Shown here piece after piece: positions 1 to 64,000 of a stretch of DNA of 64,000 nt; within the stretch, counting starts at the first letter, position 1; every line of letters begins with the position of its first letter. Both the position numbers and the translations under genes were made by a program. The notes under the pieces are model-generated. The model had not been told where the DNA came from and ran no database searches. It worked only from the letters and a program-made list of their open reading frames with translations. The stretch comes from Ailanthus altissimus (lineage: Eukaryota > Streptophyta > Magnoliopsida > Sapindales > Simaroubaceae): the NCBI GenBank assembly GCA_946807835.1, contig OX327700.1, positions 23,844,001-23,908,000 on the forward strand. The letters are read 5' to 3'.

Positions 1-2149
1 GGCAGACAGGTTTTCTTGCTGCTGTGGTGGTGGATTACTTTGTAGAATGGTTGTTGTTAAATTGTTAATAAATTAGTGGATTAATTTGAAGATTGGTGGT
101 AAATTGTTTATATGATAGGTATTACTTGCATAAGCAACTTGTTAATTATTGATGTGTACCAGTTTTTTAATTTTACTTTTATAGATATATTTTTTAATTA
201 CTTGATAAATTATTACAAAAATATAAATAAAAACACAAATATAAATATAAATTATTAATTATAAATAAAAAATGATACAAATCTATTATTAAATTGTGAT
301 AAATCTGCATGTACTGTGATGTCATCATATGTCTATTAAGTGACATCATTATTATGTTATTTTCATAACATCATTTGTCATTTGTCATTTGTCATATCAT
401 CTGTCATAATATTCCCATGTGTAAATTCAATTCTCATTTTATAAAAGAATATAACAACTTTGTAATAGAGATAATTTATTACTAAATATCTTTACTACTG
501 TTTGGTGATAAATTTTTATTTATCATGAATCACACTTAAGGTGATAGATAGAATTTATAATAAAATTAATTTTGTGATAAATTTTTATCTATCATGGAAT
601 TCCTTTTTTCTTGTAGATCAAATAGGAATATAAATGAGAAATTCTATGAACTTGCTCATAGATCACATATGATCATGAGGATGATCTCAGATTTGGACTT
701 TGGAATAGCAATTCAATCTACTAATTGACTAATTTATTTTTAATTTATAAACTTATTAAAGAGTTAAAAGTTATTTATTAAAATTCACTTGAAATAATAG
801 TTATTTATAAGATTCTTTTTAAAAAGATTTGGATGAGAGTGAAAAAATCTCGCTTACTAAATATTAAATTTTATTCTATTTTTATTTGAATTTAAATTTG
901 AATGGTTGGAAGCACAAAATGCTTTCATGACTAACTGAACTTTGTTCCATGGGCAAGACCAAATATATCTTAGAGAAGATACAGAACTTTAACACAATTT
1001 CCAACTTTGGAAGAAAATGGCAAATTATAGTATTATGCAGTACAGAACAAGGTTTTTATTAACAATAACGATTATTTTTATTGCTCCTCCGCATGAACAA
1101 GAACAGGTTTCTATTAACAATGACAATTATTGAGATCGTGCAAGGCGTTATGTTCATTTTTTTATTATCTCTCAATTTCAAAATTAAACCAAACACTACT
1201 GCCGTGTCGTTCATTTGTTGCTGCGCCGACTGTTCTGCTGCAGCAACTTCTCTCTCGTGCCATCTCTCTCTCAAGGGTCAATCTCGGCTTTTGTTTCTTC
1301 ATTTGGTAATATTTTTTTATTCTTATATTTTTTTGGCGAATTGAGGGTTTCATGCTTGGTTGTTGGGCTTTATTGTGAAGTGAGTTGGAGGTTTTTATGC
1401 TTAATTATTGGGCACCTTGTTAAACAAATCTCTATTGAGGAATTTTGTCAAACGTTATATATGCATCTGCCACAATAAACATTACACACAATAGAACTAG
1501 GGCCTTCTACTTTTATCTTTTATTAGATTTTGTTCTTGTTTAGTTTCATCTTGCCTATACAGAAAAAGAAGGAAAAAAAAAAAGATCCTCCTTTGCTTGT
1601 ATGCATATGAATTTAGAGAAGCTACAATAGTTACACAAAAAAAACCAGAACAGACAAGAGAAGCAAATGATATCAGATGTAGTCCCACCAAAAAAAAAAT
1701 TAGTGGCTTATGAGTGTTGTAAACATACGTAAAAGATAAATCTTGATGTGTGCATGTATAACCGATATAGTAGTTTTCCAAACATGATGCACAATGATGT
1801 AACAAAATGATGTTGTTTTGATAAATTATCGAACTAAAAAACTTATCTAATTCATATAATGAAAATTTATTACACGTGTAATTAAAATTATATAACAAAT
1901 TTAATAACTTATATAATGTGTAATAAAATTTTATTATTATATAAATTCGGCCACCCATTTTATTCTTGTATGCATATGATTTTAATATGGTTTTGTGAAT
2001 ATTTTCGCCTATCATATATTTGTGCAGGCATGTGGTTGCTTAATTAATTACTATTAAAGAATTTTATTAATCAATTATCCTACATAGAATTATATATTGC
2101 ATTGAGATATTGTTGTAATTGTATTGTGATTGGATTTGGTTGGTGTAGA
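1..2149. other. AT-rich intergenic DNA, no gene recognised
   Basis: No coding signal is convincing on either strand: the open frames are short, low-complexity and match no family I know. Visible items are a direct repeat of about 25 bp at 506-530 and 575-600 (period 69), whose core is self-complementary around a run of T, and a short tandem of a TTTGTCA motif near 375-395. The 1200-1300 stretch is pyrimidine-rich and could be an old promoter or leader for the hAT relic that follows. No hAT terminal inverted repeat was found at this side. Confidence 0.5.
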
Positions 2150-4190
2150 ATGAATTGTCATTCAAAAATTCAAGGAGATGGACAAAGTGTTACTAATAGT
2201 AATAGTAGTTACTTGTAATCACTAGTTTGAGAAAGTTTCATCAAGCTATTGGGGGGGGGGAGGACCTAGATGCAACTATTGTAAGAAGACATGCATGTAA
2301 CAGTAGTAATGTTAGAACTTCAAATTTGAGGTCTCATTTGAAAAGATGTGTTGCTTATCTGAGCACACAAATTGATGAAACACAACATGAGTTAGTACTA
2401 GAAAAAAAAACAAATGTGAATGTAGGGGGAAAAATATCGCAAATGTTGTGGTACTTGGGTTTAATCAAAAAGACCTTAGATAATCACTTATTCGGTGCAT
2501 CATAAAAGATGAGTGGCCTTTTAAGAATGTGGAGGGTGAAGGGTTTAATGAGTTTATGGGAAAAGCTTGTCTAAGATTTAAAATGTTATCTCGAAGAACA
2601 GTTGCAAAAGGCATCTTTGAGTTGTATACGAATGAGAATGCCTTATTACAAAGTATTTTGTGATTTAATAAGCAGAGAATTTCGATCACAACGACTACTT
2701 GGACTTCAATCTAGAATGAGAATTACATGGTAATAACATCTCACTTTATTGATGAGAAGTGAGAGTTACATAAGAAAATTCTCAATTTAGGATTATTGTA
2801 TACCAAAATGAGATACTATTGAAAAGTGTATAGAAAGTTGTTTACTTGACTGGGGTATTGAAAATATCTTTGCTATTACAGTGGACAATGCAAGTGCAAA
2901 TGATGTTGTAATAGGTTATGTCAAACGAAAAATAAGGAGTTGGAAGGAGGATTCATTAGTTTTGGTTGGTGATTTCATGCATTTGCGGTGTTTTGCACAT
3001 ATTATTAATCCGATTGTGCAAGATGTGAATGAATCTATTGCTGGTATTTGTAATGTTTTCAAGTACATTAGGTCTTCCCCTCAAGATTGAAATTTTTTAA
3101 GAAATGTGTAAAACGAGAGAAAATCTCATAAAAAGCACTTGTCCATCTAAATGTATTAGCTAGGTGGAACTTAAAATATTTAGTATTAGATAGTGCTTTC
3201 AAATTGAGAAAGGCATTTTGTCAAATAGAATGTGATGATAATCAATATTATTCTTATTTTTCAAAGGATGATAGTGGCAATAAAAAGGCAGGGCCACCAA
3301 AAGATGTAGATCGGGATAATGATCAGAGGTTGGTAAAGCTTTTGAAGACATTCTATGATGTGACTTTGAAATTTAGTTCATCCACACAAGTGTCTCGCAT
3401 CTATTTTTGAATGAAATTTGAAAGATTCAATCATATTTAAAGACATTCATAGATGGTAAAGATGTGTTATTAGGGAAAATGGCTGATATTATAAAAAGAA
3501 AATTTGACAAGTATTGAGGATCTCTCGACAAAATCAACATTTTAATTGTGGTAGCAATACTTAATCCTCGTTGCAAATTAAAATTTGTTGAGAGGTGTTT
3601 AGCACTTTATTTAATGGCATAAATGTGGATGAAATAATGACTTATGTTAGACAAATGTTATTTAAGTTGTTTGATAGTTATAAGGCATTTAGATCACATG
3701 GTGGAAAGGAATATAGTATTACTCACAATCAATCTTTTAACAACGTGTAATTAGGAGGTTGAGTAGATGAAGAGAGTGAAGAAGAGGAAGACACTTATGA
3801 TGCTTTATGCCAATTCTATAAAATACAAAAGAGAAGAATTAATGTTCAGGAACATGAGATTGAGATGTATTTGTCAACTGAGATAGAGAAGTCTAAAAAT
3901 GTACAATTTGAAATATTAAGTTAGTAAAAATTAAATTGGATAAAGTATCCAATTTTCTCTCAAATTGTCAAGGATATTTTTGTAATTCTAGTGTTTACTG
4001 TTGCCTCTAGTCTGCATTTAGTATGAGAGAATGCATTTTTAATGCATTCATGAGTTCTTTAACTCTTAAATCTGTGAATGCCTTGATTTGCACTCATAAT
4101 TGGCTTTAGTTTATTTTTCTTAGAGACAAGATGGACGTTCCTGACATGAAATATGCTGACATTTGTAAAGGCGTTGAAATATGTATAATA
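2150..4190 (+). pseudogene. hAT-superfamily transposase pseudogene, + copy
   Basis: A relic of a plant hAT (Ac/Tam3-type) transposase, which would bind element ends and catalyse cut-and-paste transposition in the nucleus. It aligns by eye along its length with the better-preserved minus-strand copy at 21410-23395. Recognisable pieces in order are a damaged BED zinc finger (about 2225-2370), a central RNase H-like part (2500-3100, including a DNASANDV block and the HLRCFAHIIN block at 2970-3010), and a C-terminal dimerisation part (3950-4175). The frame is broken by several frameshifts and stops. One TGA at 2760-2762 stands where hAT proteins usually have Trp, and the same stop is in the other copy. 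From 3176 on, the gene lies inside the first unit of the tandem array, so its C-terminal half occurs five times. Confidence 0.85.
2251..2260 (+). repeat. G10 homopolymer inside the hAT relic
   Basis: Ten consecutive G followed by AGG. The matching place in the minus-strand copy (around 23285-23295) has only short G runs, so the tract grew in this copy. It ends two bases before 2263, where the DNA copied into the array junctions begins, so it may have been a replication-stalling site. The link to the rearrangement is inference. Confidence 0.7.
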
Positions 4191-5764
4191 ATTACTTATA
4201 TTGTCGTATGATAGTTAATTTTTTTAATTTTGCTCTTTACTTATCTTTTACATGTTTTATTCTAAAAATTTGGGCAACTCGATAGATGCATCAAAGCATA
4301 TTATGATCACTGATTGATAAAAGTATTAAATGTAATAAAGTTTAAATTTATTATATTTTTTATATCTAATTTATAATTTATAAATATAAGTTTTTTTTAA
4401 TACTCGTAGACTTGTTGGCTTTTGGATTAGAGTTGAAATTATTATGTGTTTTATATCTAATTTATAATTTATTAATATAATTTTTTTTAATACTTGTTGG
4501 CTTTTGGATTGGAGTTGAAATTAATGGTTACGGAGTTGACCATTTTGAATTTTGGATATATGGTCACCATTACATGGTATTGATGGACAATTGAAAATTG
4601 ATGAATAATTTTATTTTTATGTATAATCTTATTTTAAATATTATGTTGATGAATAATTTTATTTTTATGAATATAATGTTGATTGACAATTTTTATTTTC
4701 ATGTATAATTGATGAACAATTTTACATGAACAATTTTATTGATGTTCAATTTTATTTTATTGATGAACAATTTTATTTTCATGGCTAATTTTGTTGATGG
4801 GCAATTTTTTTTTCTTGTACTTGAATTTTCACGGATAATTAATTTTGATGGACAAATTTATTTTTATGGTTGGTTGGTTTTTTTTATTTTCATGGATAAT
4901 TGATGTTCAATTTTATTTTGATGGATATTTTTATTTTTATTTAATAGGAGAATTTTATTTTATAGATATGGTTAGAAATTAATATATTATTAAAGATATT
5001 ATCATAAATACCTCTAATGTATCACTTAATATCAATAAAATTTACTAATTTAAAAAATAGATAATAATGCTTAACTGTTAAAAAATATTCTGTTAGAATT
5101 AACAGAATTACGTAAAATGACTAAATTACCCTTTAAAATATATTCTACCTCTACAAAGCATCATTTTTAAAAAATAATTTTTAATAATACCTTTTCTTTT
5201 ATTTTTTAATTAATAATATTAATAATTAAATTAATAAAAATATAAAATTAGTAGCCAAATGACTAGTACTAGCAGCTAAATGACTAATGCTAACAATTGG
5301 ATTGAGTTTTACTTGATCCAAATCCATAGCCAAATGAGTTGGGTTGCTGTCAACCTACCCTATTACCCAAATCTTAAGAATGAGTTTGGATTGGATTATA
5401 CCAAATCAAATTGGGTAGAATTCATGGAGCCTATTACTCAATTTTTATTATTGGATTTTATTATTGAACATATTTTAAAGTAAATTAAACTAATTTTGGG
5501 AAGAATTTTTAAATATTACTTTTAAAAATAATTGTCTAAATTACTAAATATTAATTATATTATGATTAAATTTAATATTATTAAATTATTTTTAAAATAT
5601 ACAAATCACTTGAACAAAATAATTTAATATCATTAATTATTGTACTAAAAAGAGAAAAAATATATATATAAAAATTATTAATCATAATACTGTGAACATA
5701 TTAAACTATATATAGTTGTCAAATATACTAAATGACCTAGATGCAACTATTGTAAGATGCAACT
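3176..5764 (+). repeat. Array unit 1
   Basis: First copy. Its left edge is seen by comparing 3176 onward with 5765 onward: bases agree from 3176 and disagree at 3175. Upstream of 3176 the hAT gene continues naturally, so this is the ancestral left breakpoint. The unit ends with the 31-bp filler at 5734-5764. Confidence 0.95.
5734..5764 (+). repeat. Templated filler at the unit 1/unit 2 junction
   Basis: The first 24 bases (5734-5757) are identical to 2263-2286 of the same hAT relic. The next bases (from 5758, TGCAACTAT) match 2271-2279 again before the sequence enters the unit start at 5765. The same filler is at 8323-8353, 10912-10942 and 13501-13531, and is absent after unit 5. Such a patchwork is the mark of template switching during break repair or replication. 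The filler also supplies an ATG (5757-5759) in frame with the downstream transposase fragment. Confidence 0.93.
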
Positions 5765-8353
5765 ATATTTAGTATTAGATAGTGCTTTCAAATTGAGAAA
5801 GGCATTTTGTCAAATAGAATGTGATGATAATCAATATTATTCTTATTTTTCAAAGGATGATAGTGGCAATAAAAAGGCAGGGCCACCAAAAGATGTAGAT
5901 CGGGATAATGATCAGAGGTTGGTAAAGCTTTTGAAGACATTCTATGATGTGACTTTGAAATTTAGTTCATCCACACAAGTGTCTCGCATCTATTTTTGAA
6001 TGAAATTTGAAAGATTCAATCATATTTAAAGACATTCATAGATGGTAAAGATGTGTTATTAGGGAAAATGGCTGATATTATAAAAAGAAAATTTGACAAG
6101 TATTGAGGATCTCTCGACAAAATCAACATTTTAATTGTGGTAGCAATACTTAATCCTCGTTGCAAATTAAAATTTGTTGAGAGGTGTTTAGCACTTTATT
6201 TAATGGCATAAATGTGGATGAAATAATGACTTATGTTAGACAAATGTTATTTAAGTTGTTTGATAGTTATAAGGCATTTAGATCACATGGTGGAAAGGAA
6301 TATAGTATTACTCACAATCAATCTTTTAACAACGTGTAATTAGGAGGTTGAGTAGATGAAGAGAGTGAAGAAGAGGAAGACACTTATGATGCTTTATGCC
6401 AATTCTATAAAATACAAAAGAGAAGAATTAATGTTCAGGAACATGAGATTGAGATGTATTTGTCAACTGAGATAGAGAAGTCTAAAAATGTACAATTTGA
6501 AATATTAAGTTAGTAAAAATTAAATTGGATAAAGTATCCAATTTTCTCTCAAATTGTCAAGGATATTTTTGTAATTCTAGTGTTTACTGTTGCCTCTAGT
6601 CTGCATTTAGTATGAGAGAATGCATTTTTAATGCATTCATGAGTTCTTTAACTCTTAAATCTGTGAATGCCTTGATTTGCACTCATAATTGGCTTTAGTT
6701 TATTTTTCTTAGAGACAAGATGGACGTTCCTGACATGAAATATGCTGACATTTGTAAAGGCGTTGAAATATGTATAATAATTACTTATATTGTCGTATGA
6801 TAGTTAATTTTTTTAATTTTGCTCTTTACTTATCTTTTACATGTTTTATTCTAAAAATTTGGGCAACTCGATAGATGCATCAAAGCATATTATGATCACT
6901 GATTGATAAAAGTATTAAATGTAATAAAGTTTAAATTTATTATATTTTTTATATCTAATTTATAATTTATAAATATAAGTTTTTTTTAATACTCGTAGAC
7001 TTGTTGGCTTTTGGATTAGAGTTGAAATTATTATGTGTTTTATATCTAATTTATAATTTATTAATATAATTTTTTTTAATACTTGTTGGCTTTTGGATTG
7101 GAGTTGAAATTAATGGTTACGGAGTTGACCATTTTGAATTTTGGATATATGGTCACCATTACATGGTATTGATGGACAATTGAAAATTGATGAATAATTT
7201 TATTTTTATGTATAATCTTATTTTAAATATTATGTTGATGAATAATTTTATTTTTATGAATATAATGTTGATTGACAATTTTTATTTTCATGTATAATTG
7301 ATGAACAATTTTACATGAACAATTTTATTGATGTTCAATTTTATTTTATTGATGAACAATTTTATTTTCATGGCTAATTTTGTTGATGGGCAATTTTTTT
7401 TTCTTGTACTTGAATTTTCACGGATAATTAATTTTGATGGACAAATTTATTTTTATGGTTGGTTGGTTTTTTTTATTTTCATGGATAATTGATGTTCAAT
7501 TTTATTTTGATGGATATTTTTATTTTTATTTAATAGGAGAATTTTATTTTATAGATATGGTTAGAAATTAATATATTATTAAAGATATTATCATAAATAC
7601 CTCTAATGTATCACTTAATATCAATAAAATTTACTAATTTAAAAAATAGATAATAATGCTTAACTGTTAAAAAATATTCTGTTAGAATTAACAGAATTAC
7701 GTAAAATGACTAAATTACCCTTTAAAATATATTCTACCTCTACAAAGCATCATTTTTAAAAAATAATTTTTAATAATACCTTTTCTTTTATTTTTTAATT
7801 AATAATATTAATAATTAAATTAATAAAAATATAAAATTAGTAGCCAAATGACTAGTACTAGCAGCTAAATGACTAATGCTAACAATTGGATTGAGTTTTA
7901 CTTGATCCAAATCCATAGCCAAATGAGTTGGGTTGCTGTCAACCTACCCTATTACCCAAATCTTAAGAATGAGTTTGGATTGGATTATACCAAATCAAAT
8001 TGGGTAGAATTCATGGAGCCTATTACTCAATTTTTATTATTGGATTTTATTATTGAACATATTTTAAAGTAAATTAAACTAATTTTGGGAAGAATTTTTA
8101 AATATTACTTTTAAAAATAATTGTCTAAATTACTAAATATTAATTATATTATGATTAAATTTAATATTATTAAATTATTTTTAAAATATACAAATCACTT
8201 GAACAAAATAATTTAATATCATTAATTATTGTACTAAAAAGAGAAAAAATATATATATAAAAATTATTAATCATAATACTGTGAACATATTAAACTATAT
8301 ATAGTTGTCAAATATACTAAATGACCTAGATGCAACTATTGTAAGATGCAACT
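5765..8353 (+). repeat. Array unit 2
   Basis: Full 2589-bp copy, in phase with unit 1. Begins with the transposase fragment whose open frame (5757-5999, 80 codons) starts in the filler of the junction before it. Confidence 0.95.
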
Positions 8354-10942
8354 ATATTTAGTATTAGATAGTGCTTTCAAATTGAGAAAGGCATTTTGTC
8401 AAATAGAATGTGATGATAATCAATATTATTCTTATTTTTCAAAGGATGATAGTGGCAATAAAAAGGCAGGGCCACCAAAAGATGTAGATCGGGATAATGA
8501 TCAGAGGTTGGTAAAGCTTTTGAAGACATTCTATGATGTGACTTTGAAATTTAGTTCATCCACACAAGTGTCTCGCATCTATTTTTGAATGAAATTTGAA
8601 AGATTCAATCATATTTAAAGACATTCATAGATGGTAAAGATGTGTTATTAGGGAAAATGGCTGATATTATAAAAAGAAAATTTGACAAGTATTGAGGATC
8701 TCTCGACAAAATCAACATTTTAATTGTGGTAGCAATACTTAATCCTCGTTGCAAATTAAAATTTGTTGAGAGGTGTTTAGCACTTTATTTAATGGCATAA
8801 ATGTGGATGAAATAATGACTTATGTTAGACAAATGTTATTTAAGTTGTTTGATAGTTATAAGGCATTTAGATCACATGGTGGAAAGGAATATAGTATTAC
8901 TCACAATCAATCTTTTAACAACGTGTAATTAGGAGGTTGAGTAGATGAAGAGAGTGAAGAAGAGGAAGACACTTATGATGCTTTATGCCAATTCTATAAA
9001 ATACAAAAGAGAAGAATTAATGTTCAGGAACATGAGATTGAGATGTATTTGTCAACTGAGATAGAGAAGTCTAAAAATGTACAATTTGAAATATTAAGTT
9101 AGTAAAAATTAAATTGGATAAAGTATCCAATTTTCTCTCAAATTGTCAAGGATATTTTTGTAATTCTAGTGTTTACTGTTGCCTCTAGTCTGCATTTAGT
9201 ATGAGAGAATGCATTTTTAATGCATTCATGAGTTCTTTAACTCTTAAATCTGTGAATGCCTTGATTTGCACTCATAATTGGCTTTAGTTTATTTTTCTTA
9301 GAGACAAGATGGACGTTCCTGACATGAAATATGCTGACATTTGTAAAGGCGTTGAAATATGTATAATAATTACTTATATTGTCGTATGATAGTTAATTTT
9401 TTTAATTTTGCTCTTTACTTATCTTTTACATGTTTTATTCTAAAAATTTGGGCAACTCGATAGATGCATCAAAGCATATTATGATCACTGATTGATAAAA
9501 GTATTAAATGTAATAAAGTTTAAATTTATTATATTTTTTATATCTAATTTATAATTTATAAATATAAGTTTTTTTTAATACTCGTAGACTTGTTGGCTTT
9601 TGGATTAGAGTTGAAATTATTATGTGTTTTATATCTAATTTATAATTTATTAATATAATTTTTTTTAATACTTGTTGGCTTTTGGATTGGAGTTGAAATT
9701 AATGGTTACGGAGTTGACCATTTTGAATTTTGGATATATGGTCACCATTACATGGTATTGATGGACAATTGAAAATTGATGAATAATTTTATTTTTATGT
9801 ATAATCTTATTTTAAATATTATGTTGATGAATAATTTTATTTTTATGAATATAATGTTGATTGACAATTTTTATTTTCATGTATAATTGATGAACAATTT
9901 TACATGAACAATTTTATTGATGTTCAATTTTATTTTATTGATGAACAATTTTATTTTCATGGCTAATTTTGTTGATGGGCAATTTTTTTTTCTTGTACTT
10001 GAATTTTCACGGATAATTAATTTTGATGGACAAATTTATTTTTATGGTTGGTTGGTTTTTTTTATTTTCATGGATAATTGATGTTCAATTTTATTTTGAT
10101 GGATATTTTTATTTTTATTTAATAGGAGAATTTTATTTTATAGATATGGTTAGAAATTAATATATTATTAAAGATATTATCATAAATACCTCTAATGTAT
10201 CACTTAATATCAATAAAATTTACTAATTTAAAAAATAGATAATAATGCTTAACTGTTAAAAAATATTCTGTTAGAATTAACAGAATTACGTAAAATGACT
10301 AAATTACCCTTTAAAATATATTCTACCTCTACAAAGCATCATTTTTAAAAAATAATTTTTAATAATACCTTTTCTTTTATTTTTTAATTAATAATATTAA
10401 TAATTAAATTAATAAAAATATAAAATTAGTAGCCAAATGACTAGTACTAGCAGCTAAATGACTAATGCTAACAATTGGATTGAGTTTTACTTGATCCAAA
10501 TCCATAGCCAAATGAGTTGGGTTGCTGTCAACCTACCCTATTACCCAAATCTTAAGAATGAGTTTGGATTGGATTATACCAAATCAAATTGGGTAGAATT
10601 CATGGAGCCTATTACTCAATTTTTATTATTGGATTTTATTATTGAACATATTTTAAAGTAAATTAAACTAATTTTGGGAAGAATTTTTAAATATTACTTT
10701 TAAAAATAATTGTCTAAATTACTAAATATTAATTATATTATGATTAAATTTAATATTATTAAATTATTTTTAAAATATACAAATCACTTGAACAAAATAA
10801 TTTAATATCATTAATTATTGTACTAAAAAGAGAAAAAATATATATATAAAAATTATTAATCATAATACTGTGAACATATTAAACTATATATAGTTGTCAA
10901 ATATACTAAATGACCTAGATGCAACTATTGTAAGATGCAACT
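8354..10942 (+). repeat. Array unit 3
   Basis: Full 2589-bp copy. The 80-codon frame is at 8346-8588 and the 67-codon frame at 10458-10661, both translating as in the other units. Confidence 0.95.
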
Positions 10943-13531
10943 ATATTTAGTATTAGATAGTGCTTTCAAATTGAGAAAGGCATTTTGTCAAATAGAATGT
11001 GATGATAATCAATATTATTCTTATTTTTCAAAGGATGATAGTGGCAATAAAAAGGCAGGGCCACCAAAAGATGTAGATCGGGATAATGATCAGAGGTTGG
11101 TAAAGCTTTTGAAGACATTCTATGATGTGACTTTGAAATTTAGTTCATCCACACAAGTGTCTCGCATCTATTTTTGAATGAAATTTGAAAGATTCAATCA
11201 TATTTAAAGACATTCATAGATGGTAAAGATGTGTTATTAGGGAAAATGGCTGATATTATAAAAAGAAAATTTGACAAGTATTGAGGATCTCTCGACAAAA
11301 TCAACATTTTAATTGTGGTAGCAATACTTAATCCTCGTTGCAAATTAAAATTTGTTGAGAGGTGTTTAGCACTTTATTTAATGGCATAAATGTGGATGAA
11401 ATAATGACTTATGTTAGACAAATGTTATTTAAGTTGTTTGATAGTTATAAGGCATTTAGATCACATGGTGGAAAGGAATATAGTATTACTCACAATCAAT
11501 CTTTTAACAACGTGTAATTAGGAGGTTGAGTAGATGAAGAGAGTGAAGAAGAGGAAGACACTTATGATGCTTTATGCCAATTCTATAAAATACAAAAGAG
11601 AAGAATTAATGTTCAGGAACATGAGATTGAGATGTATTTGTCAACTGAGATAGAGAAGTCTAAAAATGTACAATTTGAAATATTAAGTTAGTAAAAATTA
11701 AATTGGATAAAGTATCCAATTTTCTCTCAAATTGTCAAGGATATTTTTGTAATTCTAGTGTTTACTGTTGCCTCTAGTCTGCATTTAGTATGAGAGAATG
11801 CATTTTTAATGCATTCATGAGTTCTTTAACTCTTAAATCTGTGAATGCCTTGATTTGCACTCATAATTGGCTTTAGTTTATTTTTCTTAGAGACAAGATG
11901 GACGTTCCTGACATGAAATATGCTGACATTTGTAAAGGCGTTGAAATATGTATAATAATTACTTATATTGTCGTATGATAGTTAATTTTTTTAATTTTGC
12001 TCTTTACTTATCTTTTACATGTTTTATTCTAAAAATTTGGGCAACTCGATAGATGCATCAAAGCATATTATGATCACTGATTGATAAAAGTATTAAATGT
12101 AATAAAGTTTAAATTTATTATATTTTTTATATCTAATTTATAATTTATAAATATAAGTTTTTTTTAATACTCGTAGACTTGTTGGCTTTTGGATTAGAGT
12201 TGAAATTATTATGTGTTTTATATCTAATTTATAATTTATTAATATAATTTTTTTTAATACTTGTTGGCTTTTGGATTGGAGTTGAAATTAATGGTTACGG
12301 AGTTGACCATTTTGAATTTTGGATATATGGTCACCATTACATGGTATTGATGGACAATTGAAAATTGATGAATAATTTTATTTTTATGTATAATCTTATT
12401 TTAAATATTATGTTGATGAATAATTTTATTTTTATGAATATAATGTTGATTGACAATTTTTATTTTCATGTATAATTGATGAACAATTTTACATGAACAA
12501 TTTTATTGATGTTCAATTTTATTTTATTGATGAACAATTTTATTTTCATGGCTAATTTTGTTGATGGGCAATTTTTTTTTCTTGTACTTGAATTTTCACG
12601 GATAATTAATTTTGATGGACAAATTTATTTTTATGGTTGGTTGGTTTTTTTTATTTTCATGGATAATTGATGTTCAATTTTATTTTGATGGATATTTTTA
12701 TTTTTATTTAATAGGAGAATTTTATTTTATAGATATGGTTAGAAATTAATATATTATTAAAGATATTATCATAAATACCTCTAATGTATCACTTAATATC
12801 AATAAAATTTACTAATTTAAAAAATAGATAATAATGCTTAACTGTTAAAAAATATTCTGTTAGAATTAACAGAATTACGTAAAATGACTAAATTACCCTT
12901 TAAAATATATTCTACCTCTACAAAGCATCATTTTTAAAAAATAATTTTTAATAATACCTTTTCTTTTATTTTTTAATTAATAATATTAATAATTAAATTA
13001 ATAAAAATATAAAATTAGTAGCCAAATGACTAGTACTAGCAGCTAAATGACTAATGCTAACAATTGGATTGAGTTTTACTTGATCCAAATCCATAGCCAA
13101 ATGAGTTGGGTTGCTGTCAACCTACCCTATTACCCAAATCTTAAGAATGAGTTTGGATTGGATTATACCAAATCAAATTGGGTAGAATTCATGGAGCCTA
13201 TTACTCAATTTTTATTATTGGATTTTATTATTGAACATATTTTAAAGTAAATTAAACTAATTTTGGGAAGAATTTTTAAATATTACTTTTAAAAATAATT
13301 GTCTAAATTACTAAATATTAATTATATTATGATTAAATTTAATATTATTAAATTATTTTTAAAATATACAAATCACTTGAACAAAATAATTTAATATCAT
13401 TAATTATTGTACTAAAAAGAGAAAAAATATATATATAAAAATTATTAATCATAATACTGTGAACATATTAAACTATATATAGTTGTCAAATATACTAAAT
13501 GACCTAGATGCAACTATTGTAAGATGCAACT
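10943..13531 (+). repeat. Array unit 4
   Basis: Full 2589-bp copy. The 80-codon frame is at 10935-11177 and the 67-codon frame at 13047-13250. Confidence 0.95.
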
Positions 13532-16089
13532 ATATTTAGTATTAGATAGTGCTTTCAAATTGAGAAAGGCATTTTGTCAAATAGAATGTGATGATAATCA
13601 ATATTATTCTTATTTTTCAAAGGATGATAGTGGCAATAAAAAGGCAGGGCCACCAAAAGATGTAGATCGGGATAATGATCAGAGGTTGGTAAAGCTTTTG
13701 AAGACATTCTATGATGTGACTTTGAAATTTAGTTCATCCACACAAGTGTCTCGCATCTATTTTTGAATGAAATTTGAAAGATTCAATCATATTTAAAGAC
13801 ATTCATAGATGGTAAAGATGTGTTATTAGGGAAAATGGCTGATATTATAAAAAGAAAATTTGACAAGTATTGAGGATCTCTCGACAAAATCAACATTTTA
13901 ATTGTGGTAGCAATACTTAATCCTCGTTGCAAATTAAAATTTGTTGAGAGGTGTTTAGCACTTTATTTAATGGCATAAATGTGGATGAAATAATGACTTA
14001 TGTTAGACAAATGTTATTTAAGTTGTTTGATAGTTATAAGGCATTTAGATCACATGGTGGAAAGGAATATAGTATTACTCACAATCAATCTTTTAACAAC
14101 GTGTAATTAGGAGGTTGAGTAGATGAAGAGAGTGAAGAAGAGGAAGACACTTATGATGCTTTATGCCAATTCTATAAAATACAAAAGAGAAGAATTAATG
14201 TTCAGGAACATGAGATTGAGATGTATTTGTCAACTGAGATAGAGAAGTCTAAAAATGTACAATTTGAAATATTAAGTTAGTAAAAATTAAATTGGATAAA
14301 GTATCCAATTTTCTCTCAAATTGTCAAGGATATTTTTGTAATTCTAGTGTTTACTGTTGCCTCTAGTCTGCATTTAGTATGAGAGAATGCATTTTTAATG
14401 CATTCATGAGTTCTTTAACTCTTAAATCTGTGAATGCCTTGATTTGCACTCATAATTGGCTTTAGTTTATTTTTCTTAGAGACAAGATGGACGTTCCTGA
14501 CATGAAATATGCTGACATTTGTAAAGGCGTTGAAATATGTATAATAATTACTTATATTGTCGTATGATAGTTAATTTTTTTAATTTTGCTCTTTACTTAT
14601 CTTTTACATGTTTTATTCTAAAAATTTGGGCAACTCGATAGATGCATCAAAGCATATTATGATCACTGATTGATAAAAGTATTAAATGTAATAAAGTTTA
14701 AATTTATTATATTTTTTATATCTAATTTATAATTTATAAATATAAGTTTTTTTTAATACTCGTAGACTTGTTGGCTTTTGGATTAGAGTTGAAATTATTA
14801 TGTGTTTTATATCTAATTTATAATTTATTAATATAATTTTTTTTAATACTTGTTGGCTTTTGGATTGGAGTTGAAATTAATGGTTACGGAGTTGACCATT
14901 TTGAATTTTGGATATATGGTCACCATTACATGGTATTGATGGACAATTGAAAATTGATGAATAATTTTATTTTTATGTATAATCTTATTTTAAATATTAT
15001 GTTGATGAATAATTTTATTTTTATGAATATAATGTTGATTGACAATTTTTATTTTCATGTATAATTGATGAACAATTTTACATGAACAATTTTATTGATG
15101 TTCAATTTTATTTTATTGATGAACAATTTTATTTTCATGGCTAATTTTGTTGATGGGCAATTTTTTTTTCTTGTACTTGAATTTTCACGGATAATTAATT
15201 TTGATGGACAAATTTATTTTTATGGTTGGTTGGTTTTTTTTATTTTCATGGATAATTGATGTTCAATTTTATTTTGATGGATATTTTTATTTTTATTTAA
15301 TAGGAGAATTTTATTTTATAGATATGGTTAGAAATTAATATATTATTAAAGATATTATCATAAATACCTCTAATGTATCACTTAATATCAATAAAATTTA
15401 CTAATTTAAAAAATAGATAATAATGCTTAACTGTTAAAAAATATTCTGTTAGAATTAACAGAATTACGTAAAATGACTAAATTACCCTTTAAAATATATT
15501 CTACCTCTACAAAGCATCATTTTTAAAAAATAATTTTTAATAATACCTTTTCTTTTATTTTTTAATTAATAATATTAATAATTAAATTAATAAAAATATA
15601 AAATTAGTAGCCAAATGACTAGTACTAGCAGCTAAATGACTAATGCTAACAATTGGATTGAGTTTTACTTGATCCAAATCCATAGCCAAATGAGTTGGGT
15701 TGCTGTCAACCTACCCTATTACCCAAATCTTAAGAATGAGTTTGGATTGGATTATACCAAATCAAATTGGGTAGAATTCATGGAGCCTATTACTCAATTT
15801 TTATTATTGGATTTTATTATTGAACATATTTTAAAGTAAATTAAACTAATTTTGGGAAGAATTTTTAAATATTACTTTTAAAAATAATTGTCTAAATTAC
15901 TAAATATTAATTATATTATGATTAAATTTAATATTATTAAATTATTTTTAAAATATACAAATCACTTGAACAAAATAATTTAATATCATTAATTATTGTA
16001 CTAAAAAGAGAAAAAATATATATATAAAAATTATTAATCATAATACTGTGAACATATTAAACTATATATAGTTGTCAAATATACTAAAT
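13532..16089 (+). repeat. Array unit 5 (lacks the filler)
   Basis: 2558 bp. Matches the other units up to ...ACTAAAT at 16089 and then runs into unrelated DNA, exactly where the other units enter the 31-bp filler. The point 16089/16090 is therefore the original right breakpoint of the duplicated segment. Confidence 0.95.
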
Positions 16090-16417
16090 TACATCAAATA
16101 AAAAAATACAATATATAAAAAAATATTTCTTTTCAAGTTTCTCCACAACCCTATATTATTAAAAAAATCAAAAGATTATGTTCAATAATATTAAACATGT
16201 TTCAATATAAGAAATTAATAGTATCTATAAAAATATTCACCTCACGTTCTTCATCTTCCTTACAACGTTTTCATCATCAACTAATGTGTCAATTTTTATC
16301 TTAAAACAAGTAGTTAATTCAAAATAAAATAAATAAATAGACAACATGGTAATTATAATAAAAATAATAGTAAAAAAGTAAATAAAATATAATTAAAAAA
16401 AACTTTATACCTCATGA
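16090..16417. other. AT-rich DNA to the right of the array
   Basis: No gene, repeat or RNA recognised. This is the DNA that originally followed the single-copy segment. Confidence 0.5.
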
Positions 16418-16560
16418 TTTATCACGTAGTCAACTTTAACAGCACATTAAAATCTCAATTGTATTTGGATAAAGGCTATTACAATGTGGAGTAAAAATTC
16501 TACCACTAACACTAAATGCTAATACTACTACCTATGTTCTAGTTGCCACTATGAGAAGAG
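16418..16560 (-). pseudogene. Fragment of a different hAT transposase (dimerisation domain)
   Basis: Read on the minus strand, one frame gives AFSVSGRI followed by a block like PHCNSLYPNTIEILMC and a degraded SWLRD end. This is the order of the C-terminal hAT dimerisation region (ASESAFS..GR, then P..S.L.P.T.E.L.C...W). It is broken by stops. The wording differs from the hAT family of the array and of 21.4-23.4 kb (AFSMRECI-type), so it comes from another hAT lineage. Identification rests on a short motif run. Confidence 0.6.
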
Positions 16561-16995
16561 TCATGCACCAATAACTCAGCTAGATATGTTCCCTCAGACA
16601 CAATGATCCACACCGAATTTCGCATGATGCAAGCATTAAATATATTAGTTCAAATAGGATGATATTGCAATTTTTCCAAATTAATCACTAAGACAGACAG
16701 GAGAAGGATCATCACAAGTCTTTTTCAATACATAGGATTGACAAAATATTTGCTTAAGCTGGAGATAATATTAGCAATGAAAACTATTAATCTCTTAATA
16801 AAAAATTGAAAATGAGGTCCCAAAGTCTCAAGGATGACCAATTAAATATTATTGCATGAAAACAGTACAAATAATGGTTTAGAGGAAGGGGAAAAAAGAT
16901 GGGCGGAGGCAGAGTAAATTCTGCTCCAATTTTCTGTCAAAGCTAGACCCTTCACACGTAAGAAATTAAGCATATAAACTAAGCACGTGACATAC

Positions 16996-17025
16996 CTCGT
17001 CATCTCGTTCAATTGACCCATGTCC
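16996..17025 (-). other. Candidate 30-nt exon on minus strand
   Basis: On the minus strand a TTTTCAG acceptor precedes 17025 and a GTATG donor follows 16996. It lies downstream of the F-box exon and could be part of a chimeric transcript. The 30-nt sequence matches nothing I recognise and does not resemble the usual last exon of that F-box family, so it may be chance. Confidence 0.2.
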
Positions 17026-17749
17026 CTGAAAACCATGAGCAAGGAATTAGTAAACAGTGCCAGTTTCACATAGGAGCTTAACAAAATGGGATACTCCCAA
17101 ACATTGCAGAGAAAGTAAGCAAGTTAACAGAGAGAAGAGCAACATGCACAAAAAAAAATGAACTTCGACACATTTTGTTGATAACCTCAGATCAATCTAT
17201 CGTATATTGACTGATCTAATAATTTTTAAAAAGAAAATAATTACCACAGTTGGCAGGGAAGCACAATTGCAGCCATTGCATTAAACAAATAAATATAGAA
17301 TCCAATCCAGTAGCTGAGAGAGGAGGCAAGATAAAATAGAATCCAGAAAACCATGTTACAATCATCAAATGGAGATAATTCTCAATCCCAAACATACCCC
17401 AGGCAAGATCATTCTAAGCATGCATTTCAAGCTAAATCAAGTTAAATTTGCAACTTTTAAGTTATAGACAAACTACAAGCTAATAATGATAATGAGAAAT
17501 CAGATGCCCAAAAGCATGAAACAACTAGAGTCCATTCACACAGACCCAGATCATATTTCTTCGTTGCATTACTATCCATTACATTGAACACTTTCCACAG
17601 ACACATGGCGCGCATTTTTAGAAACAAACCAAAGTCTACCACTAGTAAGGTCACATAAATACAGATAATTTCAGTATCTAATTTTAATACCCTTATAAAA
17701 CACTTTAAAGAGCCACAAAAAAAAAAAAAACTGAAATAGAGAATCATAC

Positions 17750-17855
17750 CTTAATACCAACACATCCATTCACATCGAGGGTTGTAAGCGTGTTTGAGCG
17801 GAATCTTGAAAGAACTTCCAGGCACTTATCAGTCACCCCAACTATTCCAAATAAG
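17750..17855 (-). pseudogene. Orphan exon of an F-box/LRR protein gene
   Basis: A 106-nt exon on the minus strand, bounded by a TGCAG acceptor (before 17855) and a GTATGA donor (after 17750). It encodes LFGIVGVTDKCLEVLS followed by NTLTTLDVNGCVGIK, leucine-rich-repeat text typical of the F-box/LRR proteins related to Arabidopsis At3g58530, which act as SCF ubiquitin-ligase substrate receptors. The exon has no stops and both splice sites, so it is a DNA-level copy, not a retrocopy. In that family a final exon with an RRSREELL-type start follows, but I found none down to 16.4 kb, and no other LRR exon or F-box upstream before the transposon zone at 18.4 kb. Best read as a gene fragment left by rearrangement or transposon capture. 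Confidence 0.7.
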
Positions 17856-18400
17856 CTGCAGTATTTCCTTCCATAACATCAGTAGAATAGATAACATATC
17901 TAGATCAGCCAAATAATAATCTTAAGGTCATTGCATTCACACTGCTGTCACAGCAACAAAGAAGGAGCAATCTAGATAGATAGTGCATCGTAATTACTAC
18001 ATGCTTTCCTGAACATTAATTCAGCCAACACAACTAAATGCAGCAGAAACTGAATGTAAGAAATAGATTTCCGTGAAGAATTTCTAAAACGATTTAATCA
18101 ACTTTTAACAACAAAAGAAAATATAAAAAAAATCACCTGAAGAACAAAGAACCCAGATCAAGAAACAAACAAAAACGCATTAAATTACATCTAACATCAA
18201 TAATGAACAGAAATAGAGAGAGACACAAAGAGTGAAAGCGATTAGTACTAGAAATTTTTCTCAAGAAATCAATGAGCAAACCCACTGTGAAATCACCGAC
18301 GTCTGTGTGGGGTAAGGCTAGTGCTTATGGCAAAAACCAACCGCACCTCTGGGAGTAGGCAGAGGATTTCGGCGAGCTTCAAAAGATTGACGAATTTTTT
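17856..18400 (-). other. Leader-like DNA upstream of the orphan exon
   Basis: On the minus strand this reads like a 5' leader and first intron: a locally GC-richer start (18290-18390), then CT-rich text with TCTCTCTCT near 18215, then T-rich DNA with a possible TTCTTCAG acceptor near 18135. No LRR or F-box coding seen. It could drive transcription of the orphan exon, but nothing proves this. Confidence 0.3.
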
Positions 18401-18426
18401 CTAATATTTGCTTGTGTTTCAAATTG

Positions 18427-18480
18427 TACAATTTTAATTTTTTAGGTAAACGTTACAATTTTAATTTTTAAGGTAAAGGT
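18427..18480 (+). repeat. 27-bp direct repeat, two copies
   Basis: Two adjacent 27-bp copies (18427-18453 and 18454-18480) with two mismatches. Both start TACAATTTTAATTTTT. No function suggested. Confidence 0.85.
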
Positions 18481-18530
18481 TATATATGTCGGATATTTGG
18501 GTTGGGTTGGGCTAGTTACAAGTGAAAATC

Positions 18531-18730
18531 AGCGGCCATTTAGTGGCCATTTTCACTGTAGGTAAGCAGCGGCCATTTGGCCGCCGGTTATCAGTGACCA
18601 TTCTGGCCGCTGGTTAGTGGCCATTTTGGCCGTTGGTAACCAGCGGCCATTTGGCTGTAAGACTAGTGGCCATTTTGGCTGGCGAACCCGCGGCCATTAT
18701 AACTGTTGGAATCAGTGGTTTTGTGTTTTT
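18531..18730 (+). repeat. GGCCATT motif cluster
   Basis: Seven exact GGCCATT motifs plus one GACCATT variant lie within about 170 bp, in alternating settings AGCGGCCATTTGG and TAGTGGCCATTTTGG, several followed by GGC(C/T)G. The result is locally GC-rich and partly palindromic (GCGGCCATTTGGCCGC at the third motif). It is unlike the AT-rich DNA around it. Clusters of this kind occur as subterminal transposase-binding arrays in plant DNA transposons; that role is inference. Confidence 0.75.
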
Positions 18731-18874
18731 TTATTTATTTATTTAAATGTTTGGATATAAAAATAATCTTGTTTAGATAATAGAATAAATGCGTTAATTT
18801 TATTTTTTTAACAAGTTAATTTTAATCAAAGATTTTTTAATGATGGATATTATTGTTAATTTTTTAAAATTAAT

Positions 18875-18950
18875 TCATTTTTTTAAATTAATTAATTTTA
18901 TTAAAATTAAGTGATACTTTAGAGATATTAATGATAATATCTCTATTATT
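18875..18950 (-). repeat. Inverted relative of a segment in the array unit
   Basis: About 75 bp here align, reverse-complemented, with 4977-5052 (and its four copies). The shared core is AAGTGATACNTTAGAG followed by ATTNATGATAATATCT. So the non-hAT part of the array unit includes a dispersed repeat that also sits here in the opposite direction. Confidence 0.65.
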
Positions 18951-19049
18951 AATAAATAAAAAAATTAAATTTATTTTAAATTAAGTAAATTATAATTATG
19001 TTAATATAAAAAATACTAAAAAATTGGATCAAAAAATGATCCAATAAAT

Positions 19050-19285
19050 TATTTGGACAAATAAAATTTAAAAAAATCTACAATTTATAAATAAAAAAAA
19101 TGAACAAAATCGAATCGAAAAAAATCGGTTTGGTCCAGTTTGATTTTTTTCCTTTCATACGAATACTTCAACTTTGCATCTTCAAAAAATCGAATTAGAC
19201 CAGTTTGGTTAAAAAAAAAAGGATCAGACCGGTTCGATTCAGTTTCGAAAAAAAATTAAATTAAACTGAACTGTGCCCAATCTTA
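19050..19285 (-). mobile_element. hAT-like terminal segment, outward end at 19285
   Basis: From 19090 the DNA carries repeated CGGTTTGGT / CCGGTTCGATT motifs and ends ACTGAACTGTGCCCAATCTTA at 19285. Reverse-complemented this reads TAAGATTGGGCACAGTTC, close to the TAAGGCTGGGCACGGTTC that opens the hAT element at 20164. It is therefore the end of another element of that type; its other end was not found. It may own the GGCCATT cluster at 18.5 kb. Confidence 0.6.
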
Positions 19286-19382
19286 ACTATAACTCTATAT
19301 TTAGTTTAAGAAAAAACACAAATCATAAATAAGATTAAAATATTTCGATCTAACTTTATCACAGTTTTTCCAATGTCTTATG

Positions 19383-20090
19383 TGTTGAATCAATGGTTCT
19401 ATATTGTAGAAATACACAATGATACAAGTAAATAAATTTTGAAGTCAAAACGTGTAATGCACTATCCTTAAACTAATTCTATCTCTACTTTGATTACAAT
19501 CAAAGATGCAAATGAGTTTATTAATAAGATAGTTCTAGAATTTAATGACTTATGAAAAAATATTAAGTACATATCAAATACTTTTCTTAGACTACAAGTG
19601 TTTAAACTCAAAAAGTGGTTAATAAGAGAAAAACTTGAATCATACATTGAGAAGAGAAGTTAATTTCTTGTTTCAAATTTGCCTACAGTATTTATAGAGT
19701 TGTATGTGTCTCTCTAAAAATACACAATACCTATTTGAAATGTCATATCATATGGAAAGGGTATGTGACTTTTTTTAAGGTCACCAGCTCAGCTCTGGGT
19801 GTCGTGACGCTCATCTTCAATACCGTAGTGCTCAATGATCATTTTGGGATCTTACCCGAGTAAGTCCCGCAACGCTTAAGGGCCAGCGCAGCAACGCTTA
19901 AGAGCTAGCGATGTGGCGCCCAGCCCTGAAGTTGGAACTTTGCGGCGTTAAGCATAGCGTCGCACTGCCCAAGCCTCCTACGACTTAAGTGTTTTTCTTT
20001 CGACCATATTTCTCTTCTTGACTATTTCTCTTTAGTCTAATACTTATTTTTTTTACTTATTTATTTAAAATACATTCTTAAATGCCAACA
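19383..20090 (-). mobile_element. Solo LTR, copia-like
   Basis: About 708 bp bounded by TG (19383) and CA (20090), flanked by TTATG (19378-19382) and ATATG (20091-20095), a 4/5-matching target duplication. Minus-strand start TGTTGGCATTTAAGAATG resembles the LTR starts at 35487 and 37750. The GC-rich 19790-19980 part has the GCGCAGC/CGCTTAAG style seen in the copia LTRs at 43.1 and 56.7 kb. No internal domain or partner LTR, so it is most likely the product of LTR-LTR recombination. Confidence 0.6.
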
Positions 20091-20763
20091 ATATGCTGTC
20101 AAATCTTCCAAGTCCAACTACTAGCTTTATGCAATTAGGAATTTGTTATTATGTAGTTTTGAGTAAGGCTGGGCACGGTTCGGTTCGATTCGATCCGATT
20201 TTTGCTGGAACCGAACCAAACCGGTCCGATCGGATTTTTTGTTGTGTAAAAACCGAATGTTATTTAGAGAAGAAAAAAATCGAACTGAACCGAACTGGTT
20301 TTTTTCGGTTTGGTTCGGTTTTTTCTATTTTTTTGCTATTTTTTGAATTTTTTTTAATTTCAAATTTTGGAATTTTTTTTAAATAATTCTTTTTTATTTG
20401 AACAATTTTACATAATTCTTCTATAATTGTCCATCAACAATTCAATATTGTCCAATTCCATCGAAAAAAATTATTCATAACAATAAAAATTGACCATCAA
20501 TATAATATTCATAAAAATAAAATTTGTTATCAACATAATATTCAAAATAAAATTATAATTAATACATAAAAATAAATTTATCTATCAATATCTAATTGTC
20601 AATCAATATCACATAACAGTGATCACATATCTAAAGTCAAAATGGCCAACTTTAATAATTTCATAGAAAAAGAATATTGTCCATCATCATAATATTCATG
20701 AAAAAAAAATTATCAACAAAATTATTCATAAAAATGAAAAATGTTTAGCAACATAATATTCAT

Positions 20764-20960
20764 GAAAATAAATTTGTTAATCAACAATTCAAAATAACAT
20801 TCACGAAAATAAATTTGTTAATCAACAATTCAAAATAACATTCACGAAAATAAAATTATTCATTAACAATTCAATATAACATTCACGAAAATAAAATTGT
20901 TCATTAACAATTCAACACAATATTTATGAAAATAAAATTGTTCACCAACATAATATTCAA
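20764..20960 (+). repeat. 41-bp minisatellite in the hAT 3' subterminal region
   Basis: Four to five copies of a roughly 41-bp unit (GAAAATAAATTTGTTAATCA... followed by ACAATTC and ATTCAC), the first two nearly identical and later ones drifting. Similar AAAATTGTTCATCAA motifs recur less regularly over 20400-21010, and their complements fill 4570-4930 in each array unit, showing that the two hAT copies share this subterminal structure. Confidence 0.85.
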
Positions 20961-21409
20961 AGTAAGATTATGTATAGAAAATAAATTATCCATCAATAAT
21001 CTAATTGACCATCAACACCACATACATAGTTGTGACCATATATTCAAAATCTAAAATAAAAAAACTCCATGTCTATTAATTTTATCTCCAATCCAAAAAA
21101 CCAACAAATCTACAAGTATTAGAAAGAAAAAAAAACTTATATTAGTAAACTATATACTATAAATTATAAATTAGATATAAGAAACATAATAAATTTAAAA
21201 GGCCTCATACCTCCAATACTTTTATCAATCAGTGGTCATAATATGTTGTGATGCATTCATCAAAATGCTTAATTCTATAAAGAAAAATATAATAAAAAAT
21301 AAGTAAAGATCGAAGTTAAAAATAAATAAATATCATATGACTATATAAATAATTATTATACTTGTTTCAACGCTTTCACAAATGTCAGCATCTTTTGTGT
21401 TAGGCACGT

Positions 21410-23395
21410 CCATCTTGTCTCCAAGAAGAGTAGACTGAAGCCAATTCTGAATGCAAATCAAGGCATTCACAGATTGAGGAATCAAAAAACTCTTAAATGC
21501 ATCAAGAATGCGCCATTCTGTACTAAATGCAGACTCAGAGGCAACAGTAGAAACTGGAATTGTAAAAACATCATTGACAATTCAAGACAAAACTGGATAC
21601 TTTATACAATTTAATTTTCACTAACTTAAGATTTCAAAGTGTGCATTATAAGACTTCTCTATCTCAGTTGACAAATACATCTAAATCTCATGTTTCAAGA
21701 TATCAATTCTTATTTTTTGTGTTTTATGGAATTGAAACAAAGCATCGTAAGTGTCTTCTTCTTCTAGACCCCCTTCATATACACCACCTCCTAAATTACT
21801 ATTACTAAATTCCCCCTCACTATGTGATTCAAATGTCTTATAATTGTCAAATAACTTAAACAACAATTGTTTAACAGAATTAATTATATCACTCATACTT
21901 ATACCATTAAATAAAGTGCCTAAACACCACTCAACAAAATCTATTTTGCAACGAGGATCAAGTATTGCTGCCATAATTAAAATATTGTTAATTTTTTCGA
22001 GAGATCCCTGATATTTGTCAAATTTAATCTTCATAACACTAGTCATACCCCTCAATAACTCATCTCTACTGGCTATAAGTATTTTCAAATATGATTGAAT
22101 CTTTCAAATTTCATTCAGAAGTAAATGAGAAGATACTTGTTTGGATGAACTAAATTTTAAAATCACATCATAGAATGTCTTTAGAAACTTGACCAACCTT
22201 TGAGCATTCTCCTAATCTGCATCTTTTGGTGGCCTTGCCTTTTTGTTGCCACTGTCAATGTCATCCACCCTAAAATAAGAATAATACTGATCATCATCAC
22301 ATTCTATCTGATAAAATATCTTTCTTAGTTTCAAAGCACTATCTAACATATATATGTTGAGTTCCACCTAGTTGGTACATTTAGGTGGATAAGCGCTTTC
22401 AATGAGATTTTCTCTCTTTCTACAAATTTATTAAAAAAATTTAATCTTGAGATGGAAGACCTAATGTACTTGACAGTATTACGAATACCAACAATGGACT
22501 CATTCACCTCTTTCATCCCATCTTGCAAAATCAAATTAATAATATGTGCAGAACACCGCAAATGCATGAAATTACCACCAATAATTAATGAATCCTCCTT
22601 CTAGCTCTTTAATTTTCTTTTGACATAAGTCACTGCAACATCATTTGCACTTACATTGTTTACTGTAATAGTAAATATATTTTCAATGCCCCATTCAAGC
22701 AAACAACTTTCTACACACTTCCTGATAGTTTCTCCTTTATGGTTTTCAATAATTCCAAAACTAAGAATCCTTTTATACAACTCTCACTTCTTATTAATAA
22801 AGTGAGATGTTATTACTATGTAATTCTCATTCTGGATTGAAGTCCAAGTATTCGTTGTGATTGAAATTCTTTGCTTATTAGAACATAAAATACTTTGCAA
22901 CAAGGTTTTCTCATTCATATGCAGATCAAGGATGTGTCTTGCAACTGTTCTTCGTGATGGCATTTTAAATCTTGGACAAGCTTTTGCCATAAACTCATTA
23001 AACCCTTCACCCTCTACATTCTTAAAAGGCCACTCATCTTTTATAATGCATCGAATAAGTAATTTTTTGAGATCCTCCTAATTAAACCCAACTGCCACAA
23101 CATTTGCAACACTTTTTCTCCTTACATTTACATTTGTTTTTTCTAGTACTAACTCATGTTGTGTTTCATCAATTTGTTTGCTCAGATAAGCAACACATCT
23201 TTTCGAATGAGACCTCAAATTTGAAATTTCAACAATACTACTGTGATATGCATATGTCTTTCTACAGTAATTGCATTTAGCTCTTTCCCTACCCGGTAGC
23301 TTGGTAAAAATTTTCCAAACTATTGATCTCAAGTGACTAGTATTACTATTGGTAACACTTTGCCCACCTCCTTCAATTTTTGAACTACGATCCAT
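21410..23395 (-). pseudogene. hAT transposase pseudogene, - copy (better preserved)
   Basis: Start ATG at 23395. Domains in order: BED zinc finger (KCNYC, later HSKRC, about residues 35-65); a conserved block with LHMNEKTLL and TTNTWTS (22990-22784); the RNase H-like core with MHLRCSAHIINLILQDG and VPTRWNSTY (22567-22343); DPRCK (about 21945); and the hAT dimerisation domain with VASESAF (about 21530-21550) and a WLQSTLLGDKMD-like end (about 21415-21440). Breaks: TAG near 23078, TGA at 22784-22786 (shared with the + copy), TAG near 22605, and a frameshift at an AT run near 22345 that puts 22088-21681 in another frame. Long segments stay open, so it decayed fairly recently. Once mutated it could still move only if a sister copy supplied transposase. 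Confidence 0.9.
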
Positions 23396-24049
23396 TCTAC
23401 AACAAAATCACAATTCATAATTCATAACACTATCATATCACAACCAAATAGTACAACTAAGACGATATTAGAGTATGTAAAATCATGATGCCAAGTTTTT
23501 AAGTCAATACAATCGAAAAATAAAAAAAATAGTAACTCAAATATGAACGTATCAAGTGCACTACAGATTGTTTAATACAAGTAAGAGACAAACATCTCGT
23601 ACACATTTCACTGAATACTTGCTATGCATATATATTCAATCAAACCCCTTTCACAAGCAATATACCTACAACAAATGCCCATTAACCTAACATGAATTAC
23701 AAATCTGGGAAACAAATACCACATTGAAGGTCAAGTGATCTTTTTTACCTAATGAAAGAAACATCTACAATATGGCTTACTTCAAAATAAGCACTACAAT
23801 AACTTTATTTCTTTTTTAAGTCTAGAAATCAAAGGACTAAAAACAATAACTACATCTGGGCTAAGCATACTACATTTACTAACATAATTGAAATAAATTA
23901 GAAACACATAAATAAACTGTAAGCAATGACACCCCCTGATATTTCATTATCACCCAAATAAATAAAATTCTCACATGCATAGCATAATGATCAATGAAGA
24001 AGACCAAAAATCAGAACAATTTGCAAGCAGAGCAAAATTGACATGTTCC

Positions 24050-24640
24050 AATTACCAACAATGAGGACTCGAATTGGTGAAGGGCGACCACCAGCGGCAA
24101 CTCGACGATGAACCGTGACACACTAGCGTGACGACGAACAGCAACACACCAGTGCAATGGCGAACAACGACACATCAGCGCGACAGCAAACTGCGAATGG
24201 CCAAGATGAATTAACGGCAAAATAGCGAACAGGTAAAGAAGAGTAGGCGGCGAAATGGCGAAGGTCGAATGGCAACCCATTAGCGAATGGACAGCACGGC
24301 AAGAAAAGGACTTTGTCACTGTGTAACTTGTAACGGAATCAGGAAAATGCAGTGTATCGATGAAGAAGAGCAGACGGGAAAACGACGAAGACCGAATTAG
24401 TGAAGAGTGAAACCGACGAAGGTCGAACGGTAACTCACCGGCAGACGGACGAACGGCATGGCAAGGAAAAGGCTCTGTCATTGTGTACCTTGTAACGAAA
24501 TTGAAAAAAAGCAACGCATCGACAAAGAAGAGCAGATGGGGAAACGGTGAAGAGCGAACTGGCAAAGGTCGAACGATAACAGACGACAGCCAAAGGTACT
24601 ATCACTGTGTAAGTCTGTAAGGGAAACGAGAAATTGGAAT
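24050..24640 (-). repeat. GC-rich repeated leader of the hAT element
   Basis: A locally GC-rich, low-complexity stretch of CGAA/GGCGAA/ACGACG motifs with a longer tandem duplication: 24299 onward and 24470 onward both run AAAAGG(A/C)T(C/T)TGTCA-TTGTGTA-CTTGTAACG and then AAGAAGAGCAGA-GGG, with a partial third start near 24594. It opens a 184-codon minus frame (24565-24011) whose text is itself repeated, which I take as a by-product of the DNA repeat. Its place between transposase start and element end suits a promoter/subterminal region. Confidence 0.65.
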
Positions 24641-25013
24641 TTGAAAAATGAGTTTATACTTTCTTTTAGTTTTTTGGGTTTTAAGTTTAACTTTTAAGTT
24701 TTTTAATTTTAATTTTAATTTATTTTTATTTGAATTGAAAATATTGAAATAGGATGAAATTATATATGACAAATTTTATTTTTTTGTGCTATAATTACTA
24801 TTCATTTAATGTCACGTGTCAATTTTAGTTTAATTTATTAAAATATTCAATTTTTTGATTTGATTTTATTAAAATTAAAATCAAATCGGAACCAAAATCG
24901 AATTGGACCGATCAATTATTTTTACAAATAAAAATTGAATTGAACCAACTAGTTCAATCCGATCCAATTTAATTTTTCGATTTTCGTTATTAATGTCCCT
25001 TATTAGTTTTCAA

Positions 25014-26325
25014 GTTAATGAAGTTTCGCTTTCTTATTGAGTTTTAATGTATTGATTAAGTTGAGGGCAATAAAGAGAAGAGTTGTGTTTGTTGTGTTAA
25101 ATGAAGTTGTTAAGGCATTTTGGGCCCATCATTAATTTCGGCTAAAATAACGAGGTATACAAAAAGTTTAGCTAAAATAATTAAAACCCTCCTATTTTTT
25201 GGTTATTATGGACTAAAACTCTTTGCTATTGTCCTGATTAAAAATGGTAACTTTTTTTTTTGGCATACTTAATTTGGTTAGTGATATATGAATTCAACAT
25301 TACAGCTCGTACTTAGACATCGAGCAATCCAATTTTGTGTAACTGGTTCGTTATGATCTAAAGATGTGATAACTATACAATTCTACTGCCACGCTTCTTT
25401 TTTTGATCTGTTGGCAGCATTAGCATACGAAATGATTTCTCTCGTTCATTTTTGAGCAAATGACAAAGTTATAGGCTGTTCATAAGCAGCATTACGGTTC
25501 CAGGTGACAGTGCCAGAATACAAAATCGCATTAGCTGTAGCTGATTTGGTTGGTCTAAAAATTAACACGTGCTAAACGAAAACAACCAAAAGATATTATC
25601 CGTAAAGCCGCCGTAGCAGTGAGAATTCTGCTAAACCTAAGGATGACAGTGTTAATAACCCAATCCTAAAAAAAAGAAAAAAGCTTCCTACGTCGAATGG
25701 GGGACTGGCTTTTCCAGATATTTTGGGGGAAACATAGCTGATAGTCCTCATCCAAGGACTCGGTATAGGCAAGGTCCCACGGATAGACTAGCAATAGTTT
25801 TACCTTTATCAAAACAGCCATGAAATGAGAGAGGGTCTAAAGTCAATTCAGGTGCAGTGATATGACGGGGATAAAACGTGACACCATATGATTTGTACAG
25901 TCACTTCATTATTGAGCTTCTTTCTCTTTTCTTTTAAAGAGTAATCGAGAAATATTTTTTTTTAATTTCAAATATAATATTATAAAAAAATTTATAATAT
26001 TATATATAATAATCTGTTGATATATATTAAATAATTATTAAAATATTTTATAAGAATTAAATAAAAATTTTATAATTCGCTCGAATATACTTTTTAGATA
26101 CAAAAATATAACAAATTTTGATGAATTATCCTTAAAGAAATATTTATCTCATATTACGGATGAAAAAATTCAATTTTCACGTATGAAAAATTTAGTCTCA
26201 TAAAAAAAAAAGACTACCTCATAAAAAAAAAAATTAATTCACACAGGAGAATTATTACGTAATATACTATTAAAATTACAAAAAAAACCTCCATAATACA
26301 ATTAAAGATTTCTCAAACCCAATCA
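25014..26325. other. Intergenic DNA, no gene recognised
   Basis: AT-rich with a mixed-composition patch at 25540-25890. Short open runs there match no family I know. Nothing supportable as gene, RNA or mobile element. Confidence 0.5.
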
Positions 26326-26329
26326 ATTA

Positions 26330-26970
26330 CAGTATCCAACAATCAAACAATAACCGCAATATATGTAACTCTGTGAAGTGGTTGGCGGCAGAGTTTGGTG
26401 GTTAGGCAATAGTAATGAGTTGGAGTCAAAGAAAGAGAGATAGAGTAAAAGAAGAACGCTCATCGATGGCACGCCGAAGTTGATAACAACCCAAATTGGT
26501 TCTTTCTCAGATCGATCACCATGGCTGAAGGAGACGACGAGTTGCATGGCCGCGGGGAAAGCGACGAGGGGACGCGATGTCGGCTGGATCCAGTCAAGCA
26601 TCGGCTAAGGACGGGCCTCTCATCGAAAAAGATGGCTATTGCACGATAACGGACTCCAAAAACTATTTGGCTGCCGAGAGATGTGCTGATTAAAGATGCC
26701 GATCAGTGCAACGACCTTGCGGTACAGCGTGGCAGAGGCATGGCTTCTAGACTAGGTTGGGTTGTTGACGAGTACGGCTGCAAAAAAAGCAGAGAGAGAA
26801 CAAAAACTGACTGAAAATAACTCTAAAATGGAAAAAAAAATGTAAAAAATTATAAAAAAAAAATGAAACTTGAAAAGTTAAATCGCGGTGACGAAAAGAA
26901 GGAGCCGCCAAAGCCTCCACTCCGACGAGGACTAAAACTGAGGGGTATGCGACGAGTGAGAGAGCTTTTT
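26330..26970. other. GC-rich island of unknown origin
   Basis: About 640 bp with much higher GC than both flanks. It holds the short ORF at 26521-26649 (+) and a 92-codon minus frame (26601-26323) of uncertain value. Composition suggests a leftover of a gene or a captured gene fragment. No terminal repeats or splice structure were recognised. Confidence 0.4.
26521..26649 (+). CDS. Short unidentified ORF (42 aa)
   Basis: Starts in a strong context (CACCATGGCT) and reads MAEGDDELHGRG..., ending SKKMAIAR and TAA at 26647-26649. Acidic N-terminal part, basic C-terminal part, no domain I recognise. It could be the first exon of a dead gene, since an ATGGC start plus GC-rich text is typical of plant first exons, but no clear donor or following exon is seen. 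Translation is unproven. Confidence 0.2.
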   Translation: MAEGDDELHGRGESDEGTRCRLDPVKHRLRTGLSSKKMAIAR

Positions 26971-27108
26971 TAGCTTTTTAGAGCTTCTCTTTAACCTCCT
27001 ACAGAATCATAATAATTGAGAAATACTTTAATCCATTAGTATTATCATATTATTTATATCATTAAACTGATCAAACAATAGTTTATTATAATAAATAAAG
27101 AATATATA

Positions 27109-27438
27109 TGTTATGATATTATAGGATATAAGATTTATCTCCGTAAATCTATATCTAATAGTATTTCAAGCTTTCTCTTGAAAGAAAATAGACGCTGCTA
27201 ATTCTCTTAAATTACTTGAGAGTTTTTGTCCATTGTGAAAAATGGAGATCGAATCAAATATTGCTTTCGTGAACTTAGAGAACCCTAGCTAGGTGAACTT
27301 TGTCTTTATCAGCATGTACATATATATGGCTCGGTATCACAGTCCTTTATTTGCTGAAATTTCATTTTTGATTTCTTCTTCAGAAACCTAACACTTAATT
27401 TACTCTTTGATTTTCTTTTAGTTAGATTAAATATAACA
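27109..27438 (+). mobile_element. LTR relic with adjacent tRNA-Met-type primer site, copia-like
   Basis: 330 bp from TGTTATGATATTATAGG to ...AAATATAACA. About 13 bp further on comes ATATCAGAACAG (27451-27462), a decayed version of the TGGTATCAGAGC primer-binding site used by plant copia elements. No gag-pol or second LTR follows, so this is a truncated left end of an element on +. Confidence 0.6.
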
Positions 27439-27469
27439 AAATATTATAAGATATCAGAACAGTAATGAC

Positions 27470-29080
27470 TGTGTTAGAAAACAAATAAATTTATTAAGCT
27501 AAAAAGTAAAAAAAAAATTACATTTTTTAATTTAGCTAAAATTGACTTGAAACTTTTATTAAATTAAAAAAATAAACAAATTTAATAACTGAAATAAATA
27601 AAATTAATCTATATTCAACGTTCAGCCAAAAAAAAAAGGGACCCTTAAAATTCTTACTAAATTAAAAAAAAAAAAATCCTTAACTGTTTTTCTTTAAAAA
27701 TTCTATAGAAGAAAGTATTCTAAAATAATAGTACTTTGTAAAAATTAATTTTTTTTAATATGGGGAAGAAGGAATTCGAAAAATTTTCAATTCAGTAAAA
27801 AAAACAATACATTGCAAGTTGTTTATTATTATACCATTCAAATAAGTGCAAAAAAAAAAAAAAAGTGATTGTCCTAATTTATTATAAGTGATTTCGCTAC
27901 AAGAGTCATTTGCTACTATGGAAAAACGCTCCCTCTTACTTCTAAATTAGTGTGTCAATTGATTGAAGTTATTTATATTATGGATGTTTTGCCTATAACA
28001 ATTATAAGAGAAGGTGCGAAAACCTGCATTGGAATGATCGATCTTTTTAAGATTGATTGTCCTTTCACTTTTGGTTTGATAAGATTTGTATTAGGTTTAT
28101 GTGGCACATAATTAATGGGCAGATTATATTGTCATTTGTAAAAAATATAATATATTTTTTAAATAATATTTTAAATTTTTTTATATTAAATAATGTATTA
28201 AACAATTATTAAATAATAATAAATAATTTAAAAAATTATATAATTTTATCATCTAATAATTATTTAATATATGAATTTAAGATAAAAAAACTTAAAATAT
28301 TATTTTAAAAGTATTAAGTGTAACATTACTTTGTACTTATTTGCAAAATCTCTAAAATTTTGTTCGACTCTCAATCAATCAAAAGCAACCAAAAGACATT
28401 AATTAAGAATGATAAAATTTAGATTCAAATTCAATTTTTTTTCATGTAAACTCAAAATTTAGATTTTATTTCTTTTTTTTGGGCCCGAGTCGAATTCAAG
28501 TAATATAACCAGAATTTAAACTCTGTTTTTAAAGTTTTTTTTTAATTTTTTAAGTTAAATTTAAATTTTTAAGTATTTATTTTATAAAATAATTGTTATA
28601 TTTATATATATATTAAAGATTTAATTTAGGACATTTCTTTAAAAAAAGGAAGACAAAACCTAAGTTCTGACCCGAGTTTTTCGAATTCAACAAAAATTCA
28701 AATTCAAATTACCCAGAAGAATAGAACTCGGATAAAAAAAAATCAATATTTTTAGATCAAGATTAAATTGTCATCTCTAACATTAATGCTGTAGAGGCTT
28801 AATGAGAAGGCTTTAAGTCGGATCCCCCGCTAAATTTTCCTTCCTAGCGTTATGTTGTGGAAGTTTAATTAGAAGGTTTAAAATTGTCTTGTTGAAAAAG
28901 TGGGGCTTGATGAGAATTAGAAAGGGGTAGCAATAGATGATTCCCAAATGAGCCCAATCCAAGAACCCAAGAGAATTAGAAAGTTCAAGACTGAGTAGCC
29001 GACCTCACCTTCACTTTTTACTTTTTCGGTCTTCATACAGACCAAACATTCACAATTCCGATACGTAATCACAGGTGCTC
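27470..29080. other. AT-rich intergenic DNA upstream of ABCF1
   Basis: Long A and T runs and no coding frame. The last 150 bases become richer in C and T toward the ABCF1 promoter. Confidence 0.5.
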
Positions 29081-29094
29081 CCATAGCCTATCGA

Positions 29095-29130
29095 CACGTG
29101 TCCATTCCACAATCCCCCTCCCCTATAAAT
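29095..29130 (+). promoter_or_regulatory. ABCF1 core promoter: G-box and TATA box
   Basis: ACACGTGT (core CACGTG 29095-29100) is a bZIP/bHLH-type G-box. CCTATAAATAC (TATA 29123-29130) is a good TATA box, predicting transcription start near 29155. The leader then has AAACCCTT and AACCCTAG motifs, related to the telo-box often seen before plant translation-machinery genes. No ATG lies between the TATA box and the leader intron. Confidence 0.6.
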
Positions 29131-29290
29131 ACTCTTTAACATCCCCTCAAACGAAACCCTCTTCAAACGAAACCCTTATTGTCGGGTTTTTGCAGTCTTG
29201 CTCCTCTCCTCCTCGCAAGTAAGGAAAAAAAAAAGGCTCCATCTCGATAACCCTAGATCTTAGATCTCAGATCTCGAACTCTTAACAAAG

Positions 29291-29414
29291 GTAGATCTCG
29301 TTTGACTCTCCTGTTTAATAGCAAAGCTAAGCGCTTTTTCTTCTTTAATCTATTAGTATGCGATGTTTAGGGTTCTTTTCTTTTATTTTAATTTTTTATC
29401 AGTTTTGAATACAG
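29291..29414 (+). other. ABCF1 5'-leader intron
   Basis: A GTAGATCTCG donor at 29291 after ACAAAG, T-rich body, and AATACAG acceptor ending at 29414, immediately before the ATG. Inferred from sequence; a leader intron directly before the start codon is common in highly expressed plant genes. Confidence 0.6.
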
Positions 29415-32400
29415 ATGGTGTCGGACGCGAGCAAGAAGAAGGCTGCACAGAAGAAGGCAGCGGCGGCAGCCAAGAGAGGAGGGAAGGCAGCTGCGGCGGC
29501 TGCGTCCTCCAAGGCAGCGGAGAAGCAGAATGGGAATGGTGTTGATAAAGTGGCTGATGGAATTGGAGCTATTCAGATTTCTGATCGAACTTGTACGGGA
29601 GTGCTTTGCTCCCACCCTCTCTCCAGAGATATACGGGTAAGTTCGCTCCAATTTTCGTAAACTGGAATTTTAAATAGTTGTAAATGTATTAAAATGGTTG
29701 CAGTTAGTAAAGGGTGCATCACCTTGATCTGATGATATTTCTTTGGTATATTTTATATATATTATTGATATTCTAGTCAATAGACATTATATTTTATTGA
29801 TATTCTTGTCAATAGACATTATAGAGAAAGATGAAAAGGTGAAAAAGAAAAAAAGTATACATGATAGAGAAGTATGTAACATCTAGAAAAGATATTTATG
29901 ATCAAAGCAAGATGAGTTTTTAAAATTTATTTGAATTTGGTCAAATTGTTTCTTGGTTGAGTACCTCTTTGTTGTTGGAAGCTAGAAAATTCTTTATGCA
30001 TGTAGCATACCTTGATGTATGATTATTGATGATGAGCTGGATTGTGTCCTTGTTGCAGATAGAATCCTTGTCGGTCACTTTTCATGGACATGATCTCATA
30101 GTTGATTCTGAACTGGAGCTTAACTATGGCAGGTTAGTTAAACTTTCCTACTTTAAGTATTATTGTGCTTATGTAGCTGTTAGTTGATATATCTAACCTT
30201 TTATTTATGCTTTTCATATATAATTATTTGCACATTCGTTATGTTTGCAGACGTTATGGCTTGCTTGGCTTAAATGGGTGCGGAAAATCTACGCTCCTGA
30301 CTGCAATAGGGTGCCGAGAGCTTCCAATTCCTGAACACATGGATATCTATCACCTTACCAGGGAGATTGAAGCATCTGACATGTCTGCCTTGGAAGCTAT
30401 TGTCAATTGTGATGAGGAAAGGCTGAAATTGGAGAAGGAAGCTGAAACCTTGGCATCACAGGTGTGTCTGGTTGAAAGTTTTGTTGTCTTAGCCTATTGT
30501 AGTTAAAACAGCAAATATGATGATTTTTATTTTAAATTTGTGTTAGGATGATGGAGGTGGAGAACCACTTGAACGCCTTTATGAGCGTTTGGAAGCCATG
30601 GATGCATCAACTGCAGAGAAACGTGCTGCAGAAATTTTATATGGTCTTGGTTTTAACAAAAAGATGCAAGCAAAGAAAACACGTGATTTCTCCGGTGGCT
30701 GGAGAATGAGGATTGCATTGGCACGAGCTCTATTTATGAATCCAACTATTCTGTTGCTTGATGAGCCAACCAATCATCTAGGTAAGTCTTTTTATTGGTG
30801 ATATACAAACCTATTGTTGGAAAATTCAGTGTCTAAAGACTTTACCTTGTCTGCATATTTTGGTGATGAGTTTCAGTAGTGCGCATGATTGGTGTTTGTT
30901 GCATGTGATTGTGGGCAATGGGCATGGTATGAGGTAGCCAAACAGATATGTTAGTTTTCAATTGTTTAGCATTCGAGGAGCATAACTTACATGTTAGTTT
31001 TTCAATTGATTGGTGTTTGTTGCATGTGATTGTGGGCAATAGGCATGGTATGAGGTAGCCAAGCAGATATGTTAGTTTTCAATTGTTTTATAGCCTCCTA
31101 AAATTCATCTATGGGAATCTTATATGTAAGGAAAACATTTGCTTTCGAGCTCACTTATTTCCAGGAATCGAAAGCTAAACAATAAGCATTTTCATTTAGA
31201 TCCAATTGCTTCAAATGCAGAACTGTCTGAGCATATTTTGTAATTTCAGTTTCAGTAGTGGGATGTTTGATTGATGTTTGTTCTGTTTGGAGTATGGTAT
31301 GAAATAGCTCAGTAGATTCATCTTTTGGCCTTTTGATGCCCCTCCCCCTCCCCTCCCCCACCCAAAAAAAAAAAAAAGACATCTAATTTATTAGGATTCC
31401 TATGTTTGAAACAGATATAGTGCTCATGAATGTTGTGAACATAAATGACAGAAATTCTTGAAAGCATTTCCTTGTCAGGATTTGCCCATTAAATTATAAC
31501 CTCAAAAAAAGTTTGTTAATCTCAGTAGAGGAAATGTTTTGACAAAATTTCCTTGGTTGTCATATGTTATGCCCTTTTTGGTCAATGTCTGTGTTTGGGT
31601 GGGGAGGGGGATGGACATGCTTGCATAGTAAGACCATTTATAATCTTTAATGATATTGTTTTCGAATCCAATAATTAGCAAATCTGAGTGATAATGGGTT
31701 TTCATGTGAAATAGATTTAGAAGCCTGTGTCTGGCTGGAGGAGACCTTGAAGAAATTTGACCGCATCTTGGTCGTGGTTTCGCACTCCCAGGATTTTCTC
31801 AATGGAGTTTGCACAAGTATTATTCACATGCAAAACAAGAAACTGAAGCTATATACTGGTAATTATGATCAATATGTCCAGACCCGTGCTGAACTTGAAG
31901 AGAACCAGATGAAACAGTACAAGTGGGAGCAGGAGCAGATAGCTTCAATGAAGGAATATATTGCCCGATTTGGCCATGGGTCTGCAAAACTAGCTCGCCA
32001 GGCCCAGAGCAAGGAGAAAACTTTGGCAAAGATGGAGAGAGGTGGGCTTACTGAAAAAGTGGTGAGAGACAAAGTTCTTGTCTTCCGTTTTGTTGATGTT
32101 GGGAAGCTACCCCCTCCAGTTCTGCAATTTGTCGAAGTCACATTTGGCTACACTCCTGATAATATCATTTACAAGAACCTTGATTTTGGGGTAGACTTGG
32201 ACTCGAGGGTAGCTTTGGTGGGACCCAATGGAGCTGGAAAGAGTACGCTGCTGAAGCTGATGACAGGGGATTTGGTTCCTCTTGATGGCATGGTCCGGCG
32301 TCATAATCACCTTAGAATTGCACAATACCATCAACACTTGACTGAGAAACTTGACTTGGAAATGCCTGCCCTCCAATATATGTTGAAAGAGTACCCAGGG

Positions 32401-32766
32401 AATGAGGAGGAAAAAATGAGAGCAGCAATAGGGAGGTTTGGACTGACAGGTAAAGCCCAGGTGATGCCAATGAAGAATTTGTCAGATGGGCAAAAGAGCA
32501 GAGTGATTTTTGCATGGTTAGCATACAGGCAACCTCACATGCTTCTGTTGGATGAGCCAACTAATCACTTGGATATTGAGACAATCGACTCCCTGGCTGA
32601 GGCATTGAATGAGTGGGATGGGGGTATGGTTCTTGTTAGCCATGATTTTAGGCTCATAAACCAAGTAGCTGAGGAAATATGGGTATGTGAAAATCAAGCC
32701 ATCACTCGGTGGGAGGGAGATATTATGGACTTCAAGGAGCACCTCAAGGCTAAGGCTGGTTTATAA
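29415..32766 (+). CDS. ABCF1: ABC transporter F family member 1 (soluble ABC ATPase)
   Basis: Five coding exons with GT-AG introns: 29415-29636, 30059-30132, 30251-30461, 30547-30781, 31715-32766 (1794 nt, 597 aa, close to the 595 aa of Arabidopsis ABCF1). Lys/Ala-rich N-terminus ([20 protein letters not shown]), no membrane segments, two nucleotide-binding domains. Domain 1: Walker [10 protein letters not shown] (105-113), signature FSGGWRMR (217-224), Walker B LLLDEP (238-243), His of VSHSQDF (271). Linker with charged coiled coil (293-354). Domain 2: Walker [10 protein letters not shown] (417-425), signature LSDGQ (503-507), Walker B LLLDEP (524-529), His of VSHDF (557). All catalytic motifs are intact. 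ABCF proteins act at ribosomes: yeast relatives GCN20, ARB1 and New1 work in translation control and ribosome biogenesis. The exact plant role is less settled. Confidence 0.97.
29764..29823 (+). repeat. 32-bp tandem duplication in ABCF1 intron 1
   Basis: ATTGATATTCT(A/T)GTCAATAG followed by ACATTAT occurs twice with a 32-bp period, well inside the intron (29637-30058). No effect on splice sites. Confidence 0.85.
30887..31095 (+). repeat. 121-bp tandem duplication in ABCF1 intron 4
   Basis: GATTGGTGTTTGTTGCATGT and the following 70 bases occur at 30887 and again at 31008 with few changes. A weaker third relative, with TGATTGATGTTTGTTCTGTT and GTATGGTATGA, lies near 31265-31320. The long intron (30782-31714) probably grew by these duplications. 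Confidence 0.8.
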
Positions 32767-33190
32767 GATTGAGCAGACCATCATAACATGTATGTCAAGA
32801 CTGGTACAATTCCTTACTATATTTGGCTTACGGTTTGCAATTGTAAGCTTACTGATCACCTCCTTTGGATGAATCCTTTTCCAGGGTGGATTATTATGGA
32901 AAGCTATGGAGCAGGAGGGGCAATGGCTTATTTATATTGTATGCAGCCTATTGTATGCAGCCAATGCTTGCATATATTCTGTTCAGTTATTAGGTGATTT
33001 CTTTTTCCTCGTTTACATTTGCCATTTCTATATCATACTTGGTTATTGGCCGAGAAGATACGGCGAATATAATGTTTTAGGTTAGGCGCGATGCCTCTAT
33101 GCGAACCTTTTACCCGCTTGATTGATTTAATCGTAACTTGTACTTGAGAAGAGTTTGTTATATTTATGGTATTTGAAAATTAGTATTGTT
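32767..33190 (+). other. ABCF1 3' untranslated and downstream region
   Basis: Follows the TAA at 32764-32766. T-rich with TTGTA and TTATATTTATGG motifs near 33150-33175 that could serve as 3'-end signals. The exact polyadenylation site cannot be placed. No further coding. Confidence 0.4.
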
Positions 33191-35486
33191 TCTTTGTTGA
33201 CCTCCTAACTAGTTTGCCAACGTGCCTGAACCATTTGCAGTTCTGCAATTGCATCGCTGATCAACTACTATCAATTAATCTAATATTTACCAAAGAAAAT
33301 CCTTACATGAAATGACCGAATTTTCCATCAATGTCCAAACAGACTGCACACCAAGTGTTATTTTGCAAATGGACCTGAAGATTGCTTGGTGCACGCAGAC
33401 TTCGTTGTTAAGGCTACACTCGCTAGCCTAATGGATTGTTAAGAAGAAAAACACTGATTCAGTGTTTTGAGTTTATGGTTCACGAAAAACTTCAGAGTTT
33501 AAAAATAGAATTGTCGATGATTAATTGCCGTTTTCAGAGATGAAAAATAACTTGGTCGAGCATCCTCGTACGCCTCGGAAACATTGTTTCTAAAATTATT
33601 ATACTTGTAATTTTGAAACATACCTTATTTCTTTTAAATAATTTCGGAAAACGTCATTTGCAATTCCTACCAAAGCCTATGGGCTTCAGCGATAAGGCCA
33701 CGAATTATTCCGGGCTGTTGAATGAATGACGAGAGTTGGGAGAAGCTCTTCGATGTCCAAAGAATTAAAAATCGGTCACAAACGTTACTAGTGTGACTTT
33801 CTCAATTTTTGTTTCAAGTAATGCAGAATACTCTTAAATTGACACATATTTAACTTAAACCATATACCGTTTCTTCTTGTAAGAACTTATAATATGATGC
33901 TTTGGAAACTTGTTATGTTATATTTTCAACTCTGGATTTTCAACTTATCAACAACAGACTTGATAATCAAAATATGTATGTTCAATTGTATATTTACTCT
34001 TTTCTTTCAATCTTGAGGCTCATAAGTTCATATGTGCATTTAAATTGATTACTAATAAGAGCAAGATGATTAGCAACGCGAGATAATAGTTTGGAGATGA
34101 TCAGTTGTTACTTTCTGTTCCCTATCACATAAATGCAACTATATATATATTAAATATACCTATAAATTATAACCATTCTATGAAATCTGATTCATAATGT
34201 TAAAGAGTGTATATCATAACAAAACTTGAATTATAAATGATGACAGATTTAAATAATTTAGTATAGATTGTACCATTACCTTCATATTTTACATGTAATA
34301 TTCAGTTTGTTTCACTTTGTTTTTGCTGTTATTCCTATTTAAATCTGCATAATATCCGTAGAAAAGAATACATACAAATAAAGAGTAGTCATCCGAACTT
34401 GCAGAAAAAAAATGTATTCTGGTTTCATTAAACAATGATCCTTTCTGTGCAAAATGAAATTTCATAGATCAAATATAAAATAGATAATGTGACTTGCAGA
34501 GTTTTTGATACGAATAATTGAAACACAGCGGAACAGATTGCGATTTCCAATATAACTGATCACTTATTCAAATCTACTGTGTGATGAATTCAAATTCATT
34601 TATTTGATAAATGGAGTAAATTTATGGTTTATTTACTCGCTCAATATTATTTGTGTAAAAGAAGTGGAATAGTATGTTCAGATAGTATAACATTGCCCAG
34701 GTGTGAGAGCTCCAATATTAATTTTGCTTAGCCACGTTGCAGCATGGCTATATATAGCTATACATTAAGGTGGTAAATTACACGTGAATTCATTTGTATA
34801 TGCATTATATGTCTTTGTAGCGACCTAAAATGTGTTAAGCTGATGAAAATCTATGAAGCTTATGAAAGTGCTTTTCACATGTCACTTTAAATATTTCTTG
34901 TCCTTATTCTATAGTTATATTGTTTGTTCATATATTCAAAGAGAATCGTTGGAAAATTTTCATTTATGTGACAAACCATGCGCGCTTTAAATTAAAATTG
35001 GTACAGGTACTGTGGCGCCCGCGTCCCATGCTGCTTGAACCGTAGCTATCATAATAAATGATTTGGCTTTCATACTGAATCCAGGCAGATCAGTGGCTTC
35101 TGAGAGCTATCTAGAGGGGCGTAAGCAAACAAAAAAGTGCGTTTCATTTCGATCAAAATTTGCTATATGCTAAACATAACTCATGATTGAATTTCATGCA
35201 TGTTTAGTTGGTGCCACAAAGAGGGCCTAAAATCATTCATGAATTGACTGGGTATGCTTTCATGTCCCTTGCTGTAATAAGTATAAACAACAAGTAACGA
35301 AAAAATAGAATTAGTCAGCATCGTCGATTGTATATCCTCAAATCAAATGAATGAATATTAGCCAAGTATTCGCAGAGTAAGTACTCTGGCTAATTAATTT
35401 GAGAACAACTTTTAAGCAGCTTTAAGTTTCTATTGAAATCAACTTTTGTGTATTATTAATGAAATTTGGTCGAATATGTATAGGAG
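33191..35486. other. Intergenic DNA, nothing recognised
   Basis: Mostly AT-rich with one GC-richer patch (34980-35120). No ORF above noise, no repeat pair and no RNA fold that I could support. Confidence 0.5.
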
Positions 35487-36399
35487 TGTTGGAATTGATG
35501 ATTCAAAATTAATGTTAAAGTTTTGATTTTGAGTTAAAAATTAATGATGAGTCAACACTAGGATGTCTATGCATTGGAAATATGAGAAAGAGACGAGAAT
35601 AAAAAGTCAAAAATGAGAAGGAGTACAAAAGCATGAGGAGACGAATCTCCAAATATGAGCATCACAATACTAGATTCTCATCACCGCAGCATCCAAGTCA
35701 GAACCCTTATTATTGCAACACTAGAAATATAGCATCGTAACGCTAATGTGGGATCACAGCAGCGTCGTGGTGCCCAATTTTGGTAGTTTTTTTTGTTTTA
35801 AGTTAACTTAATTAGTTTGAATGTTTTTGGACTTTTTAGACACGTGAACTCTTATTCCAATTAGGTTTAGAATTTTTAGGGATGTTTTAAACACTATATA
35901 AACTTTTGTAATTCATTAGAATTAATTAAGCATCAAAGATGTAAACATAAGAGTAATGAATTACAAAAGCATCAAAGATGTAAACATAAGAGAGAATAAA
36001 GAGGTAGGTAGGCATTATAACGCTGAGTGCATGAGAGAGTGCAACTATAGAATCACTTGAGTGCTGAGTGCGCAAGAGAGTGATAATAGATCATTTGAGA
36101 GAGAGATTTGGATATTTGTTGTATTCCTTAATTAATCTCTTATGGTAGGTCTTTGTGACTTAGAATTCTTAGTGAACTAATAATAAAAGAAGCTAGATTC
36201 TCGATCCGTTGTGGATGTAGACATTTGTTACTGAATCACGTATATCTTGTGTCTTATGGTGATTGTTTCTTTATCTATATTATATGTAATCTTTTATATT
36301 CTTAGTTACTTGTAGGTAAAGTCATTTACAAAGCATTTAGGTAGTTTTAGGGTGTAAATACTAGCCATAAAAGTATTAGGGCACATAAAAACCTTAACA
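35487..36399 (+). repeat. Left LTR of the deleted copia
   Basis: 913 bp, TGTTGGAATTGATGATTC ... CCTTAACA. Contains TATATAAAC (about 35895-35905) as a likely LTR TATA box and a GC-rich segment near 35680-35770 (GCAGCGTCGTGG). Followed by a weak primer-site-like AGTGGTATTAGG near 36433. Confidence 0.75.
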
Positions 36400-37749
36400 A
36401 GTAGTGTTAATGCTATGGCTAAAGTTGATACATAAGTGGTATTAGGTTGGAGAGGCTAGATTGATTTCCTAATAAGTAGATTAAAGTCAAAGTTAAAATC
36501 TATACCAAATTACAGAGTATAGGATGCAGAGCCAGATTGCAGAGCAAAGGCGACAGAGCTAAATTGTAAAACATAGGTTACAGAGTTAAGATGAAGAGTA
36601 TAAGTTATTTTAACTATAATAACTTACAAGTATGAAGAAATTCAATGGGTATGATGATTATCTAAAAGAGGTAAAGATGATAGTTTTACTGGTGAGTTTA
36701 GTGTTAAAGAAAGCCGTTAAAGAAACTCAAGCTACAATTAGTGATAAAAAAGCATGCGTCATCAAGATTCAAGTTAGATTGAACATAAAAGAATTGGAAA
36801 AAAAAGATTAATAGCCGAGTAGTGTAGTGATATTGACTGCAAAAAGAAAGGCTAAAAATAAAGATGGAAGAAGAAGAGCAATCAAGATTAAATGACAGAT
36901 CCAAGAAATGCTTTGGTCGCAAGAAAGAAAGTTCTTTGTAAGGGATTATCTAGAGATAAAGACCAAGATAAAAAAAAAATGAAGGTGAAGATGCAATAGT
37001 ATTTGAGGATAACTAAAAAATTATAAAAAACCTTGATAACTTCTACAAGAACGTATGCCTTGTGAGTGAATACTTAATTTTAGGGTATAGTTTTCATATG
37101 AATCTTGGAAGATCTTTTTTTTTTTACCAATTATAAATTAATTAGGGGTGATAAATGCTAATGGGTAAAGATGTGGCTTTTGTAATCACAGGATTTGTAG
37201 TATAAGATTGATATTATATGGTAGAAAAGTAAAGGAGTTACTAGGTATGAGATTTGTTCCTGATCTTATGAAAAATTTAGTATCCTTAAGAGTGCTAAAT
37301 CAAGCGAAAAATTCATTCGATAAAAATAAGGAATACTAAAAGTGATGTTTAAAGGATTTATGAGTGAGAAGCATAGTTATGTGCTTGATAAGAATGCTGT
37401 GTATGACTCAATATAGATTGTTGAGAGAATACAAATCAAGGACAACATTGAAGATTATCTCATGGTGTGTCAAAAGTCAAAAGAAAATATATAATAAAGG
37501 AACTGTTGATAAGAATAAGATTTAGTCACGAGGGTATTATAATGGTGTTTAGGTAACATTAGAGATTACAATACAAGAGCTGCTCAAGAAGAGATGCATT
37601 TATATCTTTAGAGACTGAAATCATAAGCTTTAGAAGAGTTAAGTCTGGGTATAAGACTTAACTGAATCAGCGTTAGAGTAATTAAGTATTGGTTGAGGAG
37701 GGTAGATGTTGAAAAGCTTCTAGAAGATATTTTGAATTAAGAAGAGATT

Positions 37750-38579
37750 TGTTAGAATTGGTGATTCAAAATCAAGGTTGAGTTTTGATTTTAATTTAAA
37801 AACTAATAAGAAGTCAACACGAGGATGAGTATGCATTAAACATATGAGAAAGGGACGAGAACAGAAAGTCAAAAGTGAAGAGGTGTGTGAAAGTATTAAG
37901 AGACAAATCTTGATGCCTAAGTCTGAACCTTCAGCATTGTGGCACCGGGAGATCACAATAATGTTACAACATTGAAAGTGTAGCACTGTAATGCCCAATT
38001 TCAGTAATTTTTTATTTTAAGTCGACTTAATTAGTTTAAGTCAGTTTTGGACCTCTTAACATGTAGACTCTTATTCCAACTAGGTTTAGAGTTTTTAGAG
38101 ACGTTTTAAATATTATATAAACCCTTGTAACCCATTATAATTAATTAAGCATCAAAGATGTACATATAAGAGAAAATGGAGAGTTAGGTAGACATTAGAG
38201 TGTTGAGTGTGTGAGAGAATGCAACCATGCGATCACTTGAATATTGAATGCACAAGAGAGTGATGATATATTATTTTAAGAGAGATCTCTGGCTATTCGT
38301 TATATTCCTTAACTAATCTCTTGTGATAGATATTTGTGACCTAAAGTTATTTGTGAATTAGTAATAAAAGAAGTTAGAACCTTGATTTGCTATAAATATA
38401 AGTATTTGATGCTAAACAACGTATATCTTACATCTTATGGTGATTGTTTCTTTATCTCTATTATATGTGATTTTTTATATTCTTAGTTACTTGTAAAAAG
38501 TCTTCCGCAAAGCGGTTTGATGGTTTTAAGGTACTAAATATTAATTTAAAAAATATTAGAGCACGTAAAAATCATGACA
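37750..38579 (+). repeat. Right LTR of the deleted copia, followed by leader-like DNA
   Basis: 830 bp, TGTTAGAATTGGTGATTC ... AATCATGACA. Similarity to the left copy continues past its end: GTAGTATCAG (about 38617-38626) mirrors the primer-site-like GTGGTATTAGG, and CCTAATA follows in both. A true 3' LTR should be followed by host DNA, so a second, truncated element or an LTR-LTR tandem is implied. Confidence 0.65.
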
Positions 38580-38679
38580 AATGGTGTTAGTACTATGACT
38601 AAGATTGATAATTAAGTAGTATCAGTGTAGACTCCTAATAGAGAGTAAATCAAAATTGCACGGAGGAGAGAAACCTAGC

Positions 38680-40255
38680 TAATTGCATTGATCTAGGGCA
38701 ATCCAGATACATCCAAAGTAAGAGGCGGAAAATCTTGCACCACTTAGCAAAACAAGCAGAAGCCTCTAAGCCCTTTTGTTTCCTTCTTCCCTATTTTCTT
38801 TTTTCTATAAGGTTCTAGTAGATCAGTTTATGATTTGGAAGGAACATGAAATAACGAAGACGAGGGAGACAACCTGTTCCTGCTGGTCTTGTTAATTTCC
38901 AGGAGGCTATTGCTGCAATCTTGATACGTGGCTCTTTTTCCTATTTTTTTTTGACAAAAAAAACTTTATTAATACTTCTCTTTGATGATAATCATATTGA
39001 AGCTCTTGTGACAAAATAGATGCGTGTATTGATTGTAGTCTGTATGGGCCGACTTAGAGATTTCCCAACTGTAGGGTAAGGTCAAGAGATCAATGTAATA
39101 GAAATATGTACCTCCTTATAACGTAAAGCATGGACAGAGCTTTTGAGATTACAAGAGAGTAATCCCAATCATTAATGAAGCCAACTAATGTGCTAATGTT
39201 AACGTAACCTTTTTCTTTTGATTAAACCCTAACCCTTATATCTCAGATTAAGGTCAACCTCACACTTAAATTTTAAAAGCATTCTTTTGCCTTCTCCTTT
39301 CAACATTAAGTTATTATATACCAACTGCGACTCTCCCAAAATGTGCATTCCCTCTCTAGAGCCCCTGCAAAACTGAAGTACTTACTAGAAATTGCCAAAG
39401 ACTGGAGAAGTTAACTTACGTCAATCTTAAAACTGAATTAATCAGTTTGGTTCATTCACGGAACTCAAACTTTTGAGTTGTATTATCAAGTGGAGAAATG
39501 TTAAAAACTTGAGGTTGGTGGGTGCGCTTGAATGTGTAAACCATATGTTTCCTATATACTTCAACTATGTGCACCAGATGATCTAAGGTTGAAATAATTT
39601 ACATCCGAGTCTCTCGAATCTTCTAAATCTGATTATGATTGTAAAAGAGATAATTAGTAAGCATCATTAATTATTATAAAAATTAGAACAAAATCACTAC
39701 TTTGTTGCATTTTCCAACCATTTGAAATGCTTTGTGGATGATACATTCAAAACAGGTCGATTGGATTGATTGTTAATGTGTAATTAAAGCTTCAAGCACT
39801 GATTTTCAAATCTTTCAGAAAAAAAAGCACTGATTTTCAAATAGTTGCATGCTTAAAGTATAGAATAGATATTAACATTGCCATGTACATATACTTCGCA
39901 CGAGTTTTGTATGCGAATTTAATATCTTCTTTATTATTTACGTTCATATCTTCCATGTTATGCATAATTTTCCCTTTGCAACGAACATTAATTAGTAAAA
40001 ATAATCGAAAGGAAACAAAAAGGTTAAATGGGATATTTAGACACGTCAAAAGGACTGAGTACGACAATAATTTGAAGGCAGATATGACTTAACTAAAGTG
40101 ACAATTCATAGTAAGTTGAAGCTGGGCAGCTCTCACTCACATGCATTGGTCTCCCAAATTAACTCTGAGGTCAGGCCTTCCATGTCTTTTCCTCTCTGTG
40201 TTGCTTTGTCATCAGTGTTAATTGTAAATCGCGTGCCCATCTTATCTCTGCCACT
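38680..40255. other. Intergenic DNA upstream of SAUR
   Basis: No gene or mobile element recognised. The last 150 bp before the TATA box contain CATGCA and several CTC-rich runs, which could belong to the SAUR promoter. No canonical TGTCTC auxin element was seen close to the start. Confidence 0.4.
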
Positions 40256-40264
40256 CTACACACT

Positions 40265-40273
40265 CTATATATA
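40265..40273 (+). promoter_or_regulatory. SAUR TATA box
   Basis: CTATATATACATAC at 40264-40277, about 105 bp before the SAUR start codon, predicts transcription start near 40295-40300. Confidence 0.55.
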
Positions 40274-40378
40274 CATACACCAAGCTATCGTCCTAGAAGC
40301 AAGTTGCAAGCAACCACAAAAGCAATTTCCTCATTATCACCAAAGAATAAAAAAAGACACTACCAAAGTCAATTGCTC

Positions 40379-40819
40379 ATGGCTAAGCTCAGAACTAGCA
40401 GCAGCAAGAAGGAGAGTAGCATTGTAAAGCTCAAGATTGTTGTACAAAAGATACATAAGAGTCTTTTGTTGGGTAGGAAATCAAGTTCCTACTGCGATGA
40501 TTACGAAGAAGTTAGTGACTCAAGGTGTGTGCCTGAAGATGTTAAAGAAGGGCACTTTGCAGTGATAGCTGTGGATGGTGAGCAACCAAAGAGATTTGTC
40601 ATTCCATTGAGTTATTTGACTCACCCTAGGTTTTTGATGCTTTTGGAGCAAGCAGCAGAAGAGTATGGATTTGATCATAAGGGTGCACTGGCAATCCCTT
40701 GCCAGCCGCGCGAGCTCGAGAGAATACTATCCGAGCGATGGCAGGAAGGTGACGAGGGTGGCAGCAGCAGTGTTGGTGTCAATTGGAGCAGCCGTGAAAC
40801 AATTCTGCAAAGTTGTTGA
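40379..40819 (+). CDS. SAUR-family protein (SAUR76/77/78-like)
   Basis: Intronless, 146 aa, start at ATG 40379 (MAKLRTSSSKK). An in-frame upstream ATG at 40304 exists but would lie in the leader and precedes no conserved text. The SAUR domain spans about residues 53-120: VPEDVKEGHFAVIAVDGEQP, KRFVIPLSYLTHPRFLMLLE, QAAEEYGFDHKGALAIPCQP. The basic N-terminal region KLKIVVQKIHKSLLLGRK is typical of the SAUR76-78 group. SAUR proteins are small auxin-induced proteins; many inhibit PP2C.D phosphatases, activating plasma-membrane proton pumps and promoting cell expansion. All domain landmarks are present and no break is seen. A degraded paralogue lies inverted at 58619-58948. Confidence 0.93.
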   Translation: MAKLRTSSSKKESSIVKLKIVVQKIHKSLLLGRKSSSYCDDYEEVSDSRCVPEDVKEGHFAVIAVDGEQPKRFVIPLSYLTHPRFLMLLEQAAEEYGFDHKGALAIPCQPRELERILSERWQEGDEGGSSSVGVNWSSRETILQSC

Positions 40820-41057
40820 AACATTAGGTTTTAAGTTGGTTTCATTTTCTTCCTAGTTTTTTAGTTAGTCTCACTTGTAAACTCCACGTCTGATGGTTCT
40901 CTTTCTGATACAAGTTCGAGTTCACGTAATTTTCATATTAATCAAGTTGTTGTTTTGTAAGTTGTAGTACTTCGATTCGAGCAATAAGGAAAAAAAAAAT
41001 TGTAGTTGTTTCCACTTTTTAGAAGCAAAAAATGCTATTTATATTTGCTCTCATTGA

Positions 41058-41060
<3 letters not shown>

Positions 41061-41088
<28 letters not shown>
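41061..41088 (+). repeat. (AT)14 microsatellite
   Basis: An uninterrupted AT dinucleotide run about 240 bp after the SAUR stop codon; likely polymorphic. Confidence 0.95.
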
Positions 41089-41089
41089 T

Positions 41090-42736
41090 GACGTTGATCT
41101 TTAAAAGAAAAAAAAGAAGAAAGGGAAAAAAAATATTTGTTTAATATTTGAAATCAAAGTACTAGCATCTGGTTGAGACAACAAAGTGTATGCTTGATGT
41201 CATCATACTTTTTGCTAATTGCTAATTGATGACTTTCGAAATCGCTAAATTGCTAATTTAATTGTCATCATATGCAACAAAGTAGATATAAGAACTCTGT
41301 GAAGAACTTTTTCTTGTAGGATAAAATTGAAATTTATCGCTGTGATATTACATTGTGAATTGAAATATAATAAACTATACATAAACACAAGAAAGATTTT
41401 ATTAATTAAGAAGAAAAATATATTTAATCACGAGACGTAATAAGCTTTCTTCTTTCCTTAAAAATATGACTAACACTAAAGTAAAAGGCTAAAAAGTCCA
41501 TTCAAAATATGCATTAAGAAAAAAAATCAATGTAAAAAGTTAACAAAACCTATAATTAAAAAAATCGTAGATATTGTAAGGAAATTTTTTAAAGGATTCT
41601 CTCTTAATTTAATCTTATTTAACTTTTAAAAGGACTTTTTATCTCCTAATCTAATTTTACCGAATCTTTAAAGAATTTTTTTTACACTTATATTATATTA
41701 ATTATGTATTATGGAGATTTATTTTATAATTATTTCACTTTTTATCAACTACTAATTTTATGCTAATAAAAATATTACAAGAAAACTCCAATCCTATCAT
41801 GAGACGAAGAGCTGCTCCAACTAGTAGAATCTCAAAAGGGTTCGATTGAGATAAAGAGTAAGAGTACGAACTTATTAGTTAAAAGATTTGTAATACACGC
41901 AATTATTTGATGTATAAAAAATATCAATCATAAATATACAAAATAATAGATGTAAAACTTAAATATTATATTGTATGGTAATTATTGCAGTGTTAATGTG
42001 TTAATCATTGATAAGTTAAATACTAATTGCATAGTAATTATCGTAGTATTAATGTGCTAATCATTGATAAGTATATAAAACTGTCATATTAATGATATTA
42101 ATGATGAATAATATTTAAAATCCATGAGCAAAAGTGTAATTGTTCACGAGCATTTAAAAAAATTGAATACCAACTGGCGATATTTTTGCCTGTTTTCCTG
42201 TTTAGTCAATTTGTTCGAGTAATTCAAGCCACAACTGAATAGTACTTTACATCGACTTATTATAATCATACTTAATCTGTTGTATAAATATAACTTTTAA
42301 ATTCTTATAACATAGGACTAAACTACTCTTCTTATAAATTGAGGAATTTAAATTCAGTACTTTCAAACGGACGAGGATTTGAATTCAACACCTCCGAATA
42401 AATGGTATTAAGTAGTAAGAACATTATGAATGGGATAGTTCAAGCACAGTTTTACATAAAATACCTAAAAATATCTTTGTGCGAAACGTCGCTATTTGTG
42501 TCTATAGGTCCTAGACAATGGAATTAATAATTGATATGAACCAGGGAATGCACTAACTTCAAGAAATTGATTCAAAGGGGTTCCATAAAAGATTTCCCAA
42601 GTGAAATTGTTCTTCTACATATATAATTTCCATCGTACATGCAATGATAGAAATAAAAAGCATCGTGACGTCGATGTAATGTATTAGTTAAACAAAAGAA
42701 AAATAAAAAAGTGTAAAAAGTTCTTCATTAAAATAT
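41090..42736. other. AT-rich intergenic DNA between SAUR and the retrotransposon nest
   Basis: Contains a rough direct repeat near 41965-42080 (GTAATTAT(T/C)G(C/T)AGT followed by AATGTG(T/C)TAATCATTGATAAG, twice, about 60 bp apart). No gene seen. Confidence 0.5.
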
Positions 42737-43355
42737 TTTATTAATTCTTCAACTACAAATAATTAAAAATATAAAATAAAAAAAATAATAATAAAAAAAT
42801 ACAAACAGAACACACAAAACAAAATTTACATAATTCAATAATTACTTATATCTACAATAAATTAAAATTCTAAACTCTTTTATTGACAAAAAATAATTAT
42901 TTCTTACAAAAATCTCTTTTAATATTACAATGAGTACTTTTTTATTTTGGTGATATTTCTCTAGCTAAAATAGTTGCCTATTTACAGCTTTTCTTGTCTT
43001 ATATAAACCTTAGTCTGAATTGTATAAAAATAAAAAAGTTTAAACCAATTAAAATAAAAAAATATGCAAAAGGGGTAATCGCACTAGCGCTGCAACACTC
43101 ACTTCTCAACGCTAGTTCTCTAAGCTCGGGTTTGTAGCACTCATTTTTCCAGTGTTGGAGGTTCTAACTTGAGCTTTGCGGTACCCAAAATGCAATACCA
43201 TGACGCTCAAACCTAAATTTAGCTTCTAGTTCTTAGTCTCTAACTTTGGTCATATCTTCGTTCTTTTCTCTTGCTCTTGATTCTGTATCGACTCTTCCTC
43301 CATGATTTGACTTGTAATCATTTTTTACATAATTTTTAATCACCAATTCCTTTCT
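42737..43355 (-). repeat. 3' LTR of the minus-strand copia
   Basis: Matches 56270-56907 along its length, including the AACACACA(A)GAC-like stretch, CAATGAGTACT, GCAAAAGG(G/A)GTAAT and a GC-rich AGCGCTGCAACACTC segment. The outer TG/CA ends are worn, so limits are good to about 10 bp. Divergence from its partner is considerable. Confidence 0.8.
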
Positions 43356-43439
43356 TGATTCAAAATTTTTAAGGCTTTCCTTTAATCTATCCTCTCCACA
43401 ACATATGTTTCTCTAATCAACGATGATTTCAATTAAGTT

Positions 43440-44083
43440 TTTGTATAAGTCGAACTTAACTAAGATTAATGGCTTAGTCAACATATCTGCACAATTTTTT
43501 CATATCAATAACTTTAGCAGACTAACTTTATCATTTTGTATTATATCTTTGATGAAATGTAACTTTACATCAATTTATTTCAATATCTCATAAAACTCTT
43601 GATGTTTGCTCAAATGTATAATACTTTGACTATTATAATGCACATAAGTTTTTACTTCCTTGGTTATTACTAGCTCTGAACATATATCTTTATCAATATG
43701 GCCTCTTTACTAGCTTTACCAATAGTTATATACTCAGCCTCTGTTGATAGTGCTAAAACATATTGTAAAATTAATTTTTAATACATACATTGCATTTGAA
43801 CACCGTAAAAATAAACTCAGTCAACGACCTTCTTCTGTCAAGGTCATTTACATAATTTGAGTCTACATATCTATTACTATCTCATTATTCGTCCTTTCCC
43901 TTTTGTATAATAGACCATATTTTGACATTTCTTTCAAGTACCTTATTATACATTTAACAGCAAGCCAATGTTTCTTACCTGATTTTTTTTTATATAACTA
44001 CTCACCACGCTTACTGTTTGAGCTATATCCAAACTTATGTATACCATAGCATACATGATGCACCCTATAACGCTCACATATGG
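43440..44083 (-). pseudogene. Copia pol, RT end and RNase H
   Basis: On the minus strand from 44083: SVIGCIMYAMVYTSLDIAQT, then HWLAVKCIIRYLKEM, the block joining RT and RNase H in copia Pol. The stretch ends with ADMLTKPLI near 43460, the usual C-terminus of copia RNase H. Stops and frameshifts in between. Its upstream continuation lies beyond the gypsy, at 51319. Confidence 0.8.
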
Positions 44084-45606
44084 TGTAATATACATGTCTT
44101 AGCAAAAGACATTTAATCTTTTGTTTTGCCATGCTAAGAGTAATTTGCAACATGTGGTACTTGTTTCATTCAGAAACGCAAACCATTTGACAAGCAGGTG
44201 TTTGCTTCATTTTCACCTGTTGGGCCACAACTATTTGGCTTTCCATGATTGGCTTGCATGGGTGGCCAACTTAGCTATAAAGAGAAGTAAATTGCTTCCT
44301 TTTTTTATTCATTCAAATAGAAAAAGAAAAAAGAAAACCGAGAAAGAGAAGAGAAAAAGAAAATGAAAGAAAAAAAAGAAGAAAATAGGAAAGGAATAGA
44401 AAGAAAATAAAGGAAAAATTACAGGAAATGAGTTTGGAGAGTTTGATTTATACTCAGTGACCAAGGAGTAATATCTTCCTGAAATTAGAATATTGTTGTT
44501 TTAGATTTATGATAAATATCGCTACTAACAATATATTTTTATACCCTATGATATAGAAGGAGTGTCGATAGTTGGTAGACCCCAAAATTCGATCCAATTC
44601 AGGATTAGCGCAGTTTTATGAGTGGATAAATATATATATTTATTTATATGATTTTCATACAACAGTTTATGATTTAATTATACATTATCAGATTTATTCA
44701 TGATTTATTTTAAACAAATAAATATTTTATGTTAGCATATTCAGAAATACTTTTAGAATTAATTATAGTATAGTGTATAATTACGTTCGTTACAGAATTA
44801 TATATTTTAGAATAGTTATATTCTATCATATTATGGAGTAGTTTTTGAACCATTAGATAGGTACCCCTCCCATTTAGTATAGTTGCTCTGTGCATGCATT
44901 AAACCAATTTATTTTTCTCTACCCGAGCGATGTAGCATTCCACCGGGTTAGACCAGCTCAGATCCCCCGCTCTGTCTGTGCGTGAGTTACTCCATTAGGT
45001 TATATTAGTTTTTTCCCCGGTACAAATTTGGTGTGGTTTTCAGTATATATATAGTACATGTTTTTAGAGCTACATTACATATATTTAGCTTTAGAACATA
45101 TTTTATGACAGTTTACGCTTCTAGATTTTTAGATTTCTAGCATTTTGTTATGATTTCCAACTTTGTACAGATTTTTATGATAGCTCATATTTCCAGTACA
45201 ATTTTATTGATTACTTAGTATCAATTTCATAATCATTTTATATTACAAATTTCTACGTGTACATTATATATAGTATTATTGAAAAGCTATTATTTACAAT
45301 ACATATAAATTATATAATATTTTTAGATTATGTCCACTCACTGAGCCACAAGCTTACTATTTTTCTATTTTTTTCAGCTTGTTGCAGGAATTCGTGCGAT
45401 GTAATATAGTTTTTACATTTTGAGGTTGGCCCACAACATGTATAGCTGCATGAGTTGTTATGTCTTGTATATTTATATGAACGTGCACATTTTGTTGGGG
45501 CACGTAGTCTTGTTGTATCAGATGCAATTAGTAAAGAATATGTTAGTCCTATGTCATCACAAGATCCGCCTCGATTCCCAAAGAGGGCTTGGGTTGAGTT
45601 CTGTTA
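44084..45606 (+). repeat. 5' LTR of the gypsy
   Basis: 1523 bp, TGTAATATACATGTCTTAGC to ...GAGTTCTGTTA. Contains a purine-rich GAAAAAGAAAAAAG block near 44320-44410 and TATATATATAG near 45043. Co-linear with the 3' LTR, with scattered substitutions. Confidence 0.9.
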
Positions 45607-45899
45607 GTTTGATATCAGAGCATAGTTTTAGATTCTGTAGACCATGACATGATGCATGCATGTTAGAGACATTTGAAAGCATTTTATAGATTTTCATCAT
45701 GTGTCCATATGGCCAACCTCACACGAAACCTGTGGCTAAACTGGGATTTTTTTAGTACTAGAGAGAATTGAGGAACCTATTAGAGAGGAGGTAGTTAAGT
45801 CAATTCTCCTGAACCCAGGCTCAAACTCAACTTAACCATATTATAAAGCAGATACACCCTTAGTTATTGATACAATATGCGATGAGACCTACATATAGA

Positions 45900-48800
45900 T
45901 AGCTTGATAGACCTATTTTTTAGCAGTTTATAGATAAACTTACTCAGATTCTTATAATTATAGTTGTGAGACAAGCACAAAGGCAACTCAGGAGAGAACA
46001 TAATAGAATGTGTTCATAGTTTGGGGGTAGAGAAATTTTCAGGCATTACAAAGCCGGTTGATGCAGAATTATAGCTAACTATAGTGGATCGAATATTTAA
46101 TATTATGAGATGTACTTGTGATGAGAGATTTTCACTTGTCACATTTTTACATGACAGTGGAGCATATCATTGGTGAATGTCAGTTTTACGTAGATATGAA
46201 GGAGTGACTAGTTGAGTTAATTTTTATAAGAGTTTAATGCTAAATGTTTCCATATTGTTTACCAAGACATCCAGGTTAGTAAGTTCTTTAAGTTAGAATA
46301 GGGATTGATCCCAGTGGAAGAGTACGAAAACTGATTTATAGAATTATTAAGATTCACCCCATATACAGTGCAGAATGAGAGGAATAAATGTAAGAAATTT
46401 GATCAAGTTCTTAGAGGTAATATCAGGATAACAGTCATAGCCATAGGACACAGTGATTTCAGTGAGGTAGTAGAAGCTGCGATGAGGGTTGAGTGAATCC
46501 TGTTAGAAACACACAGAGCCCAATCATTCAAGCAGAAACAAGGCCATTGTTGGTCAGTTTGTGAATTCAGTAGTAGTAAAGCACCTAGAGGAGAGACAAC
46601 TCTTGCAAGATATTTGGATAGTCAGCGGTAGAACCAGTGCCCTTTATCAGCAAAAAGGTAGATACAGAGTTCTTTCTAGAATTTTATATCTTCATTTGTT
46701 AGAAGCAATATAGAGAGTCAAAGGCCTCAGGATGGTAGCTATGCCAGTTGAGGAATTATTGTTGGCTGATAGTGTATTTTAGGGATGTGTTATCAGAGCC
46801 ATAGTATTCAAATGGTAGCAAATTGAATCCCTCTTGATATTTATGACTTGTTGTCATATTTAAGATGAATTGGTTAGCTAATCATCATGTTATAATAGAC
46901 TATGACATTCAAAAGACATAAAGAGCTTGATATTCATTTTGTGGAGAGCGATGAGTTCTTTTATTTATGTTATATTTACTATGATTGCCAACTGGTTTGC
47001 TCAGGAATTGATGTTCAGCCTATATCATTGCTACCAGAGTCAGTGCAATTAAATTAAAAGATATTCCAGTGGTCATAGATATTTTTAGATATATTTCCTT
47101 AAGAACTTTCAAGTTTGCAACAAGACAGAGAGAGTGATTTTGGTATTGATTGGTTTCAAGTATAACTCATATATTCAAATTATCATACAGAATGACCCAT
47201 TCAGAGTTAAAAGAATTAAAGATTCAATTACAAGAATTGATAGATAAGGGTTTTATCAGACCATGTGTATTTCCATAAGGAGTACTAGTATTATTTGTTA
47301 AAAAGAATTATAGAACATTGAGGCTATGTATTGATTATCTAGAGCTGAATAAAGTTGTCATATGTAACAAGTACCCACCCCCTCTCATTAATAATTTATT
47401 TGATCAGTTACAGAATGCAAAAGTGTATTCAAAGATTGATATACGATTAGGGTATCATCAGTTGAAGAACAAAGATGCTGATATGTCTAAGACTACCTTC
47501 AGAACTCGATATAGTCATTTTGACTTTTTTAATATTGTCATTTGGGTTGATTAATACTCCAAATGCATTCATTGATCTTATAAATATGGTGTTTTATCCT
47601 TATCTGGATTAGTTTATTATAGTATTTGTTGACGAAATTTTCATATATTTATGCAGTATAAATGAGCATGCAGAGCATTTAAGATTAGTGTCGCAGACTT
47701 TAAAGAATAAATAGTTATATGCTAAATTCAATAAATGTTATTTCTAATAGAGTTACATTTTTAAGCCATGTGATTTCAGTTGATAGAATTTACGAGGATA
47801 CAATCAGTTAGTATAACAAAAGTAAGAAGTTTTCTTAATCTAATAATTATTACTAGAGGTTTCTTAAATATTTCTCTGAGATTCCTACACCTTTGATAAA
47901 GTTAACCAAAAAGAATGTAAAATTTGAGTATACTAATGAATGTGAAGATAGTTTCTAAGAACTCAAGAAGAGATTGACTTTTAACTCTTGTTCTTACACT
48001 TCGATCTGGCACTAAAGGATTCATACTTTACAACAGTGCTTTTACATAGGGATTGTGTTGTGTATTAATGCAGTATGAGAAGGTGATGGCTTATATTTTT
48101 AAACAACTTAAGAAGCATGAGTTGAATTATCCGACCTATGATCTAGAATTGGTAGCAGTAGCTTTTGTATTAAAGACTTGAAAACATTATTATATAGTGT
48201 TACATGTCAGATCTTCCTTCATCGCAAGAGTTTAAAATATTTGTTCATACAGAAGGACCTGAATTTAAGATAACGAAGATGGTTAGAGCTGATAAAAGAT
48301 TATGATTGTACTATTGATTATCATTCAAGCAAGGCTAATGTGGTGGCAAATGCATTCAGTAAGAGTCTTCTAGATTTTTAGCTCATTTGAGAGTGACTTA
48401 TCTTCCACTAATAGTTGAATTGAGATCTACAAGGTTGAATTGTCAATAGATGACTCTAGAGTTCTTCTAGCACATTTTCAAGTTAGTCCTATCTTGATTT
48501 ATCAGATTGAAAGATGTAAGATCATGACCTTAGCATAGTTAAACTTAAGCGAGAGGTAAAGAATGGAATGTGGACTGATTTATTGTTGAGAGGTGTGAGA
48601 CATTACTTATGGGTACCAGACTTTGTGTTCTAAATAACTTAGAATCAAATAAGCAGAATTTAGAAGAAGCTCATAATTCAGCTTATACTATGCATTTTGG
48701 TGGCACAAAGATATTCAATATTATAAGAGAACATTATTGATGGTATGGTATGACAAGAGAGATTGAAAAGTTTGTATCTCACTGCCTAATTTGTCAGTAG

Positions 48801-49720
48801 GTTAAAGTAGAACATCAGAGGTTAGCAAGATTATGTCAGCCACATCTAATTCTTAAGTGGAAGTGGAAGCATATCACCATGAATTTTATTGTTGGACTTT
48901 CACGTACTTGGAGTAGTCATAATAGTATTTAGGTAATTATTGATCAGCTCACGAAGTCAGCTCATTTTCTATCTTGTAAAGTTTCATATTCATTAGACAA
49001 GTTAGCTCATTTGTATATGAGTGGGATTGTACGGTTGTTTAGGGCTGCAATTTTCATTGTCTTAGATAGAGATCCTCAATTCATTTCAAGATTCTAGCTT
49101 AACTTATAGAAGACTTTGAGCACTAAGTTAAATTTCAGTATAGCTTTTCATCTTTAAAAAAAAGGGCAATAAGAGAAAACTATATAGATATTAAAAGACA
49201 TGTTTAGAACCTGTGTTATAGCTTATGAAAAATTCAAGATAATTACTTATCATTGACAAGCGTGTTTATAATAGCAATTACCAGCTTAGTATTCAGATAA
49301 CTCTAGTTTGTTGGGATGAGGTTGGAGTGAGAAAAAACTTATTGGTCCAGAGATTATCTAGGCTATTCATGAGAAGATCAGAATTATCAGAGATAGACTC
49401 AATACAATTAAAGATAGACAGAAGAGTTATGCAAATAAACATCGCAGATAGCATGAGCTTACAATGGATAATAATTTTTTTTCTTTCTCTATAAATCTCT
49501 CCATAAATATGTGTGCTTCATTTAATGGATAGGGGAAATTGAGTCCAAGATTGTTGAGAGGATACTCAGCTAGTTCAATTAAGGTAGAATTGACCTATGA
49601 CGAGGAGCCTGTTCAAATATTAGACTATTACTAACAAGTATTGTGTAATAATATTACTGTACTTGTTAAAATCTTATAGAGAAATCATGCAGTGGAAAAG
49701 GCTATATGAGAGTGTGAGGA
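45900..49720 (+). pseudogene. Gypsy gag-pol pseudogene
   Basis: Broken polyprotein. Recognised in order: gag (46080-46500, with CDERFSLVTFLHDSGAYHW); post-protease block NWLANHHVIIDYDIQK (about 46868-46917); RT (47190-47760, [28 protein letters not shown]); RNase H (47880-48260); integrase zinc finger and core (48640-49000, HCLICQQV-like, then MNFIVGL at 48879-48899 and DQLTKSAHF); chromodomain-like tail (49590-49745, EEPVQILDYY then VLVKIL and RNHAVE). In MNFIVGL the first catalytic Asp of the integrase (normally MDF) is Asn, codon AAT at 48882-48884. Many stops; no product is expected. Confidence 0.88.
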
Positions 49721-49802
49721 TCAGATGAGCATGCTGTATTTCCACTTATTCTAGATAGATATGTAAATTTTGAAGAAGAAATTTTTATAAGGGAAGAGGA
49801 AT

Positions 49803-51318
49803 TGTAGTATACGTGTTTTAGCAAAAGACATTTAATCTTTTGTTTTTCCATGGTAAGAGTAATTTGCAACATGTGGTACCTGTTTCATGCAGAAAGGAAA
49901 ATCATTTGACAAGTAGGTATTTGCTTCATTTTCACTTGTTGGGCTATAACTATTTAGCTTGCATGGGTGGCTAACTTAGCTATAAATAGAAGCAAATTGC
50001 TTCGTTTTTTTTTTTATATTCATTCAAATAGAAAAAGGAAAGAAAAGAAAGAAAACCGAAAAAGAGAAGAGAAAAAGAAAAGGAAAGAAATAGAAGAAAA
50101 TAGGAAGAGAATAAAAAGAAAATAAATGAAAAATTACAGAAAATGAGTTTGAAGAGTTAGATTTATATCCAATGATCAGGGGGTAATATCTTTGTGAAAT
50201 TAGAATATTGTTGTTTTAAATTTTATGATACATATCGCTACTAACAGTATAGTTTTATATCCTTTGATATAGAAAGAGTGCCGATAGCTGGCAGATCCCA
50301 AAATTCGATCTAGTTTAAGATTAACGCAGTTTTATAAGTGGATAAATATATATATATATTTATATGATTTCAATACAATAGTTTATAATTTAATTACACA
50401 TTATTAAATTTATTCATGATTTATTTTAGACATATAAATATTTTATGTTAGTATATTCAAAAATATTTTTAGAATTAATTATAATATAGTGTATAATTAC
50501 ATTTATTACAAAATTATATATTTTAAAATAGTTATATTCTATAATATTATATAATAGTTTTTGAACCATCAGATGTGTACCCCTCCATTTTAGTATAGTT
50601 GCTCTGCACATGTATTAGATTAATTTATTTTGCTCTGCCTGAACGATGCAGCATTCGGCCAGGTTAGACCAGCTCAAATTCCTCTCTCTACTTGTGTGTG
50701 AGTTACTCCACTAGGTTATACCAGCTTTTCTCTGGGTACACGTTTGGTGTGATTTTCAGTATATATGTAGTACATATTTTTAGAGCTACATTACATATAT
50801 TTAACTTCAGAACGGATTTTATGATAGCTTACACTTCCAGATTTTCAGATTTCTAATATTTTGTTTTAATTTTCAACTTAATACAGACTTTTATGACAGC
50901 TCATATTTTCAGTACAATGTTATTGATTACTTAGTATCAATTTCATAATTATTTTATATTACAGATTTCTACGTGTACATTACATATAGTCTTATTAAAA
51001 AACTATTATTTACAATACATATAAATTATATAATATTTTTAGATTATGTTCACTCACTGAGTCACAAGCTTACCATTTTCTTATTTTTCTCAAATTGTTG
51101 CAGGAATTCGTGCGATGTGATATAGTCTTTACATTTTGAGGGTGGCCCACAACACGTATAGCTGTAAGAGTTGTTATGTTTTGTATATTTATGTACATGT
51201 GTACATTTTTATTGGGTCACGTAGCCTTGTTGTATCAGATGCAATGAGTAAAGAATATGTTAGTCTCATGTCATCACAGGATTTGCCTCTTGAAAAGGGC
51301 TCGGGTCGGGTTCTATCA
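49803..51318 (+). repeat. 3' LTR of the gypsy
   Basis: 1516 bp, TGTAGTATACGTGTTTTAGC to ...GGGTTCTATCA. It shares with the 5' copy the purine-rich block (50035-50110) and the GCAGGAATTCGTGCGATGT stretch near the end. Confidence 0.9.
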
Positions 51319-51414
51319 TATGATACATTCTGCATCTTCAGTTTCTCCTTTTCAGTCTCTAGTGATTATACCATTGATAACTTGAAATGCATAGCTAATA
51401 GATTTGACATAGCC
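51319..51414 (-). pseudogene. Copia RT sliver between two insertions
   Basis: 96 bp of the copia RT gene left between the gypsy and the TRIM array. Joined in thought with 52999 onward and 44083 downward, it belongs to the region just before the YASVIGCIMYA block. It proves both insertions hit the same gene within 100 bp. Confidence 0.8.
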
Positions 51415-51615
51415 TGTAACGATCTAAATCCCACATCAGGCAGACTCATCCAAAGTGAAGGATTTATAAGGAGAAATTTCCTTACCCTTATAAGACGCCT
51501 TTTGGGGATGGTGATTCATTTCGCCCATAAGGGATAAAATCGTGAGGGGGAAGGACGCTTGCGTGAACCCCAAAGCAGACAATACCTTGAACAGGTATTC
51601 GGATGGGCTCTTTCA
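51415..51615 (+). repeat. TRIM terminal repeat 1
   Basis: 201 bp, followed by primer site TTTAGTATCAGAGCC (51616-51630, one mismatch to the standard) and the polypurine tract up to 51662. Confidence 0.9.
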
Positions 51616-51662
51616 TTTAGTATCAGAGCCGAAGACGGCTCTATTTCGATGGTGGGGGGTAT

Positions 51663-51863
51663 TGTAACAACCCAAATCTCACATCGGACAAACTCGTCCA
51701 AAGTAAAGGCCTTATAAGGAGAAATTTCCCTACCATTTTAAGGCGCCTTTTAGGGATGATGATTTGTTCCACCCATAAAGGATAAAATCGTGAGGGGCAA
51801 AGACGTGTGCATGAACCCCAAAGCGGACAATACCTTGCACAGGGATTCGAGTGGGCTCTTTCC
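51663..51863 (+). repeat. TRIM terminal repeat 2
   Basis: 201 bp, TGTAACAACCCAAATCTC to ...GGGCTCTTTCC. No primer site follows; the sequence turns into unrelated DNA. Repeats 1 and 2 with the 47-bp middle form one complete 449-bp element. Confidence 0.9.
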
Positions 51864-52482
51864 TTCTAATATGTTTATGTTATGTCAAAGTATATTTTGA
51901 TATGAAATATGAAAGACATGTATTTATGAATGTGAGCATGAGCATACATGACATATATGTGTTTTTAAAAGTGAGCTTTCAAAATCAAATGTGTTTAACA
52001 AAGAAAGCTTTTGAAGTGCAATATGTCTATGAGAAACATTTTGTGTTTTGAGAATGCTTGAACTCACTATTGACTTAGTATGCATCTTATGTGATTTACG
52101 GAGCCTTTATATGTGGCCTTTCCTTCGGGATTGGTATATGTTATGTGTTTCATATGTAGAGATGATCCTATTGGTACCTAAAGGAAGAATGAGTTATCAC
52201 ATTCGTGTGGTGGCGTATTGATGCATGTGAGAGGACTTACCGATGATCAGGGTGAGGGCTTGGCTCTTACCTTCGAGCATGAGCATTAAATATGTGTAAT
52301 TTTGTAAGCTATTTAAAGTATTTTGTGTGAATGGTGAGGCTTATGAAAGGATTAATCTCCATTGATAGGTTAAGGAGAATTAAGCCTTGTACCAGAAAAT
52401 GTTAAGAGGTAAGTATACTAGACTTTTACTAAAATCTTAATAAACATAGTAATTATTTATGCATGAATTTGTGAATGTCCCA
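51864..52482. other. Unidentified 619-bp segment inside the TRIM array
   Basis: Placed between terminal repeat 2 and a partial repeat. Mixed composition, with CCTTTCCTTCGGGATTGG near 52119-52136 and GCATACATGACATATATGTG around 51941; one 66-codon frame (51851-52051) starts at the end of repeat 2. It has no similarity that I recognise to copia, gypsy or host genes here. It replaces the first two thirds of a terminal repeat, so it may be internal sequence of a longer related element or captured DNA. Confidence 0.5.
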
Positions 52483-52543
52483 ACGTGTGTGTGAACCCCA
52501 AAGTGGATAATATCTTGCATAGGGATTCGGCTAGGCTTTTTCA
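52483..52543 (+). repeat. Partial TRIM terminal repeat
   Basis: Only the last 61 bp of the repeat, with its primer site at 52544-52558 and polypurine tract to 52591 intact. Confidence 0.85.
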
Positions 52544-52591
52544 TTTGGTATCAGAGCCGAGGACAGCTCTGTTTCGATGGTGGGGGGGTAT

Positions 52592-52792
52592 TGTAACGAC
52601 CTAAATCCCACATCGGATAGATTCATCCAAAGTGAAGGCCTTATAAGGAGAAATCTCCCTACCTTTGTAAGGCACCTTTTAGGGATGGTGATTCGTTCCG
52701 CCCATAAAGGATAAAACCGTGAGGGGGAAGGATGCATACGTGAACCCCAAAGTAGACAATACCTTGCACAGGGATTCGGGTAGGTTCTTTCA
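52592..52792 (+). repeat. TRIM terminal repeat 4
   Basis: 201 bp, TGTAACGACCTAAATCCC to ...GGTTCTTTCA. Separated from the next repeat by only five bases, so the internal region between them has been lost. Confidence 0.9.
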
Positions 52793-52797
52793 TTTAT

Positions 52798-52999
52798 TGT
52801 AACAATCCAAATCCTACATCGGGCAAACTTGTCCAAAATGAAGGCCTTATAAGGAGAAATCCCCCCTACCCTTATACGGTACCTTTTGGGGATGGTGATT
52901 CGTTCCGCCCATAAAGGATAAAATCGTGAGGGGGAAGGACGCGTGCGTGAACCCTAAAGCAGACAATACCTTGCACAGGGATTCGGGTGGGCTATTTCA
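52798..52999 (+). repeat. TRIM terminal repeat 5
   Basis: 202 bp, TGTAACAATCCAAATCCT to ...GGGCTATTTCA. After it the copia RT gene resumes. Confidence 0.9.
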
Positions 53000-53900
53000 C
53001 AACCTTTGCATCAGGCATTCTAAACCTATCAAGGATGTTTTGTATATATCTCTATTCAAACAAGAATATAACATCACTCTTATCCCTAATGATATCTATA
53101 CCTAAGATCCTTTTGGTTGCTCCCAAGTCTTTCATCTCCAACTCATCATTTAACTATTTTTTTTATAACTTTTGTATCTCCTCTTTATCTTGACATGCAA
53201 TCAACATATTATTCATATAAAACAATAAATACATATATAAACTGTCTCTCAATGGCTTAAAGTACACACAACCATTATATTTACTTCCTGTACACCCACA
53301 CTAAAGTATGAAATCAACAAATCTCTTATACTACTACTTGGGAGATTGTTTTAGTTCATATAATGACTTCTTTAGTAAGTAAGCATGATTTTCTTTTTTC
53401 GATTCTTCTAAACCTTATGGCTATGACATGTATAACCTTTCTTTTAAGTTTCAATGAAGAATTGCGGTTTTAACATTCATTTGCTCCAAATACAAATTCA
53501 GATTAACACACATGACCAATAAGATCATAATCAATGAGTGTTTGACTACCGAAGAGAAAATCTCATAAAATTAACCTCTTCTTTTTTAGTGAAGCTTTAT
53601 ACAATTAACTTAACCTTAAACTTCGTAGGCTCTACAATTGAAATTTCCTCATTGACTTTGTAAACCTACTTATACCCAACTAACTTCTTACCCTGAGGTT
53701 TAGCTACTAACTTTCATATCTTATTCTTCCTAAAAGAACTAATCTATTCTTCCATAATATACTGCTACTTTTCACTATTAATGCTTCTTATAGCCTCTTT
53801 ATATGTCTTAGGCTAATTATATTTAATAGTATATGCTGTATTAAAGGTATGAGCAATTAAGTCTGCATGTGCATATGTTATTGATAGCTTGACCGTTCTC
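53000..53900 (-). pseudogene. Copia reverse transcriptase, decayed
   Basis: Minus-strand blocks: ENHAYLLKKSLYELKQSP (about 53339-53393), the usual RT core text before the catalytic motif, then YMNNMLIACQDK (from 53219 down). In active copia the catalytic motif is YVDD; here both Asp codons are AAT (53208-53213), so the enzyme would be dead even without its stops. Confidence 0.85.
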
Positions 53901-54359
53901 CTTAGCATATCTCTAGCCAACTGGTATTCTTTAAGTTTTGTTTCTAGAGTTCTTGTATATTTCTGGGTAGTCTTCGAGGTACTTATAGGGGTTTACAATC
54001 CATATCCTAGTGTTTTTTTCTTTAAAGTGTTATTCCGAGTGCATATCATCTTAACTTATGTTCTACATCAACTTTCATAGTTTCTGGCGGTGAAACTATC
54101 TTTAGCATAAGACTTGTCTCCTTTATGTCTGCCTTTTGATAAATTTCCATTAAAGTTGACTCATTGAATGCCACGTCTATGCTAATAATACTTTTTGGTG
54201 GCTTTAGATTTATGCCCTAAATTTTGTATCCTTTTACTCTTTCTGGATATCCCATAAATATCCTTTTTAAAGCTCTCGATTCCCATTTTCCTTGTTTGAC
54301 ATTTACAAAGGTAGAGCATCCAAAAACCCTTAGGTGATCATACTTTAGAGTGCTTCTTG

Positions 54360-55262
54360 ACCACTTCTTTTTCGGTGTCATAGAGTTAAATGTTGAAAAG
54401 AGACTTCTATTAATTAAGTAGGCTTCTGTGACTACCGCCTCATTTTAGAACGCTTTAGACAGCCTAGAACTAATTAGCATACATCTCACTATTTCCAATA
54501 GAGTTTTATTTATTCTTTCTGCCACCCATTTTGCTATGTTGTTGATCTCACAGTTTTATTCCTACCGATACCATACTTGGCACAAAAATAATCAAATTCA
54601 GTATTGCAAAACTCAAGACCATTATCTGTCCTAAGCTTTTTTACTTTTTTACTAGTTTGATTCTCTACAAGTATCTTTCAAGCCTTAAAAGTCTTGAACA
54701 CTTGTTCTTTACTTTTCAATACGTACAACCATAATTTCCTAAAAAAAGTAATTAATGAGCGTTAGAAAATACTTTGCCCCACCATGGGTTGTGCTCTGTA
54801 TAGGTCCCCACAAATATGAATGTATATAATTTAGTATCCCGTTAATTTTGTGTTCCTTAGTGTTAAAATTAACCCTATGTGCTTTCTTATGCATACAGTC
54901 TTTACAAAACCCTAATGGCTAAATTTCTTCTTTGCCAATAACACTTCAATCATATAATTCCTTTAGATCTTTCTCACTCAAGTGGCCTAACCTCATATGA
55001 CATAACTTAGTCTACATATTCTCATCACTATTACCAACTAATGCAAAATTAATGATAACTTCTTCAAGCAAAACTTACAAACTGTTAAGTTTCTCACCCT
55101 TATTACTACCATGGAACATTTGATCACCTTAAGTATCCCATTCGTCATCTTAAATAAACAACTAAATTGATCTAGTTGTCCTAAAGATAACAAATTCTTT
55201 TTTAAATCTAGAACATATATTATATTCAGCAGCTCTCTCACTTTACCATCATGCAGTCTCAA
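54360..55262 (-). pseudogene. Copia pre-integrase and integrase, decayed
   Basis: 55262-55038 holds VRELLNIIYVLDLKKNLLSL (pre-integrase). Then MRLGHLSEKDLKEL and CKDCMHKKAHRV give the HHCC zinc finger of integrase (54992-54870), followed by YIHSYLWGP at about 54802-54828. Family members have HSDLWGP, so the first catalytic Asp is Tyr here (codon at 54814-54816). The core continues in broken frames toward 54360. Confidence 0.85.
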
Positions 55263-55534
55263 CTTAACTCTACCTATTCTAATGACCTGACATGTTCTTG
55301 CCCATTAATAATTTACCCTTATTAATGAACTGATAATTGATGAATAAGGTTTTATCCAAACACATATGGTAAATACAACCTGAATCAAGTATCCATTCAT
55401 CGGCCTTTTTTTTAATTTAGGCAACCAAGGTTTCTGCACTGTAATAGTCTTTCTTATAGACTATTGTCGCATCACATTCTTTCTTTTTGTCCTTCATCTT
55501 GCCTTTTTTTTGGGGGGCAATCCTTAATAAAGTT

Positions 55535-56248
55535 TCATTCCTTCTTGTAACAAAAGCAAGTCCTAGGTTTACCCCCTGATTTTAATCTTGAGTTCTTCTT
55601 TTTCTTTCCATCTCTTGTTTTAGATCTTCCTCTTACAGTCAATCCATCTGTTGTACTAGTCTTTGATCTTTTTCTTAGTTCCTTCAAATTTAAAAAGGCT
55701 TTGACATGTGTCATTTTTAATGACTCCTTACTATAGATGAGAGTATCAATAAAGTGCACATAACTTAACGGCAGAGAACTCAACAAGATTATGACTTTAT
55801 CTTCATCTTCAATAATGATGTCAATCATCTTAAGATTGATTATGATCTTGTTGAATGAGTCGATATGGTCTTTTATTGATATGCCTTCAACTATAGATAA
55901 CTGATATAACTTCTTCTTGATATACAGATGATTTGTTTACGATTTTGTTATATAAAGGTCATCAAGCTTCTTCCAAAGACTTATCGCCATTTTTTCACCA
56001 GCAACCTCCCTTAAAACCTCATCACTCAGCAAAAGAACTATCATACTTTGGGCTTTCTTCTATATGGATTCACGATCTAGGTCAAACCTTGATCTCTCTA
56101 ACTTATTTTCTTTACTAGTGGTTGCCACAGTCTTCTCTAGGGCAAAGTCAAGCCCTTGACTCGTCAGTAAATCCATTACCTTGATCTTCCATAGGTTGAA
56201 TTCATTTTGCTTACTAAACTTCTCAACTTCACAATTATGGATAGCCAT
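55535..56248 (-). pseudogene. Copia gag, decayed
   Basis: Starts at ATG 56248 (MAIHNCEVEKFSKQNEFNLW), the usual opening of a plant copia gag (FdG.NF..W). Continues in the same frame after stops with VIILLSSLPLSYVHFIDTL and ends with a CFCYKKE zinc-knuckle remnant at about 55535-55560. Frame is lost after this point relative to pol. Confidence 0.85.
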
Positions 56249-56269
56249 AATTTCAGCTTTGATATCACT

Positions 56270-56907
56270 TGTTATGATTCTTCATCCACAAGTAATTAAG
56301 AATATAGAATAAAAAAATCAATGAAGAAAACAAATACAATTAAAACACACAAGACAATAATTATGTGGTTTGTCTATTGCCTACATCTACAATGGATTAG
56401 AATTCTAACTTCTTTTATTGAATCATAAAGAATAATAATCTCTCACAAAGATTTTTCTATTGAGATTACAATGAGTACTCTCTTGTTTTGGTGATATTTT
56501 TCAAAGCAAAATAGTTTTTTAGTCAAAATAATTGCTTATTTATAATCTTTCTCATTATAAACAAACGCTCATCCGAGTTTTACAAAGAAATAAAGTTTAA
56601 ACTAACTAAAATAGGAAAACTTGCAAAAGGAGTAATTGCACTAGTGTCGCGACACTCACTTTTAAGCGTTATAGTATTGGTTCTCCAAGCTCGAGTGCGC
56701 AGCATTGGAGGTTTTGACTTGGGTGTCTCGAAACTCAAAATGCAGTGCCACGATGCTTAGACCTGAATTTAGTTTCTAATTCTTAATCTCCAACTTAAGT
56801 TCTATCTTCATCCTTTTGTCTTTCTCTTAATTTTGTGTCTGTCTCTTCTTCTATGACCTGACTTGTAATTATGTTTTATATGATTTTTAATTACTATTCT
56901 TCGTACA
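56270..56907 (-). repeat. 5' LTR of the minus-strand copia
   Basis: 638 bp; on minus it runs TGTACGAAGAATAGTAAT to ...GAATCATAACA, directly followed by the primer site. Contains GCGACACTC / TTTTAAGCG motifs like those in the solo LTR at 19.4-20.1 kb. Confidence 0.85.
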
Positions 56908-58618
56908 TCTTAAGAACCTTTTATTGCTTGTGGTTTGATCGTTTTATTCTTTAGTAAGAATTAATAAAAAATAATTAATGAAAAGGATACGCTCTCGTAA
57001 AATTATACCTGTTTTTTCATTATGTTTTAGTCATTAAATTAGCTTTACATCTACGGTTCACGTTGATTAGAGTTAGTGACAAACTTATAAACAATTAAAA
57101 ATAATAATATAACTTCTCTCTCCTCATTCACTTTTTTTTCTTCTTTCAATAACGTTATCCAAATCAATCTTTGGTGTAAAAGTTTAAAATTAAGGGCAAT
57201 ATAACCGTTTATCAGCGTTTTAGATATATATGATTTCTATTTGTTATCGAATAAAGACCAAATTACATCTTTATCTTAAAACTGCCTTTCTCTATTTCAA
57301 ATATCAACACGTTTAAAAAAAAGAAAAATGTGGAACGACTTGGACAATGTTGCTTAGCGGAGAAAACAATGTTACTTGAATCTCATCACTTGACAATTTC
57401 AACAGAAAAAAAAAAACTTTGTTAATAAATAAAAAGAACTTGTTTTATGGAAAATTTTAATTACTTTCAGTGCATTACACCTTTTCATGAGATTGTTGTC
57501 ACGTGCGTCTCTCAATTAACCATAAGACACCACACTTAATATGAATCTCTTGTGGAAAATGTATTGTCGTGGGATTTAATTATGCAATTTACTAGGGATG
57601 AAGCGACAAGGGATCATGGCGCCCTTACCCATAAGTTAATTTTCTAAAATAAAAAATGATTTTTTTTTAACAATTTTATCACTTGAAAATTCGTGTTTTA
57701 ACTTTTATCACCATAAAATTTCAATTATGACAATACATTCCTCGTGATTTTTATTTTACAATTTAGCCTCCCCCATTAAGGGTGGTAACATGAATTACCA
57801 TTTTATCCGACATAAATTCGATTCCAATTTAATCAATATGGATTTAAAAAATAATATAAATAAAAAAGCAAATTGAATTTGTGTCTCTCACTTAAAATTG
57901 TGAATTAAATTTATTTTTAATGTCATCACTTGCCAATTCGTGAAAGACATTTTACTATTTGTAAAATAATTAAATTGAGCCAATTCATTTAAAATATCAT
58001 TCATTCAAAATACGGTGTAAGATATTTGTTTAAGATTTAATAACTTAAATCATTTAAGATTATGTCAAAAAAATTTATTTTAGTGTAAATAGTGAAAAAT
58101 TGAATCAAATCTAAAAATTAGTTTAAGAAATTGAATTGAGTCCCATTTTTTTAATTTCTAATTCGAAAAAAAATAAAATTCATATCCACTAATTTTTTTA
58201 TATATATATTTTAAATTTAATATAAATTTAATTTATTTACAAGAATTGCAATCCATCCGATCCCCACGTAGCACTAACCTGCACTTAATAAAAAGAGTAA
58301 CGTAGTTTTAAAGTTGAACCGGGCCACCGGCCAATCATAGTACAATCTTGCAATTAATGAACTGCCTAGTGTCATGTTTGATGTTCATAGTCCGTGAAAA
58401 AGCAGGACGTGATTGCTTACATGGAACTCTTGCTTTCGTGTCTTTACTCATCGAACCATCAAGCAACGGAATTAAAAAGACAAAGGAGGCCACAGACACT
58501 CCAAAAAAAAAAAAATTATTACACAAGAAGACAGAGATATCGATAGAAGATAGTTGCTTTTAGATGCTATTGGAACAGGCTATGCCCGATACGGTTGTAA
58601 GAACCCTACTTACTGACA
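56908..58618. other. AT-rich intergenic DNA
   Basis: Long A/T runs, no coding or repeat structure that I can support. Confidence 0.5.
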
Positions 58619-58948
58619 CTAAAACAACAGTACGTCGTCATCTCCTTCTTCTTCATCATGCCGTTGTTGATACAGTGTTCTCTCGAGCTCACTCTTCACA
58701 ATCGAATCCATACTCTTCAGCCACTTGCTCCAAAAGCCTCGGTGTGTCAAGAAGTTCAATGGGAAGATGAATCTCTTTGTTTCATGTCCGTCCACAGCTA
58801 ACACAGCAACGGGCCCTTCTTTAACATCTTCTGGCTCATTGGTTAGGTCTCTGATTTTCTACCCAACAGAAGACTCTTTTGTAGAGTTTCTTACGGCAAT
58901 CTTTATGCCATTATTCCTCTTGCTACTGGTTCTAAGCTTAGACAAATA
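58619..58948 (-). pseudogene. SAUR pseudogene, paralogue of the gene at 40379
   Basis: On minus from about 58948: the start codon is lost (the MAKLRTSS of the intact gene reads LSKLRTSS here), a TAG breaks the frame near 58855, and a frameshift is needed to join LQKSLLLGRKS. From 58804 the domain reads AVDGHETKRFIFPLNFLTH, then a second frameshift scrambles the LLEQVAEEYGFD part (seen in another frame), ending at TAG 58619-58621. Clear relative of the intact SAUR, opposite strand, no longer coding. Confidence 0.88.
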
Positions 58949-60149
58949 GTAGTGGAGTTTATAATTAAGTGATGTTTTAATTTTAGCATATGTTAGGTTG
59001 CTTTGTGCATAGTGTTAAGAGGAGAGCTAGGATAAGATTGGACGGTTGATATATATATTTACGGTGACATAGCTTAAAAAGATAAACGAGAGAAGGGACA
59101 CGATCGCCCTGACGTATATGATTTAATGAACAGACCAGTGCATGTGATTGAGAACTTTCTACTTATCGACTTCCCTTGGAACGTCGCTTTTAGCTAGTCA
59201 TATCTGCCTAAAAATTATTGGCGTAGCGGGTATGTAGATTGATTTATTGTTGTCATGCCTTATGTCAAATCACTTCGCTTGTTATAGATACAGAAACTAT
59301 TGAAAACCATTCTTATATATTTATAATTTATTCAATTTTTATTTTATATAAAACGTGATGTTTTTTTTCATTTAATTATATTATGCTCTTGTTATGATGT
59401 GATTTAAATTCAAAAATTAATTTAATTTATATTGTTCATCTTTTAAAATTAACCGAGCTATTACTCACGTGATAATTTTATTAAAATTTAAGATTCATAA
59501 TTTTTTAAGGCTCATTTGATTGTATTGCTCATCTAATTAGTGGTATAGGAGACTTACATCTCACGTATCTATTATGTATCACTTGTCACAAGTTAAACGT
59601 TTATCATTAATTTAAAAAATAACTTATTAAATAATATTACATACTCACTCTTATATATTTAATTTTTATTTAATATAGAACATAACATTTATATTTACTA
59701 GCTCACTTATATTTTTATTATTTTTTCTGTAATATTTCATCAAGAAGGCTATTAACTAAGTTTATATCCTATTAATATTAGAATAAAGATAAAGCCAAGT
59801 GCAAAACATTATGTAAGTGAATGATCTAACTGAATTTTGGAAATAAATATCTTCTTGCATGTACCCTTACCTAATGATCACACTGCCTAACTTGCTTTTA
59901 TTTGTAGTACATGTTTATGATGTGAAGGTTCAGTTATTATATATTATAATTTCCAAGGATGAAAAAGACTTTGACAAAGAATCAATATTTAATTTTCCAA
60001 TGCGTTAGATTGAGTCAATTTTGTTCATATTTTCATCTTCTTAAACATTATTAATGGAAAGTATTATAGTAGAGATATGTAAGATAATGTGTTTGAATGA
60101 AAAAATTTAGTAATTAATTAAAAAATGAAAATTGTTAGAAAACTATCCA
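58949..60149. other. AT-rich intergenic DNA
   Basis: Nothing recognised apart from general A/T richness. Confidence 0.5.
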
Positions 60150-60995
60150 CACAAAATTTTAAGTGACCAATCAAGATTAATGGAATCAAACATTAAACGC
60201 AGAATTAGAAATTAAAGAACTAAAAACAGAACTTCAAGAATCACGATCACAATCACATCCAATACTCAACGAATTGTTGTGGTTTAGTTCTTCAACGAAC
60301 CTCCATTTACTTTGGAGGATATCACAACTCAAAAATTTCACTATGTCATTAAAATCAATTCAAAGTGTACGAAGATCACAAAACCCAAAATCAAAAAATA
60401 CAGAAAAACAAACTTTCTCTCTCTAAAATTAGAAAATGGAATAAATAAAAACAAGACCATCTCTAATGATCTTGGTAGACCCTTTTATAGATGAATAAGC
60501 TTCAATCAAATGTGATGAAGGACTCTAATTTGATATGAAATCATGATCAGAGAGATAAAGCTAAATTGCAGGAACGCAGTTTCTTTTGACTGATTTTCAA
60601 ATATTCAGTTAACAAACGGTGTTGTTTCTTAACTTCCGAATTATTTTTAAAATGTCTCTAGTCAAAACGGTGTCGTTTTCAATCTGCTCTAGATATTGTG
60701 AAATTTCTTTGAAGTCCTGCTCTCTTTAATTGCTTTCTTGGAGTACTTTCACTTTTCTTTAATTACTTTTGGACCACAAAATTTTCACTTTTCTACTTCT
60801 AAATGCAAGCAAACTTGTCTGAATTTCTTTTAGACCACATAACTTTCTACAAAAACATCACTTTTATTAATGGAAGTCTTAGAAATGGTTTAATTTATAC
60901 ATTAAAAAACAAAAAGATAAAAAAATATAGAATTATAACACAATCCTTAATTTTATGTTTTGATATTTTTCTACGTATGCCTTACCAATGAGGCC
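60150..60995 (-). mobile_element. LTR-like relic, probably copia, minus
   Basis: On minus there is a good TATA box (CTATAAAAGGGTCTACC, about 60475-60491) followed by a CT/GA-rich leader (AGAGAGAGAAAG near 60415), and upstream two AACGGTGTNGTTT motifs (about 60615 and 60667), a pair often seen in plant copia LTRs. Ends could not be fixed and no partner LTR or pol is present. Confidence 0.4.
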
Positions 60996-63900
60996 CGTTT
61001 AACTCGAAGAACCCTAAGTTTGCCTCAAAATCTCAGAGACTTATCTGATTTTCATGCAACATTCAGTGGCTAACTCCATGAACATATATATGGTACGCAG
61101 CTTCATGGCATATCTATTATGTGCAGGGATATTTTGAATATACCACTGAAATCATAATGGCTTCATTGAGTCTTTGACTGCACTTGAATAATTTGATATG
61201 TGTTTTCAATATTGCAATTTGTGAGTTAATATTGTTTAAGGTTGTAGACTAATGGCAATATTTTTGCTTGTAATTGTGTCTTAGTGGTAAAGATCTTAGA
61301 GTATATCTTCCCTAAATAAAAATAATAATTTTAGAAAAAAAGGTATTATCAACCATATTTCTATGTTTTATTGAAACTTTAATAAAGTCTCTAACTAAGC
61401 TTACTATGTCACGTCCCTATATTTTCCCCCAAGCATCAACAATATCCTTGAAGTGAACTTTTAATTATGTTCTTGTTTAGAGAAATTGACATTTTAATCT
61501 TTGAGTAAATGTTCAATTATTTATTATGTCCTTATTTTTGTAAAATACCTCAATTAATTTCGGTCGTTAGAATTATTCCGTTAAAATTAACTTTTTAAAG
61601 ATAATAAGCTATGATTCTTAAATAAAAATCTGACAAGTGTTAGTCAAATTAAATAAATAATTTAATTTTAATTAAAAACAATTGTCTTTTAAAATAATAT
61701 AAATTATTATTAAATAAATGTTGATACATATTCATTAAATTTATAAATTATTATTAAATAAATGTTGATACATATTCATTAAATAAAAAGAGATAATCTT
61801 TCAAAGAGAAATTGCCAATTGCAAAGATATTGATAAATCTCACCAGCCACCAAATTCCTAACACTATCAAATTGACGACAATGTTATCCCCGGGATTTTC
61901 TTTTTGGCTTTAGGCCCCTATAATCTCGTACTCAGTTCCCTTAATAAAGGTCGAGACTCTTCACTCTTTCTCTTTCGTTCCATCTCCTCTCCAACCAGTA
62001 GAGTGACTCCATTCTTTTTCTCTGTTTGCTTTGGCTAGATAGGTCCTTCCCAAGGGAGCTCATTCATTTCCCTCTTTGATTTTGGGACTATCTTCGGCTC
62101 TGATGATAATTTGTTATTTTCAATCTATAATTCCTCTATTTATAAGGGTTTGAATTTTTTTTTTTTTTTGGTATTTTAATGATAACAATGCTCGGCATTT
62201 GTTGGTGTTGTTGGGACGATGGTGTGGCTTGTTAGGATGATGGTTTGAAAATTGGTGGTATTATTAAGATGATGGTCTAGAGATTGATGGTATTGTTAGT
62301 TTGGTATTTTGTTGAATTTTAATTTTTGTTAATTTTTTATTTTGTAATTATTTTAATTTTTCTTAATTTATTCAATTCAATTCAATATTTATTTTTGGGC
62401 ATTTTAATGAAAAATTGTGAAAATTTATTAAAGAATTTTCTAATTTTTTTCTAAACAAAACTTTTGGTAGAGGAAATTTAGTGTATATATAAAAATATTT
62501 GTTAGTTTTGTTGAATTTGGTGTGTATATAAATATTTGTTAGTGTTGTTGGTCTATGACATCTGGGATGGTGTTTTAGGGTTATGGTTAGGATGATGGTT
62601 TGGTGATTAGTAATATTGCAGGGTCTGGTAGTGTTGTAGGAATAGTGGTGTTGCTGGATGATGGTTTGGTGATTGGTGGCATTGCATGATTTGGCGTTTG
62701 GTTAATTTTTCATTTTCTTTTAACTTTTTATTTTGTAATTATCTTGATTTTCTCCCATTTTATTGTTAATTTCTTCCATTTATAATATTGAACCAATCGA
62801 AATATAATATTCTCATTTTTAATCACTGCTTAATAAATAATTAATCTAAAATATTAGTAATTATTATCTAATTTTAACTTTTAAATTATCATTAAGTGTT
62901 ATTATATTAATGATTAAAAAATTATTAAATTAATATATATATCATATCATGTCAGTAGAAAATAAAATAGTAAAAAAATAGATAAATAAAAAAGTAAGCA
63001 TTTAACAAAATAATTTTATTGAAAGGGACTAACTGAAGTATTTTAAAAAAGATAGAAGCGTAGTGGATAATTCAACATGCACATAAAGACTAAATTATCA
63101 ATTTTCTTTTTGTTTATTATGTTGAACGACTATTTTACTCGTAGCTAAATTCTATAAGTATAATTACATTTTTACCTTCTCTTATGATGATAATTAACAC
63201 AAATACTAATTTATTCTTTTAATATAAAGTAGTGTAGTCAAAAGCAATCGACGAGGAGAGTAGGTGGGTGGTATTCAAAGTGTATTAGACTATTTCATTT
63301 GCAGCAATAATTTATCATTATAAAATATTGACATTTTATTTCAATTAATTTTTAAAAATAAAAATACATGTTATTAATATTATATTAAGATTACAAATAT
63401 GACCATATATATTATAATATTGTACATGATAATTAATAGGTATTTATATTATTATTTTTATTAAAAGAGGAGGTATAAATATCATTATACTTATCTATTT
63501 TGATTAGGGGTAACATAATCTTTCAATGTAGTTAACAAAAACAAACCTCAGGACAAATTCACTTCAGGGTCATTAATTTGGCTCTTTAAATTGAGGGATC
63601 ATAGCTCCCATTAATGTTATAGATATCGGGTAATAATTCCTTTATTCCTTGATTTAAGGGGTAATAACTCTCTTTCATTAATTCAATAATTTTTTCTCAA
63701 TTTTAAGGATAAAGACCCCCTTTTTAAGATTAGAATTTGGCCCTAAAATCCAAGGAACATGAAATAAATAATTCAGAAAATACATACCTTTCACCATTGT
63801 TGTTCAAGTTAAAATTTGCTTAAAATACTTTAAATCTTTTAGCCTATTTCAGCTTAATAGTCTTTTAGATGGATGAATCACCGGCAAAAGTTATTGGGCT

Positions 63901-64000
63901 ATATTAGGGATCTTAGTATTTATAATGTACTTCGTTGTTTTCTTCAAACAAAAAATCGGATAATTTTTTTTATATTTGAAAATAATGATATCATTATCAT
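60996..64000. other. AT-rich intergenic DNA to the window end
   Basis: No gene seen. A CT-rich patch (61940-62070) looks like a leader but no open frame follows. 62160-62700 is rich in GATGGT / TTGGTG(G/A)T runs of low complexity. The rest is A/T-rich. Confidence 0.45.
61700..61784 (+). repeat. 41-bp direct repeat
   Basis: Two identical 41-bp copies (61700-61740 and 61744-61784) separated by three bases, starting TAAATTATTATTAAATAAAT and including TGATACATATTCATTAAAT. Confidence 0.92.

Follow-up and report, generated by a model that had tools for sequence, protein, structure and literature searches.

Results

The array and its surroundings

The window, as we call the whole stretch of 64,000 bp analysed here (C18:23844001-23908000), belongs to a 939-Mb genome assembled in 37 contigs, and the contig that holds it measures 29 Mb. 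At 3176-16089, it carries five units of 2558 bp arranged head to tail (Table 1). Sequence comparison finds the units letter-identical, without a single difference over 12,914 bp, their number being known from one assembly. A filler of 31 bp occupies each of the four internal joins, and the period of the array is 2589 bp.

Judged by homology to dispersed relatives, the unit is composed of the 3' half of a decayed hAT element (hAT-1) and the tail of a second, inverted one (hAT-2), with the tails of the two remnants meeting at about 5265/5288. The 5' limit of hAT-1 is uncertain, as one relative (L018) has further matches at 1204-1472 and in pieces that precede the window; hAT-2 starts near 5276-5303 and, in the single-copy layout, ends at 16523. 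Two hAT-1 relatives with long open frames have a BED finger, a hAT RNase-H domain and a hAT dimerisation domain (Pfam), and in the fetched relative L026 a hAT-like RNase-H domain is encoded by the minus strand. The left break of the array lies inside a hAT transposase gene and the right break inside the second, inverted hAT remnant, both being internal to the elements.

The filler also provides an ATG in frame with the hAT fragment (5757-5999, and likewise from 8346, 10935 and 13524), so that units 2-5 would each acquire such a start. The first of these four 80-codon frames has no Pfam match, and the in-frame ATG is probably without meaning.

Several other repeats are found in the window. The same hAT family is represented again, in inverted orientation, at 20370-23483 (76-82% identity). 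There is an older direct duplication of 1.5 kb (44084-45602 and 49803-51314, 86% identical), a run of tandem repeats of about 200 bp (51415-52999, 83-87% alike) and a pair of direct repeats at 35771-36442 and 37992-38622 (78-83% alike). An 82-bp direct repeat (30886-30967 and 31007-31088, 97.6% identity) is located upstream of an ABC-F gene (31747-32766), which matches plant proteins, the best named ones coming from flowering plants at 94% identity.

Table 1. Features of the array, of its template and breaks, and of tandem duplications in three relatives
Feature	Position	Strand	Basis or remark
hAT-1 remnant holding the template, the left break and most of unit 1	1811..5265	+	homology to relatives
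Template for the first 24 bp of the filler, BED-finger coding part of the hAT transposase remnant	2263..2286	+	24/24 identity
Template for the second stretch of the filler, 12 bp including the 3-bp AGA overlap	2268..2279	+	12/12 identity
Left break / re-entry point, ambiguous across the 2-bp AT overlap	3176..3177	+	alignment with relatives
Unit 1, 3' half of hAT-1 and 3'-terminal part of inverted hAT-2	3176..5733	+	unit comparison, homology to relatives
Filler 1, 31 bp	5734..5764	+	match to 2263-2286 / 2268-2279
Unit 2	5765..8322	+	unit comparison
Filler 2	8323..8353	+	filler comparison
Unit 3	8354..10911	+	unit comparison
Filler 3	10912..10942	+	filler comparison
Unit 4	10943..13500	+	unit comparison
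Filler 4	13501..13531	+	filler comparison
Unit 5, without filler behind it	13532..16089	+	unit comparison
Original right break, counterpart of the end of unit 1 at 5733	16089..16090	.	relatives continuous across the position
Remainder of the inverted hAT-2 remnant	16090..16523	-	homology; other part at about 5288-5733 and repeats thereof
L050, 273 bp x2, 96% alike	L050:947-1492		window-equivalent about 3026-3259; unit includes the left-break position, different ends
L051, about 51 bp x3	L051 (reverse complement):1189-1344		window-equivalent from about 3189
L052, 476 bp x2, 98% alike	L052 (reverse complement):153-1104		window-equivalent about 2110-2582

Composition and template of the filler

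An earlier note on this DNA had claimed that each internal junction holds 24 bp taken from 2263-2286, followed by a step back on the same template and by entry into the unit at 3176. The first of these claims is confirmed, with 5734-5757 identical to 2263-2286 at all 24 positions, and all four fillers match one another letter for letter, a check that the note had itself named. The step back exists as well, but it spans 16 bp rather than 15 and leads to 2268-2279 rather than to 2271-2279; the second stretch of the filler (5755-5766) is identical to this segment at all 12 positions. Entry at 3176 stands, and 3178 is equally possible when the shared AT is counted with the filler. Overlaps amount to 0 bp where 5733 meets 2263, 3 bp (AGA) at the step back and 2 bp (AT) at re-entry; microhomology is hence present at two of the three joins, and being this short it may in part be explained by chance. 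The template is found about 890 bp from the left break and 3.4 kb from the right break, not within tens of bp.

Exact matches of this length did not arise in our chance controls. Set against the local 9.7 kb, 4000 31-mers drawn from other parts of the window gave exact matches of up to 18 bp and 4000 shuffles of the filler of up to 15 bp, compared with the 24 bp observed. For the second stretch of 12 bp, none of 20000 shuffles of itself matched the 61-bp template region.

The exact 24-mer has five sites in the 939-Mb genome, namely the template and the four fillers, all of them at the array locus. Allowing up to two mismatches raises the number of genome sites to 11 (reversed control pattern: 0), and the six inexact sites, which lie elsewhere, all read GAG where the array locus reads GAC. 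GACCTA is likewise found in none of 25 aligned hAT relatives, 24 of which have GAGCTA and one GAGTTA. Because the exact 24-mer is confined to the array locus and GACC is private to it, the template must have been the array locus, its sister or its homologue. Copying of the filler from another hAT copy is thereby ruled out among the copies examined. Homology to relatives extends to both sides of 2263, which makes this the native position of the sequence.

Both break sites are continuous in dispersed relatives

For the left break, we searched with 2140-3420 and scored 40 of 255 candidates, obtaining 43 rows that comprise the array locus, 39 other hAT copies and three second pieces. In all 39 of these copies, a single aligned piece covers both 2263 and 3177. 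The left break is also covered, in each case without filler, by 23 of the 25 aligned relatives; L017 and L018 stop short of it, and L021 covers only to 3206. These three belong to six relatives that were first chosen by the 24-mer pattern, and among them L017 ends at 2396, L018 is without 2984-3326 and L021 breaks after 3206. For the right break, a search with 16000-16500 (40 of 121 candidates scored; 40 rows, being the array locus and 39 others) gave 39 other copies, every one of which spans 16089/16090. All seven fetched relatives are colinear across this position without filler and read ...AAAT/TA(C/T)AT..., the slash marking the break.

Among the candidates scored, the nearest other copies of the two break regions show about 85-86% identity. 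They are dispersed paralogues, not another individual's allele, and since they are continuous across both breaks, both breaks lie in ordinary element sequence. This continuity bears out two expectations of the earlier note: that 16089/16090, where the last unit ends without filler, is the original right break, and that uninterrupted DNA would be found at both breakpoints in relatives, here in the form of dispersed paralogues. A relative with the filler and only one unit, or fillers differing between junctions, would have spoken against its account; neither was encountered among the places examined. A search with 5700-5800 returned six matches, all inside the array (the four junctions and the two edges). 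No further near-identical copy of the junction or of the edges was thus found in the genome by a search that would overlook a diverged copy of the whole locus.

Tandem duplications in other copies of the family

Once fetched, the second pieces in three of the 39 left-break relatives turned out to be a tandem duplication of each relative's own (L050, L051 and L052 in Table 1). Tandem duplication is thus a recurrent event in this hAT family (3 of 39 copies, over a searched length of 1.28 kb), and two of the three duplications include the array's left-break position or come within roughly 15 bp of it. All three joins abut directly and are free of filler, their overlaps measuring 0, 3 and 0 bp. 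Filler is therefore not the rule for duplications in the family, the array join being the exception among the four.

An inverted match at the breaks

The 9 bp at 5725-5733 (ATACTAAAT) and those at 3178-3186 (ATTTAGTAT) are perfect inverted complements whose ends fall exactly at the joins, as we noticed post hoc. A 9-bp match in that register occurred in 22 of 300000 random pairs and in 23 of 300000 local pairs. The left arm reads ATTTAATGT in 18 of 23 relatives and ATTTAGTAT in none of the 23, and the right arm reads GTGCCAAAT, ATGCCAAAT or GTGTCAAAT in the seven fetched relatives; among the relatives compared, the inverted match is private to the array locus on both arms. Across the 53.6-kb single-copy layout, ATACTAAAT has one plus-strand occurrence and its complement has seven, where about 3 would be expected for the two strands together. 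Folding of the single-stranded junction is more favourable than that of its shuffles (z -2.36), with 5 of 200 shuffles doing as well. None of the three duplications in L050, L051 and L052 has matched inverted ends.

A perfect 14-bp palindrome, AACTATATATAGTT, is located at 5704-5717, 16 bp before the right break, and is intact in five of the seven fetched relatives. It is one of 33 perfect palindromes of at least 14 bp in the single-copy layout.

Discussion

Founding of the array

The breaks are continuous in relatives, the template of the filler is local, the junctions are identical and there is no direct homology at the breaks. We consider it likely that the array was founded by a single tandem duplication, which arose with templated filler in the repair of a broken chromatid and was later multiplied to five units. 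The founding step is a non-homologous duplication with iteratively templated filler. The earlier note's view that one event accounts for all junctions is upheld in this form, as one founding event with locally templated filler.

How might such a duplication come about? We envision that an end halted at 5733 was joined to an end beginning at 3176/3178 and that, before joining, the growing 3' end would twice have copied a short tract of the array locus near 2263-2286, on the sister or on the same molecule, leaving 31 bp behind. Copying most likely ran leftward from the 3176 end: the 2-bp AT would prime synthesis of 2279-2268, the 3-bp AGA would re-prime synthesis of 2286-2263, and ligation to 5733 without overlap would be the last step. 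This polarity is preferred because both template switches then have an overlap and the overlap-free join becomes the final ligation. Moreover, as the tracts from 5733 to 3176, from 2279 to 2268 and from 2286 to 2263 would run in the same direction along one template, one break near 5733 suffices. In this economical version, a single break would occur at about 5733, and the right-hand end would copy the sister leftward from 5733 to 3176, skip ahead by 0.9 kb on the same template, take one 16-bp step back, be released and undergo end-joining. Such a course would amount to failed synthesis-dependent repair completed by theta-type end joining or, equivalently, to microhomology-mediated break-induced replication. 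Plain theta joining alone fits poorly, since the template is 0.9 kb away, whereas, in the cited passages of a review, the use of repeats in synthesis-dependent microhomology joining has dropped almost to zero once they lie about 30 bp from the break (PMC7407515). We infer the polarity, the enzyme, the single-break version and the route of expansion from two units to five.

The latter was probably unequal exchange between the 2.6-kb identical repeats, for which identical junctions at all joins are the expected outcome. On a star tree and with an assumed mutation rate of 7e-9 changes per site per generation, the units would be younger than about 33,000 generations, a bound that dates the last homogenisation and not the founding.

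Alternative origins

The same junction can be read in the opposite order, as the earlier note had done when it led from the right break to 2263, through a slip, and on to 3176. A replication fork would quit its template at 5733, restart at 2263, slip back by 16 bp and move on to 3176 (FoSTeS/MMBIR). We hold this to be possible, though only tentatively so. It entails identical sequence steps and overlaps, and a template distance of 0.9 kb fits fork switching, but its first switch would have to do without a primer overlap (0 bp), where the opposite polarity needs only a final ligation. This order is accordingly one of two consistent readings, and not the favoured one. From one junction, template switching in replication cannot be told from a failed sister-templated repair that end joining completed, and three joins are too small a sample for a statistical choice. 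As to mechanism, the note was right in kind, and right that the founding step was not unequal crossing-over, but too specific on pathway and direction: FoSTeS/MMBIR is not established as against theta-mediated end joining or failed sister-templated repair.

Alternatively, opposed-strand nicks at 5733 and 3178, replicated into sister breaks or filled in, might have been joined, with the filler contributed by theta-type joining. Both 3' ends would then read ATACTAAAT-3', the inverted match coinciding with the joins to the base, and paired nicks and 3' overhangs are documented sources of tandem duplications in the cited passages of two reports (PMC5730883, PMC8355091). We nevertheless regard this origin as improbable: the spacing here is 2.56 kb as against 43-46 nt in the experiments as described there, the match was seen post hoc and has a P of about 0.005-0.007 when it may lie anywhere up to 15 bp from the breaks, and the three other tandem duplications in relatives are without shared ends (register-specific matches of 2, 2 and 3 bp). 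The narrower idea that the breaks were opposed nicks by one activity cutting after ATACTAAAT-3' is highly doubtful, its probability being lowered by the lack of matched ends at all three shorter duplications (51-476 bp) in the hAT relatives, and we know of no nickase with a ATACTAAAT site. If it were true, and if other young kilobase-scale duplications had matched 3' ends, then a sequence-directed nick origin would be legible from breakpoints.

A circle of unit and filler that formed, was amplified and re-entered through homology would have produced the same final structure. It would require additional steps, however, and no stray junction copy is seen elsewhere, all six junction-type matches falling within the locus; an ectopic or circular origin is thus unsupported, and we judge the circle quite improbable. 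It is very unlikely, too, that the copy number or a chimeric join is an artefact of the assembly or library. Five letter-identical copies, known from one assembly, would suit an artefact, but a single join of 31 bp that has overlaps at two of its three switches and contains a private base has a biological look, and the assembly is one of 37 contigs, with 29 Mb in this one.

Unequal crossing-over, with repeats at both breaks as its substrate, would explain the later growth in copy number, but as a founder its probability is close to nil: each break lies in an element of its own, direct matches between the sequences up to 15 bp from either break do not exceed 6 bp, a length frequent among random pairs, and the filler stems from outside the unit. 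The missing direct homology and the templated filler together refute homologous exchange as the founding step and leave a role in later expansion unaffected. Equally negligible is an alternative (reversed-ends) hAT transposition of the kind known from maize Ac. Both breaks do lie in hAT remnants whose tails meet, but they are internal to these elements, and the junction holds templated filler instead of an element end or an 8-bp target duplication; we have dropped this candidate.

Significance and relation to known systems

At this locus, one genome suffices to read the founding join, the template of its filler and the continuity at both breaks; a locus-private base demonstrates local templating, and founding can be told apart from expansion. 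From a broader perspective, a tandem array, and possibly a proto-satellite, can grow out of a repair scar in decayed transposons without homology.

Complex tandem duplications ascribed to FoSTeS/MMBIR have junctions with short templated inserts and overlaps of 2-3 bp. The array junction resembles them in its short templated stretches and its 2-3-bp overlaps, and differs in that it has two tiny stretches only, with no larger copied block. As to serial switching at microhomology over kilobases, the distances fit, and one of the three joins is without overlap.

Duplications by reversed-ends Ac/Ds transposition have element ends at their junction, together with an 8-bp target duplication, according to the cited part of PMC3744419. 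They share with the array a direct tandem duplication in hAT-rich DNA, whereas the array junction is without element end or target duplication.

In C. elegans, the passages cited describe tandem duplications in HELQ-1-deficient worms that measure ~100 bp-10 kb, occasionally contain templated insertions and are ascribed to theta-type joining of failed sister-templated repair (PMC8654963), and deletions and tandem duplications in brc-1 and brd-1 worms that are suppressed by polq-1 removal (PMC7368036). The 2.6 kb of the array fall within this size range, and overlap at the junction and a templated insertion are shared with the helq-1 and brc-1 Pol theta duplications. Those events, as described, occurred in repair mutants, whereas the array consists of five copies in a natural plant genome.

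Fillers of 1-36 bp in tobacco and Arabidopsis are usually derived from one or several nearby stretches, for which template jumping was proposed (cited part of PMC3289645), and a patchwork make-up is said to be very frequent among plant end-joining products (cited part of PMC8654963). Like such filler DNA at plant double-strand-break joins (theta-mediated end joining), as far as the cited passages describe it (PMC3289645, PMC10923293), the array junction is patched from nearby stretches with short overlaps at the switches; unlike there, its template lies 0.9 kb away and its join is a tandem duplication that was later raised to five units. The filler is copied from flanking sequence, as in templated-insertion end joining (TMEJ). 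Templated fillers are well known in plants, and the array leaves the knowledge of filler DNA unchanged; it is a very clean instance of a known process.
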